Shown one piece after another: positions 1-64,000 of a stretch of DNA of 64,000 nt. The position numbers and the translations under genes are program-made. Numbering within the stretch: position 1 is the first letter of the stretch; each line of letters opens with the position of its first letter. This DNA is from Candidatus Woesearchaeota archaeon (lineage in GTDB: Archaea > Nanobdellota > Nanobdellia > Woesearchaeales > JABMPP01): contig JAGVYD010000010.1 of NCBI GenBank assembly GCA_018303405.1, forward strand, positions 1 through 64,000, given 5' to 3'. The notes under the pieces are model-generated. The model did no database searches and was not told where the DNA came from. It saw only the letters and a program-made list of their open reading frames with translations.

Positions 1-306
1 TCAAATTATTAATATTTAAATGAATTTATCATGCAAAATATGTAAAAAATTACACTTAATACAAAATAAATTACAATTTATGACGATTTATTAGTATATA
101 ATCTCAAAAAAATTTGATTTATTAGCAAACATACTAAGAAACTATTACTTAATTACTTAAATAAATGCTATTAATACTAAATAATCTATATATTAATAGA
201 TAAATATATTATAAAAATTACATATAAATTTAAATAAATCAATATTTATAATAATTATATAAATTATTAGGAAAAAGTTATTTTAGTTATTTTCATATTA
301 ACTAAT
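1..306. other. AT-rich intergenic region without a recognisable gene
   Basis: About 300 bases that are almost entirely A and T, in sharp contrast with the rest of the window. I see no open reading frame, tRNA or repeat array here. Its right end holds the promoter of the gene at 307: a TTATTTTA-like box lies near 275-285, about 26 bases before the start codon. The region could be a promoter or a chromosome domain boundary; nothing in it proves a further function. Confidence 0.6.
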
Positions 307-1104
307 ATGAACCAGAAGCCAAATGCCTTTCAATGCACCAATAAAAATATAAAGCTTTATCCACATTGTAGCTGGATGGAGAATAAAGCTCCAGGAAAAA
401 AAGAGGATTTTCGCCTGTACCTGTACCCCCTTCTTGGCATACTCATAATGATTGCTGCGCTTATTATACTGGGCATAAAAAATCCAGGCCACATCTCCCC
501 GGACAGATGCGTATTGCAGTTTGGCCTCAACTGCAAAAGCCATGCCATTGACTATGTTTCCAGCTCAGTTTCGCTGACACTCCAGAATGAGATGGGTGAA
601 GGAATAGCCATAACTGAAATCTCCATTATTGGTGATAATTTTGACGGCTGCAGCATAAACACAAGCCATTACCCATTAAACAGAATCTCCAAGGAAAAGG
701 TTGCATGGCACATTCCCAATGATAAGGAGGGCGATGTAATTGTCCACTGCCGGAAAATCATTCCAAGCGACTCGAAAATCCACGGCACAATTTTCATCAA
801 ATGGTCCATTGACGATGCAAATGACCTTTTCACCCACACGATTAGGGGCGAGCTGCTGGCGCCTGCGCACGCTGGCGAGGAATCCTGCTGCTGCAATTTG
901 AGGCCGATGGGAGCCGGATACAGCGCATGGATTGAACGCCGGGATTGCACGAATGCAGGATTGTCATGCACAGGGGGAAACTTCCATTCATGCCCGGTGA
1001 TGCAGGATGAATGTTGTAATGACAACAACCTGGTTTTCTGGGGCGGTTACAACTGTTCATTTGGCCTTGCCGAGAAAATACCCGAAGAAATATGCATGAG
1101 GTAA
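307..1104 (+). CDS. Single-pass membrane protein with cysteine-rich exterior domain, unknown function
   Basis: A 265-residue protein. A short charged N-terminal part is followed by one hydrophobic helix at about residues 40-57, then a long polar domain that would face outside. The exterior part has many cysteines, including a CCC run near the middle and C-x-C or CC clusters in the last 60 residues, suggesting disulphides or metal binding. The mix of one N-terminal helix and a beta-rich, cysteine-containing exterior resembles archaeal pilin-like or surface proteins, but I do not recognise the family. An internal methionine (residue 24) is an alternative start. The gene stands alone, convergent with the minus-strand surface-protein operon ending at 1135. 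Confidence 0.7.
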   Translation: MNQKPNAFQCTNKNIKLYPHCSWMENKAPGKKEDFRLYLYPLLGILIMIAALIILGIKNPGHISPDRCVLQFGLNCKSHAIDYVSSSVSLTLQNEMGEGIAITEISIIGDNFDGCSINTSHYPLNRISKEKVAWHIPNDKEGDVIVHCRKIIPSDSKIHGTIFIKWSIDDANDLFTHTIRGELLAPAHAGEESCCCNLRPMGAGYSAWIERRDCTNAGLSCTGGNFHSCPVMQDECCNDNNLVFWGGYNCSFGLAEKIPEEICMR

Positions 1105-1134
1105 ATTTGCAATTATTTTTTGCTCTGAATTTTT

Positions 1135-1716
1135 TTATTTGCTCAAGGCTGTCTTGCAATCGTTCTTGTACTCCTCTGCAGCGTCGCATAATCTAATATC
1201 GCCGGTTTCCATTGCCAGTTGCGCAAAGCACAGCCCTTTCAGCACTTGCAGATTTCCGCACAGCGTTGGATCCTTGTTCTTGTTTGCAATTCGCATGATG
1301 CATGCATCTCCAAGGTCTCCTCCATACCTCTTGCATTTTTCAGTATTTTGCTCCAGCACACCCTCGCAATAATTTGATAGCTGGCCTGCATTTTCACATG
1401 CAGCCAGGTCTTGCCTGTCAAGCGCATTTCCGAGTGAATTAATCTCACTGTTGGAAAATTCATAATCAATGTTTAATGCTTTCTCTGGGCCGCCGATAAA
1501 TCTGTAAACCAATAATGAAAGCAATCCAACAACTGCAATGATGGCCGCTGCAACAAGAGCGTAAGAAACAAATTTCCCCCTGTTGATATGCTTCAATGCT
1601 TCCAGGATTTCCTCCTCGAGATATCCTGCCGCAACCAGCTTGCTGACTATGCTGTAATCATCAAAGCCTTTTCTCTTTTCAGCCTTTACATAGTCTAATA
1701 GTTCGTCTTTCATCAT
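1135..1716 (-). CDS. Helical N-domain, one membrane helix, cysteine-rich exterior; surface-protein operon member
   Basis: 193 residues. Residues 1-45 look like a small helical, UBA- or HTH-like domain (alternating charged and hydrophobic residues with a central Gly-Tyr turn). One membrane helix follows at about 50-72, then an exterior region with about ten spaced cysteines. The protein at 9215-9736 has the same order of parts (helical domain, helix, Cys-rich tail), so the two are likely distant paralogues. It lies 30 bases after the giant surface protein in the same direction and is probably cotranscribed with it. Function unknown; a role in assembling or sensing the neighbouring surface protein is only a guess. 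Two adjacent ATG codons can serve as start. Confidence 0.75.
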   Translation of the reverse strand: MMKDELLDYVKAEKRKGFDDYSIVSKLVAAGYLEEEILEALKHINRGKFVSYALVAAAIIAVVGLLSLLVYRFIGGPEKALNIDYEFSNSEINSLGNALDRQDLAACENAGQLSNYCEGVLEQNTEKCKRYGGDLGDACIMRIANKNKDPTLCGNLQVLKGLCFAQLAMETGDIRLCDAAEEYKNDCKTALSK

Positions 1717-1746
1717 CCATCATGTCTCTTGTCATAATTCCTTTCA

Positions 1747-4700
1747 TCATATGCAATTGTAAAAAGTGCACTGTTTCTCGAAAATCCCATCATGCCCTGG
1801 GTCGCATTTTCTGCCATTTGGAACAAGGCTGCATCCGCATTTGTATGTAAGTCCTGGTGACATTTCAACAATCGGAGTTCCATCCGGGCATTTCTGGCAG
1901 GAGCCTTGGCAATAGACTGATGGCGGGCCAGGAGAATACCATCCCGATGGGCGCTCATCACATTCTGTGGATGCCCCGCATCCCTGCTCGCAATTTCCAT
2001 CAGAGCCAAGCACAGATGTGCATGGTTCGCATCCGTCCCCTCCTGAGACACTTGCATCATCATCGCATTTTCCAGACGGGGAAAATATCCCATTAACTGG
2101 GCTGCAGCTTCTTCCGGAATGGGAGTCACACTCGCTCTCGCTCCTGCAATGCCATACCGGGCTTCCGCTGACAGACACATCTATCAGGATATTTCTATTG
2201 GCTGCTGGCCCAGGCTCACAGCACTTGTTGCTTGCATCACATAATCCGTCCTTGGAAAAGGCGCCGGGCTCCGGCGTGGCATCACAGGCATTTGTAATAT
2301 ACGAATTGCAGGTATCCCAATAATCATTTCCAGTTGGATTGTAGGCAATAGGCTCAACTGTTGTGCAGTCCCATTCCCCGCTTGCGGACTGCCGTGCGCA
2401 AATCCCATCCTGCCCGGCATCCGCGTCAACATAGCATGCCTTGCCGCCAAGATTCCCGGGATACCATTTTTTGCCGTCGCAATAATATTTTGAGCCGCTG
2501 ACCTCTATCTCTTCACAGGACCTGCCAGGGTTGCAGTCCTTCCTGACTCCATTATCGCATGCAAACCCCCCGAGGGGAGTCACCCAATCATCAAATCCAG
2601 GAGCATCGTCCCCGCAGCATTTTGCCACAGGGCCTTCTTTTATCCATTCAGTCCCTGAGCAAGCATTACAAAACGCTTCATTGGTATCAGGGTCTGCCCA
2701 GCCTGTCCCATCGCACACAGCTTGCATTCCGCCAACGATTGTGCAGGTATCTTGGCCTAGGCATCTGCCAGTCCCGTCAGAGCAATCTGTTGGGGAATCA
2801 CAGCAATAATCCGCGCCTGCGCATGCCACATAGCCGCTGCTGCATGATTTTGGATATTCATCAGCATCATCTCCACAGCAGCTTTTTTGAATGTCTGAAA
2901 CATATTCTCCGGCAGCTTCCCCCTGCCCTCTGAAAATCCATTTTGTTCCCTGATTCAGGTCAGCTGACCCGGCACAGGCCTGGCACACATTTTGCCCATC
3001 ATCAATATCTATATAAGTGAACCAGATCCCATCCTCCCTGTTCGGCGCGGCTCCAGGTGTCCTGTACCCTGAATAATTCCTGGATGTGCAATAGTTTATG
3101 TTTGGCTCGTCCGGCCGATATGTTGGGCTTGCATCCCTTGCCGAATTTGCATAATGTGAAAAGCATTCCCCGTCGCACCATGTATTGAAAGTCGCAAAAT
3201 TATTTACAGGGTCCGGGACTTCTGTGGCTACCCTTGCCCATCCGGGTATTCCGGTTCTCAATGCCTCTGGGGGATTGTGGATTGAGTATCCATAAACCAT
3301 ATCCTCTGCTGGCAATTCACTTAAGCCAGGGAAATCAATTTGTGGAATATGCAAATCATAGGAATCTATTTTAACACAATTGATTGGGTTGGTGCACCCG
3401 TCAATCCAGCATCCGGCCTGGCACAAATAAGTGCCATCGTCCACATCATACCTTTTTCCATCTTTGTCTGACAGTCTCCAATGGTTGTTGCATACACCGT
3501 CGGCCCAGGCTGTTTTAAGGTAATCTTTCTCAAATGAATAATATAGTTTCAGTGCTCCCAAGTCAAATGACCAGTAATGCGCATTGCATCCCGGATTCGC
3601 AGAAACGTCCCACTGTCCGCATGGCGTAACACCATCAGCCTTGAAGCCATCCCTGCAGTTCGGGCTTAATGGTGGCCCAAAGCATGTTTCATCTTCCCCT
3701 TTGCCTTCATCCCTGTCAGGGCAGGAATCCTCTATTATCCAATCGTCATTAACATTATCCCCTGTGCAGGCATTTCCTCTTTCTCCTGAGCAGGACTGAG
3801 TTACTGTCCTTCTGAAAACATCGTTGTCTGTTGTATCATAATGCGCAGGATTATCATGCCAGGCCTGGTCGTGCCAAACTACGCCGGGTGGGAGATTTGG
3901 CGTAACAAATATGCTATCAGCATCTTCAATATTCCCATCGGCATCATCTTTTCTTGCCAGGGTGGCTGGATAATGCTCTACGCCTGTTTTTGGCTTGTAG
4001 GCAACTGACTCATAATGGAAACATTCTGTTGTAGAGCTGGACAAATCATAAGAGAATGGAGTATCCGGAGTGCCATCACAGCATGCGTGATTGGCCTGGA
4101 ACGGGTCAGGATTATTTCCATAATCTGCACTTGAAAATCCAGGTGAATCCATTGCACTCCAAAACACCCCATTCAAATTCATGTTATTATAGGGGTATGC
4201 GGGAGCCGGGTCGCTGTGAGGCACGCATTCTTTGACATCAACATCCAGGGTTTGCTGGGACATCGATCCTGTGCACATTCCCTGATTTTCAACGGTAAGC
4301 GTCAAAGTATGGGCGCTTGGCGTATCAAAGGCAAATCCCAAATCGCCTGCTGCCTTATTGACCTTGTTTATGTCAAAATGGCATTCAGTGCAGGCAAGCT
4401 CATTCAGCAGCCCAAGGTAAAGGCCTTCTGCTGTCCCTTCGCCAGAATAAAGCGTGTTTCCTGTTACACTGCCAAAGACCCTTGAATACACGCTTGTGGA
4501 TTCCTGCGCATCGCTCCAGTCATAAATCTTGTCCTGGCATAATGCGGTGGTTCCTCTTGAATCCAGGAAATACGGGTCTTCAATTGAGCCAACCCAGTTG
4601 GGGATGTCATCATATGGATTTTCACCGGATGCAGTTATCGCTTCTGTGTCATAAACCAAAATCCTTATGTCCTGCCAGTCAGAGTATTTTCCGTCTGACA

Positions 4701-6243
4701 CATTCACCCTTACAACATGCGGGCCGAGCTCAGAAGCATCAGTAATGATTGTCACCTTGCCAGTTTCATTTCCAAGATAATAATCAGCATTGCTGTTTGT
4801 CCAGTTATGGCCATTCAATGTTGATGATGTGGCATTAACAAAAACGCATTTTTCAGGATACCATGTGCAATTTTCATTGGTTCCGCTCCAGAATGCATAT
4901 GCATCCCAATCCCAATATTCAACATAATCTTCCCTCCATAAGGAATAATTGAAGCTCAATTCATCTTCATCAGGGTCAAATGCAACAGGCATTAATGTTA
5001 TCGGCGTTCCTGCGGCGACAAAGAAATCATAGCCCATGCTGGAATTTGGATAGGTGAAGTGCGGCTTGCCGTGGACAATCTGGTTGCGGTATAGATTTTC
5101 ATCTTTTGTCATGTAATCAAGGCTCGGCCACCTGTTCTGCCTCGCAAACTGGAAAACTAACTCCTTGTTGTTTTCATTGGAATAAAGCAGGTCCTTTATG
5201 ACATAGACATCAAAGTCATTGCCTGGCACAATCTTGACATCAAAGTTGTCATAAAGCTCAGTCTTCAATTCATGGGCCAGGTCCACCCCCAGGCTCGCGC
5301 TGTCTTTTGTTGTCCACCAGTCAACAACATCCCTTATCAGCCCGAGCCGTGCATATTTTGAAGCCCTGAAATCAACCATCCGCGTGATGGGCGGTCTTCC
5401 CTCAATGGTTATTGTGACAGGGAACATGATATTTACTGCAACATCATTCTCAGCTATTGTGACATTTGCCAATGGCATTTCCTTAGTTATGTTCTGGCCG
5501 AGGAGTATTGAGATGCCGGTAAAATTGACGCAGTCATAGCTGTAATTGGCAATGTAGCTTTCCAGCTGTTCCTTGAATGTGGGCCTGAGCTTTGCCTCAT
5601 TTGTATCGCCCAGGGCAAAGAATCTCTTCTTGCCATAGGACAATGTCTGCAGGTAATTATACCCCTGCACTTTTGCAGACGCAGGAACGCATCCGCTGTA
5701 GCCCGGACTGCCCGTGGTATGCCCTGAGACCACGCTTTCCCACATGAAATAGCATGGGTTTGTAGGCAGGACATTTTCAGATGGTGAGCACCTGCCTCCC
5801 AGGAAGGCTGGGCTGTTGCACGGATAGCCGGGCAGCGATGAATATTTTTCACCTGCCAAAATAGTATCCAGGTTGCTGGTGACGAGCACGACCCTGTTTC
5901 CATTGTAATTCACATATTGCGGGTCGCTGACTCCTGCAATTTTTGGGATTGCGCTGCCTGGCTGGTCAGAATAGATCACGCCTCCCTGCTCACCAAGCAG
6001 CAATATCCCGGATTCCAATGCATCATTGACGCACGCTGATACATAGGCCTGGACTGGCGTGTTTTGAATCATGTCAGAATAAACCCTGTCAATCCTTTTC
6101 AGGAATTGCTTGTCAGTCATATAATTGTTGAAATAAAAGACAAAGCCAAAGCTGCTTAAAAGCACGATTCCAACTATAATGAACAGCGTAAGCTGGCCTT
6201 TTCTGCCGCGCTTTCCCCATCCACCCCTCTTTTTTTCTCTCAT
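1747..6243 (-). CDS. Giant cysteine-rich membrane-anchored surface protein with pilin-like N-terminus
   Basis: About 1498 residues. The N-terminus is basic, then GRKGQLTLFIIVGIVLL: a Gly-Gln-Leu-Thr junction followed by a hydrophobic helix, as in archaeal class III (prepilin-like) signal peptides; processing by a prepilin peptidase is inferred. Around residues 400-560 there is a cadherin/PKD-like stretch (Asp-Pro-Asp-Glu-Asp, later Val-Arg-Val-Asn-Val-Ser-Asp-Gly). The rest, about 900 residues, is very rich in cysteine, aspartate and aromatic residues, with recurring units such as CCGDDA and CDG-x-x-W. ATG at 6243 is preferred because GGTGG sits just upstream; an in-frame GTG at 6249 is the alternative. 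It directly follows the Lrp-type regulator gene and is probably in its operon. Likely an adhesin or cell-envelope protein; exact role unknown. Confidence 0.8.
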   Translation of the reverse strand: MREKKRGGWGKRGRKGQLTLFIIVGIVLLSSFGFVFYFNNYMTDKQFLKRIDRVYSDMIQNTPVQAYVSACVNDALESGILLLGEQGGVIYSDQPGSAIPKIAGVSDPQYVNYNGNRVVLVTSNLDTILAGEKYSSLPGYPCNSPAFLGGRCSPSENVLPTNPCYFMWESVVSGHTTGSPGYSGCVPASAKVQGYNYLQTLSYGKKRFFALGDTNEAKLRPTFKEQLESYIANYSYDCVNFTGISILLGQNITKEMPLANVTIAENDVAVNIMFPVTITIEGRPPITRMVDFRASKYARLGLIRDVVDWWTTKDSASLGVDLAHELKTELYDNFDVKIVPGNDFDVYVIKDLLYSNENNKELVFQFARQNRWPSLDYMTKDENLYRNQIVHGKPHFTYPNSSMGYDFFVAAGTPITLMPVAFDPDEDELSFNYSLWREDYVEYWDWDAYAFWSGTNENCTWYPEKCVFVNATSSTLNGHNWTNSNADYYLGNETGKVTIITDASELGPHVVRVNVSDGKYSDWQDIRILVYDTEAITASGENPYDDIPNWVGSIEDPYFLDSRGTTALCQDKIYDWSDAQESTSVYSRVFGSVTGNTLYSGEGTAEGLYLGLLNELACTECHFDINKVNKAAGDLGFAFDTPSAHTLTLTVENQGMCTGSMSQQTLDVDVKECVPHSDPAPAYPYNNMNLNGVFWSAMDSPGFSSADYGNNPDPFQANHACCDGTPDTPFSYDLSSSTTECFHYESVAYKPKTGVEHYPATLARKDDADGNIEDADSIFVTPNLPPGVVWHDQAWHDNPAHYDTTDNDVFRRTVTQSCSGERGNACTGDNVNDDWIIEDSCPDRDEGKGEDETCFGPPLSPNCRDGFKADGVTPCGQWDVSANPGCNAHYWSFDLGALKLYYSFEKDYLKTAWADGVCNNHWRLSDKDGKRYDVDDGTYLCQAGCWIDGCTNPINCVKIDSYDLHIPQIDFPGLSELPAEDMVYGYSIHNPPEALRTGIPGWARVATEVPDPVNNFATFNTWCDGECFSHYANSARDASPTYRPDEPNINYCTSRNYSGYRTPGAAPNREDGIWFTYIDIDDGQNVCQACAGSADLNQGTKWIFRGQGEAAGEYVSDIQKSCCGDDADEYPKSCSSGYVACAGADYCCDSPTDCSDGTGRCLGQDTCTIVGGMQAVCDGTGWADPDTNEAFCNACSGTEWIKEGPVAKCCGDDAPGFDDWVTPLGGFACDNGVRKDCNPGRSCEEIEVSGSKYYCDGKKWYPGNLGGKACYVDADAGQDGICARQSASGEWDCTTVEPIAYNPTGNDYWDTCNSYITNACDATPEPGAFSKDGLCDASNKCCEPGPAANRNILIDVSVSGSPVWHCRSESECDSHSGRSCSPVNGIFSPSGKCDDDASVSGGDGCEPCTSVLGSDGNCEQGCGASTECDERPSGWYSPGPPSVYCQGSCQKCPDGTPIVEMSPGLTYKCGCSLVPNGRKCDPGHDGIFEKQCTFYNCI

Positions 6244-6249
6244 TTCCAC

Positions 6250-6756
6250 CTACGGCAGAGGCATTTTGTAAATTTCCTCCACGACATTGCTAAGCTCCAT
6301 CTCTTTTATTATTCCGGCAAACCCAGTCCTTAATTTTCGTATGAACAAATTGAGCTCGTCCTGGTTTTGCGCGATTATCTTCACCATGTAATCGCTGCTG
6401 CCTGAAAGGAATTTCACTTCAACTGCTTCCCCTGATGATTTTAGAAATTCCCTAAGCTGTTTTTCCTTTTCCGCGCTAAAATTCTGGAGATTGAGGATGA
6501 GTATGCTCGCCGCGGCAAATCCAAGCTGCTTCATGTCAATATATGCATTAAACCGCAGCAGCCCATTTTCCTGCATTTTCTGGATCCTGTAAGCCACGCT
6601 GTCCCTTTTAATGCCAGTTTCCCTCGAGATATCAGCTATGCTTTTCCTGGCATCGTTAAACAAGATTGAGAGAATCTTCCTGTCTTTGCCGTCAAGCTGG
6701 CTACTGCCCGCATTTTTGCTATCTTTTTCCACATTCCTGCTTGCTTTTCTCGCCAC
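6250..6756 (-). CDS. Lrp/AsnC-family transcriptional regulator
   Basis: 168 residues. A basic 20-residue extension precedes a winged-helix DNA-binding domain (about residues 22-75; LDGKDRKILSILFNDARKS then a recognition helix around IKRDSVAYRIQKMQ). The second half is an alpha/beta ligand-binding/oligomerisation domain of the RAM type. This is the usual archaeal Lrp/AsnC layout. The start is a GTG with a TATA-like box (TATAATAAAT) about 20-25 bases upstream on the minus strand. It is the first gene before the giant surface protein, with only 6 bases between them, so it may control that operon and itself. Effector unknown. Confidence 0.9.
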   Translation of the reverse strand: MARKASRNVEKDSKNAGSSQLDGKDRKILSILFNDARKSIADISRETGIKRDSVAYRIQKMQENGLLRFNAYIDMKQLGFAAASILILNLQNFSAEKEKQLREFLKSSGEAVEVKFLSGSSDYMVKIIAQNQDELNLFIRKLRTGFAGIIKEMELSNVVEEIYKMPLP

Positions 6757-6947
6757 TTTTGGACACTTTACGTATTTATTATACTCTTTTTCCTTATTTT
6801 AAGTAAATTAATATATAAATATTTCTTTATTTAAGTATTAAACTCCAAGAAAATACCAATCTTTTGCCAATATACCATACAGTACTCTCAAGTATAGCCG
6901 GTCTGCAAATCGAAGAAACAAACAGAATTAAAACAGGAAAGAAAAAA

Positions 6948-7223
6948 TTACTTCTCTTCCTCCTCTTCTGGCCCGTAAGATGGCACTGCGCTCTTGCTGA
7001 TTATTGCTATGTCGCCAATGCTCTTGACAAGCTCGTGCGGCACAATCACGCCTTTTGCGCTGCCAAGCACCTTGCTCAGGAAGGAATTCTTTGTTGCCCT
7101 GACTCTCCAGCCATTAACCTTGTTGTGGCTGATAATAACTTCCTCCACGTCCCCAAAATAGTCGCCATCATCAGTGAAAACCTTCATGTCATATGTCTCG
7201 GTAATTTTTTTCATTTTAAGCAT
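6948..7223 (-). CDS. PRC-barrel domain protein
   Basis: 91 residues from the ATG at 7223, chosen because GGAG lies 8 bases upstream; an upstream in-frame ATG at 7268 would add 15 residues. The sequence has the PRC-barrel pattern: a beta-strand opening (MKVFTDDGDYFGDVEEVII), a middle NGWRVRATKNSFLSKVLG stretch and the closing VIVPHELVKSIGDIAII strand. A short acidic tail (PEEEEEK) follows. Small stand-alone PRC-barrel proteins are common in archaea and have been linked to RNA processing or to cell division (CdpB-type); which applies here cannot be told. It is divergent from the TraB gene, with structured element A between them. Confidence 0.85.
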   Translation of the reverse strand: MLKMKKITETYDMKVFTDDGDYFGDVEEVIISHNKVNGWRVRATKNSFLSKVLGSAKGVIVPHELVKSIGDIAIISKSAVPSYGPEEEEEK

Positions 7224-7329
7224 AGTCTCACTCCTTCGCCTCATCAGCATTCCACAGGCATTGCACATCCTGCCGGTTGCCGCTTATAAGTCACATCCGA
7301 TTAAAACCTCTGTCATATTTAAACTTTTT

Positions 7330-7512
7330 GATGCCCCGGGCTTTGCCCGAAAAGTTAGTTTGGGCATCAATTTTGCGAAGCCCATTTTCGGAGGGATCAA
7401 GCATTTTTCGGGGTTGCAGAGGAGAAAAATGCAATTCGCGGGAAGCTGCAATGCTGAGCGGATGCCCAAGCCGAGCCGGAAGGCGAGTTTTCGGACAAAG
7501 CCGATGCCCCGG
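7330..7512 (+). ncRNA. Structured element A: candidate non-coding RNA or palindromic repeat (copy 1 of 2)
   Basis: The element folds into nested stems: P1 7339-7353 with 7488-7502; P2 TTGGGCATC (7360-7368) with GATGCCCAA (7461-7469); P3 GCATTTTTC (7401-7409) with GAAAAATGC (7424-7432). Between P2 and P1 lies a small hairpin GCC-GGAA-GGC (7475-7484) flanked by tandem G-A pairs. The element at 33627-33852 has the same order of stems, with compensatory base changes in P1 and P2. A TATA-like box (ATATTTAAAC, 7313-7322) lies upstream on the plus strand, and the GNRA-type loop also favours that strand, but the strand is not proven. The direct repeat GATGCCCCGG flanks it (7330-7339 and 7503-7512). 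It does not match 5S, tRNA, SRP or RNase P RNA as I know them. Confidence 0.6.
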
Positions 7513-7580
7513 AGACTGCAAACTACCCGCACTTTAATCCTAAAGCTTAGATTTTTAACTGGCTTCACTCTCTATTGCCC

Positions 7581-8348
7581 ATGCCAAGCCACAAAACAGA
7601 CAAGGCAATGCCGGCAACCATCCACATAATTGGCACTTCGCATATTTCCAGGCAGAGCATGAAGGAGATAGGGCAATATATAGAGGCGGAAAAGCCAGGC
7701 CTTGTGGCCATTGAGCTGGACCACCGCAGGTTTCATGCTCTGCAGCAGAAAAATCGCAAGCCCGGGCTTAGCGGCATCCCTAAAATCGGGCTAAAAGGAT
7801 TTGTATTTGGCATGCTTGGATATTGGGCGGAAAAAAAGCTCGGCGAGGCAGTGGGCGTCAGCCCGGGGAGCGAAATGCTGCACGCAATTAAGCTGGCTAA
7901 AAAGCACCAGCTCAGGATTGCCTTCATTGATCAGGACATTGAAATCACCCTCAGGCGGCTTTCAGCGGAGCTTACCTGGCGTGAGAAATGGAATTTTCTT
8001 GTTGACTTGTGCAAGGGCATATTCTCCGGCAAGAAGCAGATGAAAGAACTGGGCATGGAGGGGTTTGACCTCAATAAAGTGCCTGACAAAGTCCTAATTG
8101 AGAAGCTCATGGCCAAAGTAAAAGAGAGGTATCCGTCTATATATAAAGTGCTTGTCAAGGAAAGAAACACCATCATGGCAAGGAATATTATGACATTGGC
8201 CTCATTCAATCCTGGGATGAAAATACTCGCAATTGTGGGCGCTGGCCACGAAGACGGGATTAAGGAAATCATCCGCAAAAGCAGCCATGGCAAGATTGAC
8301 TACACCTTCTCAATTGATGTGGCAGGGCAGAAAGTTTCGCTTGGATAA
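7581..8348 (+). CDS. TraB/GumN (TIKI-like) family protein
   Basis: 255 residues from ATG 7581; a TATA-like box centred near 7554 makes this a leaderless start (an upstream TTG at 7575 and an ATG at 7608 are alternatives). The opening HIIGTSHISRQS and the following AIELDHRRF match the first conserved blocks of the TraB/PrgY/GumN fold (GT-x-H and E-x-D), and IVGAGHEDGI near the C-terminus matches the third (G-x-GH). The TIKI relatives are metalloproteases. This copy has no C-terminal membrane segment, unlike many archaeal TraB proteins, so it is probably cytosolic. The next gene is an M50 membrane protease. Confidence 0.85.
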   Translation: MPSHKTDKAMPATIHIIGTSHISRQSMKEIGQYIEAEKPGLVAIELDHRRFHALQQKNRKPGLSGIPKIGLKGFVFGMLGYWAEKKLGEAVGVSPGSEMLHAIKLAKKHQLRIAFIDQDIEITLRRLSAELTWREKWNFLVDLCKGIFSGKKQMKELGMEGFDLNKVPDKVLIEKLMAKVKERYPSIYKVLVKERNTIMARNIMTLASFNPGMKILAIVGAGHEDGIKEIIRKSSHGKIDYTFSIDVAGQKVSLG

Positions 8349-8404
8349 CCCATTGCATAATCCATAGCAAAATTATTATACTATATATTGATTAAAAGGA
8401 GTTC

Positions 8405-9142
8405 ATGGGAGCATATATTGACAGGGTAAAGAGGCATTTTAGCTTCAGCCCAGCTGAGCTGCAGGGCCTGGCAATAGTCTGCCTTGTGGCAGCATTTGTA
8501 TTCGCATTTGACGACGGCCAGCCAGAATTCAACCTTACCCACTGGCTCACAAATTTTTTGGGCGTGCTAATCCTGGTCGCGATTGTGTTTTTTCTCCATG
8601 AATCCGCGCATAAATTATGGGCGCTTGCAGCAGGCTACAGGGCTGAATTCAAGATTTGGCCCTATGGCATTGTCATTGCCTTCATGGCAGCCTTTCTTTC
8701 CAATGGCAGGTTTTTTTTCCTCGGGCTTGGCGGAGTCTGGGTAACAGACATGGCCGTGCACAGGCTGGGCGCCTTTAGGTATGGATTGAGCACATTCCTT
8801 TCAACATGGATTGCATTTGCCGGCCCGCTTTTGAATCTTGCACTGGCTTTCATATTCCAGCCAATACACCTTGCGACTGGGAGCGCAATGGTCGGAATGT
8901 TTGTGAAAATCAACCTGTGGTATGCAGTAACATCAATGATTCCAATCCCTCCTTTGGACGGGGCAACTGGGTTTTTTGGCGGCCGCTCCACATTCATGCT
9001 TTTGCTCGGGTTTGTGCTCGGGGCAGCATTGATGATTTGGGTGGCCAAGTCATTTTTGCTGATGTTTTTCGGAACCCTTATAATTGGCCTTGTTTTTTGG
9101 CTCATTTATTTCCTGACAATAGAAAAAGTCGAGCTCCATTAG
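8405..9142 (+). CDS. M50 (site-2 protease-like) membrane metalloprotease
   Basis: 245 residues, with about six hydrophobic segments. The zinc-site motif HESAH (HExxH form) lies in a membrane segment near residue 60, and IPPLDG near residue 180 matches the NPxPxxDG motif that supplies the third zinc ligand in site-2 proteases. No PDZ or CBS domain is fused. The start ATG follows AAGGAG by three bases. The enzyme should cleave membrane proteins within the bilayer; the substrate is unknown. It follows the TraB gene by 56 bases in the same direction, and a TATA-like run before it suggests it can also be transcribed alone. Confidence 0.88.
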   Translation: MGAYIDRVKRHFSFSPAELQGLAIVCLVAAFVFAFDDGQPEFNLTHWLTNFLGVLILVAIVFFLHESAHKLWALAAGYRAEFKIWPYGIVIAFMAAFLSNGRFFFLGLGGVWVTDMAVHRLGAFRYGLSTFLSTWIAFAGPLLNLALAFIFQPIHLATGSAMVGMFVKINLWYAVTSMIPIPPLDGATGFFGGRSTFMLLLGFVLGAALMIWVAKSFLLMFFGTLIIGLVFWLIYFLTIEKVELH

Positions 9143-9214
9143 TTTCCCATCGCTAAAAAACAATCAAAATTAAATATCAAGCATATTTTACCGAATAATG
9201 AAGGGCAAACGCCC

Positions 9215-9736
9215 ATGCAGGTTAACAAAATGAAAAAACAGCCGAACATGGTCCTGGTGGATTACATTAAAACAACAACGGGCCAGGGATTCCACCTTGA
9301 AAGGGTTAGGAAAGCCCTGCTCGACGTAGGCCATAAGCGCAGGGACGTTCACCACGCTATCAGGTCTGTTTTTCCAGACTACAATGCCCTGCCAAAACTG
9401 CCTGCTTATACAGCAATGGCAGCGCTTCTCATCATTGCGCTCGTATCAGGCGTTCTCATGGTCAGGTTTATTAACAGCCAGGGGTCATTTCTAAGTGGCG
9501 GCTCATCCGCAATCACTGGCCAGGCCGTTGCTGAAACGCCAGGATGCTCCACTGGCACAAGCGAGGAAAAAGACTGGTGCCATTACCAACTGGCAAAGGC
9601 ACATGCAGACATCGGGCCGTGCCGGGAAATCAGCAATTATGAGCTCCGTGATTTTTGCCTCGACGCATTTCAGGGCTATGTTGACTGCACATTGATAGCT
9701 GACCCAATTCTTGAGCAGCAGTGCATGGCCAGATAA
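9215..9736 (+). CDS. Helical N-domain, one membrane helix, short Cys-containing tail; unknown function
   Basis: 173 residues. Residues 1-55 form a basic helical domain with a repeated pattern (LVDYIKTTTGQG, then VRKALLDVGHKRRDVHHAI) like that of the protein at 1135-1716. One membrane helix lies at about 65-90. The exterior tail contains six or seven cysteines spaced as C-x(10)-C-x(13)-C and similar. The shared architecture suggests a family with at least two members in this window. Family and function are unknown. It is followed by the Hef gene, which has its own promoter. Confidence 0.7.
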   Translation: MQVNKMKKQPNMVLVDYIKTTTGQGFHLERVRKALLDVGHKRRDVHHAIRSVFPDYNALPKLPAYTAMAALLIIALVSGVLMVRFINSQGSFLSGGSSAITGQAVAETPGCSTGTSEEKDWCHYQLAKAHADIGPCREISNYELRDFCLDAFQGYVDCTLIADPILEQQCMAR

Positions 9737-9792
9737 ACACTCGCTGTAATCTTCAGGACAAGCTATTTAAATTAAGTATGCATCTAGTTGCC

Positions 9793-12018
9793 ATGCTTAA
9801 GGATTTTACGCCAAGGCTTTACCAGGAAACCATCTTCTCGACATGCAATGAGAAAAACACTTTGGTAGTCCTGCCCACGGGCATGGGAAAAACAGGCATT
9901 GTTGTCATGCTCGCTGCACAGCGCCTGAGAAATTATCCCAACTCAAAAATTCTTTTCCTTGCGCCCACAAAGCCATTGGCTGAGCAGCATCTCAATACTT
10001 TCAAGCGGCACCTTAGCCTGGAGGCTGAAGAGTTCGCAGTCATGACAGGCGCAATATCGCCTGAAAAACGGGCCGCGCTTTGGAAAAAATCAAGGCTTTT
10101 CTTTGCAACTCCGCAGGGCCTGGAAAATGACATTATCTCCGGGAAAATTGACCTTTCCCAGGTAAGCCTCCTTGTCTTCGATGAGGCCCATCGCGCAACT
10201 GGCGACTATGCCTACAATTTCGTTGCAAAAATGTATGAGAAAATCGCAAAATACCCGCGGATTATAGGGCTGACTGCCTCGCCTGGCAGCGATCTTGAGA
10301 AAATCAATGAAGTGTGCCAGAACCTTCACATTGAGGATGTGGAGATCAGGACGCCCTACGACCCTGATGTAAAGCCATATGTCCAGGATATTGACATCAG
10401 ATGGGTCTATGTGGACCTGCCGCCGGAATTCCTTGCAGTGAAAAAGCACCTTGACGAATGCTTCAGGTCAAAGCTCAGGAGCCTGAAAACATACGCAGGC
10501 CAGGCAATTGCAAAAATGAACATTGTGACAAAAAAAGACCTCATCGCCCTGCAGGGGCACTTGCATTCATTGATCAGCCAGGGCCAGAGGGATGGCAACA
10601 CGCTCAAGGCAATAAGCCTTGTTGCAGAAGCCGTGAAAGTCCAGCATGCCCTTGAGCTTCTGGAGACACAGGGAATAACACCGCTTTCAATCTACATGGA
10701 AAGGCTTGTCACGGAATCATCCAAGACAAAAGTAATGGCCATAAGGAATCTTGTTAGCGACGAGCATTTCAAATCAGCCCTGATTCTCACAAGGAACCTT
10801 GCCGAGCAGGGCCAGGAGCACCCCAAGCTGGACAGGGTCAAGGAACTGGTCGCCAAGGAAATGGAGAAAAACACTGGCCAAAAAATCATTGTCTTCAACC
10901 ATTACCGCGACAATGCAGTCAAGGTTGTGGATGAGCTGGGTAAAATCCCCGGGGCAAAGCCCAAACTTTTTGTCGGCCAGATGAAGAAAGGCACAACCGG
11001 CATGAGCCAGAAAAAGCAGATTGAAACGCTTGAGGAGTTCAAGCGCGGTGAATTCAACATTATTGTCATGACATCCATCGGCGAGGAAGGCCTTGACATT
11101 CCTGAGGTGGATCTTGTTGTTTTCTACGAGGCAATTCCAAGCGCAATAAGGCACATCCAGAGAAGGGGAAGGACAGGCAGGCAAAAGGAGGGCAAGGTTA
11201 TCGTGATGGTGGCAAAAAACACCCGGGATGAGGCCTACAAATGGACCGCGTTCCACAAGGAAAAAAGAATGCACACAACCCTTGTCCAGCTCAAGTCCAA
11301 GATGGGCCTCAAGCTTGACAGGAAGAAAACGCCGACATTGCAGAGCTTTCTCAAGCCGGCTGATGAGCAGGTTATTGTCCATGCAGATGTCAGGGAGAAG
11401 GGCTCAGGCGTGATCAAGGGGCTGATTGACCTTAATGCAAAGATTGAGCTGAAAAGCCTTGAAGTCTGCGATTACGTTGTCTCGAAAAGATGCGCAATTG
11501 AATTCAAGACAACCTACGACTTTGTTGACTCAATTGTCGACGGCAGGCTATTGTCCCAGCTGAAGAACATGAAGCAAAGCTATGAAAGGCCTGTTGTAAT
11601 TGTGGAAGGCATAGAAGACATATTTTCTCTGCGAAAGGTCCACCCAAATGCCATCAGGGGGATGCTTGCAACAATAGCTGTGAGCTACGGCATTCCGATA
11701 ATGCAGACTAAGACAGCAAAGGATTCCGCTGCGCTGATATACATAATTGCCAAGCGCGAGCAGGAGGAAGGGGAAAGGGGATTCATGCCGCACGGCGAGA
11801 AAAAGCCATTGTCCATTAAGGAATTGCAGGAATACATTGTTTCATCATTCCCGGGCGTGGGCGGGACCCTGAGCAAGCCTCTCCTGAAAAGGTTCGGCAG
11901 CGTGAAAAACATTGTCAATGCAAGCGAGGATGACTTGCAGCAGGTTGATTTAATCGGCGGGAAAAAAGCAAAGGCGATAAGGGAAGCATTGGATAGCGAA
12001 TATGAATCAAAGAAATAA
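9793..12018 (+). CDS. hef: Hef-like XPF-family helicase/nuclease (fork repair)
   Basis: 741 residues from ATG 9793, leaderless: TTTAAATT at 9765-9772 is centred 25 bases upstream. Domains in order: SF2 helicase with Walker A PTGMGKT (28-34) and DEAH (130-133), an inserted helical domain, helicase C domain with the arginine-finger region RRGRTGR, an ERCC4-type nuclease domain (about 530-670) and a tandem helix-hairpin-helix end (FPGVGGTLSKPLLKRFGS). Hef unwinds and cuts stalled or branched forks in euryarchaea. Odd point: the catalytic motif, GDY...ERKxxxD in known Hef/XPF nucleases, reads CDY...EFKTTYD here (E570, F571, K572, D576), so the motif arginine is replaced by phenylalanine. The helicase half looks intact. 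Confidence 0.93.
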   Translation: MLKDFTPRLYQETIFSTCNEKNTLVVLPTGMGKTGIVVMLAAQRLRNYPNSKILFLAPTKPLAEQHLNTFKRHLSLEAEEFAVMTGAISPEKRAALWKKSRLFFATPQGLENDIISGKIDLSQVSLLVFDEAHRATGDYAYNFVAKMYEKIAKYPRIIGLTASPGSDLEKINEVCQNLHIEDVEIRTPYDPDVKPYVQDIDIRWVYVDLPPEFLAVKKHLDECFRSKLRSLKTYAGQAIAKMNIVTKKDLIALQGHLHSLISQGQRDGNTLKAISLVAEAVKVQHALELLETQGITPLSIYMERLVTESSKTKVMAIRNLVSDEHFKSALILTRNLAEQGQEHPKLDRVKELVAKEMEKNTGQKIIVFNHYRDNAVKVVDELGKIPGAKPKLFVGQMKKGTTGMSQKKQIETLEEFKRGEFNIIVMTSIGEEGLDIPEVDLVVFYEAIPSAIRHIQRRGRTGRQKEGKVIVMVAKNTRDEAYKWTAFHKEKRMHTTLVQLKSKMGLKLDRKKTPTLQSFLKPADEQVIVHADVREKGSGVIKGLIDLNAKIELKSLEVCDYVVSKRCAIEFKTTYDFVDSIVDGRLLSQLKNMKQSYERPVVIVEGIEDIFSLRKVHPNAIRGMLATIAVSYGIPIMQTKTAKDSAALIYIIAKREQEEGERGFMPHGEKKPLSIKELQEYIVSSFPGVGGTLSKPLLKRFGSVKNIVNASEDDLQQVDLIGGKKAKAIREALDSEYESKK

Positions 12019-12083
12019 CAAAATTTATTTTTTCTTTGGGCTGCTAAAAGCCTGGTTTATTAAAAAAGTTAAAAAGGTAAGTA

Positions 12084-12320
12084 ATGTTTGTGGTTGTCCT
12101 TATAGTTACCATTATTGCCATACTCCGTATAGAGGAATCACAAGAGAGATGGAAGGCATGGGCTAATTTAGGGGGAATTATTTTGGCAATATATCTTATG
12201 TTATCAAAATATTTTTGTAAAGTTGTTTCATATTGTTTTATTCACTCTCTATATTATTATTTCATTAAACCTTCGCTTTTCCAATTTTTTGGTCGGAAAA
12301 TTTCCGGATTTTCTCAGTAA
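12084..12320 (+). CDS. Possible small membrane protein (weak call)
   Basis: 78 codons. The first 45 residues would form two hydrophobic helices around a short charged loop (RIEESQERWKAW); the remainder is aromatic and has no clear pattern. A possible GGT ribosome site lies 5 bases before the ATG, with A/T-rich sequence upstream. The rest of the interval 12019-12389 shows only a 13-base palindrome (12294-12306) and the promoter of the following gene pair. The AT-rich composition makes a chance reading frame possible. Confidence 0.3.
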   Translation: MFVVVLIVTIIAILRIEESQERWKAWANLGGIILAIYLMLSKYFCKVVSYCFIHSLYYYFIKPSLFQFFGRKISGFSQ

Positions 12321-12342
12321 AAGCATTTAAACGCCGGTTTCC

Positions 12343-12370
12343 TGGTTATACAAACCAATAAATTTAAATA
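12343..12370 (+). promoter_or_regulatory. Promoter and inverted repeat before the toxin-antitoxin-like pair
   Basis: The inverted repeat TGGTT-atac-aAACCA (12343-12357) directly precedes a TATA-like box ATTTAAATA (12362-12370). The box is centred about 25 bases before the ATG at 12390, so the transcript is probably leaderless. The repeat overlaps the TFB-recognition position, a typical place for an autorepressor site. Confidence 0.5.
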
Positions 12371-12389
12371 GTACGATTTGGTGTACGAT

Positions 12390-12653
12390 ATGCACATAAG
12401 GAAAATAGGCATAAAAGAGCAAATTGGCAGGAAAATCTATGTCAAGCACGGCATATTGTATCATGAGATCAGCGGTATGCTTCAGGATGATGAACCAGTT
12501 TTTTTCAGGGCACAAAAAGACCGATATATGGCGATTGGGCTTTTCCACAGGTACTTAACTGTCATCTTCACATTAGAAGATGGCCAGGCAAATGTGATAA
12601 CTGCATATTCCTCTCCACCATGGCAAAAAAGGCTGCACAAGGCAAAAAAATGA
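12390..12653 (+). CDS. Small basic protein, possible toxin of a two-gene toxin-antitoxin module
   Basis: 87 residues from ATG 12390 (leaderless; an upstream TTG at 12378 is the alternative). The C-terminal half (MAIGLFHRYLTVIFTLE then NVITAYSSPPWQKRLHK) resembles the beta-sheet and 'ITA' strand of RelE/BrnT-like ribonuclease toxins, with a basic tail. The match is by pattern only. Its stop overlaps the next gene's start (ATGA at 12650-12653), so the two are translationally coupled. The small size, coupled zinc-finger partner and operator-like repeat upstream together support a toxin-antitoxin reading, but I cannot name the family. Confidence 0.55.
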   Translation: MHIRKIGIKEQIGRKIYVKHGILYHEISGMLQDDEPVFFRAQKDRYMAIGLFHRYLTVIFTLEDGQANVITAYSSPPWQKRLHKAKK

Positions 12654-13018
12654 AGCATATCCATTTCAATATTGATAAAAATGCATTCAGGGGACCTTAC
12701 ACCTGCCATAGGGTTAGGACAAGAATTTCAGAGAAAAAGATGATAGTCGGGGATATAATTTTTCAGTATACTGTATGGCAATGCCCGGTTTGCAAATCTG
12801 ATTATTTGGATTCAGAACAGTCGAAAAAATTGGAGCTTCTCTGGGTACTTGAAAAAATCCTGAAGAACGACTCTCCAAAGCTTAAACGAAGCCTGAATTT
12901 CGATGGCAAGATGTTTTTCATGCGTTTTCCAAAGGAATTCACAAGAGGATGGTCAAAGCAAAATTACGCAGATATACAGGCTATCGACAGGTCAAGGTTT
13001 ATTGTTGAGATAAAATAA
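12650..13018 (+). CDS. Zinc-finger protein, possible antitoxin of the pair
   Basis: 122 residues from ATG 12650, which overlaps the previous stop codon. It has a paired-cysteine site (a Cys near residue 18 and CPVC near residue 56) and, near the C-terminus, a stretch resembling an AbrB-type strand (GKMFFMRFPKEFTRG). Antitoxins of the MqsA or BrnA kind combine a metal site or DNA-binding fold with toxin binding, so an antitoxin/autorepressor role is plausible. No clear helix-turn-helix is visible, so the call is tentative. Confidence 0.5.
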   Translation: MKHIHFNIDKNAFRGPYTCHRVRTRISEKKMIVGDIIFQYTVWQCPVCKSDYLDSEQSKKLELLWVLEKILKNDSPKLKRSLNFDGKMFFMRFPKEFTRGWSKQNYADIQAIDRSRFIVEIK

Positions 13019-13094
13019 GGATGATACTTGAAATAACAGACAGCGGCCATCCAATAAGTTTCTGCGAAACAGCATGTTTCTGTCACATTCATCC

Positions 13095-13949
13095 TTAGAA
13101 CTTCAGCTTATTAAGTCTCTTCACTCTTTCCTTGACAGGCGGATGTGTGGAAAGCAGGCTCAACAGCCCACTCAGCTTGAACGGGCTTGAAATAAACAGG
13201 TGCGCGGTCTCAGGGTTGCCGAGCCTCATCGGGATTCTTTTTGATTCAGCTTCTATCTTTTGCAGGGCTGATGCGAGATGCTTGGAATCATGCACTGTCC
13301 TGGCTCCTGTTTCATCTGCCAGGTATTCCCTGCTCCTTGATATTGCCAACTGGATAAGCGTGGCAATCAGCGGCATCAGTATCCCGAGCACAATAAGCTC
13401 AACCCATCCCCCTCCATTCCTGTCATCCCTTCCTCCGATGCCTCCAAAAATAGCTCCCCACCTTGCAAGCATGGCAACATAGCCGATTACTCCAGCAATT
13501 GTCGCTGCAACTGTCCCAATCAGGATGTCCCTGTTTTTGATATGGCTAATCTCATGCGAGATGACTCCTTTAAGCTCATCCTCATTCAAAATCCCAAGAA
13601 TTCCCTTGGTAAAAGCAATTGATGCATGCTTTGGGTTTCTTCCGGTTGCAAAGGCATTTGGCTGCTCGCTTGGTATCAGGAATATCTTTGGCTTTGGGAT
13701 TTCAGCTTTTCTGCAGACATTCTCGACCATCTTGTGCAATCCCGGATTCTCAGCCTTGCTGGCCTCCTTTGCGCGGTACATTCTCAGCACAAGCCTGTCA
13801 GAGAAAAAATACGACAGGCCGTTCATGGCAAGGACAAAAATAAATGCAATTGTCAGCCCTGCCGTTCCCCAAAAATTCCCTATCCAAAGCAAAATCGCTG
13901 TCAGCAGGGCAAGCAGTATTGCTGTTTTTATCTGGTTGGTTATGGGCAT
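13095..13949 (-). CDS. htpX: HtpX-family membrane zinc metalloprotease
   Basis: 284 residues, M48 family. Two N-terminal membrane helices (about 8-50), then the catalytic motif HEISH (HExxH) near residue 143, two further helices, and a downstream glutamate in REYLADETGAR that would be the third zinc ligand. FATGRNPKHASIAFTKGIL is the strongly conserved block before the active site. HtpX removes damaged membrane proteins. The start ATG has GGTGA 6 bases upstream. It lies downstream of the 5S rRNA gene on the same strand; their intergenic hairpin separates the transcripts. Confidence 0.93.
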   Translation of the reverse strand: MPITNQIKTAILLALLTAILLWIGNFWGTAGLTIAFIFVLAMNGLSYFFSDRLVLRMYRAKEASKAENPGLHKMVENVCRKAEIPKPKIFLIPSEQPNAFATGRNPKHASIAFTKGILGILNEDELKGVISHEISHIKNRDILIGTVAATIAGVIGYVAMLARWGAIFGGIGGRDDRNGGGWVELIVLGILMPLIATLIQLAISRSREYLADETGARTVHDSKHLASALQKIEAESKRIPMRLGNPETAHLFISSPFKLSGLLSLLSTHPPVKERVKRLNKLKF

Positions 13950-14016
13950 ATCATTTCACCAATTAAGAATCATGTCAACGTTAGCTTTTGTTGTGCCGAA
14001 GGCTTTTTCTTTTGAT

Positions 14017-14062
14017 TAAACTTTTCTTTGCCGATTCAAAGAAGAGGCGAAAGAAAAGTTTA
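14017..14062 (-). terminator. Hairpin at the 3' end of the 5S rRNA gene
   Basis: TAAACTTTTCTTT (14017-14029) pairs with AAAGAAAAGTTTA (14050-14062); the stem continues with GCC/GGC around a one-base slip. Read on the minus strand, it begins exactly where the mature 5S RNA ends. It can be a processing stem or a terminator; no long T-run follows it. Confidence 0.6.
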
Positions 14063-14176
14063 GGTGACAGCTTTCCATGTTTCCCGTTCTGAGAACAGTA
14101 CAGCATGGAACGGAGGCTTGCTTGACTTCCGAGTTCGAAATGGGATCGGGTAGAACCAAGTCCCTATGGCCGTCTG
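14062..14176 (-). rRNA. rrf: 5S ribosomal RNA
   Basis: About 115 bases on the minus strand. The terminal helix pairs GACGGC near the 5' end with GCTGTC near the 3' end. The conserved inner block CCCATTTCGAACTCGGAAGT and the later AAGCAAGCC are hallmarks of 5S RNA, as is the hairpin TTCTCAGAACGGGAAACATGG region. It is not next to 16S, 23S or tRNA genes here, so the rRNA genes of this genome are at least partly unlinked. Ends are set from the terminal helix and are good to a few bases. Confidence 0.93.
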
Positions 14177-14197
14177 GAGCATAGCAAGAAAAGGCCA

Positions 14198-14207
14198 TTT
14201 ATAAAGC
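14198..14207 (-). promoter_or_regulatory. TATA box of the 5S rRNA gene
   Basis: CTTTATAAAT on the minus strand is centred about 26-27 bases before the 5' end of the 5S gene at 14176, the spacing expected for an archaeal TBP/TFB promoter. Confidence 0.75.
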
Positions 14208-14273
14208 TATTTATTTTCATATTCTCAGCACAAACATCAAAAGGTTTTTAATCCAACTGGCTATTTCCAGCCC

Positions 14274-14807
14274 ATGGCATTAGGAAAGAGCTTGGCGCGT
14301 GCATTGTCCCATATGCTTTTCAGGCCGGATGCTGCCAAAAGAAGGTTCATGGGCAGGCACTGCCGGAACATCCGCAACAAGCGCATCCTGGAAATCGGCT
14401 CAGGCAAGCAGGTCAATGGCAAGCATATTTATTCTGTCAGGGACCGGTTTGACAGCAGCAACAAATTTGAGTGCACAGACATTGACCCCTCCTTTGGCCA
14501 TAAAATTCTTGACATAACTAAAATGAGGATAAGCAACAGGTATGACATTATCATTTGCTTCAACGTGCTGGAGCACGTCTTTGACTTCCACCCAGCCATT
14601 GAAAATATGCACAGGGCCCTCAAGAAAAATGGGCAGCTGCTGGTCCTTGTCCCGGCATTTTATCCTCTCCACGACGAGCCGCATGACTACTGGAGATACA
14701 CGGAGCATAGCCTGGGGAAATTATTCTCAATTTTCAAAAAAGTGTCAATTGAGCATTTTGGCATCAGGCAGTACCCTTTTTCTTATTTTGTCGCAGCAAG
14801 AAAGTAA
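14274..14807 (+). CDS. SAM-dependent class I methyltransferase
   Basis: 177 residues. Motif I is KRILEIGSGKQ near residue 34, an acidic strand end (CTDIDPSF) follows, and motif IV/post-I is YDIIICFNVLEHVFD; together these form a standard Rossmann methyltransferase of the Methyltransf_11 kind. The downstream HDEPHDYWRYTEHSL block is typical of methyltransferases found in glycan clusters. TTTTTAAT about 26 bases before the ATG makes a leaderless promoter. Substrate unknown; the adjacent UDP-sugar genes suggest a surface glycan or lipid-linked sugar. Confidence 0.85.
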   Translation: MALGKSLARALSHMLFRPDAAKRRFMGRHCRNIRNKRILEIGSGKQVNGKHIYSVRDRFDSSNKFECTDIDPSFGHKILDITKMRISNRYDIIICFNVLEHVFDFHPAIENMHRALKKNGQLLVLVPAFYPLHDEPHDYWRYTEHSLGKLFSIFKKVSIEHFGIRQYPFSYFVAARK

Positions 14808-14935
14808 TGCCCAGGCAGCAATGCAATGCACCGTGCATCCCGCCATTTATCCAAAATTTCACAGTAAGTTTTTTAAATGGATGCTGATAACATATACAAT
14901 AATTTAATCCTTAGGGCGCAAGGGGTTGGTGTCAT

Positions 14936-16249
14936 ATGAGAATCTCAGTCTTCGGTGCAGGATACGTCGGATTAGTGACTGCAGCATGCCTGGCCAATCT
15001 TGGGAACATGGTCACATGCGTGGATGTTGACAAAAAAAGGATTTCTAATCTCAAGAAGGGAATAATCCCGATTTTCGAGCCAGGCCTGACCGAGCTGGTG
15101 ACAATAAACTACAAGGAAAAAAGAATTCATTTCACCACCGACGCTGCCAGCGCAATCCGCTCATCTGAAATAATCTTCATTGCAGTCGGGACCCCGCAGG
15201 GCGACGATGGCGAGGCATACCTTGGCTATGTCTACGATGTTGCAGCTTCAATTGGAAAGCACATGAACTCGTACAAGGTAATCATTGACAAAAGCACGGT
15301 CCCCGTAGGCACAGCTGACAAGGTTAAGGCAGTTATCAGGAAAAGCCAGAAGAGGAGCATCCCGTTTGACCTTGTTTCCAACCCTGAATTTCTGAGGGAA
15401 GGCGAGGCAATAAATGATTTCATGGTGCCTGACAGGATTGTAGTCGGAGTTGAAAGCGAAAGGGCAAAACAGCACATGCTTTCCATTTACAGGGCAATTG
15501 AGCGGGCTGGAAGGCCCATACTCGTGACTGACATCAAGAGCGCTGAGCTGATAAAATATGCAAGCAACGCAATGCTCGCAGCAAGGATCTCTTTCATGAA
15601 CCAGCTTTCACATCTTTGCGAAAAAATTGGCGCAGACATAAGGCTTGTTGCAAAAGGCATGGGCCTGGACGACAGGATTGGTCCGAGATTCCTGCATGCG
15701 GGAATTGGATACGGGGGCAGCTGCTTCCCCAAGGATGTCAAGGCATTAATATACAGCATGTCCGAGCATGACTGCCCTGCTGAAATCCTTGAGTCTGTTG
15801 ATTCGGTCAACAACCGGCAGAAATTCTTTGTCGTTGAAAAGGTGCTGTCTGAATTCAATCAGGACATAAAAGGAAAGCATTTTGCAGTCTGGGGCCTTTC
15901 ATTCAAGCCAAAGACAGACGACATGCGCGAAGCCCCGTCCATCATTGTCATCAATGAGCTCCAGAAGCAGGGTGCCAAAATCTCGGCATTTGACCCTGTT
16001 GCGGAAGAAAATGCAAAGAAAATTTTCAAGGATGTCAGATACACGGCAAGCCCCTATGATGCTTTAAAGGGCGCAGATGCCCTGATAATCTGCACAGAGT
16101 GGGATGAATTCAGGATTCCTGATTACCCGCGGATGAAAAGGCTGATGAAAAGGCCGCTTATCTTTGATGGAAGAAACATTTATGATTCAGCTGAAGTCAA
16201 AAGGAATGGCTTCAGGTACCATGGCGTTGGCCGTGGGGATGCCGTATAG
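14936..16249 (+). CDS. ugd: UDP-glucose 6-dehydrogenase
   Basis: 437 residues, full length for the family. N-terminal NAD-binding motif [17 protein letters not shown] at 6-22, then [19 protein letters not shown], and the active-site block [14 protein letters not shown] with catalytic cysteine C263. The C-terminal domain has the [16 protein letters not shown] block. The enzyme oxidises UDP-glucose to UDP-glucuronate in the cytosol. The product feeds the next gene (UDP-glucuronate decarboxylase), 17 bases downstream, so the pair makes UDP-xylose. GGTG before the ATG could be the ribosome site. Confidence 0.96.
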
Positions 16250-16266
16250 GCAACAGGCTCGGGAAA

Positions 16267-17202
16267 ATGAGGGTTTTAATAACAGGGGGCGCTGGCTTTC
16301 TTGGCAGCCATTTATGCGACTATTTTCTTGAAAAAGGCTATGAAGTTATTTGCCTGGACAATCTAATTACTGGAAACCTGCGGAACATAAGCCACATCTT
16401 GTCCGACAAAAAACTCAGGAAGAGATTCAAGTTTGTGAAAAGGGACATCACCAATTACATCTGGATTACCGGCAAGCTGCACGGAATCCTCCACTTTGCC
16501 AGCCCAGCCTCTCCAATTGACTATGCAAAAATCCCAATCCAGACGCTGAAGGCTGGAGGTTTGGGAACCCACAATACCCTTGGCCTGGCCAGGATGAAAA
16601 AGGCCCGCTATCTGCTTGCAAGCACTTCTGAAGTGTATGGCGACCCATTGGTGAATCCCCAGCCTGAAACATACTGGGGCAATGTTAATCCAGTCGGCCC
16701 GAGGGGGTGCTATGATGAGGCCAAGAGATTCGCAGAGGCCTTGGTAACTGCCTACAGGAACATACATCATGTTGACACCAGAATAGCAAGAATCTTCAAC
16801 ACATACGGGCCTCGGATGAGGGGCCATGACGGCCGGGCAGTGCCTGCATTCATAGACCAGGCTTTGGCCGGCAAGCCAATAACTGTCTTTGGCAAGGGCG
16901 ATCAGACAAGGAGCTTTTGCTATGTGTCAGATTTGGTTGAAGGCATCTACCGCCTCTATAAGTCGGACATCCAGGAGCCCGTGAATATAGGCAATCCAAC
17001 TGAAATGACAGTAAGGCAGCTGGCGCAGGAAATAATCCACATTACAAAAAGCAAAAGCAAGATTGTTTACAAGACTTTGCCCGTTGATGATCCGCAGGTC
17101 AGAAGGCCTGATATTGCCCGTGCCAAAAAGCTCCTGAAATGGGAACCAAAGGTTAGTTTAAGGGACGGCCTTAAAATGACTATCGCGACAATCAAGAAAT
17201 AA
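16267..17202 (+). CDS. UDP-glucuronate decarboxylase (UDP-xylose synthase)
   Basis: 311 residues, extended SDR family. NAD motif [14 protein letters not shown] at 7-20; [20 protein letters not shown] is diagnostic for UXS-type decarboxylases; the catalytic pair is Tyr and Lys in YDEAK, with the STSEVYGDP serine block before it. [10 protein letters not shown] and the C-terminal RPDI[12 protein letters not shown] complete the family pattern. It converts UDP-glucuronate to UDP-xylose with transient NADH. The 17-base gap to the dehydrogenase gene shows a two-step operon. Confidence 0.94.
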
Positions 17203-17253
17203 TTCACTTCTCTCTCTACATTTCATTCCCAGCCAATACATCGCACATCTTTT

Positions 17254-18678
17254 TCAAACTCTCTTTTTGACTGCTGCCTGGAGCATTTCCAAATCCTTAT
17301 TGTCAAACACTCTCATGAGCAGTGTCAGTCCAACATATATGCATGCGGCAAATGCTATCTGCACCCACAGGCTGATGCTGGCCAGGAAAATGCACGATGC
17401 GGCAAGCGCAGCCACAAAGGGCTTCCAAATCTCAAAAAAAGCAACTGTTGAATCCACATATTTCATAATAAGGTGATAATACAATAACATCAAGAGCAGC
17501 TCGCTGATAACTGTGGTTATTGCCGCGCCCACAAATCCATAAATTGGTATTATCAGGAGGTTCAGCACAATGTTCACCGCAGCGGTGATCCCCTGGTAAA
17601 CCACCCTTTCCTTTTGACGGTCCATAGACGCCAAAACACTGCCATTAACATTGCTCAAAAACCTGAAAATAACCACAATGCTCAAAACCCTCAGCACGAT
17701 TATGCTGCTTTCATATGCATGGCCATATAGAATCGTTATTATTTGTGGGGCAAGCACAAAGAATCCGACTGCAATTGGAGGTGCCAGTACCATCATGTAC
17801 TTCGCCGACCTGCCATAAATCATTTTGAAGCTGTCAGATGACCTGGTAAAGACCCTTGAAAGAACAGGGAATATGGCAAATGTGTAAATGTAAGGTATGA
17901 TCATTATGGCCAGTGGGATATTGTATGCAGCGCTGTAAATGCCCACCTCATAATCCCCTCTCATCTTGGAAAGCATGACACTGCCTATGTAAAAATAGAT
18001 ATTGTAAAAGACCAGGGTAAGTGCAAAGGGTATTGATTCCATGAACAGGCCCTTTATGAAAGCCCAGTCATGCTCATATTTGATTCTAACATACTTCGCA
18101 GCCATAATCCAGAATGACAAGATCAGCAATGCTGCCTCGCTGCACAAATACAAAAGGGCAACAGCAAATAGGCCATATCCATTCCACAACGCTGCTACCA
18201 CACCGGCAGTTAGAAGGATTGCCCGCAAGGCCTTGATTGCCCCATCCCACTGCATTTCTTCATAAGCGACGAACACTGAGCTGAAAAGGTCAGTGAAGGA
18301 TTTTAACAGGAACGAGCCAAAGAAAATATAGACAATTATTCTCACTTCCCTGAGATAGCCAAGAAGGTTAAGGAAAAGCATCACCAATAAGAATGAACCA
18401 ATTGTCAGCCACAGCTTCAGGTACAAGGAATTGCTCAGGTACCTTGCAGCCAATTTTCTGTCCCTGCTGACTTTTAGCACCAGCAATAGCTGCAGGCCCA
18501 GCCCTGCCAGGATAACAGCAATCATGGAGAAGGAAATCGCAAAATTATACCTTCCAAAAAGCGCGCTGCCAAGCTCCCTTGCCATGAACACGACAAGGAA
18601 AATCTGCAGCACCCTGACTATGAATTCAGCAGCTGTCAGCACAAAAATATTCCTGGCAATTCTTCTGACTCCTTCCAT
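17254..18678 (-). CDS. Polysaccharide/oligosaccharide flippase (Wzx-like)
   Basis: 474 residues with 12-14 predicted membrane helices and few charged loops. The opening (NIFVLTAAEFIVRVLQIFLVVFMARELG) and the middle FAIFPVLSRVF block are typical of the polysaccharide_synt/MVF clan that flips lipid-linked sugars across the membrane. It is the first of two flippases in the window (the other is at 47349). TTTATAA about 30 bases upstream on the minus strand is its likely TATA box. It is convergent with the UDP-xylose genes and divergent from the SGNH gene. Confidence 0.9.
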   Translation of the reverse strand: MEGVRRIARNIFVLTAAEFIVRVLQIFLVVFMARELGSALFGRYNFAISFSMIAVILAGLGLQLLLVLKVSRDRKLAARYLSNSLYLKLWLTIGSFLLVMLFLNLLGYLREVRIIVYIFFGSFLLKSFTDLFSSVFVAYEEMQWDGAIKALRAILLTAGVVAALWNGYGLFAVALLYLCSEAALLILSFWIMAAKYVRIKYEHDWAFIKGLFMESIPFALTLVFYNIYFYIGSVMLSKMRGDYEVGIYSAAYNIPLAIMIIPYIYTFAIFPVLSRVFTRSSDSFKMIYGRSAKYMMVLAPPIAVGFFVLAPQIITILYGHAYESSIIVLRVLSIVVIFRFLSNVNGSVLASMDRQKERVVYQGITAAVNIVLNLLIIPIYGFVGAAITTVISELLLMLLYYHLIMKYVDSTVAFFEIWKPFVAALAASCIFLASISLWVQIAFAACIYVGLTLLMRVFDNKDLEMLQAAVKKRV

Positions 18679-18748
18679 TCTGACCGGTCCATCCTAAAAC
18701 CAATATGTTTATAAATGTTTATTTTAGCTTTTAGCAGATAATATCGTC

Positions 18749-20143
18749 ATGTATCATATCATGCACCAGCCTCAGGCTGTGTCGGGGGCAAGACTTATGG
18801 CCTATAAGCCAGTTTTGGTTCGCGGAATGCCCAGGCATTCTGCTGTGAATTTTGGCAAATTCGTGGTCCTGTTAATCATTGCACTTCCGGTTTTTTGCCT
18901 GCTGTTCAGGCAAAACTACACCAGCTTGCTGTACTATGTGCTTGGCATCATCATACTTGAAATTCTTATGCAGGTATTTGTCAATTATCTCCGGGGCAAA
19001 TTTCCATGGATGATAACTGCAAAGGATGAACTGCCCGAAATTAATCCTAAGGGCCTCGACAGCTTCATGAAACATGGCTTTGATGCAGAGCTTGGCTGGA
19101 TCAGGAAGCCAAACACTTCAAAGGAAGAAAAGGGAAAGGAAGGCACTTCAAAATATCACATCGGTGCAAATGGAGCAAGAAAAAATCCGGGTTATGAAAA
19201 AAAGCCTCTCAAAATATCTGTCTACGGCGACAGCTTTGCCTTTGCGCGCCAGGTAAATGACAACCAGACATGGGAATGGCACCTCAGCAAGCTTACAAAA
19301 AGCAACGTGCTTAATCTTGGCGTGGGAAATTATGGGCTTGACCAGTCCATAATCAGGATGAAGCGCGACTATCCAAGCAGCCGGACCCCTGTAGTAATAA
19401 TCGGGGTTGTCCCCTCCACTATTGTGCGTGTGCTGTGCATCTGGAAGCATTACAATGAGTTCGGGAATGCCCTTGCATTCAAGCCCATGTTCGTGCTCGG
19501 CGGCAAAAAGCCCAGGCTTGTGCCAAACATAATGACATCAAGGGAGAAGATTCTCAGCCTTGAAGGCCATCTTGATTATTTTCAGAAGAATGATTATTTT
19601 TATAAGGCAAAGTTCAGGAAGGAAATGATAAGCTTCCCCTACACAATGTCATTTTTTGGCAATCCGCTGAGGAACATCCCTCTTGCCCTGCTCATCCTTT
19701 GGTCTGAATTCTTCGAATCAGCTGAGCAAAAGGCAAAACAGGTTTATTCCACTCCCATGAAAGTAATAATGGACATTAACCTGGAGCTGAGATATGCGCT
19801 TTACACCAAGAATGATTATGCCCCTGAATTGATGAGGCAACTGGTTGTAAAGGAATTTGCAGATTATGCCAAGCGCATGAAATTCAGGCCTGTTTTCCTG
19901 ATGTTGCCGCAAAAAGATGATGTGGCCTTTGTCAGAAAGCACGGCAATTATTATGCTGAATTTATCAAAAGCATTTCAGGCAATGTGGTGGCAATTGATT
20001 TGACAGACAGCCTGCTGAAAGCCAGGGACATTGACAGCCTTTACTCTGATGACAATCAGTATGGCGGGCACTACAGCAAAAAGGGAAATAAATTCGTAGC
20101 TGAACATGTTTATTCAGCACTCAAGGATGCCAAACTGTTCTGA
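18749..20143 (+). CDS. Membrane-anchored SGNH-fold hydrolase or acyltransferase-like protein
   Basis: 464 residues. Two N-terminal membrane helices (about 30-72) are followed by an SGNH-like domain: block I ISVYGDSFAFARQV (GDS with the nucleophile serine), a glycine block LGVGNYGLDQS, and block V YGGHYSKKGNKFVAEH with the catalytic histidine and a preceding aspartate. Such domains add or remove acyl groups on surface glycans (AlgJ/AlgX and DltD-like). The fold's order is complete, so it is probably active. It lies just before the glutamine-kinase-like operon, so a role in modifying the same surface polymer is possible but not shown. ATG 18761 or 18797 could also be the start. Confidence 0.75.
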   Translation: MYHIMHQPQAVSGARLMAYKPVLVRGMPRHSAVNFGKFVVLLIIALPVFCLLFRQNYTSLLYYVLGIIILEILMQVFVNYLRGKFPWMITAKDELPEINPKGLDSFMKHGFDAELGWIRKPNTSKEEKGKEGTSKYHIGANGARKNPGYEKKPLKISVYGDSFAFARQVNDNQTWEWHLSKLTKSNVLNLGVGNYGLDQSIIRMKRDYPSSRTPVVIIGVVPSTIVRVLCIWKHYNEFGNALAFKPMFVLGGKKPRLVPNIMTSREKILSLEGHLDYFQKNDYFYKAKFRKEMISFPYTMSFFGNPLRNIPLALLILWSEFFESAEQKAKQVYSTPMKVIMDINLELRYALYTKNDYAPELMRQLVVKEFADYAKRMKFRPVFLMLPQKDDVAFVRKHGNYYAEFIKSISGNVVAIDLTDSLLKARDIDSLYSDDNQYGGHYSKKGNKFVAEHVYSALKDAKLF

Positions 20144-20237
20144 GCCAAACTGGTCTGATTGGCTTATTCCCTGCTTCTCCTAATCATATATGAAAATAAA
20201 TAATATTTTCGAATTTTATCTGAATAATAATATATTC

Positions 20238-20254
20238 TACTAGTAATACTAGTA
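20238..20254. promoter_or_regulatory. Double palindrome upstream of the glutamine-kinase-like operon
   Basis: TACTAGTAATACTAGTA is a perfect 17-base inverted repeat built from two copies of the self-complementary TACTAGTA. It ends about 16 bases before the TATA-like box TTTAAATA (20270-20277) of the gene at 20310, a usual position for an archaeal regulator. The start codon then has GGAGTG upstream. Confidence 0.55.
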
Positions 20255-20309
20255 TCTAAAACGCTAAAGTTTAAATACCTCTATAATTTCGCACTTGGAG
20301 TGAACTGCC

Positions 20310-23300
20310 ATGAAAGCCAAAGTCTGGAAAAACAAGTCAAACGGCCAGCTGTGCATAACCATAGCCAAGAATTCCGGGGTCAGGGAAGGCGACCTTGTTG
20401 AAGTCGACCAGCCTAAGGTCAGGACAATAGCTTACAGCGGTGTTGTTGCGGACATGTTCCATTACGGGCATTTGAACAGCCTCCTGTATGCAGCTTCAAT
20501 CTCTGATTTCAATGTGTGCGGAATTTTGACAGACAAGGCAGTTGAGGAATACCGCGCCAGGCCAATTGCCAATCTGGAAGAAAGAAAAGCAATTGTTTCC
20601 AATCTTAAGTGCGTTGACAGGGTCATGGTGCAAAAAACGCGCGACCCGACTCAAAACCTAAAAAAGCTCCATGAGGAATTTCCTGAGGCGGAAATAATCC
20701 TTGTGCACGGCTCTGACCTAAAATATGTGCACGGCTCAGAATACATCACCCAAATCAATGGCAAGGTTATGCAGCATCCCTATTATGACAGGCTTTCCAC
20801 TTACAAAATACTCAACCGTTTCCTGGAATCCGGCACAACCCTCAAGGACATAACCAACTTCACCTCTTACATCGCAGGCAAGAAGCCGTTTGACACAGAG
20901 GACAAGCGCGGGAACAAGATGATTGTTTCCACCAAGGCTGAAACCCTGAAGGCGCTGATGCCTCTTGTCAGGAAATCCAGAATTGAGAAAATGTACATTT
21001 TCACAACAGCAGACTGGAAAAACCAGCGGGAGCAAATCCTGAGGGACATAAAGGAAAGCTTTGCAGGAAAAATCATTGTCCGTTCATCTGCTGTGAACGA
21101 GGACACGCTTAAGCAGTCGCTCGCAGGAAACTATCAAAGCGTCCTGAATGTAAATCCGGGCGACGAAAAATCCACTTCATCAGCAATTAATGCGGTATTG
21201 GATTCGTATGCCAAAGGCATGGGTGAAAGCAGCTTCAACCAAATACTGGTGCAGCAGCAGACAGAAAACATTGCAATGTCAGGCGTAGTGTTCACCTACG
21301 CTCTTGGGACAAATGCACCTTACTATGTAATCAACTATGACTCCACCACAAAAAGCACAGACAGCGTGACAGCTGGACGTGAAAGCCAGTCAATGATGAT
21401 ATTCCGAAAAAGCAGGCAGTATCCTGCCAAAATGCAAAGACTCATGGAAGCGGTGAAAGAGCTCGAGGAGCTTATTCCCGGCCTGCCGCTGGATATTGAA
21501 TTTGCCATTGCCGGGAACAAAGAAAGCGTTGTCTTGTTCCAGGTCAGGCCATTGGCCGCCAACATCAATGAAGCCAGGATGGATGACCAGGTCAGGGAAA
21601 GGATTTCACAGCTGAAACAGAAGTTTTCCCAATTATCCAGGCCAGTTGCCCATCTTGAAGGCTCCTACACAATTTTCGCTGACATGCCTGACTGGAACCC
21701 TGCGGAAATAATTGGGGACAATCCGCATTATCTGGATTTTTCCTTATATGATTACCTCATAACAGACAGCGCATGGCACGAGGCAAGGACATCACAGGGA
21801 TATTTTGATGTCAGCCCGGCCAAGCTTGTTGAGCTTTTCGGCAATAAGCCCTATGTCAATGTGAGGAACACATTCAATTCGTTCACCCCTGCCACAATAT
21901 CAAAGGCATTGAGAGGCAAGCTCATTGCATTCTATCTTGAAAAATTAAAAAAACAGCCAGAGCTGTATGACAAGGTGGAATTTGACATACTTTTTACCTG
22001 CTATGATTTAGACTATAATGCTCGAGCAGATGAGCTCCTGAAAAACGGCTTCTCAAAACAGGAGACTGAAAGCCTTAAGCAATCTCTAATTTCCCTAACG
22101 AACAACCTTGTGCTCGCAAGCCCACAGTCCATCAGGGCAGACATGGATGATGGATTTTCCCTGAAAAAAAACAGGGACAAAATTGCACTCCAACAAAAAA
22201 AGGAAACACCTTCTCCAATGAAGATCATATCTGACGCAAAACTTCTTCTCGATGACTGCAGGAAGCTTGGCACAGTCCAATTCTCAAGGCTGGCAAGGCT
22301 CGCTTTTATCGCTAAAATAATCCTAAAGAGCCTTGTGTCAAACAAAATTGTGTCAAAGGAATGGGAGGATAATCTTCTTGCTTCAATCTCAACCGTTGCC
22401 ACTGATATGAAAACAGACTTTGAAAAACTGGCCGAAGGCTCAATGAGCCAGGAGGATTTTGTTGAAAAATATTCCCACCTAAGACCCGGCTCATATGACA
22501 TCACCTCACCACGTTATGGCTCAAACCCGGACCTCATCAGCACAAGCCATGCCGAGCTAAAAACCAAAGCATCCGAAAAAAAGCGGACTTTCAAGCTAAT
22601 TCCTGAGGACAGGAAAAAAATAGACAAAGCATTCATCAAACACGGGCTAACATTCAATGCTGGCCAGTTCATGGAATTTGTCAAGGCAGCTATCTCATCT
22701 AGAGAGCTTTCAAAATTCGAGTTCACAAAGAATCTGAGCGACGCAATTGAGCTTTTGGCCGAAGCTGGCATGAAAATGGGCTTTACGCGCCAGGAGATTG
22801 CCATGCTGGATATCAACGAAATATTTGAAATGAACAACTCAGCCACCAATGCGCACCAGCTCAGCCTCAAATGGAAGGAAAGGATAAAAACCCGGACCGA
22901 AGAAAGAGGGATTAACAACCACCTTCTGCTTCCATCAATTTTGTTTTCAGCAGATGACTTTGATATTGTCAGACATCACAAGACAAAGCCAAATTTTGTG
23001 ACTCAAAAATCAGTTGAGGCGGAAATAATCGAAATAAATAATAGCTCGGACTCCAGCATACCTGATATTGAAGGCAAGATTGTGCTGATTGAAAACGGCG
23101 ACCCGGGCTATGACTGGATTTTTACAAGGGAGATAAAAGGCCTTATCACAAAATATGGAGGGGCAGCTTCCCATATGACAATAAGGTGCGCTGAATTCAG
23201 CCTGCCTGCTGCAATTGGCAGCGGCGGCACAATATATTCACAGCTTCAGTCAGCAAAACGGGCAAGGCTGGACTGCAAAGGCATGCGAATAACAGTCACG

Positions 23301-23312
23301 GAGGCAAAATAA
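20310..23312 (+). CDS. Fusion: AbrB-like domain, HxGH cytidylyltransferase, glutamine-kinase/PEP-synthase-like enzyme
   Basis: 1000 residues. Residues 1-35 look like an AbrB/SpoVT swapped hairpin. Residues 38-175 are an HxGH nucleotidyltransferase of the glycerol- or ethanolamine-phosphate cytidylyltransferase type (DMFHYGH, histidines 51 and 54). Residues about 205-420 are an ATP-grasp domain like that of PEP synthase (IIVRSSAVNEDT, later LDIEFAI and FQVRPL). A long helical middle follows, and the C-terminus is the phosphohistidine swivelling domain (KYGGAASHMTIRCAEF, His 955). The ATP-grasp plus swivelling-histidine set is shared by PEP synthase and by Campylobacter L-glutamine kinase Cj1418. 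The next gene resembles Cj1417 and a nearby one Cj1416, so glutamine kinase is favoured. There is no pyruvate/PEP barrel domain at the C-terminus, which argues against PEP synthase. Confidence 0.75.
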   Translation: MKAKVWKNKSNGQLCITIAKNSGVREGDLVEVDQPKVRTIAYSGVVADMFHYGHLNSLLYAASISDFNVCGILTDKAVEEYRARPIANLEERKAIVSNLKCVDRVMVQKTRDPTQNLKKLHEEFPEAEIILVHGSDLKYVHGSEYITQINGKVMQHPYYDRLSTYKILNRFLESGTTLKDITNFTSYIAGKKPFDTEDKRGNKMIVSTKAETLKALMPLVRKSRIEKMYIFTTADWKNQREQILRDIKESFAGKIIVRSSAVNEDTLKQSLAGNYQSVLNVNPGDEKSTSSAINAVLDSYAKGMGESSFNQILVQQQTENIAMSGVVFTYALGTNAPYYVINYDSTTKSTDSVTAGRESQSMMIFRKSRQYPAKMQRLMEAVKELEELIPGLPLDIEFAIAGNKESVVLFQVRPLAANINEARMDDQVRERISQLKQKFSQLSRPVAHLEGSYTIFADMPDWNPAEIIGDNPHYLDFSLYDYLITDSAWHEARTSQGYFDVSPAKLVELFGNKPYVNVRNTFNSFTPATISKALRGKLIAFYLEKLKKQPELYDKVEFDILFTCYDLDYNARADELLKNGFSKQETESLKQSLISLTNNLVLASPQSIRADMDDGFSLKKNRDKIALQQKKETPSPMKIISDAKLLLDDCRKLGTVQFSRLARLAFIAKIILKSLVSNKIVSKEWEDNLLASISTVATDMKTDFEKLAEGSMSQEDFVEKYSHLRPGSYDITSPRYGSNPDLISTSHAELKTKASEKKRTFKLIPEDRKKIDKAFIKHGLTFNAGQFMEFVKAAISSRELSKFEFTKNLSDAIELLAEAGMKMGFTRQEIAMLDINEIFEMNNSATNAHQLSLKWKERIKTRTEERGINNHLLLPSILFSADDFDIVRHHKTKPNFVTQKSVEAEIIEINNSSDSSIPDIEGKIVLIENGDPGYDWIFTREIKGLITKYGGAASHMTIRCAEFSLPAAIGSGGTIYSQLQSAKRARLDCKGMRITVTEAK

Positions 23313-23313
23313 A

Positions 23314-24012
23314 ATGTGGATGGCCATAACGCAAAGAAACGAGAAAAACAGGCACGGCTCTGCAATAGATGTGCTCGAACAGAACTATGTCAACTTTTTT
23401 GAGAAATTTGGCATTAAGCTAATTGCCATTCCAAACAGTACATCTGATATTGAGCAATATTTCACACAGCTTCCTGTCAAGGCCTTAATCATTACAGGCG
23501 GAGGCGATGTTGATCCTAAGCTGTACGGCGGAAAAAGAAAAGAAGGCATGGAACTGTCCTCAATGCGCGATGCAACAGAAAAAAAACTCATGGCTTATGC
23601 AGTTGAACACAAGCTTCCCGTCCTCGGCATCTGCCGCGGCTGCCAGTTCATAAATGTCTTTTTCGGCGGAAAAGTAATAACCGGCATCAAGGACGCAGTC
23701 GGAGAAACACATGTTGGCGTTGAGCATGGCATAAAAGTTGTGGATGCTTCAGTCCAGGCAGTGCTCGGCAAAAAAGGAAAAGTGAACTCCTACCATGACC
23801 ACGGCATGACTGAAAAAGAGCTTGCCAAAGGACTGAAACCATTTGCACTGTCTGAAAAGGGCGTTATTGAAGGCTACTATCATGAATCGCTTCCCATTGC
23901 AGCGATAATCTGGCATCCCGAAAGAAAATCTCCTGACAATAAATTCAATGCTAAGATTATAAAGGCATTCATGGCTGGGAAATTGTTCTGGAAAGCCAGA
24001 AATACAAGATAG
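23314..24012 (+). CDS. Class I glutamine amidotransferase-like hydrolase (gamma-glutamyl-CDP-amidate hydrolase candidate)
   Basis: 232 residues, a single GATase domain of the PuuD/peptidase C26 type. TGGGDVDP (61-68) is the oxyanion strand, GICRGCQF carries the nucleophile C107, and WHPER carries H201 and E203, so the triad is complete. C26 enzymes cut gamma-glutamyl amide bonds; Campylobacter Cj1417 of this family releases glutamate from CDP-L-glutamine to give cytidine diphosphoramidate. The gene begins one base after the stop of the kinase-like fusion, so the two are coupled. This pairing is the main reason for preferring the phosphoramidate reading over polyamine breakdown. Confidence 0.78.
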   Translation: MWMAITQRNEKNRHGSAIDVLEQNYVNFFEKFGIKLIAIPNSTSDIEQYFTQLPVKALIITGGGDVDPKLYGGKRKEGMELSSMRDATEKKLMAYAVEHKLPVLGICRGCQFINVFFGGKVITGIKDAVGETHVGVEHGIKVVDASVQAVLGKKGKVNSYHDHGMTEKELAKGLKPFALSEKGVIEGYYHESLPIAAIIWHPERKSPDNKFNAKIIKAFMAGKLFWKARNTR

Positions 24013-24059
24013 TCAGGGGAATGCTGATTCAAAATTCAATCAATATTTGTCCAAAAGAA

Positions 24060-24995
24060 TTATCTCAATTTTGTCATTGCTATTTTCTGCTCAAGCACTT
24101 CCTGGCTTTTGCCATTTTCCCTGAGCCATCTGTCCTGCTCCTGAAGGATTTCCATTCCCAGGTCAACTTCCGTTCTGACAGAGGGCTTTTCGAAACCTGC
24201 CAGGCCCCTTTGTCTGAATACAACGCTATGGGGGTGTCGGCTGTCATACTCCACTTCAATGCCTGTTAATGGTTCCAATGCCCCCCCTGTCTGTTCAAAA
24301 TACTTAATCAATCTTTCAGGGTCACTGCCATCTTTCCCCATTAGCATATCCAGTGTCAAATATAAGAAAAATTCAATATCCCCGGAATGACCAAAATTAA
24401 TGTCCAATTGCTTAGGCCTTATATTGCTTACTTTAGACTCATTAAACAAATTTAAGGATCGGTAAAAATGTGCTCCAATTCTGCATGCATATTCTCTCAA
24501 AGAAATTCCTGGATCAGCTGGATTTCCGGCCTGTGGGTTGTCCAGTCCTTGTTCAAGCCAGGCTCGCAAAGGTGCATGTTCTCCATCACCAGCCGCATAG
24601 GTATCGGATTTTTTTGCCTCCGCCCACAAATCAGACATTGCCTTTGGGCCCAAATTAACCGCTTTCCCATCTCTGTCCATGGCATAGCTTCCAATGAGGG
24701 GAACAACATTTGGCCCTGCCAGTCTCCTTGCGCCATTTTTTTCACCGTTCAATCTTGGATCTATATTCAGTATCTCATAAACAATACCAGCTGTTGCCCT
24801 TGCCCTGTCAACAGGGGATGTGCCTATTATAACATTTTCATCTCCATGCAGACCATGCATAATCTCACCGGCATAATTCACGATATAAAACAATTTAGAA
24901 GAGTCCAGCAATGCTTCTGTGCCGGCCCCGTGAGCATTTGGGTCATTGTTCTTGTGCCCATGCCTTACAATTTTCTGTGTGTAAAGTTTGTCCAT
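24060..24995 (-). CDS. Histidine phosphatase superfamily protein
   Basis: About 311 residues from ATG 24995, chosen because TATA-like ATTTAAAC lies at 25029-25036; a longer frame to 25115 is AT-rich and unlikely. KIVRHGHK near the N-terminus is the RHG motif with the phosphorylated histidine, and NFGHSGDIEFFLY near residue 220 supplies the second catalytic histidine, as in the phytase/acid-phosphatase branch. Between them the sequence is divergent and I cannot name a substrate. No signal peptide is seen, so it is probably cytosolic. It lies convergent to the amidotransferase and divergent from the cytidylyltransferase, in the middle of the putative phosphoramidate locus. Confidence 0.75.
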   Translation of the reverse strand: MDKLYTQKIVRHGHKNNDPNAHGAGTEALLDSSKLFYIVNYAGEIMHGLHGDENVIIGTSPVDRARATAGIVYEILNIDPRLNGEKNGARRLAGPNVVPLIGSYAMDRDGKAVNLGPKAMSDLWAEAKKSDTYAAGDGEHAPLRAWLEQGLDNPQAGNPADPGISLREYACRIGAHFYRSLNLFNESKVSNIRPKQLDINFGHSGDIEFFLYLTLDMLMGKDGSDPERLIKYFEQTGGALEPLTGIEVEYDSRHPHSVVFRQRGLAGFEKPSVRTEVDLGMEILQEQDRWLRENGKSQEVLEQKIAMTKLR

Positions 24996-25159
24996 TTTGC
25001 CTGCTATTATCAAGCCATCTATCCCAATATTTAAACCTTTGTATAATTTTCTACTATAAAATAGTAAATATATATTGATGCAGGCACAATGTTTATAAAA
25101 CAATTTGCAATACAATTATCAACATAAACTCAGTAAAATTTCAACCTCAGGAGTGCAAA

Positions 25160-25951
25160 ATGAAAGCAATCATCCTCGCAGCAGGAATGGGGACAAGGCT
25201 GGGCAAGTACACCAAGGATTTGCCAAAATGCATGCTCAAGTTCAGCGGCAAGACCCTTCTGGAAAGGCAGATTGAAACATTGAGAAATGCAGGCATCAGG
25301 GATATTTCCATTGTCACGGGCTACATGGCTGAAAAAATAAATTATCCCGGAGTCAAATATTACAAGAATAAGGATTTTGCAACAACCAACATGGTTGAAA
25401 GCCTTTTCTGTGCTGTTGATGAAATGACAGATGACCTGGTTGTCTGCTACGGCGATATTGTCTACCAGAAAAGCGTGATTGATTCTGTGATGCAGAGCAA
25501 GGCTGACATTGGCGTGACTGTTGACTTGGATTACTGGCCATATTGGGCTGCCCGCCTTTCCGAGCCTGAAAAGGACATAGAAAGCCTTGTGGTGGATAAA
25601 AATGGAAAAATAATCGACCTTGGCAATCCGGACTGCAGCCTTGAAGAAGCCAAGGTCCGCTATGTCGGCCTTATTAGATTCTCAAAAAAGGGGCTTTCAG
25701 CGCTGAAAAAAGTCTATTCAGAAAATAAAAAAAAGTATTTCAGCAAAGACGCGCCATGGTTGCGCTCAAAGTCTTTCAAGAAAGCGTATATGACATGCAT
25801 GCTCCAGGCAATGATCAATGCGGGCTACAAAGTCATGCCTATACCAATCAATCGTGGCTGGCTCGAATTTGACACAAGCGAAGATTATGAGAAAATGAGC
25901 GGGCTTCATAAATCAGGCAGGCTCAAGCAATTTATAAAATTGGATGCATAA
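25160..25951 (+). CDS. LicC/Cj1416-like CTP:phospho-compound cytidylyltransferase
   Basis: 263 residues, NTP_transferase fold. The nucleotide-binding opening is ILAAGMGTRLGKYTKDLPKCML (the G-x-GTRL motif, with the PKCM lysine), and VVCYGDIVY holds a metal-binding aspartate. The last part (GWLEFDTSEDYEKM) is typical of LicC-like and sugar cytidylyltransferases. In Campylobacter, Cj1416 of this group makes CDP-L-glutamine from L-glutamine phosphate and CTP; choline- or sugar-phosphate are alternative substrates. It has its own TATA-like TTTATAAAA (near 25090) and GGAGTG ribosome site. The adjacent CDP-alcohol phosphotransferase points to a CDP-linked product in either case. Confidence 0.78.
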   Translation: MKAIILAAGMGTRLGKYTKDLPKCMLKFSGKTLLERQIETLRNAGIRDISIVTGYMAEKINYPGVKYYKNKDFATTNMVESLFCAVDEMTDDLVVCYGDIVYQKSVIDSVMQSKADIGVTVDLDYWPYWAARLSEPEKDIESLVVDKNGKIIDLGNPDCSLEEAKVRYVGLIRFSKKGLSALKKVYSENKKKYFSKDAPWLRSKSFKKAYMTCMLQAMINAGYKVMPIPINRGWLEFDTSEDYEKMSGLHKSGRLKQFIKLDA

Positions 25952-25988
25952 AGAGCCAGTCCGAGCAACCATTTCAATTCTAATCGGC

Positions 25989-26864
25989 CTATCTATCGCC
26001 AAAAACAGATTTGTAATACTGCTCAACTGCCTTTCCATTATAGTGCACAACAAATGAGATTATCTGCTTAACAACAGAACCCGCACCATATGCAACAATG
26101 AACCAATAAAAGACTGAGTAGCTCATAAAATACCTGCTTCCATTCATCCAATTTGCATATTCAATTATTGAAATTATCGTGAGGTACACTATGTGGGCAG
26201 GGTCGCCCCAAAAATTCAGAAGCTTGCTGTAAAGGTCGCTCAGTGACTTGCCGGCGCTGGAGCCCTGAAGGTTTATCTGCTTTGCAGAAGCCTTGCCCAA
26301 TTTACTTTTCCCTTTTTTCTCGTTGCTGACTTTTTCTTCAAGCTTTATCTTCATAACAGTTGAAAAAATTGTCTCAATGACAATGGATTTGGAAAACACA
26401 GAGGCAAGGAAGCCGAATATCAGCACACTTGTCCAGCCTGTTTTAATATAGGCCCCAAAAGCAACTGCAAAAAACATAAGGTGCGAGACCATGGCATGGT
26501 AAAAATCCTCCAGAAACATGCCTGATTTGCTGGACATGCTCCTGTACCTGGCAATTTCCCCGTCACAGCAATCAAGAATGACCGTAAAGTGTATTATCAA
26601 TATCCCAACCAGGATATTGAGCAGGCTTCCTGTAAACATGAATATTGCGCCTGTAATCACGAGGAATATTTCCAATAGGCTGACCTGGTTTGGCGTAATC
26701 CCGGTATGCAGCAGAAGCCAGGTGACATAGATAGAAACCTTGTTTGAAAAATGCTTATTGTACCATGGCCTGAAAACCTTATGGCCATGATAGCAAATCC
26801 TTCTCAATTCCTTTGGCGATTCTACCATAACAATCCCCTGTGGCTCTGGCCTATGCCCGAGCAT
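25989..26864 (-). CDS. CDP-alcohol phosphatidyltransferase family membrane enzyme
   Basis: About 291 residues, five or six membrane helices. The CDP-alcohol motif reads DGEIARYRSMSSKSGMFLEDFYH, matching DGxxARx8G, but the last two aspartates (D...D) are replaced by glutamate and histidine. The histidine replacement occurs in some family members as I recall them, so it need not mean loss of activity. The enzyme would transfer a phospho-group from a CDP-activated donor to an alcohol in the membrane. It ends the minus-strand operon of CDP-sugar genes but has an internal TATA-like box (near 26905). ATG 26864 and 26828 are both possible starts. Confidence 0.8.
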   Translation of the reverse strand: MLGHRPEPQGIVMVESPKELRRICYHGHKVFRPWYNKHFSNKVSIYVTWLLLHTGITPNQVSLLEIFLVITGAIFMFTGSLLNILVGILIIHFTVILDCCDGEIARYRSMSSKSGMFLEDFYHAMVSHLMFFAVAFGAYIKTGWTSVLIFGFLASVFSKSIVIETIFSTVMKIKLEEKVSNEKKGKSKLGKASAKQINLQGSSAGKSLSDLYSKLLNFWGDPAHIVYLTIISIIEYANWMNGSRYFMSYSVFYWFIVAYGAGSVVKQIISFVVHYNGKAVEQYYKSVFGDR

Positions 26865-26911
26865 CAATGTAAATTCTATATCAATGCATAACCAAAAGCG
26901 CGATTATAAAT

Positions 26912-28042
26912 CTATGCTTTCGACGGAGGTTGCCTCTTCCCACTACCCACAGCTTCCTCAATAATTTTTTCAGTCTGTTTCGAAAGGCTTTCCCATTTCA
27001 GTTCCTTAAGATGGGCAGAATAATCCGGCCTGTCTTTTTTCCCCAGGGCCTTTGCCAGTTTGTCAGCAAGGTCTTTGGCATCACCCGGCTTTGCCAGGGA
27101 ATCACCGTAATCCTCAAGCATCAATGCGATATCCCCTATTTTGGTCGCGACTATGTTCACGCTGCATGCCATGTATTCGGGCAGCTTGTAAGGGAAGCAA
27201 TACCTGCTGAACTCGTTTTCAAGATTCGGGATTACAACAGCATCGCTGGCATTGATTGCCAGCACAACTTCCTCTCTTTTTGGGAGGGCTTCAAAAATCA
27301 CATTCTCCCTCTCAATGTCAATATTGTTCTTTACCTGCCCGCTTAGCAGCAAATAGGTATTTGGATGCTTGCGGAGCAATATATCAAAGGCATCCAGCAG
27401 GACATTTGCGCCTTTCAGGCTGCTGATCTCGCCGACATAAGTAACTATTTTCCCATTATTCCCTGTTTTTTTCGCCAGGCCCAGCTTTTTTCTCGCCATT
27501 CTCTGGTCTATTTTCCTGAACATACCAAGGTCAACGCCATTTGGCACAACTCCTATCCTTCCTTTCCTGAACTGGGAAATGTGGCGTTTCAATTCCCTGC
27601 TCACCGTGATGAGCCCGTCAGCCTCGCGAACTGCCTTTCGGTCATAATGCCCGACCAATGGGAATTTGTAGGCATCATAAATCTCAAAATTGTCTTGCAA
27701 ATCATAAACAAACGGAACGCCATATTTCCTGGACAGGCAATTTGCCATGATGCCATAAATGGGGTCTGTAGTTCCGACTATAGCATCATACTGCCCCTGG
27801 CGGACAATTTTTTTCATTTCATTCCAAAGGCTGTAGAAGCTCCACCACCTAAATGGCCTGACAATGTACCTTATGCCATTTTTTTTTGCAGTAAAATTTT
27901 CATGCTTGACTGTGTCAGGGCAGAAGAAGTCGATTTTATGGTCTTGGACAAGCGGCTTGAATAGGCTGATTTGCCTGCCGAACTCACGGCTGACCATGTC
28001 CTGGCCAGCGCCAAAGCGCTTCATTATTACAAGAATTTTCAT
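26912..28042 (-). CDS. Glycosyltransferase family 4-like
   Basis: 376 residues, GT-B fold. N-terminal domain opens MKILVIMKRFGAGQDMVSREF; the C-terminal domain begins near KIVTYVGEISSLKGANVLLDAF and has the LPEYMACSVNIVATKIGDI nucleotide-sugar binding block with the acidic residue of the E-x7-E type (weak). No membrane segment. It sits 9 bases after the CDP-glucose dehydratase gene, so it probably uses a sugar made by that operon. Donor and acceptor are unknown. Confidence 0.85.
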   Translation of the reverse strand: MKILVIMKRFGAGQDMVSREFGRQISLFKPLVQDHKIDFFCPDTVKHENFTAKKNGIRYIVRPFRWWSFYSLWNEMKKIVRQGQYDAIVGTTDPIYGIMANCLSRKYGVPFVYDLQDNFEIYDAYKFPLVGHYDRKAVREADGLITVSRELKRHISQFRKGRIGVVPNGVDLGMFRKIDQRMARKKLGLAKKTGNNGKIVTYVGEISSLKGANVLLDAFDILLRKHPNTYLLLSGQVKNNIDIERENVIFEALPKREEVVLAINASDAVVIPNLENEFSRYCFPYKLPEYMACSVNIVATKIGDIALMLEDYGDSLAKPGDAKDLADKLAKALGKKDRPDYSAHLKELKWESLSKQTEKIIEEAVGSGKRQPPSKA

Positions 28043-28051
28043 TTTGAGATG

Positions 28052-29026
28052 CTATCTGGATTTTCCAAGATAGCTGGTATACCACTCTATTGTCTCTTTG
28101 AGTCCCTCATCCAAGGTATGCTCAGGCTTCCATTTCAGCAGCTTTCGGGCCTTGTCGCAGGCAAGGTACTGCCTGTCAATCTCATGCCTGGCCTGGCCGA
28201 GCACTTTGGGCTCGATTTTCTTCCCCATCATCCTGATTATCTTCCTGAACAGCTCAAGCACGCTTATTGGCGTCTCAGCTCCGAAATTAAAAGCCTGGCC
28301 AACAATCTCTTTCCTGTCCATATTCTCTGCAAGGGCAAGATACGCATTCACAGCATCCTTGATGTACATATAGTCCCTCTGCAGTGTGCCGTCGCTCCTT
28401 ATCACTGGCACATCCCCTCTCAGCACAGATGATACAACATCAGGGACAATCCTGCTGTAATTCAGGTCGCCTGGGCCATAGGTGTTCGCATTTCTCGTGA
28501 TTGCAATCGGCAGTCCGTATGTTTTGAAGTATGAAGTTGAAAGTATGTCGGCGCATGCTTTCGAGGCGTCGTATGGATAATAGCCAAGCAATGGGCTGTC
28601 TTCTGTGTAAGGCAGCTTTTTCTGCTGGCCATATGCCTTGTCGCTCGATGCCATCACAATTCTCTTGACGCTGCCGAGCAGCCTGCACGCCTCAAGGATA
28701 TTCCATGTCCCCTTGATATTGGACTCAAAAGTTGACAGTGGTGACTTATTTGCAGATCCCACCAGCGCCTGTGCAGCAAGATGGAATACAGTGTCAATCT
28801 CAAACTCATTCAATGTGCGCTGCACAACTGCAATATCAACCAGGTCGCCATGGACAACTGTTATCTTTTGCCTCATGTTCCAGATGTCAAGGCAGTTTTC
28901 TTTTTTTATATCGCGGACAATAGTAACTACATTTGCGCCCTTCTCAACTAGTGTTTTTGCCACCCATGAGCCAATGAACCCATCAGCGCCAGTGACCAGC
29001 ACTTTTTTCCCTTTCCAGAAGCTCAT
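28052..29026 (-). CDS. rfbG: CDP-glucose 4,6-dehydratase-like (RfbG) SDR enzyme
   Basis: 324 residues from ATG 29026, which overlaps the stop of the upstream cytidylyltransferase (ATGA) and has GGTGG upstream; 29041 is an alternative. NAD motif VTGADGFIGSWVAKTL, the serine block SSDKAYG, and YDASK with catalytic Tyr and Lys. SSDKAYG and the ARHEIDRQYLACDKARKLLKW end are typical of CDP-glucose dehydratases. With the upstream RfbF it would make CDP-4-keto-6-deoxyglucose, the precursor of 3,6-dideoxy and branched sugars. Other nucleotide-sugar substrates cannot be excluded. Confidence 0.85.
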   Translation of the reverse strand: MSFWKGKKVLVTGADGFIGSWVAKTLVEKGANVVTIVRDIKKENCLDIWNMRQKITVVHGDLVDIAVVQRTLNEFEIDTVFHLAAQALVGSANKSPLSTFESNIKGTWNILEACRLLGSVKRIVMASSDKAYGQQKKLPYTEDSPLLGYYPYDASKACADILSTSYFKTYGLPIAITRNANTYGPGDLNYSRIVPDVVSSVLRGDVPVIRSDGTLQRDYMYIKDAVNAYLALAENMDRKEIVGQAFNFGAETPISVLELFRKIIRMMGKKIEPKVLGQARHEIDRQYLACDKARKLLKWKPEHTLDEGLKETIEWYTSYLGKSR

Positions 29027-29718
29027 TTCCAGACCACCCATTTCCTGTCAGTTTTCCAAAGCTCATTGAATTCGATAACATCCTTCAAGGTATTCATTGA
29101 TTTCCAAAATCCGCTGTGCTTATAGGATGCAATTTGCCTTTCCCTGGCCAAATCAGTGAATGCCTCTCTTTCCAGGTCATAGCCTTTCTTGATATAGTTG
29201 AAAATCTTCCTGTTTATGACATAAAACCCGCCATTGATAAGGTGGTCAAGCACAGGCTTTTCCAGGAAGTCAGTCACCAGTCCATCCTTGTCTGTTGTGA
29301 TTATGCCAAACTGCGACATCAGCCTCACAGCAGTCAGGGTCACTATCTTGCCATGCTTCTTGTGGTGTTCAATAACCTTGTTGATATTCGCGTCAGTCAG
29401 GTCATCCCCGTAGCTCAACAGGAAATCCTCATCATTGCCCATGAGCTTCTTTGCCATCTTGAGCCTTTCTCCCTTATTGCTTTCCTCCCCGGTGTCCAGG
29501 AAAGTTATGTTGAATTCTGAATTCCTGAAGTAATCCTCGATTGCCTTTTTCCTGTATCCGAGAAGCAAAATAAACTCATTATGCCCATAATGCTTATAGA
29601 GTTTCATGAGGTGCCACAATATTGGCCTGTCGCCTATTTTTATCATGGGCTTGGGCAATTCATCTGTCATTTCGCTTAGCCTTGTTCCCTTTCCCCCGCA
29701 GAAAATAACCACTTTCAT
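29023..29718 (-). CDS. rfbF: Glucose-1-phosphate cytidylyltransferase-like (RfbF)
   Basis: 231 residues. The opening VVIFCGGKGTRLSEMTDELPKPMIKIG is the nucleotidyltransferase motif in the form usual for RfbF, and LSYGDDLTDANI and FWKSMNTLKDVIEFNELW are further RfbF-like blocks. It would couple CTP and glucose-1-phosphate to CDP-glucose. TTTAAATAAG about 26 bases before the start gives a leaderless promoter for the operon rfbF-rfbG-glycosyltransferase-(CDP-alcohol enzyme). Confidence 0.9.
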   Translation of the reverse strand: MKVVIFCGGKGTRLSEMTDELPKPMIKIGDRPILWHLMKLYKHYGHNEFILLLGYRKKAIEDYFRNSEFNITFLDTGEESNKGERLKMAKKLMGNDEDFLLSYGDDLTDANINKVIEHHKKHGKIVTLTAVRLMSQFGIITTDKDGLVTDFLEKPVLDHLINGGFYVINRKIFNYIKKGYDLEREAFTDLARERQIASYKHSGFWKSMNTLKDVIEFNELWKTDRKWVVWK

Positions 29719-29884
29719 TGGTCAGTATTATTTGATACTTATTTAAAAAGTCTTCTGTTATCATTGTCGGTTATTCTGTCGACAAACAGGCAGAAATGCC
29801 AGCATGGCGGCACAGGTATGCCCATATGGCAAAACACCGCAGCCAAAGCAAATTTTTATATACACTCATGGCTTTTTGCGGCAT

Positions 29885-31180
29885 ATGCCAAAAAGCCAAT
29901 CCACGACAGGCAGGCTGACCTCTCGCATCCTTGTTACAGCAACGACTTTTCCCAGGTGGAAAAATGACACAGAGCCCGCATTCGTCTATGAGCTGTCCAG
30001 GCGCCTGGCCGGACAGGGTTATCAGGTTGATGTCCTTGTGCCTCATCATCCGGGCGCAGCAAGATTTGAGAGCATGGGCGGCATGAGGATTCACAGGTTC
30101 CAGTACTTTTGGCCTGCATTCATGCAAAAGCTCTGCTATGACGGCGGCATTCTTCCAAATATCAGGCGTTCATTCCTTGCCATGGTTCAGGTTCCATTCT
30201 TAGTCCTGGCAGAATGCTGTGCTGTGCGCAGGCTTGCCCGGAAAAACAAGTATGCGCTAATCCACGCGCATTGGGCTGTCCCCCAGGGCTACATTGCAAA
30301 CCGGGTCAAGCAGGGCCTTGGCACAAAATATGTTGTTACAGTCCATGCCGGCGACGTTTTCCCGCTTCGTAACTCCTTTTTCAGGCATTTTGCCAAGAAG
30401 GCAATCCGAAATGCAGATCATTGCACAGCCAACTCAACATACACTGCTGAGAAAATAAGGTCCCTGTTCGGGAAAGGGAATAATAAAGAGAATAATACAG
30501 ATTCTCCGACAGTTTCCCCTGAGATAATACCCATGGGTGTGGATTTCTCAATGTTCAGCAGGAAAAGCCGGCCAAACATGAAAGCCAGGCTCGGCATTGC
30601 AGGCAAAATGATACTGTCAGTCGGCAGGCTGGCAGAAAAAAAAGGCATCAGCTACCTCCTTGAAGCTATGCCCGCTGTTATAAAATCAAATAAGAATGCT
30701 AAGCTGGTTATTGTCGGGGACGGCCCTGAGAAAAAAATCCTGCAGGATAAGGCCGAAGGGCTCAGAATTTCCAAATCAGTCATTTTCACAGGCAAAGTAA
30801 GGAACGAGCTTCTTCCATCATACTACAGTTCAGCTGATGTATTTGTTTTGCCGTCTATAATTGCAGAGGGCGGCGACACTGAAGGCCTGGGTGTTGTCCT
30901 TCTCGAATCCATTGCGGCAGGCACGCCTGTTGTGGCCAGCAACGTCGGCGGAATCCCGGACATTGTCAAAAACGGCAAAACCGGCCTCCTTGTTCCGCAA
31001 AAAAAGCCCCAGTTGCTTGCTTTGGCCATAAACAGGATTCTAAAAAACAACTCGCTGGCAAAAAGCCTGGCAAAGAACGGGCTGGTGCATATCAGGCAGG
31101 CCTATTCTTGGGAAAAAATTGCTTCAAGATTTGCCAAGGCCTTTAAGCAAGTGTTAACAACAAGCAGGAAACAGGATTGA
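29885..31180 (+). CDS. Glycosyltransferase family 4-like
   Basis: 431 residues from ATG 29885, leaderless with TTTTTATATA centred about 27 bases upstream; an ATG at 29804 would add 27 unlikely residues. GT-B fold: N-terminal TATTFPRWKNDTEPAFVYELSRRL, C-terminal ILSVGRLAEKKGISYLLEA, and the donor-binding block EGLGVVLLESIAAGTPVVASNVGGIPDIV with both glutamates. This is a complete GT4 enzyme; the sugar is unknown. The methyltransferase gene follows 3 bases after its stop. Confidence 0.9.
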   Translation: MPKSQSTTGRLTSRILVTATTFPRWKNDTEPAFVYELSRRLAGQGYQVDVLVPHHPGAARFESMGGMRIHRFQYFWPAFMQKLCYDGGILPNIRRSFLAMVQVPFLVLAECCAVRRLARKNKYALIHAHWAVPQGYIANRVKQGLGTKYVVTVHAGDVFPLRNSFFRHFAKKAIRNADHCTANSTYTAEKIRSLFGKGNNKENNTDSPTVSPEIIPMGVDFSMFSRKSRPNMKARLGIAGKMILSVGRLAEKKGISYLLEAMPAVIKSNKNAKLVIVGDGPEKKILQDKAEGLRISKSVIFTGKVRNELLPSYYSSADVFVLPSIIAEGGDTEGLGVVLLESIAAGTPVVASNVGGIPDIVKNGKTGLLVPQKKPQLLALAINRILKNNSLAKSLAKNGLVHIRQAYSWEKIASRFAKAFKQVLTTSRKQD

Positions 31181-31183
31181 AAG

Positions 31184-31900
31184 GTGTCCAAGGTGAAAGT
31201 TTCTGAATTCGCGGAGTTCTACAGGCTCATCAGGCAAAGGACAGTCTCTGAAAAGCATTACATCAGGTTCCAGGAGTTCCAGGCAGAAAGGGTAGTGAGG
31301 GGAATTGCAGAAACAGTTGGCCTCAAAGGAAAGCTGATGCTTGACCTTGGCTGCGGCCGCGGCGGGTACACCAAGATTTTCCAGAAGCAGGGAGGCATTG
31401 TCGTATCGCTTGATATGGAACACCCCCCTGTGCCTAAGCTGTTCAGGGCATTCGTGCAGGGAGATGCAACCCAGCTCCCTTTCAAGGACAACACCTTTGA
31501 TTTTGTTTACTCTTCAAGCCTAATAGAGCATCTTCCGGTTCCTTCCAAGTTTCTGAAGGAAGTCTGCCGCGTCATAAAAAAGGGTGCTGTTTTTTACCTG
31601 AGCTTTCCTCCATTCTACACCCCTGTCGGGGGCCACCAGTTCAAGCCCTACAACATGTTCCTGCCGGAGAGGGCAGCAACCTTCATGGCAAGGAAGTTCA
31701 ACAACTCACGCTCATACAAATACAACGACGAGCGCGGGAAGCTATACATAATGACCATAAGAAAGGCAAGGAAACTTGCGAAGGCAGCGGGCTTTACTAT
31801 CCTGAAAACCAAAACTAGGTTTTTGAAAATAAATCCATCAAGGATTCCATTGCTAAATGAGATACTGACTTGGCACGTTGAGTTTTACCTGCAGAAATAG
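31184..31900 (+). CDS. SAM-dependent methyltransferase
   Basis: 238 residues. Motif I MLDLGCGRGGYTKIF near residue 50, acidic VVSLDME, then FVQGDATQLPFKDNTFDFVYSSSLIEHL and the post-motif strand VFYLSFPPFYTP: a full Methyltransf_11 domain. The start is GTG 31184, or GTG 31193 with AAGGTG before it. It is coupled to the preceding glycosyltransferase, so it probably methylates a glycan or lipid-linked sugar. Confidence 0.86.
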   Translation: MSKVKVSEFAEFYRLIRQRTVSEKHYIRFQEFQAERVVRGIAETVGLKGKLMLDLGCGRGGYTKIFQKQGGIVVSLDMEHPPVPKLFRAFVQGDATQLPFKDNTFDFVYSSSLIEHLPVPSKFLKEVCRVIKKGAVFYLSFPPFYTPVGGHQFKPYNMFLPERAATFMARKFNNSRSYKYNDERGKLYIMTIRKARKLAKAAGFTILKTKTRFLKINPSRIPLLNEILTWHVEFYLQK

Positions 31901-31953
31901 CCATGATGAAATTCATCAGGAAAAGCCTTGCGACAATCTTTTCTTTCTTGTTC

Positions 31954-32703
31954 CTACTTAACTTTTCTTGCCTTGATTATCTGGTAGTGCGCATGATACG
32001 GGTCAATCCATGCAAAGAATCTCCCAATCAATTCCGGGAAAGGGTAATATCCGGCGCCCTTCACAGCTTCTATCTGAAATCCAGCCTGCGTTAATGCTCT
32101 CTTCAAAGACCTTGTTGTCATCACCACGACATGTCTTAGCGCACCCTGCTTCTTCTTGTCCATTTTTTTCCCGCTGTTGAAGACTTTTTGCATCCTGTCA
32201 TCATTCATCTTGCTGATGCAGGCCATGTCGCCGTCTGTATTGTCCTTTATATGGGGTCCTGAAAATGGCTGCATGCCCATAAGCAATGCAAAAACATTAT
32301 GCCAGCTTGCGAGATTTGGCGTGCCAATAAGGGCATAGCCGTCCCTGTCCAAAACCCTGTAAACCTCTGCAATGAATTGCTCAGTGTTTACCAGGTGCTC
32401 AATCACATGGTATGCAATTGCCACATCCACCGACCGGCCGGGAAGCGGGAATCTGTCATTGAGGTTTCCGATATAGACTGTCAGGCCCCTTTTCTTGGCC
32501 TGAATTGCCTTGCTTTTCACAAGCTCAATGCCTGCAACATTCTTGGTGCCTATAACGCCGGCATACTTCATGCTGTTTTCGCCATCCCAACAGCCCAGGT
32601 CAAGCAGCCTTGCGCCCTTTTTCCTTTCCATCAGGGAATAGAAAATATCAGTGGACCTTCTTGCAGTGCCCTGATAAAGCCATTTAAGATATCGTTTTAT
32701 CAT
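31954..32703 (-). CDS. SAM-dependent methyltransferase
   Basis: 249 residues. LLDLGCWDGENSMKYA (motif I), VAGIELVKSKA, then VDVAIAYHVIEHLVNTEQF and the ALIGTPNLASWHNVFAL block typical of methyltransferases in glycan clusters. Its ATG overlaps the stop of the upstream dolichol-phosphate-type glycosyltransferase (ATGA), showing translational coupling. Substrate unknown. It converges on the methyltransferase ending at 31900, leaving only 53 bases between them. Confidence 0.86.
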   Translation of the reverse strand: MIKRYLKWLYQGTARRSTDIFYSLMERKKGARLLDLGCWDGENSMKYAGVIGTKNVAGIELVKSKAIQAKKRGLTVYIGNLNDRFPLPGRSVDVAIAYHVIEHLVNTEQFIAEVYRVLDRDGYALIGTPNLASWHNVFALLMGMQPFSGPHIKDNTDGDMACISKMNDDRMQKVFNSGKKMDKKKQGALRHVVVMTTRSLKRALTQAGFQIEAVKGAGYYPFPELIGRFFAWIDPYHAHYQIIKARKVK

Positions 32704-33587
32704 TTTGACTTTTCCATATCTGCCAGGAATCCAAAAAGTATTATCTGCACGCCCAGGGTTATCAGCAGCAGCGTCAGGATGACTGTTGGCGTCCTCCCGA
32801 CAAGCCCTATTGCCAGGAACCTGTACACAAGGTATATGCCAAGCGCAATCCCGAACCCGAGAACAATGCCGCCAATCATGCCGAAAAATTTCAATGGCTC
32901 ATAATCCCTGTAGATCCTGATGATGTTAATCCATGCCCTTACAGCATATCCCAATGGGTTGCTTATGAGCCTGCTTTTCCCGTCCTTCCTCTTGTCAAAG
33001 AACACCGGGACCTCTTTAACACGGAACTTCTGCTTGACAGCACGGATAATCTGCTCCTGGGTATAGGTGTGGTTGCTCCTTATGTTCACTTTCTCCGCCA
33101 CCTTTCTGGTGAATGCGCGGAATCCGGTCTGGCCATCTGTAATCTTTGTCCTGGTTATGCTTGATATTATGCTGGAAAAAGCCATGTTCCCAAGCCTTTT
33201 GACAATTGGCATCTGTTCGATGTGCCCTAAAAATCGGCTGCCAAGCACAATGTCATTGCCATCCTCAATCTCCTTTAGAAGCTTCAATATTTCAGTTGCG
33301 CGGTATTGCCCGTCTGCATCGATATGCACTATGACATCAGCCTTGTGCTCAAGGCATTTCTCGATCTCAGTCCTGAAGACCTCAGCAAGCCCATAGTTCC
33401 TTGGATGGCTGTAAACCACTGCGCCAAATTTCCTGGCCAGCTTTGCCGTGGCATCTGTTGAGCCGTCATCAACAACAAGAATCCCGTAATCATATCTGGT
33501 CTTCTGCATGACCTTCTTGACACTTTCTATGACTGTGCCAATGCTCTTTTCCTCATTGTATGCGGGTATGCTTACAAAGACTTTCAT
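32700..33587 (-). CDS. Dolichyl-phosphate sugar transferase-like GT2 with C-terminal membrane helices
   Basis: 295 residues from ATG 33587, leaderless (TTTAAAT centred near 33613). GT2 domain: VSIPAYNEEKSIGTVIESV, VDDGSTDATAKLA, IHIDADGQYRA (DXD) and the GSRFLG and GQTGFRAFTRK blocks. Two hydrophobic helices near the C-terminus (about 232-285) anchor it, as in GtrB/DPM1-like proteins with a DUF2304-like tail. It would load a sugar on polyprenyl phosphate for later transfer outside the cell. Confidence 0.9.
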   Translation of the reverse strand: MKVFVSIPAYNEEKSIGTVIESVKKVMQKTRYDYGILVVDDGSTDATAKLARKFGAVVYSHPRNYGLAEVFRTEIEKCLEHKADVIVHIDADGQYRATEILKLLKEIEDGNDIVLGSRFLGHIEQMPIVKRLGNMAFSSIISSITRTKITDGQTGFRAFTRKVAEKVNIRSNHTYTQEQIIRAVKQKFRVKEVPVFFDKRKDGKSRLISNPLGYAVRAWINIIRIYRDYEPLKFFGMIGGIVLGFGIALGIYLVYRFLAIGLVGRTPTVILTLLLITLGVQIILFGFLADMEKSK

Positions 33588-33626
33588 GCCGCAGAAAAAG
33601 GGCAGGGCATTTAAATAATTTTGCAA

Positions 33627-33852
33627 TGGGCAGGCGCTGTCCAGAGACTTGGTTTTGGCATCAAAGTTGCGAGGCTCTTCAATTATCGCCTAAAGCATTT
33701 TTCGCGGTGTTGTCACTCGTTTCACTCGTTCGACACTTGAGCAATTCTTCGAATTGTCAAGTTCCAGATAGAAAAATGCAATTATTGTCATTTGTTCAAA
33801 GCCGAGCCGATGCCAAAACTCGAGCCGAAGGCGAGATTCTGGACAGAGCCCA
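33627..33852 (+). ncRNA. Structured element B: candidate non-coding RNA or palindromic repeat (copy 2 of 2)
   Basis: Same order of parts as element A. P1: 33633-33645 with 33838-33850 (core CTGTCCAGA/TCTGGACAG). P2: GTTTTGGCATC (33652-33662) with GATGCCAAAAC (33809-33819), 11 perfect pairs. P3: GCATTTTTC (33695-33703) with GAAAAATGC (33771-33779). A short hairpin with tandem G-A pairs (CTCGAGCCGAAGGCGAG, 33819-33835) precedes the 3' arm of P1. The loop of P3 is larger than in A and holds an extra hairpin ACTTGA-CAATTC/GAATTG-TCAAGT (33736-33762). It lies between the GT2 gene and the PadR gene, and fills most of that 337-base gap. A TATA-like CATTTAAATA (33609-33618) is near its 5' end but also serves the divergent GT2 gene. 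Confidence 0.6.
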
Positions 33853-33924
33853 ATGGATAAGGCGCTGCAGAAAATGTAAGTCCTGCCGTCAATTGACTGC
33901 CTCCCTCCGAACCAATGGGCAAGG

Positions 33925-34341
33925 CTATCCGGATTTTTTGTATGATGCAGCGCAATAAGGGCAGCAGAAGACAAGTGATGCGCCCTTAATCTTTTCGACA
34001 TGGCCGAGGCCAAGGACCCGTGCACGGCAATGCACGCACACCCTGACTTTTGTCTCAATCAGGCTGTCAAGGACTCCGCCAAATTTTTCTATCACATCCA
34101 ATACAAATTTCCTGCCTGCAGGCGTGAGGCGGTATTGTTTCTTTTCCCTCGCTTTTGGCGTTCCATGGACTATGTACCTGTTTTTCTCAAGGCTCTGCAA
34201 AAAAGGATAAATCTGGCCGGCGCTTATTTTCCTCCCGAGCTTGTCGCCGATTTCCATTATTATCTCGTAGCCATGCATAGGCCTGCTGTTGAGGAGCAGG
34301 ATTGTGTAGAATTTCACCATGTTTGTAATTTTGACTGCCAT
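33925..34341 (-). CDS. PadR-like winged-helix regulator with C-terminal zinc ribbon
   Basis: 138 residues from ATG 34341, leaderless (TATATAAA centred about 26 bases upstream). PadR winged helix at about 8-90: VKFYTILLLNSRPMHGYEIIMEI, GRKISAGQIYPFLQSLEKNRYIV and the YRLTPAGRKFV wing. The tail adds CVHC ... CCPYC, a likely zinc- or copper-binding ribbon that ordinary PadR proteins lack. It starts the copper island, next to a palindromic site at 34386-34408 and divergent from the copper ATPase operon, so metal-responsive control of that operon and itself is the best guess. Confidence 0.82.
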   Translation of the reverse strand: MAVKITNMVKFYTILLLNSRPMHGYEIIMEIGDKLGRKISAGQIYPFLQSLEKNRYIVHGTPKAREKKQYRLTPAGRKFVLDVIEKFGGVLDSLIETKVRVCVHCRARVLGLGHVEKIKGASLVFCCPYCAASYKKSG

Positions 34342-34385
34342 GCATCCTGGTAAAACCGCAACCTTTATATATTTTATCAAATTCC

Positions 34386-34408
34386 GATATATCCAAATAT
34401 GATATATT
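34386..34408. promoter_or_regulatory. Inverted repeat between the PadR gene and the divergent copper operon
   Basis: GATATATC (34386-34393) and GATATATT (34401-34408) are separated by 7 bases and form an inverted repeat. It lies upstream of the PadR TATA box and overlaps the TATA-like box that would serve the plus-strand gene remnant at 34425. The position fits an autoregulatory PadR operator. Confidence 0.5.
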
Positions 34409-34424
34409 GATTGCAGGCATAAAG

Positions 34425-34567
34425 ATGTATGGCTACAGGAAAAAGAGAAGGGGTTTGAGGAGGGCAGAGAATGGTTCTGCTCCAAGGACTGCCTTGCCAA
34501 GCGTAAGGAAAAGGTTGGAGGCGAGGCCATGATGCATAAATCAAGTGGCCATGGTTGCTGCCATTAA
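34425..34567 (+). pseudogene. Frameshifted remnant of a YHS/TRASH metal-binding protein
   Basis: A start MYGYRKKR in one frame resembles the MFGLSRRK start of the intact protein at 42032-42211. After a frame change near the G-run 34449-34453, the other frame reads a WFCSKDC block and ends in GHGCCH before TAA 34565-34567, matching WFCSNDC and NHSCCH of that protein. The part that would hold the first metal-binding cysteine (PICGM) is missing. The second frame has no usual start codon. A TATA-like box about 25 bases before 34425 remains. It may be a decayed copy or a sequencing error plus deletion. Confidence 0.6.
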
Positions 34568-34581
34568 AAACAGGCGTTAAA

Positions 34582-35040
34582 ATGGGCATCGAAGATAAGA
34601 GCACTACTAACCGGCTTTTTCAGGCATTGGTTTTTGCTGTTTTTTTGCTGGTTATGGTTGTTGCCATTGGCTGTGCCGTGCAGAAGCAACCAGCCATGCA
34701 AACTCAGATACCAACCCAGATATATAAGAACACTTACAAGAATATGTCTGTGTATGAATTGCATGGCCAGCTCAGGAACAAGGACTTTGTGCTGATTGAT
34801 GTGCATATTCCTGAGCAAGTACACCTTAATGGTACAGACTATGTCATACCCTACAATGAAATCATGGACAACCTTGGTAATCTACCGCAGGATAAGAATG
34901 CCAAGATTGTTTTGTACTGCAGAAGCGGAAAAATGAGTCAGGAAGCTGCTGAAAAATTGGCGGCAGCGGGCTATACAAACATATATAACGTGCTGGGCGG
35001 AATCAATGAATGGGGAAGCATGGGCTATGGGGTTGGATAA
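34582..35040 (+). CDS. Rhodanese-like domain lipoprotein
   Basis: 152 residues from ATG 34582. An N-terminal hydrophobic segment (about 11-31) ends in AIGC, a possible lipobox, so the protein is likely anchored outside the membrane. The rhodanese fold follows: FVLIDVHIPEQV, then LYCRSGKMSQEAAEKLAAAGY with the active-site cysteine and NVLGGINEWGSMGYGV. Rhodanese domains carry persulfide sulfur or bind thiophilic metals. It is the first intact gene of a plus-strand operon ending with the copper ATPase. Confidence 0.85.
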   Translation: MGIEDKSTTNRLFQALVFAVFLLVMVVAIGCAVQKQPAMQTQIPTQIYKNTYKNMSVYELHGQLRNKDFVLIDVHIPEQVHLNGTDYVIPYNEIMDNLGNLPQDKNAKIVLYCRSGKMSQEAAEKLAAAGYTNIYNVLGGINEWGSMGYGVG

Positions 35041-35621
35041 TGGTGCATGAAAATAATACATCTCAAGGTAAACCAAGCATCACTCCGATAATTTATGGAC
35101 TTTTAGGATCGATTGTCTTGTCAGCTCTTTATTTTGGGCTGATGACCTGGCTAAGCGGTTTTAAGATTGCATGGGAGCAATTCATGCAGCTGTGGCCGTG
35201 GATGAGCATCCTCATCACCGGGTTTGGCATGCAGGTGGGATTATTCACATACCTCCATCAGCAGAAGAAACTTACTGCAGATGAAAAGGCAAGCATGGCA
35301 GCTTCAGGAGGGGTGTCAACGACCTCAATGCTTGCGTGCTGCGCGCATCACCTAACCGACATCGCCCCCCTGCTCGGGATTAGCGCCCTGACATTTTTCC
35401 TTGCGAAATATCAAGTTACATTCCTTGTATTTGGTATTTTTTCAAACATCTTTGGCATTGTATTCATGCTGAAGAGCATGAGTAGATGCGGGATAAAAAC
35501 GAAGTCAGGATTCATGAAACTGCTTTTATCAATGAAACATGCATTCTGGCTTAAAGTTGTTGTATTGGCCGGAATCACTGCAACGCTTATAAGCGCAGTG
35601 ATTGCAGTTAGAGGTGTGTAA
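35040..35621 (+). CDS. Four-helix membrane protein with a CCAHH motif
   Basis: 193 residues from ATG 35040, which overlaps the preceding TAA by one base (TAATG). Four or five membrane helices are visible. Between two of them lies GVSTTSMLACCAHH, a Cys-Cys-Ala-His-His stretch that could bind copper or mercury as in MerT-like transporters. I do not recognise the family. Its place between rhodanese and the copper ATPase suggests metal transport or metal transfer in the membrane. Confidence 0.7.
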   Translation: MVHENNTSQGKPSITPIIYGLLGSIVLSALYFGLMTWLSGFKIAWEQFMQLWPWMSILITGFGMQVGLFTYLHQQKKLTADEKASMAASGGVSTTSMLACCAHHLTDIAPLLGISALTFFLAKYQVTFLVFGIFSNIFGIVFMLKSMSRCGIKTKSGFMKLLLSMKHAFWLKVVVLAGITATLISAVIAVRGV

Positions 35622-35622
35622 A

Positions 35623-36150
35623 ATGGCTGGTAAAAAAAGGAAAAGCGCCGGAAAAGGCAAGGAAGATAGCAACTTTGAGAAAGCTGTGCTCAGTGTGTTG
35701 ATTGCAGTGCTCATTATTTCTGCCGGCTTCACTTTTTATACTCTTTTTATGCCCGCTAAAAACGATAAGGCAACAAATAAAAATCCAGGGGGCAGCCAGC
35801 CAGGGCAGGCAGCCCAGCAAACAGGACTCAATGAGATAGTCACCGGGAGCACAGATGCGGGAGGGGTGGCAATCCAGCTCAGGCCTATTGGCGTTGAGAA
35901 CGGGAAACTTAGGGTTGATTTTGCAGCAAACACCCATGATGTGACATTGTCCAATTTCTATCTGTCAGATATAACCACTCTTGAGTACAATGGTATTACT
36001 TTATTGCCTGAATCTGTGCCTGTAATGTCCGGGCATCATGTGTATGGCCAGCTCATATTCAATCTTGATGCAATGCCAGGGAGTTTTACAATCAAAATAA
36101 AGGGAATACCGCTTGTGGATGAGAGGGTCTACCAGTGGAGCACAAAATGA
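35623..36150 (+). CDS. Single-pass membrane protein with exterior beta-rich domain, unknown function
   Basis: 175 residues from ATG 35623, one base after the previous stop. A basic N-terminus, a membrane helix at about 22-44, a Gly/Gln/Pro-rich linker, then a beta-rich domain of about 110 residues. There are no cysteines, so any metal binding would use His, Met or Asp (for example MSGHHVYG). The last four bases overlap the copper ATPase start. Function unknown; the operon suggests an exterior partner in copper handling. Confidence 0.7.
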
Positions 36151-38672
36151 AAAAGAAAATAATGGCCGTCAAGGGCATGCATTGCGCAAGCTGCGCCATC
36201 ACAATAGAGAGGTCACTGAAGAAGGTCGAAGGAGTGCAAAAGGCGAATGTAAATTATGCCAATGAAAAGGCATATATTGAATTTGACGAGGCAAAAACAG
36301 TAGAAAGCAAACTTGTCGATGCAGTTCGGAAAGTTGGCTATGATGTTTATGAGGATGCAAAAGTGTCTTCTGCCAATCCAAGCGGCACCGGTTCAGGAGA
36401 TGCTGCAAAAAATGAGAAAAAATCAGGGGAGAAGGCATCAGAAGAGACAGCCAGGCTTGATGTGGAAGGCATGATGTCCCAGCACTGCGCGCTGATTGTG
36501 GAAAGCAGCGTGAAAAAGCTCGAGGGAATCAAGGATATCAAGACGAATTTTGCAGCCGAAAGGGCCGAGATAAAGTTTGATCCAGGAATTGTTGGCGTGC
36601 AGGAGATAATTAAGGCCATTGACAACTCCGGCTACAAGGCAACACTGGCCGATGCTGATGAATCAGGATTGCACGCAGACCATGAAAAAGCCATGAGAGA
36701 CAAGGAAATCAGCAAATTGAAGGCAAGATTCATTGTGTCTCTTGTCTTTGGGCTTCCTCTACTCTATCTTGCAATGGCAGAAATGACTGGTCTCCCAGTT
36801 CCTGGATGGGACATGAAAATGATGGCTTTTGTCCAGCTCGGGTTTGCAACACCCATCATATTTTACTCGGGGATCAGCATTTTCACAAGCGGTGTCAAGG
36901 CAATGCTCAACCTGAATCCCAACATGGACAGCACTATTGCCTTGGGCACAGGCACTGCCTACATCTACAGCCTGCTTGTGACTTTTTTCATAGAAGGGCA
37001 GCTGTATTATGAAATCGCTGGGGTGCTTATTGTATTCATTCTGCTCGGCAGGCTGCTTGAAGCAAAGGCAAAAGGCAAGACAAGTGAGGCAATAAAGAAA
37101 TTGATAGGCCTCCAGCCGAGAACAGCGCTGGTCGAGCGGGACGGGAAGGAAATAGAGGTAAAATTCGAGGAGGTTGCAGCAGGGGACATTGTCATAGTGA
37201 AGCCAGGCCAGAAAATCCCCGTTGACGGGATGGTCCTGAGCGGCGCTTCCGCAGTTGACGAGTCAATGATCACGGGAGAGAGCATACCTGTTGAAAAAAG
37301 TGAAGGGGACAATGTTATTGGAGCAACCATAAACAAAACGGGCACTTTTAAGTTCAGGGCAACAAAAATAGGAAAGGACACTGTCCTTGCCCAGATAATC
37401 AAACTGGTCGAGGAGGCGCAGGGAAGCAAGGCGCCAATCCAGGCTCTCGCGGACAAAATTTCATATTATTTTGTTCCGACTGTTGGGGCTATTGCGATAA
37501 TTGCTTTCCTGCTCTGGTATTTTGCATTTGGCATGGGCTTCCTGTTTTCATTTGGCACATTCGTCACAGTTCTTATCATTGCGTGCCCATGCGCCCTTGG
37601 TCTTGCTACCCCTACAGCAGTCATTGCTGCAACTGGAAAAGGAGCTGAGAATGGCATTCTTATCAAGGATGCAGAAAGCCTGCAAAAATTGAGTGATATA
37701 GATGCTGTTGTTTTTGACAAGACGGGGACATTGACAAAGGGCCAGCCATCTGTCACTGATATCCTCACTTTTGGGAAATATAATGCAGACCAATTGCTGA
37801 ACCTTGCAGCAATAGCTGAAAAGAGGAGTGAGCATGCGCTGGGAGATGCGATAGTAAAACATGCTGAAGCAAAGGACGTTGTACCTTATGCACCAGACAG
37901 CTTCAAATCCATAACAGGAAAGGGTGTTGAGGCATCATTCAAGGGAAAGAAAATACTTGTTGGAAACCGCAAGCTTCTGATTGAGCATAAAATCCTGTCT
38001 GGCAAAGAAGATATGGATGGTGTGACTGAAAGCTTTGAAAAGCTCCAGGATGAAGGCAAGACTGTTGTTTTCGTGGCCGTGAACAGAAAAATTGAGGGGA
38101 TAATTGCCATTGCGGACACGCTGAAGGAAAGTTCAAAAAAGGCAGTTGAGGAATTGCTTTCAATGGGCAAAGAGGTTGTCATGATAACAGGCGACAACAG
38201 GAAGACAGCCGAGGCAATAGCAAAGCAGCTTGGCATCAGCAAATCCCTTGCAGAGGTGCTTCCTGGCGAAAAATCAGAGGAGATTAAGAAAATGCAGGCA
38301 AGCGGAAAAAAAGTGGCTTTTGTCGGGGATGGAATAAACGATGCTCCTGCATTGACTCAGGCAGATGTTGGCATTGCTGTAGGGGCAGGAACTGACATTG
38401 CCATAGAGGCAGGGAATGTCGTGCTGATGAAAAGCGACATTATGGATGTGGCCAAGGCAATGAAGCTGAGCAGCTACGCAATGAAAAAAATAAAGCAAAA
38501 TCTTTTCTGGGCATTTTTCTACAACATAGTCGGCATACCTATTGCAGCAGGGGTGCTCTATCCTTTTACAGGATTCCTGCTAAACCCTATTATTGCAGGA
38601 GCAGCCATGGCTTTCAGTTCAGTTAGTGTTGTTGGAAATTCATTGTTGATGAAAAAATATAAATTTAAATAA
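36147..38672 (+). CDS. copA: Copper-exporting P1B-type ATPase
   Basis: 841 residues from ATG 36147 (ATGA overlap with the previous stop). Two N-terminal HMA domains: the first has GMHCASC, the second GMMSQHC, where serine replaces the first metal-binding cysteine. Eight membrane helices follow, with CPC ([13 protein letters not shown]), DKTGTLTKG with the phosphorylated aspartate, a serine/histidine-proline region SEHALGDAI, and [13 protein letters not shown] marks copper(I) or silver transport. It ends the plus-strand copper operon begun at 34582, convergent with the thiol/copper operon. Confidence 0.95.
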
Positions 38673-38748
38673 ACTTGCAGACATTTATGCACAAAGAATC
38701 AATCACGGTCCATCCTGATTTTAAATTAGACTACATTGAAAACAGTCA

Positions 38749-38973
38749 TCATGCCAAAACTTTTTTCCTTAGCTCCTCCTTGTTTGGGGTTCCTATGAAT
38801 TCAAGCTTTCCATTAATTACGATGCCCGGAGCGGCCATTATTGGATATTTCTGAAGGATGCCTGGATTCCTGGTGACGTCAATAACTTCGTATTTTATGC
38901 CAAAATCATCCAGATATTTCTCGACCCTGAGGCAGCTGCTGCAGTTTGGCGTGACAAGTAGCTCAACTTTCAT
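38749..38973 (-). CDS. Small thioredoxin-like protein
   Basis: 74 residues from ATG 38973, four bases inside or next to the stop of the upstream CcdA-like gene. The active-site motif is TPNCSSCLRVEKYL (CxxC), then a beta strand YEVIDVTRNP and the cis-proline region APGIVINGKLEFIG. This is the size and pattern of archaeal mini-thioredoxins/glutaredoxins. As the last gene after CcdA it probably receives or passes electrons across the membrane. Confidence 0.88.
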   Translation of the reverse strand: MKVELLVTPNCSSCLRVEKYLDDFGIKYEVIDVTRNPGILQKYPIMAAPGIVINGKLEFIGTPNKEELRKKVLA

Positions 38974-38974
38974 T

Positions 38975-39856
38975 TTAGCCACCATCGCCTTTACGTTCCT
39001 TTTTCCTGAGTTTGTTGAACAATGCAAACATCAATAAAATGACAACGCCGAATAATGCAATGTAAAAAACTATCCTGGCGAAGAGGTTCTGCAAAAGGGC
39101 AATAACAAAGTCTGTTGTCTTGGACATCATTATGTTGATGGCCAATTGGCTGGAAGATGGGCTCATTGCAAGCCCGTCTGTTGCAGCATAATAAAAAATC
39201 AGGCTTGCCATGATAAAAAATATCAGGCCGGACAGAAAATCAGTTAATGTCAATGCAATCTTTTTCCCAAACAGACTGTAGGAGACCTCTTTTTTGAAAA
39301 CATTTATTTTTTCAATCATGCCTGTCTTGTCCACGAAGAATGACAGGGCAAACAAGGGAACCACCATCCCAAAAACATAAACAACAGAATAAATCCCTCC
39401 CAAAAGAGTTGAGCCCGGAAGCAGGGAAAGCGCCATTGCGCCTGCGAGAACAGGGGCGCAGCAAAGTGTTGCAAAGCCCGAGAAAATTCCCAAAAGGAAG
39501 ACAGACCATGCGCCTGTGACCTTGAGCTGGTGTTTTGTCCGGAAAGGCAGTGAAAGGTGGAAACCTGACAATATTGAAATGCCGAGCAGGAACATCAGGC
39601 CGCCGGCTGCGAGATAAAGCTGGTTGTGGTAAGCCTTAAACAGCTGGCCAAAAAAGCCCATGCCCAGTCCAATAGGCAGAAAAACAGCAAGAAGCCCAAG
39701 GAAAAAGACTGAAGTCATGAGCATGACGGTCCTTTTCTGCCTGAAAATCGAGCCAAAATATGCAGGGAGCAGCACGCCAATGCAGCAGGGCGCAAACAAT
39801 GCCGCTATTCCTGCAATAAAAGCAGTTATCAACGCTGCCAAAATTAGGATTTCCAT
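38975..39856 (-). CDS. CcdA/DsbD-type membrane electron carrier
   Basis: 293 residues with six or seven membrane helices. The opening helix has FAPCCIGVLLPAYFG, and later helix four has LCCAPVLAGAMAL: paired cysteines in the two places where CcdA/DsbD carry their redox cysteines. These proteins move reducing power from cytosolic thioredoxin to exterior thiol proteins. The gene is followed by the mini-thioredoxin and preceded by the peroxiredoxin-like lipo- or membrane-anchored protein, making a thiol-redox set. Confidence 0.88.
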   Translation of the reverse strand: MEILILAALITAFIAGIAALFAPCCIGVLLPAYFGSIFRQKRTVMLMTSVFFLGLLAVFLPIGLGMGFFGQLFKAYHNQLYLAAGGLMFLLGISILSGFHLSLPFRTKHQLKVTGAWSVFLLGIFSGFATLCCAPVLAGAMALSLLPGSTLLGGIYSVVYVFGMVVPLFALSFFVDKTGMIEKINVFKKEVSYSLFGKKIALTLTDFLSGLIFFIMASLIFYYAATDGLAMSPSSSQLAINIMMSKTTDFVIALLQNLFARIVFYIALFGVVILLMFALFNKLRKKERKGDGG

Positions 39857-39884
39857 GTTTTCGTTTTTCCCTTATGCTTTTTTA

Positions 39885-40715
39885 TCATGCCGTGATTGCA
39901 GACACTTTCTGTGCCAGGAGATTGTTGTTTATCGCCATGTTCGGGTCATCATAGGCAAATGCAACATTTCCATTTTTGTCTATCACAAAATAGGAATGGC
40001 CAGGGTAGCTTCCTTTGTGCATGGATGACTCCATATTCAATACACCATATGCTTTTGACACTGCCCTGTTTGTGTCAAAAAGGATTGTGGCAGAGCCATA
40101 TTTTGGCTGTGAAGCTATAATCCTGTCCCACTGCGACTTTGAGTCAACGACTACCGACAATGAAACAACCTCTCCATTGTTGAGCCTGCTGTCCTGTGCC
40201 AGCGCAATGATCTGGTCCCAGCATGCCGGATAGCACATTGAGCCTTCATTGAAGAAGAGAATGGCTGTCTTTCCCCTGAAATCGCTCAACTTAATGCTTG
40301 TGCCATCTCTCTTGGTTAGTGTGAAGTCGGGTGCTTGCTGTCCTACTGCACTCGCAAAAGTCAGTGGAATCAAAGCAGAATTGGAGTTGTCTTCGCTGGC
40401 ACTATTCCCGGTTAATACGCTTCCGCCATGATGGCCCGGAGGGCAATCTGCCATGCCTCTATCCATATTTGTGCCATCTGTAGCATGATGGCTGGCCATA
40501 TCATCGTTTGCGCTTAGGCTCTGGCCAGGATGCATTCTTGCCATCATCTGCTCGTAGCTTTCCTGCCCGTTGGTTTGCTGCGCATAAATTTCTTGGGTGG
40601 TCCTTCCGTCTATGCCACTGTCTTTTTTCCTTAAATTGCCCGTACTCAAAATAAAAGCTGTTCCGCTCAGAAGCAAGACAATTAAAATTGAGACTATCAT
40701 TATTTTTTTGTTCAT
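39885..40715 (-). CDS. Membrane-anchored AhpC/TSA (peroxiredoxin-like) protein with Met/His-rich linker
   Basis: 276 residues. One N-terminal membrane helix (about 5-24), then a linker rich in Met, His and Asp (MMARMHPGQ, MASHHATDG, CPPGHHGG) that looks suited to copper. The AhpC/TSA thioredoxin fold starts near VGQQAPDFTLTKRDGTSIKLSDF, with the active-site region GSMCYPACWDQI (C-x3-C). It ends with HSYFVIDKNGNVAFAY. The fold suggests an exterior thiol oxidoreductase fed by the CcdA-like protein. Confidence 0.85.
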   Translation of the reverse strand: MNKKIMIVSILIVLLLSGTAFILSTGNLRKKDSGIDGRTTQEIYAQQTNGQESYEQMMARMHPGQSLSANDDMASHHATDGTNMDRGMADCPPGHHGGSVLTGNSASEDNSNSALIPLTFASAVGQQAPDFTLTKRDGTSIKLSDFRGKTAILFFNEGSMCYPACWDQIIALAQDSRLNNGEVVSLSVVVDSKSQWDRIIASQPKYGSATILFDTNRAVSKAYGVLNMESSMHKGSYPGHSYFVIDKNGNVAFAYDDPNMAINNNLLAQKVSAITA

Positions 40716-40731
40716 TCTTTGTCACCCTCAT

Positions 40732-41004
40732 CTAATGTTTATGCCCTTCTTTGTCCTTGCCATGCCCCGACATCATGAAAATGTGTGAAAGCCCGCAAAG
40801 CGCAAAGAAAACCAGGCTAATCCATCCATTTGTTCCCCAGCCGGTATAATACCCCCCTGCCGCAATGAAGGCAATCGGAAGCAGGCATAACAGCACCATC
40901 CAGAACACGTGGCTTTTCCTTAGCCTTTGAAATAAGCGAGAGAGTCCATTGGCTTTTCCATATGAATTCGATGAGATGCCTTCAGAGCCTTCCACCACTT
41001 TCAT
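40732..41004 (-). CDS. Small two-helix membrane protein with His-rich tail
   Basis: 90 residues from ATG 41004 (GGTG upstream; GTG 41013 is an alternative). Two hydrophobic helices (about 37-57 and 62-80) and a tail SGHGKDKEGHKH, which resembles DUF2933-like small metal-resistance proteins. It is in the middle of the minus-strand thiol/copper operon, so copper binding by the tail is plausible. Confidence 0.65.
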   Translation of the reverse strand: MKVVEGSEGISSNSYGKANGLSRLFQRLRKSHVFWMVLLCLLPIAFIAAGGYYTGWGTNGWISLVFFALCGLSHIFMMSGHGKDKEGHKH

Positions 41005-41056
41005 TTTGTGCACCTTGTATTCCGGCCATAAATATCATGCATAGCATAATATTAGT

Positions 41057-41290
41057 TTAGCATCCTCCGACCATCTGCGCTCCAATTGGACTTCCCGGTG
41101 TTGAAAAACCTGAATCCTGGCCTGTGTCCTGCCCTGATGTCTGGCTTACAGAATTCCCGTATGCCGAACTGCCTCCGAAATCGGACAAGGCATCGTTGAT
41201 TCTCCATAACTGAACAGCCTGGACAACCGACACAAGCATCAATGCCCCAAAAACAGCCAACACAATGTATTTTTGCAATGGATTTTCCAT
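41057..41290 (-). CDS. Small single-pass membrane protein ending in MVGGC
   Basis: 77 residues. One membrane helix at about 8-28, then a Ser/Gln/Gly-rich exterior tail with no cysteine until the very last residue: the protein ends MVGGC. The next upstream gene, otherwise different, also ends MVGGC, so the C-terminus is a shared signal or metal/thiol site. GGAGG lies upstream of the ATG. Family unknown. Confidence 0.7.
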   Translation of the reverse strand: MENPLQKYIVLAVFGALMLVSVVQAVQLWRINDALSDFGGSSAYGNSVSQTSGQDTGQDSGFSTPGSPIGAQMVGGC

Positions 41291-41291
41291 T

Positions 41292-42029
41292 TTAACAGCC
41301 TCCTACCATGCCAGAGCCATCTGCTGCTGCCTGCAAACCTTTTTCAATGCCCCTGTATTTGTTTGAGGCAAGGTTAATGTAATTCAATTCTATGCCTTTT
41401 TCAGAAAGCGCCTTTGCCTTTGCCGTCATCGGGCCTGGAAAAAACAGTGTTTTCCATTTGCCCATCTCTTCGAGTATCTGGTCATTTGTGTATTCATTAC
41501 CATGTTCTGTGATGAGGTACTTTGCAAGGCCCCTCATAGCAAAGCTATGCGCGCAGCTGCATGCTGCCTGGCCATTCTGGAATATTACTGCCTGAGCCCC
41601 GCAGCAATATTCACAGCTGATATTCATTCCAATGTCAATATATCTTTCGAGATCATTACCTGAAAGTGTCAGGCTTCTGTCAAGCTCCCCTAGCTTTTTT
41701 ATTGTGGCGTCTGCCTTTTGCGGATTTTGTGCAGAAACATCATCAAAGCTGACGCCAAGCTCAGCGCCATAAATTGCAGGAATTCCATGTGGCATTATAT
41801 TATTTGTGTCTGAAATTGAACTACCAATTGAATTAAAAAGCAAGCTTCCCTGTGATTTAGACATCATCATGGAAAGATGGTCTTTATGCTGTATATTAGC
41901 CTGCACCAATTGGACCGTGTTTACAAGTGAGAAAATTAAGGTAATGATCATCATGTATGTCATGATTTTGCCAAGTCCAAATCCTGATTTTTTTTGTTTG
42001 TTCTCCATTTTATCCATCTTGCATATCAT
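41292..42029 (-). CDS. Membrane-anchored cysteine-motif protein ending in MVGGC
   Basis: 245 residues (ATG 42008 is an alternative start, giving MENKQ as in the downstream neighbour MENPL). One membrane helix at about 25-45. Near residues 139-175 there is ISCEYCCGA then ACSCAHSFAMRGLAKYL, a cysteine-histidine site with the order C-x2-CC ... C-x-C-x2-H that suggests a bound metal. It resembles PCYCGC-type exterior proteins, but the match is uncertain. The protein ends MVGGC, as does the next gene product. It lies 1-2 bases from both neighbours, so it is cotranscribed. Confidence 0.72.
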   Translation of the reverse strand: MICKMDKMENKQKKSGFGLGKIMTYMMIITLIFSLVNTVQLVQANIQHKDHLSMMMSKSQGSLLFNSIGSSISDTNNIMPHGIPAIYGAELGVSFDDVSAQNPQKADATIKKLGELDRSLTLSGNDLERYIDIGMNISCEYCCGAQAVIFQNGQAACSCAHSFAMRGLAKYLITEHGNEYTNDQILEEMGKWKTLFFPGPMTAKAKALSEKGIELNYINLASNKYRGIEKGLQAAADGSGMVGGC

Positions 42030-42031
42030 GA

Positions 42032-42211
42032 TTAATGACAGCAGCTGTGGTTACTGTGAGCTGTGCCATTTTTCTCAGCCCCCTTTTTCTGCTCTTCAAA
42101 TTTTTTAATGCAATCATTGGAGCAAAACCATTTGCCATGCATTTCCATGCCTGTTCCTTTTGTCTCTTTCATACCGCAAATCGGATCTTTTCTTCTCGAT
42201 AATCCAAACAT
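42032..42211 (-). CDS. YHS/TRASH-type small metal-binding protein
   Basis: 59 residues from ATG 42211, which has GAGGTG 6 bases upstream; a GTG at 42220 adds three residues. DPICGM then KWFCSNDCIKKF is the YHS/TRASH pattern (C ... F-C-x3-C) for copper or another soft metal, with a Cys/His tail (SNHSCCH). It is the first gene of the seven-gene minus-strand thiol/copper operon and is probably its metal chaperone or sensor. A decayed relative lies at 34425-34567. Confidence 0.88.
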   Translation of the reverse strand: MFGLSRRKDPICGMKETKGTGMEMHGKWFCSNDCIKKFEEQKKGAEKNGTAHSNHSCCH

Positions 42212-42306
42212 TTTTTTCACCTCAGCGGATCATGGTTATTTGCATTGCCCGAAAACCACGGCTCAAACCATGACTCTAAGCCGCCTTGCAGATTGCCCGC
42301 AAGGCA
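42212..42306 (-). promoter_or_regulatory. Structured 5' leader before the thiol/copper operon
   Basis: Read on the minus strand, the leader begins with the stem AAGGCTGCCTTGC / GCAAGGCGGCTT (42306-42294 and 42285-42274; one bulged G), loop GGGCAATCT. A second stem TCATGGTT / AACCATGA encloses a smaller CCG/CGG hairpin, with GGGCAAT repeated in the second part. A TATA-like TTAACTTAAAA (near 42325-42335) is about 26 bases before the first stem, so transcription should start at the hairpin. The ribosome site and start codon follow at 42211. A long, folded leader is unusual here, where most genes are leaderless. Confidence 0.55.
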
Positions 42307-42406
42307 GCCTTATGGTATCGGGGGTTTTAAGTTAAATGAATATTTGGTGGAGTAATGTTGTTCATCTTCCTTGCCTTCACTTTTTTTATCACCAACAAAA
42401 TCAAGT

Positions 42407-42420
42407 AAGAAAACGTCTTA
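42407..42420. promoter_or_regulatory. Shared operator-like motif, copy 1
   Basis: AAGAAAACGTCTTA lies between the divergent thiol/copper operon and the 7-helix/winged-helix pair. It matches AAGACAACGTCTTA at 43643-43656 in 13 of 14 positions; both are followed by a short A/T stretch ending AATAG. The arms AAGA(C) and GTCTT form an inverted repeat. Confidence 0.5.
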
Positions 42421-42493
42421 TTAATAGCTTATTAAGGACAAATAAGAGGCATCTTCCATAAAGCTTAAAAAGGGCATTTGGTGTTTTTTAAGC

Positions 42494-43174
42494 ATGACAA
42501 ATTTTATGATTGTGCCGCCCTGGTTTTTGGGGTATAACATAATACTTGAAGCCATATTTGCATTGGTCACGCTCATAGTCAGCAGGTATGCCTTCAAGAT
42601 TCATAGACTGACTGAGCAAAGACAGCTCAGACTTTTTGGCACTGCGTTTCTGGCCATTTCTATATCTTATTTCATACAATCATTCCTGAATCTTGCAATA
42701 CTTTCCAACCTCACAGAAAAAATATGCCACATGGTCAAGGCAGAAAATATAAATACGTTAAATTTAATTGGAATCTATACTTATGTCATTTTTTTCTCAT
42801 TCGGATTGCTTATGTTGTTTTACATGACGCTCAAAATAAAGGATATCAGGATTTTCAGTTTTTTGCTGATTGTGGTGCTTTCCGCCATATTTGTGAGCAT
42901 AAATGTCCTTTTTATGTTCTATCTCATCTCTTCAATAATCCTGCTCTCTGTCTGCCTGCATTACCTGAAAAATTACCTTGACAAAAAACAGCCAAAGACA
43001 TTGCTCGTGCTGGTAGCTTTTGTGTTCCTGCTATTTGGCAGGGTGCACTTCATCTTTGCTCTTAATCATGGCACGTACTATGTCATTGGCCACATACTTG
43101 AATTTGGCGCTTATGGGCTGATATTAATCAATTTATTGAGGGTTTTAAGTAAAAATGAGCAAAAAACGAGATAG
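42494..43174 (+). CDS. Seven-helix membrane protein, unknown function
   Basis: 226 residues with seven predicted membrane helices and short loops. CTTAAAAA centred 25 bases before the ATG gives a leaderless transcript. It overlaps the next gene, a winged-helix protein, by 20 bases. Membrane proteins of this size paired with a small winged-helix gene occur in archaea, as I recall, and could be a sensor-regulator pair, but no ligand site is recognisable. Single cysteine and histidine residues are scattered. Its place between two copper operons suggests metal or redox sensing. Confidence 0.7.
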   Translation: MTNFMIVPPWFLGYNIILEAIFALVTLIVSRYAFKIHRLTEQRQLRLFGTAFLAISISYFIQSFLNLAILSNLTEKICHMVKAENINTLNLIGIYTYVIFFSFGLLMLFYMTLKIKDIRIFSFLLIVVLSAIFVSINVLFMFYLISSIILLSVCLHYLKNYLDKKQPKTLLVLVAFVFLLFGRVHFIFALNHGTYYVIGHILEFGAYGLILINLLRVLSKNEQKTR

Positions 43175-43442
43175 GCTTCAGATTATACATGACATTCTGA
43201 AGGCTATCGCCAGTAGGAATGGGAGGATCAAGCCAACCCACATACTTTATAGATCAAACATCTCACACCAGATGCTTGAAGATTACCTGAAAGAGATGAT
43301 GGCAAAGGGATTTATCACAGAGCACGTGCTTGGGCAGGGGAAGACCTATTCTTTGGCACCGAAGGGATTTGAGTACCTGAACAAATACAAACTGATTATA
43401 GAGTTTACAGAGTCCTTCGGATTGAATGAAGATGATGAATAA
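43155..43442 (+). CDS. Winged-helix DNA-binding protein
   Basis: 95 residues. A compact winged helix: QIIHDILKAIASRNGRIKPTHILYRS, NISHQMLEDYLKEMMAKGFI (recognition helix) and the wing GKTYSLAPKGFEYLNKY. This is the archaeal single-domain wHTH kind (HTH_45-like). The start overlaps the seven-helix gene by 20 bases, so the two are made together. A natural target is the AAGAnAACGTCTTA motif found upstream of its own operon and of the next one; this is inferred. Confidence 0.85.
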   Translation: MSKKRDRLQIIHDILKAIASRNGRIKPTHILYRSNISHQMLEDYLKEMMAKGFITEHVLGQGKTYSLAPKGFEYLNKYKLIIEFTESFGLNEDDE

Positions 43443-43642
43443 GGCCGAGATGCTAACTAATCCTATACTCCCTGGGAATATTCAAGATGTGCACCCGACA
43501 ATTGAATATGCCGCCGCCATCAAATAATTGAATCATTGACATGTCAGAAATCGACTTTGTACACTCTGAGCTTTACCAGGCAGTTCTTGACATAAATTTA
43601 TAAACAATGGTTAACCACCGATATGGTAGACTTTGTCTCTTA

Positions 43643-43656
43643 AAGACAACGTCTTA
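43643..43656. promoter_or_regulatory. Shared operator-like motif, copy 2, overlapping a promoter
   Basis: AAGACAACGTCTTA is a perfect inverted repeat (AAGAC-aac-GTCTT). It runs into the TATA-like CTTAAATA (43653-43660), so a bound protein would block the promoter of the gene at 43716. A second imperfect repeat TTGTCTcttaAAGACAA overlaps it on the left (43633-43649). Confidence 0.55.
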
Positions 43657-43715
43657 AATAGGATACGGCAAGGTGAATAATCAACTGGGCCCAATCCTTA
43701 ATGTAAAATTCGAAG

Positions 43716-45158
43716 ATGACCAAAAAAAACTACCAGATAAAGGGCATGCATTGCCACGCCTGCGAGGTCCTCATAGAGAGGAACTTCAAGAAAATCGATG
43801 GCGTCGAGATAGTGGAAGCAGACTACACCACTGGCAGAGTAGAGTTGCAATACAACAAGGAGCCATCCCTGAAAAAACTGAACGACTCCATAAAGAAGCA
43901 TGGGTATTCAATCTCCCCGGCATCCGAGAAGCGGCCGCTATACCAGGATGAAAAGCCAAATTATTTTGAGATTTTCATGTACCTGCTGGTTCTCATAGCT
44001 GTTTACGTCATCCTGCAGCCCTTTGGGCTCATCCCCGACCTTTCACTTACTGACAACATGGGCTACGGCTTCATTTTCATGCTTGGAATAGTCGCAGCAT
44101 TCTCCACCTGCCTTGCCGTTTCCGGCGGCCTGCTGCTCGCCGTTGCTGCAAAATACAATGAAATGCACCCTGGCCTCAGCAGGTGGCAGAGGTTCAAGCC
44201 AAACATTTACTTCAATGTCGGGAGGATTCTCTCCTACACGATGTTCGGCTTTATCATTGGCGGCTTTGGCGCCGCCCTTACATTGTCGCCGCGCGGAAGC
44301 GGGATACTGACAATTATTGTGAGTATAGTCATGCTCTTGCTTGGTTTCCAGCTTCTCAACCTGTTTCCTGGCCTGAGGAAATTTCAGCCCAAGATGCCAA
44401 AATTCCTTGGCCACAGGGTGCATGATCTTACATCAATGGAAAGCAATACTGCGCCTTTCCTGCTCGGCGCTGGGACTTTTTTCCTTCCCTGCGGATTTAC
44501 AATGGCGCTTCAGCTTTATGTGCTGACCAAGGGAAGCGCATATGTCGGGGCAATGACAATGCTCGTGTTTTCCCTGGGAACCATGCCCACGTTGGCATCA
44601 TTGGGCGCAATCACCAGCTATGTCAAGGGCGAATTTCAGAAAGGCTTTCTCAAGCTGGCAGGGGTCGCGGTGATTCTCATGGCACTTTTCAACATTGTCG
44701 GCGGCATTTCGCTTGTTGGCCTGGAAGCTGGCATTTTTTCCCCTGCGGGAAATTTCCTGTCCACACCCGGAAGCTGGAAGGCGGCCGAGCTTGGCAAGGT
44801 TGCACTTGGCTCGCAGGGCGGCAATGCCCAGCTGCAATTAGCGCCATTGGTGGACGGCAAGCAAGTTGCCAGGATGAAAGTCGATGGGCTGGAATACGAG
44901 CCGGCCAATTTCAGGGTCAGGCAGGGAGTTCCGGTTGAATGGCAGATTGATGCCTCTGATGCATCCGGCTGTGCGCATGTTTTGATCATGCCCAAAATGA
45001 AGATTTCCACCTATTTATCCGGCGACAAGATGAACATCATAACCTTTACCCCTGCAGAAGCTGGCAATTATCCATTCAGCTGCAGCATGGGGATGACCAC
45101 CAGGGGCGCATCATTCGAGGTTGTTTCGAACACACAAGAGCTCAAAGCGGCTTCATGA
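43716..45158 (+). CDS. Fusion: HMA domain, SafE/TauE-like membrane domain, cupredoxin-like C-terminus
   Basis: 480 residues. Residues 1-68 are an HMA domain with GMHCHAC. About residues 85-345 are six or seven helices of the SafE/CcdA-like kind, with FFLPCGFTMALQLYVL and a matching FSTCLAVSGGLLLAV near the first helix: two half-sites, each with a cysteine. The C-terminal 110 residues form a cupredoxin-like beta domain with a histidine (SGCAHVLIMP) and, near the end, PFSCSMGMT, the Cys and Met ligands of a type I-like copper site. The fusion would take copper from the cytosolic HMA domain and hand it to an exterior cupredoxin. Confidence 0.87.
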   Translation: MTKKNYQIKGMHCHACEVLIERNFKKIDGVEIVEADYTTGRVELQYNKEPSLKKLNDSIKKHGYSISPASEKRPLYQDEKPNYFEIFMYLLVLIAVYVILQPFGLIPDLSLTDNMGYGFIFMLGIVAAFSTCLAVSGGLLLAVAAKYNEMHPGLSRWQRFKPNIYFNVGRILSYTMFGFIIGGFGAALTLSPRGSGILTIIVSIVMLLLGFQLLNLFPGLRKFQPKMPKFLGHRVHDLTSMESNTAPFLLGAGTFFLPCGFTMALQLYVLTKGSAYVGAMTMLVFSLGTMPTLASLGAITSYVKGEFQKGFLKLAGVAVILMALFNIVGGISLVGLEAGIFSPAGNFLSTPGSWKAAELGKVALGSQGGNAQLQLAPLVDGKQVARMKVDGLEYEPANFRVRQGVPVEWQIDASDASGCAHVLIMPKMKISTYLSGDKMNIITFTPAEAGNYPFSCSMGMTTRGASFEVVSNTQELKAAS

Positions 45159-45173
45159 GCGGGGGAAAATAAA

Positions 45174-45380
45174 ATGAAAAAAACCCACCTTAAGATCAAG
45201 GGCACACACTGCATTGCGTGCAAGACACTTATAGAGGAAGTGTGCTCAGAAATGAGCGGGATAAAATCATGCAAAGTGGATTTCAGGACAGGAGAGGCAA
45301 TTATTGAGCATGACGAGAAAATGGATTTGGCAGGCCTGAAAAAGGAAATTGAGTCTCTTGGCGAATACAAAGTTATGTGA
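45174..45380 (+). CDS. HMA-domain copper chaperone
   Basis: 68 residues, a single HMA domain. GTHCIAC (CxxC) is the copper site, in the usual beta-alpha-beta-beta-alpha-beta order ending with EIESLGEYKV. GTHC replaces the common GMHC, losing the methionine next to the site. The gene lies 15 bases after the HMA-SafE-cupredoxin fusion and is cotranscribed with it; a GGGGGA-like ribosome site precedes the ATG. Confidence 0.9.
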   Translation: MKKTHLKIKGTHCIACKTLIEEVCSEMSGIKSCKVDFRTGEAIIEHDEKMDLAGLKKEIESLGEYKVM

Positions 45381-45459
45381 GCCCGGGCAAGAAGTAACTC
45401 TGAATGGTTCATCTCACCATGTGGAAACCTTTTTAAACATGTTTCTGGTTTAATTCTGC

Positions 45460-47313
45460 ATGGGGGACGCAAGCTATTTGGCCATATTCCTGTTCTTTTT
45501 GTATACTTGGGGAATCGGCTTTGCCGTGTCGTCAATAGGAAAAAAAATTGAGAATTTCTGGGAAAGGAACATCATGCGCATTGGCTTTGGCCTGGCAGCA
45601 TTGCCTTTGATAACAATAATCCTGAGCCTTTTGCATATTCCTGTGGATTGGAGGCTCATCCTATTTTTGAGCTTGGCCTGTCCGGCCTATCAGCTTTTCG
45701 CACATTTTAGCGGCAAGAATAAAATGCAGGCTGGGTGGCCATCTAAACTCAAGCTTACAAAGTCCGGCTTGTTTGTAATCCTTGTCCTCTTGATGTTCAT
45801 ATTTACGTTGTTTATGTATGTCAAAGGCGCGCACGTCTATCCATATTTCGAGGATGATGACCCATGGAGCCATGCTGTTGGGGTAGCCTATGTGGCTGAA
45901 GAAAAAACTGTTTTCAATCCTGACAGGGGCACGAGCTACCTTGACCCGTACCCTCCTGGCTATGATGCAATCCTTGGAATCCTCAAGCAGACATCGCACC
46001 ACATGATGTGGACTGTCAAATTTTTTAACGCGCTTATGATTTCCCTGGGCATTTTTTTCATTTACTATTTCGCCAAGAAACTAATCTCAAATTCAACGCT
46101 TGCCCTTTTTGCAACAGTCATCTACACATTTCTTCCCAGCACACTTAGCCATTTCATCTGGGCGCACTCATTGGTTCCTGGCTTTTTTATGGTTATTTTC
46201 TATGCAGCCGAGCATATAAAAGATGACCCAAAATACATTTACATAACCTCGCTTGTTATGTCAGGCGTTTTCTTCAGCTCATTTGACCAGTCGATAAAGC
46301 TGGCCCTGTTTTTCATACCCTACCTGCTCTTGACGTATTTCATGGACAGGAAAGCCGCAGTAAGGCTGTTCTATTCAGGCGCTATTGGCCTCGGGCTGAT
46401 GATGTTGTGGATATTTCCTCTATTGCTCCGCTATGGCTCGCCCTCTGGGCTGTTTGCATCGCTCTTTGGCCCCAACGCTGCAATTTCAGCTAGGGGAATT
46501 GCAGGCAGCGCAGACAGGAGCTATAGCTTCGACGACATTGTCAATGCCAAAATGACAAATATGATTAACAGCCCAATAGGGATTGGACTTGTCATTTCTG
46601 CATTGGTGATAGCAGGGCTCACATTCTGCCTTTTTCATTTGCTTGCCGGAAAGGCTAAACCCGGATCAAAGGACAAGAATCTTCTCCATTCCATAATCCT
46701 GTCCTGGCTTTTAATGGCATTTTTTGGCTTGTATGGCATTCCCATGCGACTAATCCCGTTCAGGTGGTGGATGCTCCTGGCAATTCCAGTTTCAATTTTG
46801 GCAGCCTACGGCCTGCTTTTTGTCCTGGAGCTGCTCAACAACATCAGCAAAAGCAAGGCATTCAGCTACTTGGTGGTAATAGCCATTATTGTAGGGGTAT
46901 GGTTCACATCAGGCATACAAAAATACACCGTCAATACAGCAGTATGGCCCCCTGGAGCGTTCTGGAGCTCCAATGAGGAAATCCAGGGATATCTTTGGGT
47001 TGATGCAAACGTACCTGACGGGGCCAGGGTTTTCCCGTTGGAGAATCGGGGCATTATAGTTGCATTTGATAAGTACACTTGCGCATGGTGCCCGGATGAG
47101 AATGCTATCCGTAGGGGGATTGTCAATACATCAGTGGATGATATTTATAAACTTTTAAAGGAACGCAATTATGAATATGCACTGTTCGAAGGCCAGATTG
47201 CCAAGAAATATGGGGGAGAGGCAGCGCAGGCAAAATTAGCAGAGTTTGCAGATTCGGGCCTGTTTGAGCCCATATTCCAGAATCCTGGGCTAATTGTCTT
47301 TCGGATAAAATAG
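45460..47313 (+). CDS. STT3/AglB-like GT-C membrane glycosyltransferase
   Basis: 617 residues with 11-13 membrane helices and an exterior C-terminal domain of about 110 residues. YFEDDDPWSHAVGV in the first exterior loop resembles the acidic D-P-W loop of STT3/AglB oligosaccharyltransferases. I do not find the WWDYG motif, so other GT-C enzymes (ArnT- or PMT-like) remain possible. TTTTTAAAC centred 25 bases before the ATG makes it leaderless. The flippase gene 35 bases downstream supports transfer of a lipid-linked sugar outside the cell. Confidence 0.72.
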   Translation: MGDASYLAIFLFFLYTWGIGFAVSSIGKKIENFWERNIMRIGFGLAALPLITIILSLLHIPVDWRLILFLSLACPAYQLFAHFSGKNKMQAGWPSKLKLTKSGLFVILVLLMFIFTLFMYVKGAHVYPYFEDDDPWSHAVGVAYVAEEKTVFNPDRGTSYLDPYPPGYDAILGILKQTSHHMMWTVKFFNALMISLGIFFIYYFAKKLISNSTLALFATVIYTFLPSTLSHFIWAHSLVPGFFMVIFYAAEHIKDDPKYIYITSLVMSGVFFSSFDQSIKLALFFIPYLLLTYFMDRKAAVRLFYSGAIGLGLMMLWIFPLLLRYGSPSGLFASLFGPNAAISARGIAGSADRSYSFDDIVNAKMTNMINSPIGIGLVISALVIAGLTFCLFHLLAGKAKPGSKDKNLLHSIILSWLLMAFFGLYGIPMRLIPFRWWMLLAIPVSILAAYGLLFVLELLNNISKSKAFSYLVVIAIIVGVWFTSGIQKYTVNTAVWPPGAFWSSNEEIQGYLWVDANVPDGARVFPLENRGIIVAFDKYTCAWCPDENAIRRGIVNTSVDDIYKLLKERNYEYALFEGQIAKKYGGEAAQAKLAEFADSGLFEPIFQNPGLIVFRIK

Positions 47314-47348
47314 GAATGGACCAGCCTGGCAGCCAGGGGTAACTGACA

Positions 47349-48860
47349 ATGACGAATTATGCCAAAAAAGCTTTCCGCAACATTGCTATTGTTTATACTT
47401 TCTCGTTATTTGCAGCTGCGCTTGGATATCTTGTGAGAATATATTTTGCCAGAAATCTTGCCACAGACGAATTCGGGCTTTTCTATGCTATTGTTGCATT
47501 CCTTGGCCTTTTCAGCATGTTCAAGAGCATGGGGTTTGACAGGGCCCTGATATATTTCATCCCAAAGTTTATCGCAGAGTCATCCTACCAGAAGATTAAG
47601 GATTCAGTTATTTACTCAGGAACCGTGCTACTTGTGACAAATGGCGTTTTTCTCACGCTTATTTTCGCTTTCAGGAATTTTCTCGCAGAGCATTTCTTCA
47701 ACAACAGCCAGGCGACATATGTACTGATGATACTGGCTGTTAGTTTTTTCATAGACCATTTTGTAGTTCTTGTGAAATACACAGCGCAGGGCCTGCAGAG
47801 AATGGGCATTTTTTCAGGAATTGACCTTGTGAGAATGATCCTGATTGCCATAGCAAGCTTTGTGGCCCTGAGCCTGGGCCATGGCCTACTGGGAATTTCC
47901 ATTGCATATGTGGCCGCACACCTAATACTATTTGCAATATTCTATCCAATAATTTTCAGGAAAAAGCTCAACCTGCTGGCTGAAAATCAATTTTCCTGGA
48001 ACAAGGCATTGCTGAATGAACTTTTTTCATTTGGCAAGCACATGATTCTCCTCTATCTTGGAGGCATCCTCATTGGCTATTCTGATACTCTGATGCTTAC
48101 CTATTTCAGATCTTTGGAAGAAGTCGGGGTCTATAGCGCGGTGTATCCCTTTATGATAATGCTGTGGTATTTTCCGTCCTCAATAGCAAATGTTTTTTTG
48201 CCCATTACGTCCGAGCTTTGGAACAAGAAACTGATAGGGCCTTTACAAAAAGGCATGAAACTTTTGTATCGGTACACATTGATAATAATACTCCCTGCAA
48301 GTTCCTTGCTGTTTGTCTTTGCAAAAGATATTCTGCTCATTTTTTATGGTGCCGATTATGTTGTGGGCAGCCCGGCCCTGAAGATTCTTGCAATAGCCAT
48401 CATTTTTTACAGTGTACACCTGATTAACAGCAGTGTTTTTACAGGCATTGGCAGTCCTCAGACTCATACCCGAATTGTCATTGCGGGCGGGCTTCTCAAT
48501 ATAGTTCTGAATTACTTTTTAATCCCTGTTTATGGCATTGTTGGGGCTGCAATCGGCACAGCTGTCGCTTATTTTGTCATGAATTCTGTCGGCATAATTC
48601 TATTGAAGAAAAGAAACCTTATGACTCCGCCTTATTGGGAATGGTTCAAAACATTACTATTGACGTTGTTGTTTCTTGGAGTAACTTCTTACCTTAACTG
48701 GAATATTACCCTTGGGCTGTTCATTAAAATCCCCTTGATTTTAGTGGTCTCAGGATCTGCATATGTCCTCTTTTTGTTCCTGTTGAAATTGGTCTCAGTG
48801 AATGAGGTAAAAGATCTCATAAGCAGAATAACCAGCAGGGGCAAAAGCGACAAGAACTAA
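47349..48860 (+). CDS. Polysaccharide/oligosaccharide flippase (Wzx-like)
   Basis: 503 residues with about 14 membrane helices. NIAIVYTFSLFAAALGYLVRIYFARNL and the central SIANVFLPITSELW resemble the polysaccharide_synt flippase family. It is the second flippase in the window and is only weakly similar to the one at 17254-18678, so each may serve its own lipid-linked glycan. It is cotranscribed with the STT3-like gene upstream. The end lies 97 bases before the convergent formyltransferase gene. Confidence 0.9.
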   Translation: MTNYAKKAFRNIAIVYTFSLFAAALGYLVRIYFARNLATDEFGLFYAIVAFLGLFSMFKSMGFDRALIYFIPKFIAESSYQKIKDSVIYSGTVLLVTNGVFLTLIFAFRNFLAEHFFNNSQATYVLMILAVSFFIDHFVVLVKYTAQGLQRMGIFSGIDLVRMILIAIASFVALSLGHGLLGISIAYVAAHLILFAIFYPIIFRKKLNLLAENQFSWNKALLNELFSFGKHMILLYLGGILIGYSDTLMLTYFRSLEEVGVYSAVYPFMIMLWYFPSSIANVFLPITSELWNKKLIGPLQKGMKLLYRYTLIIILPASSLLFVFAKDILLIFYGADYVVGSPALKILAIAIIFYSVHLINSSVFTGIGSPQTHTRIVIAGGLLNIVLNYFLIPVYGIVGAAIGTAVAYFVMNSVGIILLKKRNLMTPPYWEWFKTLLLTLLFLGVTSYLNWNITLGLFIKIPLILVVSGSAYVLFLFLLKLVSVNEVKDLISRITSRGKSDKN

Positions 48861-48957
48861 ACAATGTGTACTGCCAAACAGCCACACTTTCTGAACCAAC
48901 AGAGCCTGTCAAACAAAACAAATATTTATTCAACAACTATTTATTCAGAATCCTTTT

Positions 48958-49467
48958 TTACTTTTTTTCAATCGTGGGCAAGTATCCCACTATCTCTTCG
49001 TAAAGTGGATATAGCTCTTTGTAAACTTCCACCACTGTTTTGCCGGTTCTTTCTTTGAACAACTCTTTGATTACATCCCCTTTGTCAACCTTATCAGTCA
49101 TTTTGTGCATTGCCACGGAAATCTTTCTCTCATTGTCGCGCAGAAGTCGTTCAATAGGATTTGCCCCTGGGTATTTCCATAAACAAGGATGAATATTCAC
49201 GCATTTGAAATTATCCAATATATTCTTCCTGATTATTTTCTTGCCATGGCAGCACAGGAAGATTTCTCCGCCCGTTTTTTTAAGTTCTTCATGAAAATTT
49301 GAGTTGTCTAGTGATGCAAGACCAAATATTGGCAAATCTAGGCTTTTTGCAGCAATCTCAATAGTTTCGTCCTGAGGAATAACAGCCACAATCTCATATC
49401 CCCTGGCCAGGCAACTCATCAATGCCGTCCATCCAGCTTGCCTCCCTCCGTAAAATATGATTTTCAT
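48958..49467 (-). CDS. Formyltransferase-like protein (sugar N-formyltransferase candidate)
   Basis: 169 residues. N-terminal domain of the methionyl-tRNA/sugar formyltransferase kind: IIFYGGRQAGWTAL, FLCCHGKKIIRKNILDNFKCVNIHPCLWKYPG (the N-x-H pattern), and VAMHKMTDKVDKGDVI with the catalytic aspartate. It lacks the C-terminal tRNA-binding domain, so a free nucleotide-sugar substrate is likely. It is the last gene of the pseudaminic-acid-type operon, so it probably formylates an amino group of that sugar. AGGGAT precedes the ATG. Confidence 0.82.
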   Translation of the reverse strand: MKIIFYGGRQAGWTALMSCLARGYEIVAVIPQDETIEIAAKSLDLPIFGLASLDNSNFHEELKKTGGEIFLCCHGKKIIRKNILDNFKCVNIHPCLWKYPGANPIERLLRDNERKISVAMHKMTDKVDKGDVIKELFKERTGKTVVEVYKELYPLYEEIVGYLPTIEKK

Positions 49468-49542
49468 ATAACAATCCCTTCTCTATGAATTGTTCTAAAT
49501 ATTTTAAATAACCTTCTCTTTTATGTTGTGAAACCCCACCCT

Positions 49543-49986
49543 TTAGGTTGATTTATTTGGGAGTGGGTCATTTGTACTGCCTCGCTTTATTACACTATTA
49601 GCTTTTATTAATGTATTGTCATCTATATGTACACCATGTTTTATAAAAGCCTTGCTTCCGATAAGACAATTATTCCCTATGTAGATGTTACCACAAACAT
49701 AGGATTTATATTTAGGATGATAATTTTTTGTATACATGTAAACATAGTGGCTTATCCTAACGTTTTCACCAATCCGTATGACAAAGCCCTGTGTAGAATG
49801 TAAGATACATTCCTCACCCAGATAAGTGTTTTTGCCTATAATAATTTTTCCTTCACCTAATAGTTTTATGTTGTCACCATTGAATCTTACACTTGGGTCT
49901 ATTTCATATTTTTCCATATATTCCTCATACTTTGATTTATAATAATGCATTTTCAATAGTCCATATATTTTGGCAAATAAGTTCAT
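49543..49986 (-). CDS. Left-handed beta-helix (hexapeptide) acyltransferase
   Basis: 147 residues. Repeating hexapeptide turns such as IIIGKNTYLGEECIL, IRIGENVRISHYV, IYIGNNCLIGSKAF and VHIDDNTLIKANSVI give a left-handed beta-helix. The histidine in KNYHPKY is the likely catalytic base of this O/N-acetyltransferase class. In the pseudaminic pathway the acetylating enzyme PseH is normally a GNAT protein; none is seen here, so this protein may do that step instead. GGTGAT before the ATG is the ribosome site. Confidence 0.8.
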   Translation of the reverse strand: MNLFAKIYGLLKMHYYKSKYEEYMEKYEIDPSVRFNGDNIKLLGEGKIIIGKNTYLGEECILHSTQGFVIRIGENVRISHYVYMYTKNYHPKYKSYVCGNIYIGNNCLIGSKAFIKHGVHIDDNTLIKANSVIKRGSTNDPLPNKST

Positions 49987-50006
49987 TGTTAATCACCTTT
50001 TTCCTG

Positions 50007-51092
50007 CTAGAATTTTTCCTTAACACACATTTTTGTGATAGGCTGATTTGACAAAATTTTTATGGATGCTGTTTTTCCGATCAATGCCTCAAAATATTTG
50101 GGTTGAAGTCCCTTTTTCATCTTGCCTTTCCTTAACACAATCAGGTTTTCCATGCTGAATTTCTTTCCCTTGCTTATATTTTTCTTGGCAAACACATACT
50201 CTCTGGCAAAATCATATAACTCTTTTTCCTCTTTCAAAATAACCTTCCTGTCATCTCCCAATGTTTTTTCCAAGTCCCTGATTCCCTTTACCATCTGTTT
50301 GAGCTCATGGGGGAGAATAGCAAACCCATGATCCGGGCCCGGCAGCGAGTTATCTGTTGTATAGTGTTTTTCAACAAGGTTGGCTCCGAGAGCAACCGCT
50401 CCAAGAGGGGGGATTAAATGATCTCTAGCATGGTCGGAGAGTCCGACCGGCAATCCAAATATTTTTTTTAAAGTGGGTATCACTTTCAAGTTTATGGTTT
50501 CAATAGGCGCCGGGTATTTGGCAGTGCATTGCATGAGGCATATCTGAACATCCCTTTTGTTCCTGATGACATGCAGAGCCCTTTTTATCTCGCCAATTGT
50601 GGAGGCTCCTGTAGATAATATTATTGGCTTGCCTTTGCTTGCAATATATCTCAGCAAAGGCTCATGTGTTATGCTGTAAGAAGCAATTTTATAAGAACTT
50701 ATCCCCCTTCTCTCCAGCTCATCCACTGCCTCTTCATCAAACGGGCTGCACATGAAAATTATGCCTTTTGCAATGCAATATTTTTTTAATTTTGGCAGCC
50801 ATTCATAAGGCAATTCCATCTCCCGTATTATGTCATATATCGATTTCTTCTTTCCGATATAATCTGCGGTGCCAGCTTTCTTGACATATAACTTATTTGC
50901 CCTGTACAATTGAAATTTGACAGCATCTGCTTTTGCCTCAACGGCAATATCAATCAATCTCAAGGCCTGTTTGAAATTCACTTTTGGATCTCTGGAAATT
51001 CTAAAGTTCGCCCCGGCTTCAGCTATTACAAAGCAAGGTTGCCCATCGCCTATTTGCCTATTTTCTATTTTTACCAATTTGTTTTTCGGCAT
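50007..51092 (-). CDS. pseI: Nonulosonate (pseudaminic/legionaminic-type) synthase, NeuB family
   Basis: 361 residues from ATG 51092 (GGAGGG upstream). NeuB TIM barrel: CFVIAEAGANF, KFQLYRANKLY, CSPFDEEAVDELE, ILSTGASTIGEI, QCTAKYPAP, GLSDHARDH and EKHYTTD, all expected active-site blocks. The C-terminus is a SAF/antifreeze-like domain (KGKKFSMENLIVLRKGK). It condenses PEP with a 6-deoxy-hexose derivative. The neighbouring PseB and PseC homologues favour pseudaminic acid over sialic acid. It overlaps the cytidylyltransferase gene by 35 bases. Confidence 0.9.
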   Translation of the reverse strand: MPKNKLVKIENRQIGDGQPCFVIAEAGANFRISRDPKVNFKQALRLIDIAVEAKADAVKFQLYRANKLYVKKAGTADYIGKKKSIYDIIREMELPYEWLPKLKKYCIAKGIIFMCSPFDEEAVDELERRGISSYKIASYSITHEPLLRYIASKGKPIILSTGASTIGEIKRALHVIRNKRDVQICLMQCTAKYPAPIETINLKVIPTLKKIFGLPVGLSDHARDHLIPPLGAVALGANLVEKHYTTDNSLPGPDHGFAILPHELKQMVKGIRDLEKTLGDDRKVILKEEKELYDFAREYVFAKKNISKGKKFSMENLIVLRKGKMKKGLQPKYFEALIGKTASIKILSNQPITKMCVKEKF

Positions 51093-51789
51093 TTTTCCAA
51101 TCCCTCCATGTATCAATATCAATCAATGCTCCTGGTTCCATTATTATAAATTGCACATTTTTATCATCTACTAATTTATTTTTATTCATGATGACATTGT
51201 ATTTTGAGAAATAAATAGCTCCATTCTCCTTATACAATGGCTTGTAAAGCTGCCTATTGACCCTTTTCTTTGGATAAAATGGAATATACTCCCTGGATTT
51301 TTTATCATGTACCCAGTATCTGCCATAATCTTCCTCAACACTTACAACGCTGTTGCAATTATCTTTTTTCAGCAATTTTATTGCCTCAATTACTGCATCT
51401 CTGCGCAATAACGGATTTGTAGGGTAGAGCAGCAATATGATGTCTGTTTTGTAGCCTTCTTTTTTCTCCAGATGCTTAACAGCGTGCTGAAGCACCGGGA
51501 GCGTAGGTGTACTATCCTTAGCTAATTGCTTGGGCCTTATAAATGGAGTTTCAGCGCCATATATGTTTGCAATTTTTGCTATCTCTTCGGAATCTGTGGA
51601 TACAATAACCCTATCGATGGCTGAAATAGATTTTGCCAATTCTATGGGATAGGCTATTAGGGGCTTGTTAGAAAGCATCTTGATATTTTTTTTGGGTATG
51701 CTCTTGCTGCCTCCTCTTGCAGGTATAATGGCCACAACGCCCGCTTTCCTGCTTTTTGTGCTTTTTTTATTTCTTTTCAAAGAAATCAC
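51058..51789 (-). CDS. pseF: Nonulosonate cytidylyltransferase (PseF/NeuA-type)
   Basis: 243 residues. AIIPARGGSKSIPKKNIKMLSNKPLI is the CMP-sugar synthetase motif; RVIVSTDSEEIAKIA, LLYPTNPLLRR and the DIDTWRDW end complete the family. A basic 15-residue N-terminal extension precedes it. It activates the nonulosonate with CTP to give the CMP-sugar used by transferases. It overlaps the PseC gene upstream by 23 bases and the synthase gene downstream by 35, so the operon is tight. Confidence 0.9.
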   Translation of the reverse strand: MISLKRNKKSTKSRKAGVVAIIPARGGSKSIPKKNIKMLSNKPLIAYPIELAKSISAIDRVIVSTDSEEIAKIANIYGAETPFIRPKQLAKDSTPTLPVLQHAVKHLEKKEGYKTDIILLLYPTNPLLRRDAVIEAIKLLKKDNCNSVVSVEEDYGRYWVHDKKSREYIPFYPKKRVNRQLYKPLYKENGAIYFSKYNVIMNKNKLVDDKNVQFIIMEPGALIDIDTWRDWKNAEKQIGKNRK

Positions 51790-52906
51790 CTATTACCTTA
51801 ATAACGCTGTTTTGCTCGTCGTCTGTCAATCCAGGATACATGGGAATTGAGATTATTCTTTCGTAAAAAGATTCCGCATTCTTGCAAAGCCCTCTCTTGT
51901 ACCCCCTCTTCTCATAGCATCCGTGCCAATATACAGGTATGTAGTGCACCTGGCAGTGTATGCCATTCTTCTTCAGGTGGTTAAACAAGCTTAATCTAGT
52001 TTCTTTGTCCTTAACTTTGATCACAAAGAGATGGTAAGAATTGAGCTGTCCGGGATTTTCCGTGATTAATTCTATATTTTTGTTGCCTTTAAATGCCGCC
52101 TGGTATTTTGCAGCGATTTCTCGCCGCCTTTTAATAAACCCGTCAACCTTTATCAGCTGGCTCATTCCAAGCGCGCACTGGAAATCTGTAATCCTGTAAT
52201 TATACCCAAATTCAGGAATCTCATAAAACCACGGGCCTTCATTTTTGCTAATCATTTTTTCTGGGTTTTTTATCATTCCATGGTTCCTGAGGCGCAAAAG
52301 CCTATCGTACAGCTCTTTTGAATTTGTAGTTATCATGCCGCCTTCGCCAGTAGTTATAAGTTTGACAGGGTGAAAGCTGAAAACAGCCATATCAGAATAC
52401 TTACAGTCCCCTATCCTTGAATCTAAGTATCTGGCTCCAAGTGCGTGACAGGCATCTTCAATGATGATGAGTTTGTGCTTGTTTGCAATTTTCTTGATAT
52501 CGGACATGTTGCATGGCAAGCCCATATAATGAACAGGAATAATTGCCTTTGTCTTTTCTGTGATTTTCATCCCCAATTTGGCTGGGTCAATGAGCCCCTG
52601 CCCATCAATGTCGCAGAAAACTGGTTTCCCCCCGCAGAAAAGCGCGCAGCCGGCTGACGCTGTAAAAGTCATTGGCGAAGTAATCAGCTCTGTCCCTTCC
52701 TTGATGCCCGCTACAAGAGCTGCGAGATGCAGCCCGCTTGTGCCGGTGCTCACGGCAACAGCATATTTTGCTCCAACATAATCAGAGAACTTTTTTTCAA
52801 ATTCTGCAACTTTGGGCCCGTCCGTAATTATGTTTGATTTTAGCACTTCCACTACCTCTTTAATGTCCTCTTCAGATATACTCTGCCTTGCATACGGTAT
52901 GCTCAT
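51767..52906 (-). CDS. pseC: PseC-type PLP aminotransferase
   Basis: 379 residues from ATG 52906 (GGGGGTT upstream; a longer frame to 53065 overlaps the PseB gene and lacks similarity). DegT/DnrJ/EryC1 fold: VSTGTSGLHLAALVAG, IPVHYMGLPCNM, IIEDACHALGARY and FSFHPVKLITTGEGG, where the lysine binds PLP. PseC converts the 4-keto sugar from PseB into UDP-4-amino-4,6-dideoxy-altrose-type product. Gene order PseB-PseC-PseF-PseI fits that pathway. Confidence 0.9.
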   Translation of the reverse strand: MSIPYARQSISEEDIKEVVEVLKSNIITDGPKVAEFEKKFSDYVGAKYAVAVSTGTSGLHLAALVAGIKEGTELITSPMTFTASAGCALFCGGKPVFCDIDGQGLIDPAKLGMKITEKTKAIIPVHYMGLPCNMSDIKKIANKHKLIIIEDACHALGARYLDSRIGDCKYSDMAVFSFHPVKLITTGEGGMITTNSKELYDRLLRLRNHGMIKNPEKMISKNEGPWFYEIPEFGYNYRITDFQCALGMSQLIKVDGFIKRRREIAAKYQAAFKGNKNIELITENPGQLNSYHLFVIKVKDKETRLSLFNHLKKNGIHCQVHYIPVYWHGCYEKRGYKRGLCKNAESFYERIISIPMYPGLTDDEQNSVIKVIGDFFEKK

Positions 52907-52970
52907 TATAACCCCCTTAACCGCTATCTCTCGCCAGGTAAGCCCCTCTCTAATATTCAACAGGCATGGT

Positions 52971-54011
52971 CTATAGACAATTGTAATAATCAGCGAGCAG
53001 AACTTTAAGCCTATCCTTGCCCATGATTTGTTGTTGAGATGAATAGCCCTTGAACTTATCAGCATTTAACTTCTTTCCTGTTTTCAGATAGCCTGGCATG
53101 CTGGCTTCTGCGCTGTATTTTGCTATTTCTGAGGTCAGGATGAAATAATTGTCAAACTCATATGTCCTCCTCACTTCTGAATCATTAAGCATGTACTCGT
53201 GTATCTTCTCTCCCGGCCTCACTCCAATTATTTTCACATCACTATTGCTTTTTTGCCTTTCTTGGAGAATTTCAATCAGGTCAACAATCTTGAATGCAGG
53301 AAGCTTGGGTATGAAGACCTCTCCTCCAACGCAGTTTTTAATCGCCGTCAGGATTAGTTCCACAGCCTGGTCCGGCGTAATAAAGAATCTTGTCATCTCG
53401 GGATGGGTAAGCGGAATAGTTTTCTTGTTTTTGATTTTCTCTTCGAAAAATGGTATAACTGAGCCTGTGCTCTCGACAACATTGCCGTACCTAACACAAG
53501 TTAAAGCTGTTTTGGCGCTTCCTTTATTATAATTGCTCTCAATGAAAATCCTCTCACTGACAAATTTGCATGCACCATAGGTGTTTATTGGTGAACATGC
53601 TTTGTCCGTAGATACAAATACTGCCTTCTCAACTTCATTGTTCAGGCATGCCTTGACAAAATTCATGGCGCCCAGGATATTTGTTTTTATTGACTCTTCA
53701 ACATTATATTCCAGCAGGTCAAGCCTTTTTAGGGCAGCAGCATGAATGGCAATATCAACACCATGCATGGCCTTGTTAATCCTTTCCAGGTCTCTGACAT
53801 CCCCCAGCAGGTGCCTAATCTTTTCTGCTCCTGGGTAGTTGGCGAACTCCTCTTGCATCAGATGGTGTTTCACTTCATCCCTGCTGAAAATCCTTATGCT
53901 GTGCGGATTGAATTTCAAGATAGCCTTGGTCAATGATTTTCCCAAAAATCCGGTTCCACCAGTAATCAGAACAACTTTATTCTCAAAAAACCGCTTATAA
54001 TCAGAGCTCAT
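52971..54011 (-). CDS. pseB: PseB-type UDP-GlcNAc 4,6-dehydratase (inverting)
   Basis: 346 residues. SDR motif LITGGTGFLGKSLTKAIL, IRIFSRDEVKHHLMQ (a PseB/FlaA1 hallmark), the FVSTDKACSPINTYGACKF block with Tyr and Lys, and TRFFITPDQAVELIL. It converts UDP-GlcNAc to the 4-keto-6-deoxy-altro sugar, the first step to pseudaminic acid. TTTAAAAA about 26 bases before the ATG makes it the leaderless start of the minus-strand nonulosonate operon. Confidence 0.93.
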   Translation of the reverse strand: MSSDYKRFFENKVVLITGGTGFLGKSLTKAILKFNPHSIRIFSRDEVKHHLMQEEFANYPGAEKIRHLLGDVRDLERINKAMHGVDIAIHAAALKRLDLLEYNVEESIKTNILGAMNFVKACLNNEVEKAVFVSTDKACSPINTYGACKFVSERIFIESNYNKGSAKTALTCVRYGNVVESTGSVIPFFEEKIKNKKTIPLTHPEMTRFFITPDQAVELILTAIKNCVGGEVFIPKLPAFKIVDLIEILQERQKSNSDVKIIGVRPGEKIHEYMLNDSEVRRTYEFDNYFILTSEIAKYSAEASMPGYLKTGKKLNADKFKGYSSQQQIMGKDRLKVLLADYYNCL

Positions 54012-54054
54012 TATGCACTCGATTCATTGAGGGTCGTTTTTAAAGCTTTCGCTT

Positions 54055-54074
54055 AGTCTTGCGATTGCAAGACT
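54055..54074. terminator. Perfect hairpin in the divergent pse promoter region
   Basis: AGTCTTGC-GATT-GCAAGACT: eight pairs and a four-base loop, followed by TTTTT on the plus strand. No plus-strand gene ends before it, so it may be a leader hairpin or an operator rather than a terminator. It lies between the pseB start and the gene at 54174. Confidence 0.4.
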
Positions 54075-54173
54075 TTTTCATGGGAGCCGATTGGAGCAAT
54101 AGATTTATTAACGTCTCCTCCCTCTCCATTGGATACGCACTGCCAGTTGCTGCAGGTATAAATGGTGTAAAAA

Positions 54174-54971
54174 ATGAAGTTGGGAGTTAAGATCTGGTCT
54201 GACAATTTCGATTCATTTCAGGCCATACAAAAACTCAATTCTGGGAAATTAGTGGATTATGCAGAGATTTATGTAATTCCCGGGACTTTTGATGCAAATA
54301 AACTTCAAGCCATCAGAAATGTCCCAGTTATTTTTCACGCTCCACACACCTCTCACGGATTCAACATAGTGGGCCGGGATAAGTCATTCTCAAATGCTGT
54401 CCAAACCATTAAGCAGTTTGCTGATTATTTTGGGGAAAAAAGGGTCATTGTCCACCCCGGGGTTAGTTTTGACATTGTCTCCACTCCGGAACAGAATATT
54501 TCAGGATACAAAATATTGGAAGATGCAGGCATAAAACTGATTATAGAGAACATGCCGAGAATTGGCATCGACGGCAAATCCATTTTGTTTGGATCAACGC
54601 CTTCAGAATTAAAATTGCTGCTCAGCGCCGTCAAGTCCGATCTCTGCGTTGACATTGGTCATGCAATCTGCGCTGCCAATTATTACAAAAAAGACCCCCT
54701 CAGCTTCATTGATGAATTTCTTGGACTGAATCCATTTATGTTCCACTTCTGCGACGGGGATTATGCTTCTGTGACAGATGTTCACAAATCTTTGGGGGAG
54801 GGGAACTTCCCTTTGACAAAAATTCTTACAAAGCTAACCTCAAGAAAGGATAAAAAGGAACTTATAATCTCTTTGGAAACTCCTAAAAAAGGGGATCTTA
54901 GGGGGCTTTCCGAAGATTTAAAAAATATTGCAAGGCTTAGGGGCATACTGGACCCCGCAAAATTAAAATAG
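54174..54971 (+). CDS. TIM-barrel sugar isomerase/epimerase-like protein
   Basis: 265 residues. The sequence has the xylose-isomerase-like AP2Ec barrel pattern: FHAPHTSHGF, KRVIVHPGVS, KLIIENMPRIG, DLCVDIGHAICAANYY and FMFHFCDGDYA, with histidine, glutamate and aspartate at strand ends for a metal. Such proteins act on sugar or sugar phosphates; the substrate is not known. It begins a three-gene plus-strand set (isomerase, capsule-type transferase, Pse-associated methylase) divergent from the pse operon. GGTGT lies before the ATG. Confidence 0.8.
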   Translation: MKLGVKIWSDNFDSFQAIQKLNSGKLVDYAEIYVIPGTFDANKLQAIRNVPVIFHAPHTSHGFNIVGRDKSFSNAVQTIKQFADYFGEKRVIVHPGVSFDIVSTPEQNISGYKILEDAGIKLIIENMPRIGIDGKSILFGSTPSELKLLLSAVKSDLCVDIGHAICAANYYKKDPLSFIDEFLGLNPFMFHFCDGDYASVTDVHKSLGEGNFPLTKILTKLTSRKDKKELIISLETPKKGDLRGLSEDLKNIARLRGILDPAKLK

Positions 54972-54991
54972 TTCCATGGGAATGATGCGAT

Positions 54992-56998
54992 ATGCCAGAA
55001 GCAAAGAAAATACCTGTGTGCATTCTCGTCCATGATATGGCCGGGCTCGACACTCTCAATAGGATGGTTCAGGATGGCAAAATAAAAATCCAATCATCCA
55101 AAATAATCTTTTGGGATGCAAGCTTACTGAACAGTTTCAACAATCTTGGATTCAATCCCGGCATCAAGGTCGAACATATTGAAAAATATGTCAAAAAAAC
55201 TGATTTTGCAGCAATGCGGCATAAAATAATTGACTTAATCAAGATCTTTCCACACAAGAAAATACTGCAGGATAAGTCATTCATCGAGCTCACTGAATTC
55301 AACGGATATTCGATGTGGTGGTTCATTCGGCAGGGCTTCTATGCGCACATGGTAGTTTCTCTCAAGGAATTTTCCGTGTTGGAGACAGTTGTTCGCAATC
55401 TGAAAATGAAGAAGATGCTCTTGCTTACAGGGAGCGTGACTTTTCTGGGGTTGGCATCCAATGTTGCTAAAAAATACAATATTCAACTGGATGGCAAGCT
55501 GAGTGAGGACGCAAACCATGCAGCAGGAAAAAGCGCAGGCATGTTTGGCAATATTGGGCCAGGCATATCAAATGCCTCGGCCCGGCTTATCAGGATAATC
55601 CAGGGTTTTATAAGATTCAATTTCATAAAGAGGGAAACTGGAAAAAAGAATTTTTTGGTGTTCACTCAGGCCCATGTGTGGACTAACCTGGGTGCAGGGC
55701 TTCGGGGGGATATCAATTCATATACTATTCTAAGAAAAATTATGTCTAATAAAAATTATAGGGCTGTTGTCCTTGACTACGCTACTAATACTGGTTCGGC
55801 CTGGCAGGCAATCAGGGAAAAGAAGTATCCTTTTTTGCCAGTTGAGTATTTTATCTTCTCCAGTTATTTCGACCGAAGAATCCAGTCGAAAATTTCTGCC
55901 TATCAGGATAAATTGAGGCAGGTATGGCCTGGGCTGGAGAACAGCCAGCCATTGCGTAAATCACTGAAATATGGTTATCTTGATCTTTTTTCAATTTTAA
56001 AACCGCAGATAAGCAAATATTTTACTTCCAATTTTGACTCCCTGTCCAGTGCAGCTAGGAATCTCGCAATAATGGATAAGATAATAAGCGAAAACAAGAT
56101 TGACTGCACGATTTGCTCTGATGAAAATGGCACCTCCAGGTCAATTGTATTTGCCTCACATATGAATGGCGTTCCTTCAATAGGGATTCAGCATGGCATT
56201 ATCCATAAGTTTCACATCTCCTATAACTATGGCAATTCCGATGTCCATTCTACGAAATCCAATGGCAATGCCATAAAAAAAAGAAATAATTGCATATTGC
56301 CAACGAAGACAGCAGTCTACGGAAGGCATTTCAGGGATCTGCTTTTGAAGCTGGGAAATTATTCCCCTGATATGGTTGAAGTTACTGGCCAGCCTCGCAC
56401 TGATCTGATATTTGAAAATAAAAGGAATTACTCCAGGCCAAAACTATTCAAACAGCTTGGGTTGGACCAAAATAGAAAATTGGTGGTGTATGCCGCTCAG
56501 CCTCATAAGGATGAAACCGAGTCAATAGTCGCATTGACTGAATTGGTGCAATGCATCAGGAAAATGAAGGATGTACAGATGCTGATAAAGCTCCATCCCA
56601 ATGACAACTGGAATTTCTATGAAAAAATATTGGCAGATTTGGACTATACTTGCGCAATCATCCGGGAAATTGACCTTTATGAGCTTTTCAGCGCTGCTGA
56701 TTTGCTTATTTCAATAAATTCAACGGTGATGCTTGAGTCCCTCCTAATGGATGTTCCAGTAATCCAGTTAAACCTGAGGGAGCAATTTGATTTCTTGTCA
56801 GAACTGAAGGGCAAAGCTTTTAAACAGGTGACCGATAAATCAACTCTGCATAGCAGCATACGGGAATACCTGTTTGACAAGAATTCCATGCAGAAACTTT
56901 CCAAAATGAGGAGGGAATATCTATCGCGATATTTCTTGCCCGTAGATGGTAAAGCTTCATCTCGTTTTATGAATATTGTCAACGGAGTGATAAAATGA
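54992..56998 (+). CDS. Capsule-type GT-B transferase/surface carbohydrate protein
   Basis: 668 residues. An N-terminal domain (about 1-220) has no clear match. The C-terminal half is GT-B-like: GVPSIGIQHGIIHKFHISYNY, MVEVTGQPRTDLIF, LIKLHPNDNWNFY and SAADLLISINSTVMLESLLMDVPVIQLN, the blocks of CDP-glycerol- and capsule-type transferases and UDP-sugar epimerases. No separate PseG hydrolase is seen in the cluster, and PseG is also GT-B-like, so a fused function is possible but unproven. It follows the isomerase by 20 bases, and its stop overlaps the methylase start (ATGA). Confidence 0.72.
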   Translation: MPEAKKIPVCILVHDMAGLDTLNRMVQDGKIKIQSSKIIFWDASLLNSFNNLGFNPGIKVEHIEKYVKKTDFAAMRHKIIDLIKIFPHKKILQDKSFIELTEFNGYSMWWFIRQGFYAHMVVSLKEFSVLETVVRNLKMKKMLLLTGSVTFLGLASNVAKKYNIQLDGKLSEDANHAAGKSAGMFGNIGPGISNASARLIRIIQGFIRFNFIKRETGKKNFLVFTQAHVWTNLGAGLRGDINSYTILRKIMSNKNYRAVVLDYATNTGSAWQAIREKKYPFLPVEYFIFSSYFDRRIQSKISAYQDKLRQVWPGLENSQPLRKSLKYGYLDLFSILKPQISKYFTSNFDSLSSAARNLAIMDKIISENKIDCTICSDENGTSRSIVFASHMNGVPSIGIQHGIIHKFHISYNYGNSDVHSTKSNGNAIKKRNNCILPTKTAVYGRHFRDLLLKLGNYSPDMVEVTGQPRTDLIFENKRNYSRPKLFKQLGLDQNRKLVVYAAQPHKDETESIVALTELVQCIRKMKDVQMLIKLHPNDNWNFYEKILADLDYTCAIIREIDLYELFSAADLLISINSTVMLESLLMDVPVIQLNLREQFDFLSELKGKAFKQVTDKSTLHSSIREYLFDKNSMQKLSKMRREYLSRYFLPVDGKASSRFMNIVNGVIK

Positions 56999-57639
56999 AA
57001 ACTGAACAAATTGAGAACTGGGGCGGGTCCTTTGGGAAGGAATACACCGACCGCAATAAATTTCTGAACCAATCTATGGATGAATTTTATCTTAAGGAAT
57101 TCGGCACCACCAGAAAAGAAATGAACGCAGAGTTTCTTGGCAATTTGGATAAGTCCGCGAGAATCTTGGAAATTGGCTGCAATTCTGGAAATCAGCTGAT
57201 TGAGCTGCAGAAGGCAGGTTTCTCAAATCTTACAGGAGTTGATGTAAATGAATATGCGATTGACGTGGCAGCCAAGGCGCTTCCGAAGGCCAAAATACTA
57301 AAGGCCAATATATTTGAATTGCCATTTGAGGACAATTCGTTTGACCTGGTTTTTACCTCAGGTGTTTTAATCCACATCAGCCCAAAAGACATAGGTGCTG
57401 CGATGAAGGAAATCCATAGGGTGGCTGGCAGATATATCTGGGGGTTTGAATACTTTAACGAAGAATATTTTGAAATTAATTACCGTGGCATCAGCGATTT
57501 GCTTTGGAAGGCTGACTTTGTCAAGGAATACCTAAAAAATGTAGCGGATTTGAAGGTTGTTAAGCGTAGGAAATTTAAATTTCTATACAACGATAACGTA
57601 AACGAGATGTTTTTGCTGGAGAAGCCAGGGAAATCCTGA
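56995..57639 (+). CDS. Pseudaminic acid biosynthesis-associated methylase-like protein
   Basis: 214 residues. The opening WGGSFGKEYTDRN (Trp-Gly ... Glu-Tyr-Thr-x-Arg-Asn) is the signature I know from the pseudaminic-acid-associated methylase family. The SAM motif ILEIGCNSGNQLIEL, LTGVDVNEYAI, and FDLVFTSGVLIHI follow. In bacteria this family sits in Pse clusters, as it does here, so it probably methylates the nonulosonate or its carrier. It is coupled to the preceding gene by ATGA. Confidence 0.85.
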   Translation: MKTEQIENWGGSFGKEYTDRNKFLNQSMDEFYLKEFGTTRKEMNAEFLGNLDKSARILEIGCNSGNQLIELQKAGFSNLTGVDVNEYAIDVAAKALPKAKILKANIFELPFEDNSFDLVFTSGVLIHISPKDIGAAMKEIHRVAGRYIWGFEYFNEEYFEINYRGISDLLWKADFVKEYLKNVADLKVVKRRKFKFLYNDNVNEMFLLEKPGKS

Positions 57640-57733
57640 GTGACTCTGTCACTGCGAAAGACAATTGTCAGACTGTGGAAATATCAATCACACAACAATA
57701 TTAATAACGTTTTCCAATCCCCGGAGGTTTCAA

Positions 57734-58444
57734 ATGCAATATCACATCTCGGCAATCCTGCCAACTTACAACGAGAAGGAAAATATCGGCAAGCTGATCA
57801 GCCAGATCAAGAAATATGCCGGCGTGCATCTTTATGAAATTATTGTTGTGGATGACAACAGCCCTGACAGGACTTGGGAGATTGTCACCTCACTGGCAAA
57901 AAAAGACAGGCGCATCCGCCTCATAAGGAGAATCAGGGTGCGCGGCCTGCCATCGGCAATCTGGGCAGGGATAAAAGCAGCCCGCGGAAATGTTGTCATG
58001 TGGATGGATTGCGACTTGTCGCACCCTCCTTCAATCATACCTGAAATGATAAGGAATCTTGGCAACTATGATGTCATCAGCGCATCCCGTTATGTCAAGG
58101 GGGGCAAGGACAGCCGAAACCTCGGGAGGGTTGTTGCCAGCAGGATGGTGGACATTGCAGCTTCAGTAATTCTCAGCCTCGATGTCAAGGACATCACCTC
58201 AGGTTTTTACATGGCTAAAAAAAAGGTTTTCAGCAAGGTAACACTAAAGCAGGATGGCTATGCCGAATACTGCATTCGATTCTCCCATGACGCAATCAGG
58301 CAGGGCTATAAATGGAAGGAAGTCCCTTACACTTTCACGGACAGGCAGGCAGGAAAATCAAAATCTTTCGGAAACATTTTGAATTTTGTAAAGAACGGCC
58401 AGCTTTGCCTTAATGAGATCATCAGGCTGAAATTTTCAAAATAA
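57734..58444 (+). CDS. Dolichol-phosphate mannosyltransferase-like GT2
   Basis: 236 residues from ATG 57734 with a strong GGAGGT 6 bases upstream; a longer frame exists but is not conserved-looking. ILPTYNEKENIGKLISQI, VVDDNSPDRTWEIV, MWMDCDLSHPP (DXD) and the GFYMAKKKVF and YTFTDRQAGKSKSFG blocks are those of DPM1. No C-terminal membrane helices. It would transfer mannose or a similar sugar from GDP- or UDP-donor to polyprenyl phosphate. Confidence 0.9.
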   Translation: MQYHISAILPTYNEKENIGKLISQIKKYAGVHLYEIIVVDDNSPDRTWEIVTSLAKKDRRIRLIRRIRVRGLPSAIWAGIKAARGNVVMWMDCDLSHPPSIIPEMIRNLGNYDVISASRYVKGGKDSRNLGRVVASRMVDIAASVILSLDVKDITSGFYMAKKKVFSKVTLKQDGYAEYCIRFSHDAIRQGYKWKEVPYTFTDRQAGKSKSFGNILNFVKNGQLCLNEIIRLKFSK

Positions 58445-58501
58445 GCTCCTTAAGAATCAATTGTTAAATCAGTTATTTTAATTATTGCCCAATCATAATT
58501 A

Positions 58502-59605
58502 CTATTCGACTGCTTTCTTTATTGTCTTGCAAATGTATTCTATCTGCTCATCAGTCAGGTTGGTGGAAGACGGCAGGTACAGCCCTTTCCTTTCAAGTTC
58601 CTCAGTGACTGGGAATTTCCCATCTTTCACCAGGAAAGGCGGCTGCTTGTGCATGCCCACAAAAAAATACCTTGTGTCTATCCCGTGCTCGAACAAGTAC
58701 TTCTTGACTTCATCCCTTGTCCTCTTTGATCCGTCTTCAATTAGGATGCCATACATCCAGTAGACATTCTTAACATCCTTGTCCTCATATGGCCTTGTGA
58801 CATTCCTAACGCCTTCCAGTCCCTCATTATACCTGCGTGCCATGTCCCTTTTCTGTTCGATTATCTTTTCCACCCTTTCAGCCTGGGCAAGCCCAATTGC
58901 TGCCTGCACATTTGTCATGGGATACTTGAACCCAATCTCTTCGTGGAAATACCGTCTCTCCTTGTCAAAGCAGAAATCCTTGAGCCACATGCTCCTTTCA
59001 GCAAGCTTGTCGTCATTTGTAACAACCATGCCTCCTTCGCCTGTTGTCACAATCTTGTTTGAGTAGAAGCTGAATGCGCTTATGTCACCGAAAGTTCCCG
59101 CTTTTTTTCCCTTGTACAGGGCGCCATGCGCCTCTGCAGCATCCTCGATCAGGTAAAGGCCGTGCTTGTCCGCGATTTCCTTTATCTCATCCATATAGCA
59201 GGGGTGGCCGTAAATATGGATGGCCATTATTGCCTTTGTGCGCCTGGTGATTTTGCTTTCAATCTGGCCGGCATCCATTGTCCAGGATTTTGGCTCAGCG
59301 TCGACAAAAACAGGCCTTGCGCCAGTATAATCAACAGCCAGCGCCGGGGCGATCATTGTAAAGCTCGGCATTATCACTTCATCGCCCTTGCCGATTTTCA
59401 GGGCAGCCACTGCAACATGAAGCGCAGCAGTCCCGCTTGTGACAGCAATGCCATGCTTTAAGCCGCAGAATGCTGCGAATTTTTCCTCGAATCTTTTGAC
59501 ATAGCTCCCGGTGGATGAGATCCAGCCTGTGTCCAGGCAGTCCATTACATATTTTTTCTCATTCCCGTCCAGCACAGGCTCATGCACTGGTATGATTCTT
59601 TTCAT
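58502..59605 (-). CDS. DegT/DnrJ-family sugar aminotransferase (perosamine synthase-like)
   Basis: 367 residues from ATG 59605 (GTG 59614 would overlap the cupin stop). TSGTAALHVAVAAL, MAIHIYGHPCYMDEI, LIEDAAEAHGALY and FSFYSNKIVTTGEGG with the PLP lysine. HIYGHPCDM is typical of GDP-perosamine synthase, and GDP-mannose 4,6-dehydratase lies at 61409, so GDP-perosamine is the likely product. It is the last gene of the operon C-methyltransferase, cupin, aminotransferase. Confidence 0.85.
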   Translation of the reverse strand: MKRIIPVHEPVLDGNEKKYVMDCLDTGWISSTGSYVKRFEEKFAAFCGLKHGIAVTSGTAALHVAVAALKIGKGDEVIMPSFTMIAPALAVDYTGARPVFVDAEPKSWTMDAGQIESKITRRTKAIMAIHIYGHPCYMDEIKEIADKHGLYLIEDAAEAHGALYKGKKAGTFGDISAFSFYSNKIVTTGEGGMVVTNDDKLAERSMWLKDFCFDKERRYFHEEIGFKYPMTNVQAAIGLAQAERVEKIIEQKRDMARRYNEGLEGVRNVTRPYEDKDVKNVYWMYGILIEDGSKRTRDEVKKYLFEHGIDTRYFFVGMHKQPPFLVKDGKFPVTEELERKGLYLPSSTNLTDEQIEYICKTIKKAVE

Positions 59606-59610
59606 GTCAA

Positions 59611-60015
59611 TCACGCAATTTTCACCCTGAACGTGTCATATTCATAGCCATTGTTTATCCGTGGCACATCTGTCAGTATGAGCATCTTGGATTTTTTTAC
59701 GGTTTCTATTGTATGTATCGTGTAAGGTGGAAGCTTTATTATTTCTCCCTCATTAAGCTGCACAACCTTGACCTTTGCCTTTCCATCCTTCGCGTCCCTC
59801 AGGTAAATCCTGATTTTCCCGGAAATGACATATGTCCACTGGGTTGCCTTTTTGTGGTAATGGTTTCCCCTGCTGGAGCCTGGCCTGGAATCTATTATCC
59901 CAACATGCCTTATTGTCTCATCAAGAATGTCAAAAATTGCGCCCCTTCTGTCCCTGAACGCCGGCTTAATGCCCTTCAGGCTGTCCATCACTTTTTTCAT
60001 GCTTTGCTTTGCCAT
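59611..60015 (-). CDS. Cupin-domain sugar enzyme (FdtA/WxcM-like)
   Basis: 134 residues from ATG 60015 (GGTGG upstream). A single cupin: RGAIFDILDE, SSRGNHYHKKATQWTYVISGKIRIYL, then IIKLPPYTIHTIETV, with histidines typical of the metal- or sugar-binding site. Small cupins of this kind are 3,4-ketoisomerases or related epimerases of nucleotide 6-deoxysugars. Its stop overlaps or touches the aminotransferase start, supporting cooperation on the same sugar. Confidence 0.78.
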   Translation of the reverse strand: MAKQSMKKVMDSLKGIKPAFRDRRGAIFDILDETIRHVGIIDSRPGSSRGNHYHKKATQWTYVISGKIRIYLRDAKDGKAKVKVVQLNEGEIIKLPPYTIHTIETVKKSKMLILTDVPRINNGYEYDTFRVKIA

Positions 60016-60047
60016 TTTTCCTTTCCACCTTTTTTGTTTGTAACCAA

Positions 60048-61277
60048 TCAGACGACTTTCGGCGCCGGTATCGGGATGATGAATTTCCCGCCGTTTTTCC
60101 TGAATTCTTCCATGTTTTTTATTATTTCCGGAGCAAAATTCCATGCCAATAGCAGGGCATAGCCTGGCCTGTCCCTTATTATGCTTGCATCATCCTTTAC
60201 TTCAATGTGCGTTCCAGGCGTGTACAATCCAATCTTCGTCTCAGCCTTTTCTGTAACATAATCAAGGTAGTCAGTCCCAATCTTGCAGTAGTTCAGCAGT
60301 GTGTTGCCTTTTGCAGGCGCGCTCAGGCCAACAATCCTTTTGCCTTGTTTCTTTATGCTTCTCAAAAGGTCAATCAGGTCCTCCTTCTGCTTTTGCACAT
60401 CCCTGCTGAATTTTTCCAGGCGCTTAAGGTCATACACTTTTTTGTCATCTTCAAGATTGACGAGCTCATCCACAGCCTTCTGGATCTTGTGCTTTCCTTT
60501 TTTGCATACAAAGACCCTTATGCTCCCGCCGTGTATTCCTGTGCGCTCAACATCAAAAAGCTCCATTTTGAATTTCCTGAAGAACTTCACCAGAGGCTTG
60601 ATTGAGATATAGCTGAGGTGCTCATGGTAAATTGTGTCATACTCGAGGTTATCCAGCAAATCCACAAGGTAAGGCAGCTCAAAGACAAAAATGCCATCGT
60701 CTTCCAGGATTTTGCTTACAGCATCCATCATGTCATCAAGGTCGTCAATGTGAGCAAAGACATTTGTGCCTGTTATGACGCTGGCCCTGCCCTTTTCCTT
60801 CAGCACTTTTGTCGCAATATTGCCGTTAAAATATTCAGGCCAGGTTTCTATGCCTCTCTTGTTTGCCATTTCAACAATATTGTCAGCCGGGTCGATTCCC
60901 AAGACCCTCAGGCCGTTGCTCTTGAATCCCTCAAGCAAAACCCCTATGTTGCTGCCAACATCAATTGCCAGCTTGTCCCTGCCAATGCCATATTTTTTGC
61001 AGATGCTTGTTGCCATGCCGTGGAAATGCTCTCTGCCTGTCTTTGTCACAGATGAAAGGTATGGGTAATTCTTCCGGTAAAGCTCGTCAGGCGGAACAAC
61101 ATGGTCCAGCTGGAAAAGCCCGCATTCCCTGCAAACGCAGACCCTCAAGGGGTATTGCTTTTCAGGCTCATTGAGCTGTTCCCTTGTTATGAATCCATCT
61201 GCCAAAGCAGTGAACCCCAAATCAAGAAACATGTGCAGCTTATTGCTCCTGCACATTCTGCAGTTTTTCTTTTGCAT
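60048..61277 (-). CDS. Sugar C-methyltransferase (TylCIII/NovU type)
   Basis: 409 residues. N-terminal zinc site CRMC ... CVCREC (about residues 6-55), then the SAM domain with AIDVGSNIGVLLEGF and VITGTNVFAHIDD, the YHEHLSYIS block and a C-terminal Rossmann-like domain (GLSAPAKGNTLLNYC). This three-part order is that of C-methyltransferases acting on nucleotide 4-keto-6-deoxy sugars. It is the first gene of a three-gene minus-strand operon, so the methyl goes on a sugar made nearby (CDP- or GDP-linked). Confidence 0.9.
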   Translation of the reverse strand: MQKKNCRMCRSNKLHMFLDLGFTALADGFITREQLNEPEKQYPLRVCVCRECGLFQLDHVVPPDELYRKNYPYLSSVTKTGREHFHGMATSICKKYGIGRDKLAIDVGSNIGVLLEGFKSNGLRVLGIDPADNIVEMANKRGIETWPEYFNGNIATKVLKEKGRASVITGTNVFAHIDDLDDMMDAVSKILEDDGIFVFELPYLVDLLDNLEYDTIYHEHLSYISIKPLVKFFRKFKMELFDVERTGIHGGSIRVFVCKKGKHKIQKAVDELVNLEDDKKVYDLKRLEKFSRDVQKQKEDLIDLLRSIKKQGKRIVGLSAPAKGNTLLNYCKIGTDYLDYVTEKAETKIGLYTPGTHIEVKDDASIIRDRPGYALLLAWNFAPEIIKNMEEFRKNGGKFIIPIPAPKVV

Positions 61278-61408
61278 AATGTATCACGCAGAAGTTGACA
61301 ACATGACCTTATAAAGCTTTTTAATATGCATTGACCCTTTTGTCCGTCATAATTCTTCCTCTCCTAATTTGGAAAGCTATTTAAATCAGAGTCCATCCTG
61401 CAGGCACG

Positions 61409-62467
61409 ATGAATAACCGCCAAAAAGTCGCGCTGATTACCGGCGTAACCGGCCAGGATGGCTCGTATCTTGCAGAATTTCTTCTGAAGAAAGGGTATTT
61501 GGTGCATGGCATCTGCAGGCGCTCAAGCAGCTTCAACAGGCAAAGGCTGACCTCTTTTTATGACTTCAATGAGCGCGACCAAAACATGATACTCCATTAC
61601 GGGGATATGACTGACTCATCTTCCATACTCAAAATCCTCAGCGAGACAAAGCCGGATGAAATTTACCATCTTGCAGCGCAAAGCCATGTCAAGATCTCCT
61701 TTGAGGTTCCTGAATACACTGCCAATGCCGACGCACTTGGCACTTTGAGGACATTGGAGGCCATAAGGATACTTGGCATGACCGGGAAAACAAGGTTTTA
61801 CAATGCCTCGACAAGCGAGCTTTACGGCAAGGCTGTTGAAACCCCACAGAGCGAAAAGACACCTTTCTATCCAAGGAGCCCATATGGCATAGCCAAGCTT
61901 TATTCGCACTGGATTACAATCAATTTCAGGGAAGCATACGACATGTACGCCTGCAACGGCATTCTTTTCAACCATGAGTCAGAAAGAAGGGGGGAAAATT
62001 TCGTTTCCAAGAAAATCACCCAGCAGGTGGCCAAGATAAAGCTGGGGCTTGACACTACCCTTGAATTGGGCAATCTGGACGCAAGAAGGGACTGGGGTTA
62101 TGCAAAGGAGTATGTTGAGGCCATCTGGATGATGCTGCAGCAAAAGGAGCCTGAGGATTTTGTGATTGCAACAGGCGAAAACCACACTGTAAGAGAATTT
62201 GTCGAAGAGGCATTCTCCTATGCCGGGATCAAGATCAAATGGGAAGGGAAAGGCGTCAATGAAAAGGGAATCAATGCTGCAACTGGAAAAACCATTGTAA
62301 AAGTCAATCCTCGCTATTTCAGGCCGGCAGAAGTCGACGCTTTATTGGGCGACTCTTCAAAAGCCAGGAAAAAGCTTGGCTGGCAGCCTAAGACCACCTT
62401 CAAGGACCTCGTTAAAATCATGGTGGATTTTGACATCAAGAAATTCAGGCAGGGAATGAAGGAATGA
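61409..62467 (+). CDS. gmd: GDP-mannose 4,6-dehydratase
   Basis: 352 residues. [16 protein letters not shown] is the Gmd signature, [10 protein letters not shown] and [17 protein letters not shown] follow, and the catalytic YGIAK pair follows the STSELYG block. The enzyme makes GDP-4-keto-6-deoxymannose, the precursor of GDP-perosamine, -rhamnose or -fucose. TTTAAATC centred about 27 bases upstream gives a leaderless start. With the aminotransferase at 58502 the pathway to perosamine is complete on paper. Confidence 0.95.
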
Positions 62468-62526
62468 TTTTTTGCGATTTCAGCATACTTTCTTAAATGT
62501 TGAGACAACATTATTCCCTCATTTTT

Positions 62527-63276
62527 TCATGGCTTCTTTGCTATCACAAATATGCTGACGCCAAATGGCAGGCTAAACAGCCTCATCGCAACGCTTTCGA
62601 GCCAGAGAACCGAGAAAAGGACTGCGCTCACAGCAGGATTGGACTTGTCAATGTTTGTCTTGACCGGCCTGTTCTTATTCAAAACATTGTCCAGTTTCCT
62701 GTAGGCAAACACCAATGGATACAGTATCATGTTGAAATAGCTCGCCTTGACAACGCTGAACCCTGCCTTTCTGAGCCTTGATGACATTTTTCCGACAGTA
62801 TACCTCTCCCTTGCATGCGCTGCAATGTCATGCCTGCTCCAAAGCTTCATGTCTGCTGAATCAGTGAGTATGAGGTGGCCGCCTGGCTTCATTATCCTGT
62901 AAATTTCTTTCATTGCATTGACATCATTCTTGATTTCTTTGTGGTAAAGCACATCAAAAATGCTCACCAGGTCAAAGCTGTTTGACTTGAATGGCAATTT
63001 CATCAGGTCGCCCTGCACCAGTCTCTTGAGGTTTCTTTTCTGGCAGAAATGAAGGGCCTCAGCAACAATGTCTATGCCTGATGTTGCTCCATATTTTTCA
63101 AATTCCTTTATCATTATCCCTGTTCCGCAGCCAAGGTCCAGGATGGAATATTTTTTCCCTATCAATTTTCCGCCAAGCAATTTGTCGACCTGTGAAAACA
63201 CTATCTTCCTTTTGCCTCTGAACCACCAGTGGTCTTTCTCTGTTTCGTACATCACTTCATATTCCCTTAGTTCCAT
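62527..63276 (-). CDS. SAM-dependent methyltransferase
   Basis: 249 residues. SILDLGCGTGIMIKEFEKYG (motif I), LVQGDLMKLPFKSNSFDLVSIFDVLYH and GGHLILTDSADMKLW: a standard Methyltransf_11 domain. The C-terminal 60 residues contain two hydrophobic stretches that may touch the membrane. The opening EVMYETEKDHWWFRGKR is typical of methyltransferases in archaeal and bacterial glycan clusters. It is 16 bases after the membrane-protein gene that runs in from the right edge. Confidence 0.86.
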   Translation of the reverse strand: MELREYEVMYETEKDHWWFRGKRKIVFSQVDKLLGGKLIGKKYSILDLGCGTGIMIKEFEKYGATSGIDIVAEALHFCQKRNLKRLVQGDLMKLPFKSNSFDLVSIFDVLYHKEIKNDVNAMKEIYRIMKPGGHLILTDSADMKLWSRHDIAAHARERYTVGKMSSRLRKAGFSVVKASYFNMILYPLVFAYRKLDNVLNKNRPVKTNIDKSNPAVSAVLFSVLWLESVAMRLFSLPFGVSIFVIAKKP

Positions 63277-63292
63277 TTTGCCTCACAGCCCC

Positions 63293-64000
63293 CTAGCGCC
63301 TCTTGATATGGTACAAATCAATGTCATAAAATCTTATTCTTTCGCCGAGCTCAAACCTCTCTTCCACTTTTTTCCTGATTGTGCCTTCAGGGTCTCCGTA
63401 TTGCCAGAATGACAGCGCCAGCCATCCTGAATCAGCAGCCTGCAAAATCTCCCCGGCCTGGCCAGCGTCCTTAACGCCAAAAATATGCGGGTTATCACCA
63501 TTGTAATATTCCAGAGTCACAGCCCCTGAATAGAGGCTTACCAGAATCGGCTCTTTGTCCGCAGCATTCTCTTGCAGGTATTGCGAAACTTCCCTCCATT
63601 GCTGCCTGTTCGGCCCGTTGTAGTAATCGATAACAACGGGAAGGCTGAGCACAATGAGCAACAGCAGCATCCAGCTCATGCCATATTTTCCAGGCAAATT
63701 CATTTTGCTATTGCTGATGCCTTTTGCCACAAGAATTAGGAAAACGGGCAAGCAGTAGATGAGGTAATTGAAGGGCCCAAAAATTGGGATTGGAGTCAGG
63801 TAAGACAAAAGCAGGGAAAATAGCACTGGAAAAGCAAAGCACAATGCGCTGAACACAATTGCCTCATTCTGCCTCGCCCAATCACCCAGCAATTTTGCAT
63901 TCATATTTTTCCTGGATGATTTTGAATCCCTGAACAGGCAAGCAATCCCTGATTCCCCGCTGATTATGGCAGAGCCAACAGCAAAATATGACACTGCCAG
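63293..64000 (-). CDS. Membrane glycosyltransferase-like protein, 3' part (runs off the window)
   Basis: Only the C-terminal part, at least 235 residues, is in the window; the reading frame stays open to base 64000, so the start is outside. Three or more membrane helices are followed by an exterior domain with WREVSQYLQENAADKEPILV and the WQYGDPEG stretch, which resembles the C-terminal domain of dolichyl-phosphate-sugar:protein (ArnT/PMT-like) GT-C enzymes. The full protein is needed for a firm call. Confidence 0.65.
   Translation of the reverse strand: MAVSYFAVGSAIISGESGIACLFRDSKSSRKNMNAKLLGDWARQNEAIVFSALCFAFPVLFSLLLSYLTPIPIFGPFNYLIYCLPVFLILVAKGISNSKMNLPGKYGMSWMLLLLIVLSLPVVIDYYNGPNRQQWREVSQYLQENAADKEPILVSLYSGAVTLEYYNGDNPHIFGVKDAGQAGEILQAADSGWLALSFWQYGDPEGTIRKKVEERFELGERIRFYDIDLYHIKRR

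Follow-up and report, generated by a model that had tools for sequence, protein, structure and literature searches.

A probable promoter-targeting, MITE-like foldback element of Woesearchaeota

The two intergenic elements A and B in the window (the whole stretch of 64,000 nt analysed here, from contig JAGVYD010000010.1 of a Candidatus Woesearchaeota archaeon) are very probably copies of a promoter-targeting, non-autonomous, MITE-like DNA transposon of Woesearchaeota. As far as could be found, this order-wide transposon family is undescribed: open-licence papers hold no prior description of archaeal promoter-targeting transposons or of Woesearchaeotal MITEs, subscription journals and preprints being outside this scope. 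Insertion at a fixed position upstream of promoters has been described for a few bacterial transposons, and no report of it for an archaeal TATA box was found in open-licence papers. A first-pass annotation of this DNA had proposed that A and B share one fold. Both elements turned out to be real and alike, and their ends could be refined to positions 7339-7502 (A) and 33633-33850 (B), each plus 9-bp duplications, while the targeting of promoters was an unexpected finding that is absent from that annotation.

Ends, copies and distribution of the element

Element A (7339-7502, + strand) is a MITE-like foldback element of 164 bp that belongs to subfamily A and is flanked on both sides by the same 9-bp target-site duplication, GATGCCCCG (7330-7338 and 7503-7511). 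Its left terminal inverted repeat, GGCTTTGCCCGAAAA (7339-7353, + strand), forms the 5′ arm of the outermost stem P1 and complements, with one mismatch, the right terminal inverted repeat, TTTTCGGACAAAGCC (7488-7502, + strand), which forms the 3′ arm. Element B (33633-33850, + strand) is a subfamily B copy of 218 bp with terminal inverted repeats at 33633-33647 and 33836-33850 (both + strand). It lies between the target-site duplications CAATGGGCA (33624-33632) and CAATGGATA (33851-33859), which are identical at 7 of 9 positions, the right copy having two mismatches against the left.

In two details our description differs from the earlier one: P1 is the terminal inverted repeat of a transposon, and B has an additional arm, a ~55-nt extension within the apical loop of stem P3 (33708-33762, + strand). 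Among the subfamily B copies listed, this extension is missing in all others but L043, which has a longer and different insert, and a homologous apical P3 arm of ~55 nt is present in several subfamily C copies (L055-L058 and L060, G000). L043 itself (G000:C9, about 265215-265506) is a copy of ~300 bp in which the P3 arm is replaced or extended by several further hairpins.

A covariance model (R1) built from 19 copies of the own genome (1.6 Mb, 23 contigs), A included, finds exactly two places in the window, namely A with 170.9 bits and B with 138.1 bits; the remaining matches are weak ones on the opposite strand at A and B, followed by chance level. When A was used as the query, about 30 matches were obtained in the own genome, comprising about 25 copies at 88-94% identity, several truncated copies and a group at 70-73% identity that represents B's type. 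A search with a third type, subfamily C, added ~12 copies in the own genome, and two more types, D and E, were seen among the flanking loci, which gives five subfamilies (A to E). Altogether there are ~45 analysable copies in the own genome, mostly of 140-220 bp, with one of ~120 bp and one of ~300 bp. The terminal repeats and stems differ between the subfamilies, and the architecture is constant: P1 (the terminal repeat), P2, an internal loop with a tandem GA, then P4 and P3, with a small hairpin confined to the 3′ side. At one locus (L036/L051, G000:C3, about 32263-32494) a subfamily C copy directly adjoins a truncated A copy, which suggests insertion beside or into an older copy. A subfamily C copy also lies ~0.9 kb from an archaeal RNase P RNA gene (L049:242-585; RF00373, 145.9 bits).

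Among 116 other genomes of this order, 19 match the model (20 of 117 with the own genome included), and copy numbers among these relatives reach 20 in G078 and 18 in G052. In a pattern scan over one genome per species (84,980 species), the 18 named stretches were all from Candidatus Woesearchaeota; viral contigs gave no match to either the core pattern or the right-end pattern. Copies in relatives measure either about 140-180 or about 200-220 bp; the longer form, of ~200-220 bp, is found in other families of the order as well, so that it coexists with the short one. The first-pass annotation had suggested a covariance-model search, and this search brought up further covarying copies both in the own genome and in its relatives. 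For four loci in two genomes (L148, L160, L165 and L168 in G113 and G056) the match is limited to the element core, and in place of the outer parts there is another long inverted repeat, GAGCTGTGGCTGA..GTCGAAAGGCGG; these core-only matches possibly represent a sister family.

The copies bear the hallmarks of MITEs, that is, terminal inverted repeats, a target-site duplication of fixed length, and many short, dispersed copies that hold no transposase gene. The terminal inverted repeats are present at both ends of the copies, measure ~14-15 bp (95.5% of P1 is paired) and are continued inward by the conserved nested stem P2. A 9-bp target duplication matching at least 8 of 9 letters flanks 34 of 45 copies in the own genome and 47 of 72 in relatives (81 of 117 overall), compared with 17 of ~1,980 mismatched end pairs (about 1%) in the control, and the duplicated sequence lacks a strong motif.

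Insertion at the upstream edge of promoters

The flanks of the element, read outward from either end, have a common layout: positions 1-9 are taken up by the target duplication, those from about +10 to +15 by an A-rich stretch resembling a BRE, and a TATA box begins at +16. As a TATA box we counted any match to TTTAWATA with at most one mismatch, its position being the start of the box counted outward from the element end. The box starts exactly at +16 in 19 of 68 flanks in the own genome (with 5 at +17, 6 at +18 and few elsewhere) and in 22 of 122 flanks in relatives. Counted by insertion, 35 of 45 copies in the own genome and 39 of 72 in relatives have a box at +15 to +19 in one flank or both, against 1.1% of random window positions (binomial P below 1e-55); with this simple consensus, 22% of the own and 46% of the relatives' insertions have no box at +15 to +19. 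Windows shifted along the same flanks yielded only 0-2 insertions with a TATA box, which controls for copies merely lying between genes.

Both elements of the window follow this layout. Counted outward from the left end, the TATA box of A, TTTAAATA (7316-7323, - strand), is at position 16 and is directed at a PRC-barrel gene on the - strand. On the same count the TATA-like box of B, TTTAAATG (33608-33615, - strand), is at position 18, and 28 nt further on comes the ATG of a family 2 glycosyltransferase gene, also on the - strand. More generally, an open ATG frame follows downstream of the box in 56 of 72 flanks, and its distance from the TATA start clusters at 28-32 nt, as expected for nearly leaderless archaeal genes. 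Flanks without a box also often have such a frame (70 of 128), and hence it is the clustering of the distances, not the count of frames, that serves as promoter evidence. The promoter lies on the left side of the element in 31 cases and on the right side in 40 (P 0.34), that is, without orientation bias.

MITEs usually occupy AT-rich intergenic regions (PMC10969869), and the elements could in principle be ordinary intergenic MITEs whose TATA signal reflects mere survival between genes. Such survival predicts a broad distribution of distances, whereas the position of the TATA box is fixed, with its peak at +16 and almost nothing elsewhere; moreover, families of the order with different terminal repeats show the same promoter pattern. 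We therefore reject this explanation, which we consider extremely improbable. Insertion targeted to promoters would place the element just upstream of the BRE, where it spares both the promoter and the gene, so that copies could accumulate in a compact genome. The element would also mark core promoters (BRE, TATA box and near-leaderless start) in uncultured Woesearchaeota.

The conserved interior fold

The nested stems and the small G-A hairpin described by the first-pass annotation are indeed common to A and B, and the compensatory base changes are genuine. In a sequence-only MAFFT alignment of 19 own copies from four subfamilies, 97.1% of the cells are paired in 46 stem pairs, 23 of which show a double compensatory change; if one arm is displaced by 1-3 columns, the pairing falls to 32-45%. 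Across 92 covariance-model matches from the own genome and relatives, covariation was found in all 46 pairs, with 995 double-change cells versus 275 in shuffles and none of 500 shuffles as high. Because these 92 rows were fitted to the model and eight of them are reverse-strand matches of the same elements, this alignment leans towards structure; the sequence-only result agrees with it. Folded as single sequences, A is unremarkable (z = -1.24) and B remarkable (z = -3.42), so the thermodynamics of single copies is indecisive and the evidence for the fold is comparative. A conserved fold with compensatory changes, as in structured non-coding RNAs, is present.

In element A, all parts of the interior can be placed on the + strand. 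The arms of P2 (7358-7368 and 7461-7471) have 98.5% of their cells paired in the covariation alignment, with covariation in 11 of 11 pairs. The GA letters of the internal tandem G-A motif are at 7377-7378 on the 5′ strand and at 7456-7457 on the 3′ strand; although unpaired, these letters, which stand on either side of the internal loop, rank with the most conserved ones of the whole element (G 95% and A 94% in alignment columns 62-63, G 96% and A 96% in columns 280-281), and the covarying pairs beside each GA mostly have a pyrimidine on its 5′ side and a purine on its 3′ side. The arms of the apical stem P3, placed by the R1 match, are at 7401-7409 and 7424-7432 and show U-A to G-C compensations in subfamily C. 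The G-A hairpin on the 3′ side, C-GA-GCC-loop-GGC-GA-G (7472-7487), changes from GCC/GGC to GGC/GCC in subfamilies D and E; in strict columns, the GA letters flanking it reach G 73% and A 67% on the left and G 89% and A 86% on the right.

Tandem G-A pairs in a Y-GA-R context are a known stable non-canonical motif. In duplex DNA the GA letters would be normally paired, yet they are conserved within a covarying frame, suggesting that a folded single strand has been selected; judged from the alignments, such a strand seems to be under selection. This bears on the possibility, raised in the first-pass annotation, of a palindromic mobile element whose arms are corrected against each other. Arm-to-arm correction is known for imperfect palindromes; by template switching it would produce compensatory changes without any function, and the covariation of P1 needs nothing more. 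It leaves unexplained, in contrast, the conserved unpaired tandem GA and the pyrimidine/purine rule beside it, as well as the asymmetric architecture, which different families of the order have in common. We consider pure arm correction improbable and insufficient as an explanation; mobility, in turn, is firmly borne out by the many copies, the inverted repeats, the 9-bp duplications and the order-wide occurrence. Mobility alone does not explain the strong conservation of the interior, and a conserved single-strand fold inside a MITE is unusual in itself.

The annotation had further found that the elements are not 5S, tRNA, SRP or RNase P by pattern and proposed an unrecognised RNA family. The first statement agrees with our searches: at the gathering threshold, the sole Rfam match in the whole window was a 5S rRNA, with none at A or B, ARAGORN found no tRNA in the window, and Rfam searches over the element copies with E up to 1 gave nothing but a snoRNA match of 21.7 bits, below the cut-off of 50. 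The 5S rRNA gene (RF00001, 61.3 bits) is at 14062-14177 on the - strand. As for the second, the proposal stands in that the fold matches no Rfam family, and the G-U and A-C counts do not separate a folded strand of RNA from one of single-stranded DNA. Leaving aside the weak P4, distinct G-U and A-C events in the internal stems number 29:7 (P 0.0003), compared with 19:15 in the terminal repeats (Fisher P 0.04 versus internal stems). This asymmetry leans towards a strand-specific fold, whether of RNA or of single-stranded DNA. The share of G-U among the standard pairs of the same internal stems is just 1-5%, which is low next to usual structured RNAs.

If the element were a mobile structured non-coding RNA, its transcript would be the functional product, acting for example as a guide or scaffold that transposition requires in trans, or as a regulator, and the terminal repeats would serve mobility only. 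The order-wide covariation of the interior would fit this, as would the strong conservation of the tandem G-A modules in their Y-GA-R context and the excess of G-U inside relative to the ends, which looks as if the interior acted as a single strand and the ends as duplex. We nevertheless regard a functional transcript as doubtful, given the low G-U share and that no internal promoter or transcript is known; in folded DNA, too, a G-T wobble is milder than A-C, and since both orientations to the promoter are equally common, read-through transcription of one particular strand is not favoured. A fold acting at the DNA level, by cruciform extrusion or as a single-stranded hairpin recognised by a recombinase, as for REP hairpins and integron attC sites, is possible, and we hold it tentatively. 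It would suit the near-pure Watson-Crick covariation with few wobble pairs and the absence of orientation bias, and tandem G-A in a Y-GA-R context is stable in DNA too. The 9-bp duplications, however, point to staggered cuts by a DDE-type enzyme acting on duplex ends. For the MITE-like transposon that we prefer, we suggest that the + strand of the interior (P2, the tandem G-A module, P3 and the 3′ G-A hairpin) folds and functions as a single strand, whose likeliest use would be recognition by the mobilising enzyme or a host protein, be it as RNA, extruded DNA or single-stranded DNA.

Candidate mobilising enzymes and known systems

No transposase with matching ends was found in element-bearing genomes among the seven families searched (PF01609, PF12762, PF03400, PF13610, PF10551, PF00872 and NF033572). 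The transposases of the own genome were searched family by family; PF01609, searched in the own genome only, gave nothing there, and PF12762, PF10551 and NF033572 gave nothing in 16 element-bearing genomes. The matches to PF00872, confined to two genomes, were weak and fell on proteins that score better with PF13610. Since a Mutator-superfamily transposase was thus not found in these genomes, we describe the element as MITE-like with promoter-precise insertion and not as a new p-MULT element.

Further candidates for a parent were rejected. PF03400 occurs in G078 only, on an IS1-like element with different ends, GGAAGTGTTATCATTTGACTGAT. Proteins matching PF13610 are present in 7 of 16 genomes, the own genome having none, and lack matching ends; one group of them (L217/L224/L226), whose DNA is 81-87% identical across two families of the order, is part of a different element. 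When lone terminal repeats in G078 were examined as possible ends of a parent IS, they turned out to belong to decayed copies next to ordinary genes or to copies truncated where a contig ends. An IS240-type DDE domain and an N-terminal zinc ribbon are combined in transposase-like proteins observed at L220:1360-2544 and L221:1324-2478 (both - strand) and at L217, L224 and L226, two of them with SWIM-like CxC..CxH motifs. The IS1-like element of G078 (L177-L196) has 49 partial matches, many of them at contig ends, and hence breaks the assembly of this genome.

An autonomous relative with the same ends was accordingly not found in the genomes searched, and the parent may lie elsewhere, which weakens descent from a known IS and not the mobility of the element. 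With an element so widespread and so conserved in structure, the missing mobiliser is worth hunting. In the mechanism that we propose, a DDE-type transposase supplied in trans would pair both element ends, and insertion would take place at the upstream edge of a promoter, either via bound TBP/TFB or by direct reading of the BRE/TATA DNA. The element would then be an archaeal counterpart of the Mutator-superfamily elements TnGBS, ISLre2 and ISKra4, and our guess, from this likeness, is that the mobilising enzyme may be Mutator-like. More speculatively, and with no great confidence, a transposase outside the current families might be guided to promoters marked by TBP/TFB and move a mini-element whose conserved folded strand, possibly RNA, is one working part of the machinery. 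If true, TBP/TFB-guided transposition would be the archaeal analogue of Ty3 and TFIIIB. As TBP and TFB/TFIIB are common to archaeal and eukaryotic core promoters, the element could link bacterial promoter-targeting transposons with the factor-homing retroelements of eukaryotes.

Among known systems, TnGBS, ISLre2 and part of ISKra4 enter sigma-A promoter regions 15-17 bp upstream of the -35 box, with 8-9 bp duplications, and in both orientations if their inverted repeats are near-perfect (PMC3942029). The woesearchaeal element shares with them the duplication length, the fixed distance of 15-17 bp (with its peak at 16), the insertion in both orientations and the terminal G/C. The type of promoter differs: the bacterial elements target sigma-A promoters and have a transposase of their own, whereas the woesearchaeal element adjoins an archaeal TATA box with a BRE and has no transposase gene. 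Its inverted repeats, at 14-15 bp when the nested stem P2 that continues them is not counted, seem short for Mutator-type elements (18-39 bp).

ERIC, Correia/NEMIS and REP are also small repeats of the foldback type, and their transcripts fold into long hairpins. They are described as bacterial intergenic foldback repeats (PMC10969869). Unlike them, the woesearchaeal element is archaeal, has no Rfam family in common with them and covaries across an order, and its duplication is 9 bp long, compared with TA or none. It resembles prokaryotic MITEs, including those of Sulfolobus and haloarchaea (PMC10969869), in being short, multicopy, intergenic and foldable, with inverted repeats and duplications, and is unlike them in that no autonomous parent was found, insertion is promoter-precise, and different families of the order share the interior structure but vary in their terminal repeats. 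Finally, the archaeal ISH6 (p-MULT 2) has been suspected of a promoter preference through an AT-rich target motif (PMC3942029). The duplicated target of ISH6 is AANATNTT, whereas in the woesearchaeal element the TATA box lies outside the duplication, at a fixed distance from it.

Follow-up and report, generated by a model that had tools for sequence, protein, structure and literature searches.

A predicted CDP-diphosphoramidate pathway with a fused cytidylyltransferase in a surface-glycan locus of a Woesearchaeota archaeon

Can an archaeon attach phosphoramidate to its surface glycans? Very few organisms are known to have biological P–N bonds in their surface polymers: Campylobacter has O-methyl phosphoramidate, and the lipopolysaccharides of Xanthomonas and Shewanella bear the unmethylated form (PMC3907429). 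The Campylobacter modification is a phage receptor (PMC8713573). In Campylobacter, Cj1415–Cj1418 convert glutamine, ATP and CTP into 3'-phospho-CDP-phosphoramidate (PMC11800397); Cj1418, earlier annotated as a PEP synthase, is the L-glutamine kinase (PMC10971088). No phosphoramidate from an archaeon has been reported in the literature that we searched.

The question is raised by a locus of Candidatus Woesearchaeota archaeon GCA_018303405.1 (contig JAGVYD010000010.1, positions 1–64,000, forward strand; these 64,000 nucleotides are referred to as the window), which belongs to a 95%-complete genome. Between positions 20310 and 25951 lie the three genes under study, encoding a kinase, a C26 amidase and a LicC-like enzyme (the trio). 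The original prediction had proposed that they match the start of the Campylobacter pathway, and the three open reading frames are present where it had placed them, as are the nearby histidine-phosphatase-like, SGNH and CDP-alcohol phosphotransferase frames (Table 1). Its account of the gene content overlooked one component: because kinase residues ~36–170 form a HIGH-type cytidylyltransferase, the locus encodes two cytidylyltransferases, the fused one and the LicC-like one.

Table 1. Features of the locus, in window coordinates.
Feature	Position	Strand	Basis
Fused enzyme: N-terminal HIGH-type cytidylyltransferase and glutamine-kinase-family dikinase, 1000 aa	20310-23312	+	PF01467, PF01326, PF00391
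Cytidylyltransferase domain, residues ~36-170, HYGH motif	20415-20819	+	PF01467, 5x3d match
Dikinase core: ATP-grasp, helical linker, swivelling His domain	20904-23297	+	
His955 codon, predicted phospho-/pyrophospho-carrier	23172-23174	+	S954-H955 invariance
C26 amidase, predicted gamma-glutamyl-CDP-amidate hydrolase, 232 aa	23314-24012	+	PF07722, NF045546, triad
LicC-like cytidylyltransferase, predicted CTP:N-phosphoglutamine cytidylyltransferase, 263 aa	25160-25951	+	NTP_transf_3, 1jyk
SGNH-fold protein, membrane-anchored; candidate pathway partner (possible transferase or esterase)	18749-20143	+	
Histidine-phosphatase-like protein, between C26 and LicC genes	24060-25115	-	motifs
CDP-alcohol phosphotransferase-like membrane protein, candidate terminal transferase	25989-26867	-	PF01066, 41 bits
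Wzx/MurJ-type flippase, glycan-locus context	17254-18678	-	PF01943, 103 bits
Glycosyltransferase, CDP-glucose 4,6-dehydratase-like and glucose-1-phosphate cytidylyltransferase-like genes; glycan context	26912-29718	-	

The kinase is not a PEP synthase. It matches the NF004508 dikinase family over its full length (residues 199–996) with 863 bits against a cut-off of 501, compared with 34 bits for PEP synthase TIGR01418 (cut-off 740) and 25 bits for rifampin phosphotransferase NF041857 (cut-off 999). A grouping with PEP synthases, which the original prediction had named as speaking against it, is thus not what these scores give. Its description of an ATP-grasp domain and a swivelling His955 without a pyruvate barrel also holds: R258 S259 S260, E264 D265, E397, Q411 and R413, together with S954-H955, are invariant across 37 aligned kinases, and the PEP/pyruvate barrel is absent from the protein as judged by fold comparison and by the length of the family, whose members have ~790 aa throughout plus optional N-terminal domains. 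In the AlphaFold2 model (pLDDT 87; plasmid sequences, two rows, were left out of the prediction run), the closest folds are rifampin phosphotransferases, ATP dikinases sharing the three-domain, barrel-less layout (5hv1, 5fbs); these differ from the window kinase by a sequence identity of 14–15% and another linker. The linker motifs MPDWNPAE and HLRPG.Y are common to the window kinase and the kinases of loci that carry a Cj1415-like gene. From gene order, we infer that NF004508 takes in Cj1418, and glutamine-kinase activity is predicted for the window protein; what ties the trio to Cj1416–Cj1418 is gene order and a curated model rather than direct alignment.

The C26 gene starts one base past the kinase stop codon, and its product (PF07722, 125 bits) carries a triad of C107, H201 and E203 that is invariant in 11 homologues, in agreement with the predicted intact amidotransferase. 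The proposed likeness to Cj1417 stands in part: the best curated NCBIfam family is NF045546, the Campylobacter gamma-glutamyl-CDP-amidate hydrolase, but the score of 93.6 bits does not reach the equivalog cut-off of 250. NF045546 also ranks first among curated families for five further trio C26 proteins; scores of the other trio C26 proteins range from 95 to 123 bits, all those tested falling below the cut-off. For the third enzyme, the cytidylyltransferase assignment is borne out by the motif LAAGMGTRL..PK (K23) and D99, invariant in 10 LicC-like homologues, by the nearly invariant E236 and D238, and by LicC (1jyk) as the nearest solved structure; specificity for N-phosphoglutamine is predicted.

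The three genes belong together well beyond this genome. Relatives were taken from a contig scan as the best 80 of 514, with none from Campylobacterota among them. Kinase and C26 genes share a strand in 84 of 84 loci (75 within 60 bp), and C26 and LicC-like genes in all 81 loci (63 within 60 bp). The pairwise protein distances of the trio co-vary (Mantel r 0.72, 0.74 and 0.61, with 0 of 1000 permutations as high), the value of 0.74, over 77 loci, being that of the LicC-like protein with the kinase; the LicC-like gene is thus co-inherited with both partners. Because the trio is kept across more than 80 loci in two domains of life, chance association is excluded. A search for the neighbourhood across archaea, suggested in the original prediction, found the kinase-C26-LicC order in several archaea and many bacteria. 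The trio is therefore no one-off; it is found widely among bacteria and sporadically among archaea, one of which is the cultured Haloferax elongans. The Haloferax cluster (kinase-C26-LicC-APS-kinase) has the trio in the Campylobacter order; its kinase has a MobA-like rather than a HIGH-type N-terminal domain and, unlike the window's genome, it has the Cj1415-like gene, the APS-kinase.

The match to NF004508, NF045546 as the best curated family and the recurring gene order support the phosphoramidate reading, and we consider it probable that this surface-glycan locus encodes a CDP-diphosphoramidate pathway of archaea. The kinase would phosphorylate glutamine, the LicC-like enzyme would place CMP from CTP onto N-phosphoglutamine, and the C26 enzyme would remove glutamate to leave CDP-diphosphoramidate, from which a membrane transferase would move the phosphoramidate group to a surface sugar. 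Two proteins encoded nearby are candidates for this last step, the CDP-alcohol-phosphotransferase-like and the SGNH protein, both of another type than Campylobacter Cj1421/Cj1422. The SGNH call comes from motifs and the predicted fold together with a weak profile match; the GDS, GN and H motifs are conserved, and an SGNH-type gene occurs in 12 other loci, in 9 of them on the same strand and at most 60 bp from a core gene. Relatives of the CDP-alcohol phosphotransferase-like protein, in which the final two motif aspartates are replaced (LEDFYH), lie near the trio in 8 loci. The histidine-phosphatase-like protein was called from its RHG and GHSGD motifs and had no match in a Pfam search; homologues lie in the same place and on the opposite strand in two further loci (L047 and L050). 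As homologues begin near residue 41, the gene probably ends at ~24995. Glyphos_transf (PF04464) was found in 6 of 8 pathway-bearing genomes and in 21 of 147 genomes of a phylum sample that partly overlaps with those eight; these genes are mostly far from the trio.

The fused N-terminal domain matches PF01467 with 40 bits (cut-off 21) and is conserved in 19 kinase genes. Its nearest solved relative is the Fom1 CyTase (5x3d), both by sequence (E 1.7e-15) and by fold (33% identity, TM 0.85). As in the Fom1 CyTase-PEP mutase fusion and PntC (PMC6697681), a PF01467 cytidylyltransferase stands N-terminal to an enzyme making an unusual phosphorus bond; here the partner is a P–N-type kinase, not a PEP mutase. 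The domain may act on N-phosphoglutamine itself or on a second phosphorylated compound, and with two cytidylyltransferases at the locus the assignment of steps is ambiguous.

With Campylobacter jejuni (PMC3907429, PMC11800397) the window shares a dikinase-family kinase (for glutamine in Campylobacter and, by prediction, here), a C26 hydrolase and a LicC-like enzyme linked in a surface-glycan locus. It differs by its archaeal host, the fused domain, the C26 score below the equivalog cut-off, the histidine-phosphatase-like gene between C26 and LicC, and the SGNH and CDP-alcohol-phosphotransferase neighbours. It differs further in the 3'-kinase: a Cj1415-like protein (PF01583) had no match anywhere in the window's genome, which leaves the final part of the Campylobacter pathway incomplete here, and the predicted match to that pathway holds for the trio and its glycan setting but not for this kinase. 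Counted at domain level, including copies fused to other domains (e.g. L048, L042), a Cj1415-like APS-kinase-type gene is present in 34 of 88 loci (about a third), and six of these have it fused to the kinase. Of 49 kinase genes with a fused cytidylyltransferase or MobA-like domain, 5 have this gene nearby, against 29 of the 39 others. The association between N-terminal fusion and a missing 3'-kinase (Fisher p 7.6e-10, 85 rows) is suggestive only, because no more than about five of the contrasts are independent (median p 0.5 in a sign test). The pattern suggests two pathway branches. Lacking a Cj1415-like kinase and having the extra HIGH-type domain, the window pathway probably belongs to a second branch, which would use CDP-diphosphoramidate without 3'-phosphorylation. 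A fuller version of this reading, which we rate as less likely than not, is that the branch exists in archaea and bacteria alike, lacks the Cj1415 3'-kinase and has a glutamine kinase with an additional nucleotidyltransferase-type domain, HIGH-type or MobA-like, fused to it. A membrane enzyme of the CDP-alcohol-phosphotransferase or SGNH type would then take the phosphoramidate group off plain CDP-diphosphoramidate and place it on a surface polymer. If so, the final structure would be unlike Campylobacter O-methyl phosphoramidate.

The same departures from Campylobacter, namely the extra cytidylyltransferase, the missing 3'-kinase and a C26 protein well under its cut-off, could also mean that the dikinase phosphorylates some other amide, amine or hydroxyl compound, which the trio then activates with CMP for glycan tailoring. 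This we regard as unlikely, though it is the alternative to be taken most seriously: there is little reason for a gamma-glutamyl hydrolase in the operon unless a glutamine-derived group has to be removed, and the shared linker motifs tie the window protein to the kinases of Cj1415-like loci. The kinship of the fused domain with Fom1 raises phosphonate tailoring, in which Fom1-like and PntC/LicC-like cytidylyltransferases would activate a P–C compound, and Ppm enzymes are indeed fused to PF12804 (33%) and PF01467 (23.6%), the same two domain families (PMC6697681). We rejected it as very improbable, since the fused domain is here joined to a dikinase, accompanied by a C26 amidase, rather than to Ppm, and PEP mutase (PF13714) was not found in the window's genome, with one weak match in eight pathway-bearing genomes.

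Slighter still is the chance that the kinase is nothing more than a PEP synthase, PPDK or rifampin-type phosphotransferase to which the neighbouring glycan genes are unrelated. Its PPDK_N and PEP-utilizers domain matches and its rifampin phosphotransferase-like overall fold would fit this, but the family scores and fold comparison led us to reject the PEP synthase and rifampin phosphotransferase readings, the linkage with C26 and LicC is conserved, and two separate proteins with stronger PPDK_N matches are encoded elsewhere in the genome. Equally slight is bacterial contamination of the metagenome-assembled genome. Most occurrences of the pathway are bacterial, and the tree implies at least 5 changes between domains; against this, several Woesearchaeota carry the same fused gene and trio (among them 559-kb contigs and a record of 919 kb with the title chromosome), the window kinase clusters with their proteins (99*), and the cultured Haloferax elongans carries the set.

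Judged by its genes, the archaeal set is a variant of the Campylobacter gene set, fused to an extra cytidylyltransferase. If the phosphoramidate reading is true, P–N surface chemistry would extend to archaea, including a cultured halophile, Haloferax elongans, in which it can be tested, and would have crossed between domains several times. The conserved gene sets offer a genome-based handle on phosphoramidate modification, and the fusion pattern hints at a pathway branch undescribed in the literature searched.

The original prediction of an archaeal phosphoramidate pathway finds in silico support in the protein families, the catalytic residues, operon conservation and the surrounding glycan genes. 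ORF calling bears out the boundaries predicted for the three core genes (see table). By profile search, the 1000-aa product of the first combines a cytidylyltransferase domain, overlooked in the original prediction, with an ATP-grasp (PPDK_N) and a C-terminal PEP-utilizers swivelling domain. Residues 199-996 match NF004508/PRK05849 with 863 bits (cut-off 501), compared to only 34 bits (cut-off 740) for TIGR01418; identity as a PEP synthase, the grouping that would have spoken against the prediction, is thus rejected. A structure predicted from a 37-sequence alignment (mean pLDDT 87) resembles rifampin phosphotransferases for the greater part of the protein (best E 1.5e-22); its N-terminus resembles the Fom1 cytidylyltransferase domain (5x3d; 33% identity, TM 0.85 normalised by target length). 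Residues 1-33, modelled with low confidence, look like an AbrB/SpoVT-like swapped hairpin; in archaeal fusions, these ~33 residues read KxVWKNKSNGQLCVTIP...EGDxVE and have no match in a Pfam search.

Features of the window
Feature	Position	Strand	Remarks
SGNH protein	18749-20143	+	two N-terminal helices and GDS/GN/H core
Predicted L-glutamine kinase	20310-23312	+	1000 aa
Hairpin-like N-terminus of kinase	20310-20408	+	residues 1-33
HIGH-type cytidylyltransferase domain of kinase	residues about 36-170	+	PF01467, 40 bits (cut-off 21)
C26 amidase	23314-24012	+	Cys107/His201/Glu203
LicC-like cytidylyltransferase	25160-25951	+	
CDP-alcohol phosphotransferase-like protein	25989-26867	-	family motif, last two Asp altered
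NeuB-family synthase, CMP-sugar-type cytidylyltransferase, DegT aminotransferase, PF02719 dehydratase in a row	50007-54011	-	
668-aa protein	54992-56998	+	C-terminal Glyphos_transf/Epimerase_2-like domain

Alignment confirms that the triad of the C26 protein is intact. Its top curated family is NF045546 (gamma-glutamyl-CDP-amidate hydrolase), at 93.6 bits against 54.5 for the next family and an equivalog cut-off of 250; C26 proteins of other trio loci likewise match NF045546 first (95-123 bits). The LicC-like protein keeps its nucleotide- and metal-binding motifs, and its closest solved structure is CTP:phosphocholine cytidylyltransferase.

In Campylobacter, Cj1418 is the L-glutamine kinase (PMC10971088), and the four-gene set Cj1415-Cj1418 makes CDP-phosphoramidate 3'-phosphate out of Gln, ATP and CTP (PMC11800397). 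By analogy, the kinase of the window would convert Gln and ATP to N-phosphoglutamine, AMP and Pi via His955, LicC would form CDP-Gln with CTP, C26 hydrolysis would release CDP-diphosphoramidate and Glu, and a membrane enzyme would move the group to a sugar. Because the whole genome of the window contains no Cj1415-like kinase, CDP-diphosphoramidate would be used directly in this last step.

The NF004508 cut-off is exceeded in 7 of 371 genomes of the window's phylum, and one further genome carries a broken copy. Scanning one genome per species yielded 514 relatives; of the best 80 of these 514, 17 are archaeal by title, comprising eight Woesearchaeota, two Pacearchaeota, one Altiarchaeales, one Nanoarchaeota, one Euryarchaeota MAG, two marine group I thaumarchaeotes, one uncultured archaeon and the isolate Haloferax elongans ATCC BAA-1513. 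As the original prediction had suggested looking for, the trio recurs in other archaea. In H. elongans (L079:5287-10448), the kinase gene is directly followed by C26, LicC and, last, an APS-kinase-like gene, matching the Campylobacter Cj1418-Cj1415 set. Kinase and C26 share a strand in all 84 loci with both found (<=60 bp apart in 75), as do C26 and LicC in 81/81 (<=60 bp in 63). Across 77 loci, pairwise distances of the trio proteins are correlated (Mantel r 0.72, 0.74 and 0.61; 0/1000 permutations as high), in part because genomes share ancestry.

The kinase gene at L041:8665-11555 (genome G203) is spread over three reading frames, through either decay or a fault of the assembly, and L049 holds an intact close relative. 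A Pacearchaeal LicC-like enzyme is fused to serine hydroxymethyltransferase (L056:8967-10973). A formyltransferase and a ~200-aa protein without Pfam match often follow the trio (L052:7557-8884 and ~20 other loci). A full-length kinase-family protein also occurs in a 9.5-kb human faecal record labelled 'Bacteriophage sp.' (MT837632.1:661-2991), possibly mislabelled bacterial DNA.

A quick maximum-likelihood tree built from 85 kinases places the window kinase with Woesearchaeota (99*) and puts all HIGH-cytidylyltransferase fusions, including it, within one mixed archaeal and bacterial set. The tree requires five or more switches between domains, so the gene has probably been transferred between archaea and bacteria, in one direction or the other.

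Among 88 kinases, the N-terminus is a HIGH-type cytidylyltransferase in 19 (including the window), MobA-like in 30, an APS-kinase in 6 and without recognisable domain in 33, three of these being apparent ORF-start artefacts. The APS-kinase (Cj1415-like) fusions (loci L108, L101, L110, L111, L116 and L123) are mostly from Acidobacteriota. A search by domain in the sequence retrieved around the 88 loci places a Cj1415-like kinase with 1/19 HIGH-type, 4/30 MobA-like, 6/6 APS-kinase and 23/33 domain-less proteins. This striking association (Fisher p 7.6e-10) hints at a possible second branch of the pathway, but it is not phylogenetically significant because the tree offers only about five independent contrasts.

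Stand-alone LicC proteins of all N-terminal classes are mixed in one tree and fused MobA-like domains form a separate clade; LicC is thus the partner common to all, and the fused domain an addition. HxGH is kept in all but one HIGH-type domain; MobA-like domains lack the customary P-loop lysine but retain the metal-binding Asp region. PEP mutases of phosphonate biosynthesis are fused to the same two families, PF12804 (33.0%) and PF01467 (23.6%) (PMC6697681), a parallel that suggests, without proving, that the fused modules serve to attach a nucleotide to unusual phosphorus compounds and so activate them. The substrate of the window's fused domain may be a phosphorylated compound other than N-phosphoglutamine or, somewhat less probably, N-phosphoglutamine itself; a regulatory or structural role is the least likely of the three.

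The predicted neighbours were all located. The helices of the SGNH protein are probably transmembrane, and its predicted structure resembles SGNH hydrolases; weaker structural matches include the O-acetyltransferase PatB. Homologues occur in 12 other trio loci, nine on the same strand and <=60 bp from a core gene, and the protein is a good candidate to act in the pathway. Relatives of the CDP-alcohol phosphotransferase-like protein lie near the trio in eight loci; Glu and His replace the last two Asp of its family motif, and several of these relatives share the last-Asp-to-His change. The histidine-phosphatase-like ORF occupies the same place in loci L047 and L050. Profile searches place a flippase, glycosyltransferases and CDP-glucose pathway genes around the trio, which therefore lies, as proposed, in a surface-glycan locus. 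Further along, the NeuB-to-dehydratase row appears from its gene content to be a nonulosonic (sialic-like) acid pathway, and Glyphos_transf genes occur in 6/8 pathway-bearing genomes tested.

We found no description of an archaeal phosphoramidate pathway in the literature searched, and novelty is claimed within that limit. The locus is one of many such loci, and represents a variant rather than a full copy of the Campylobacter pathway.
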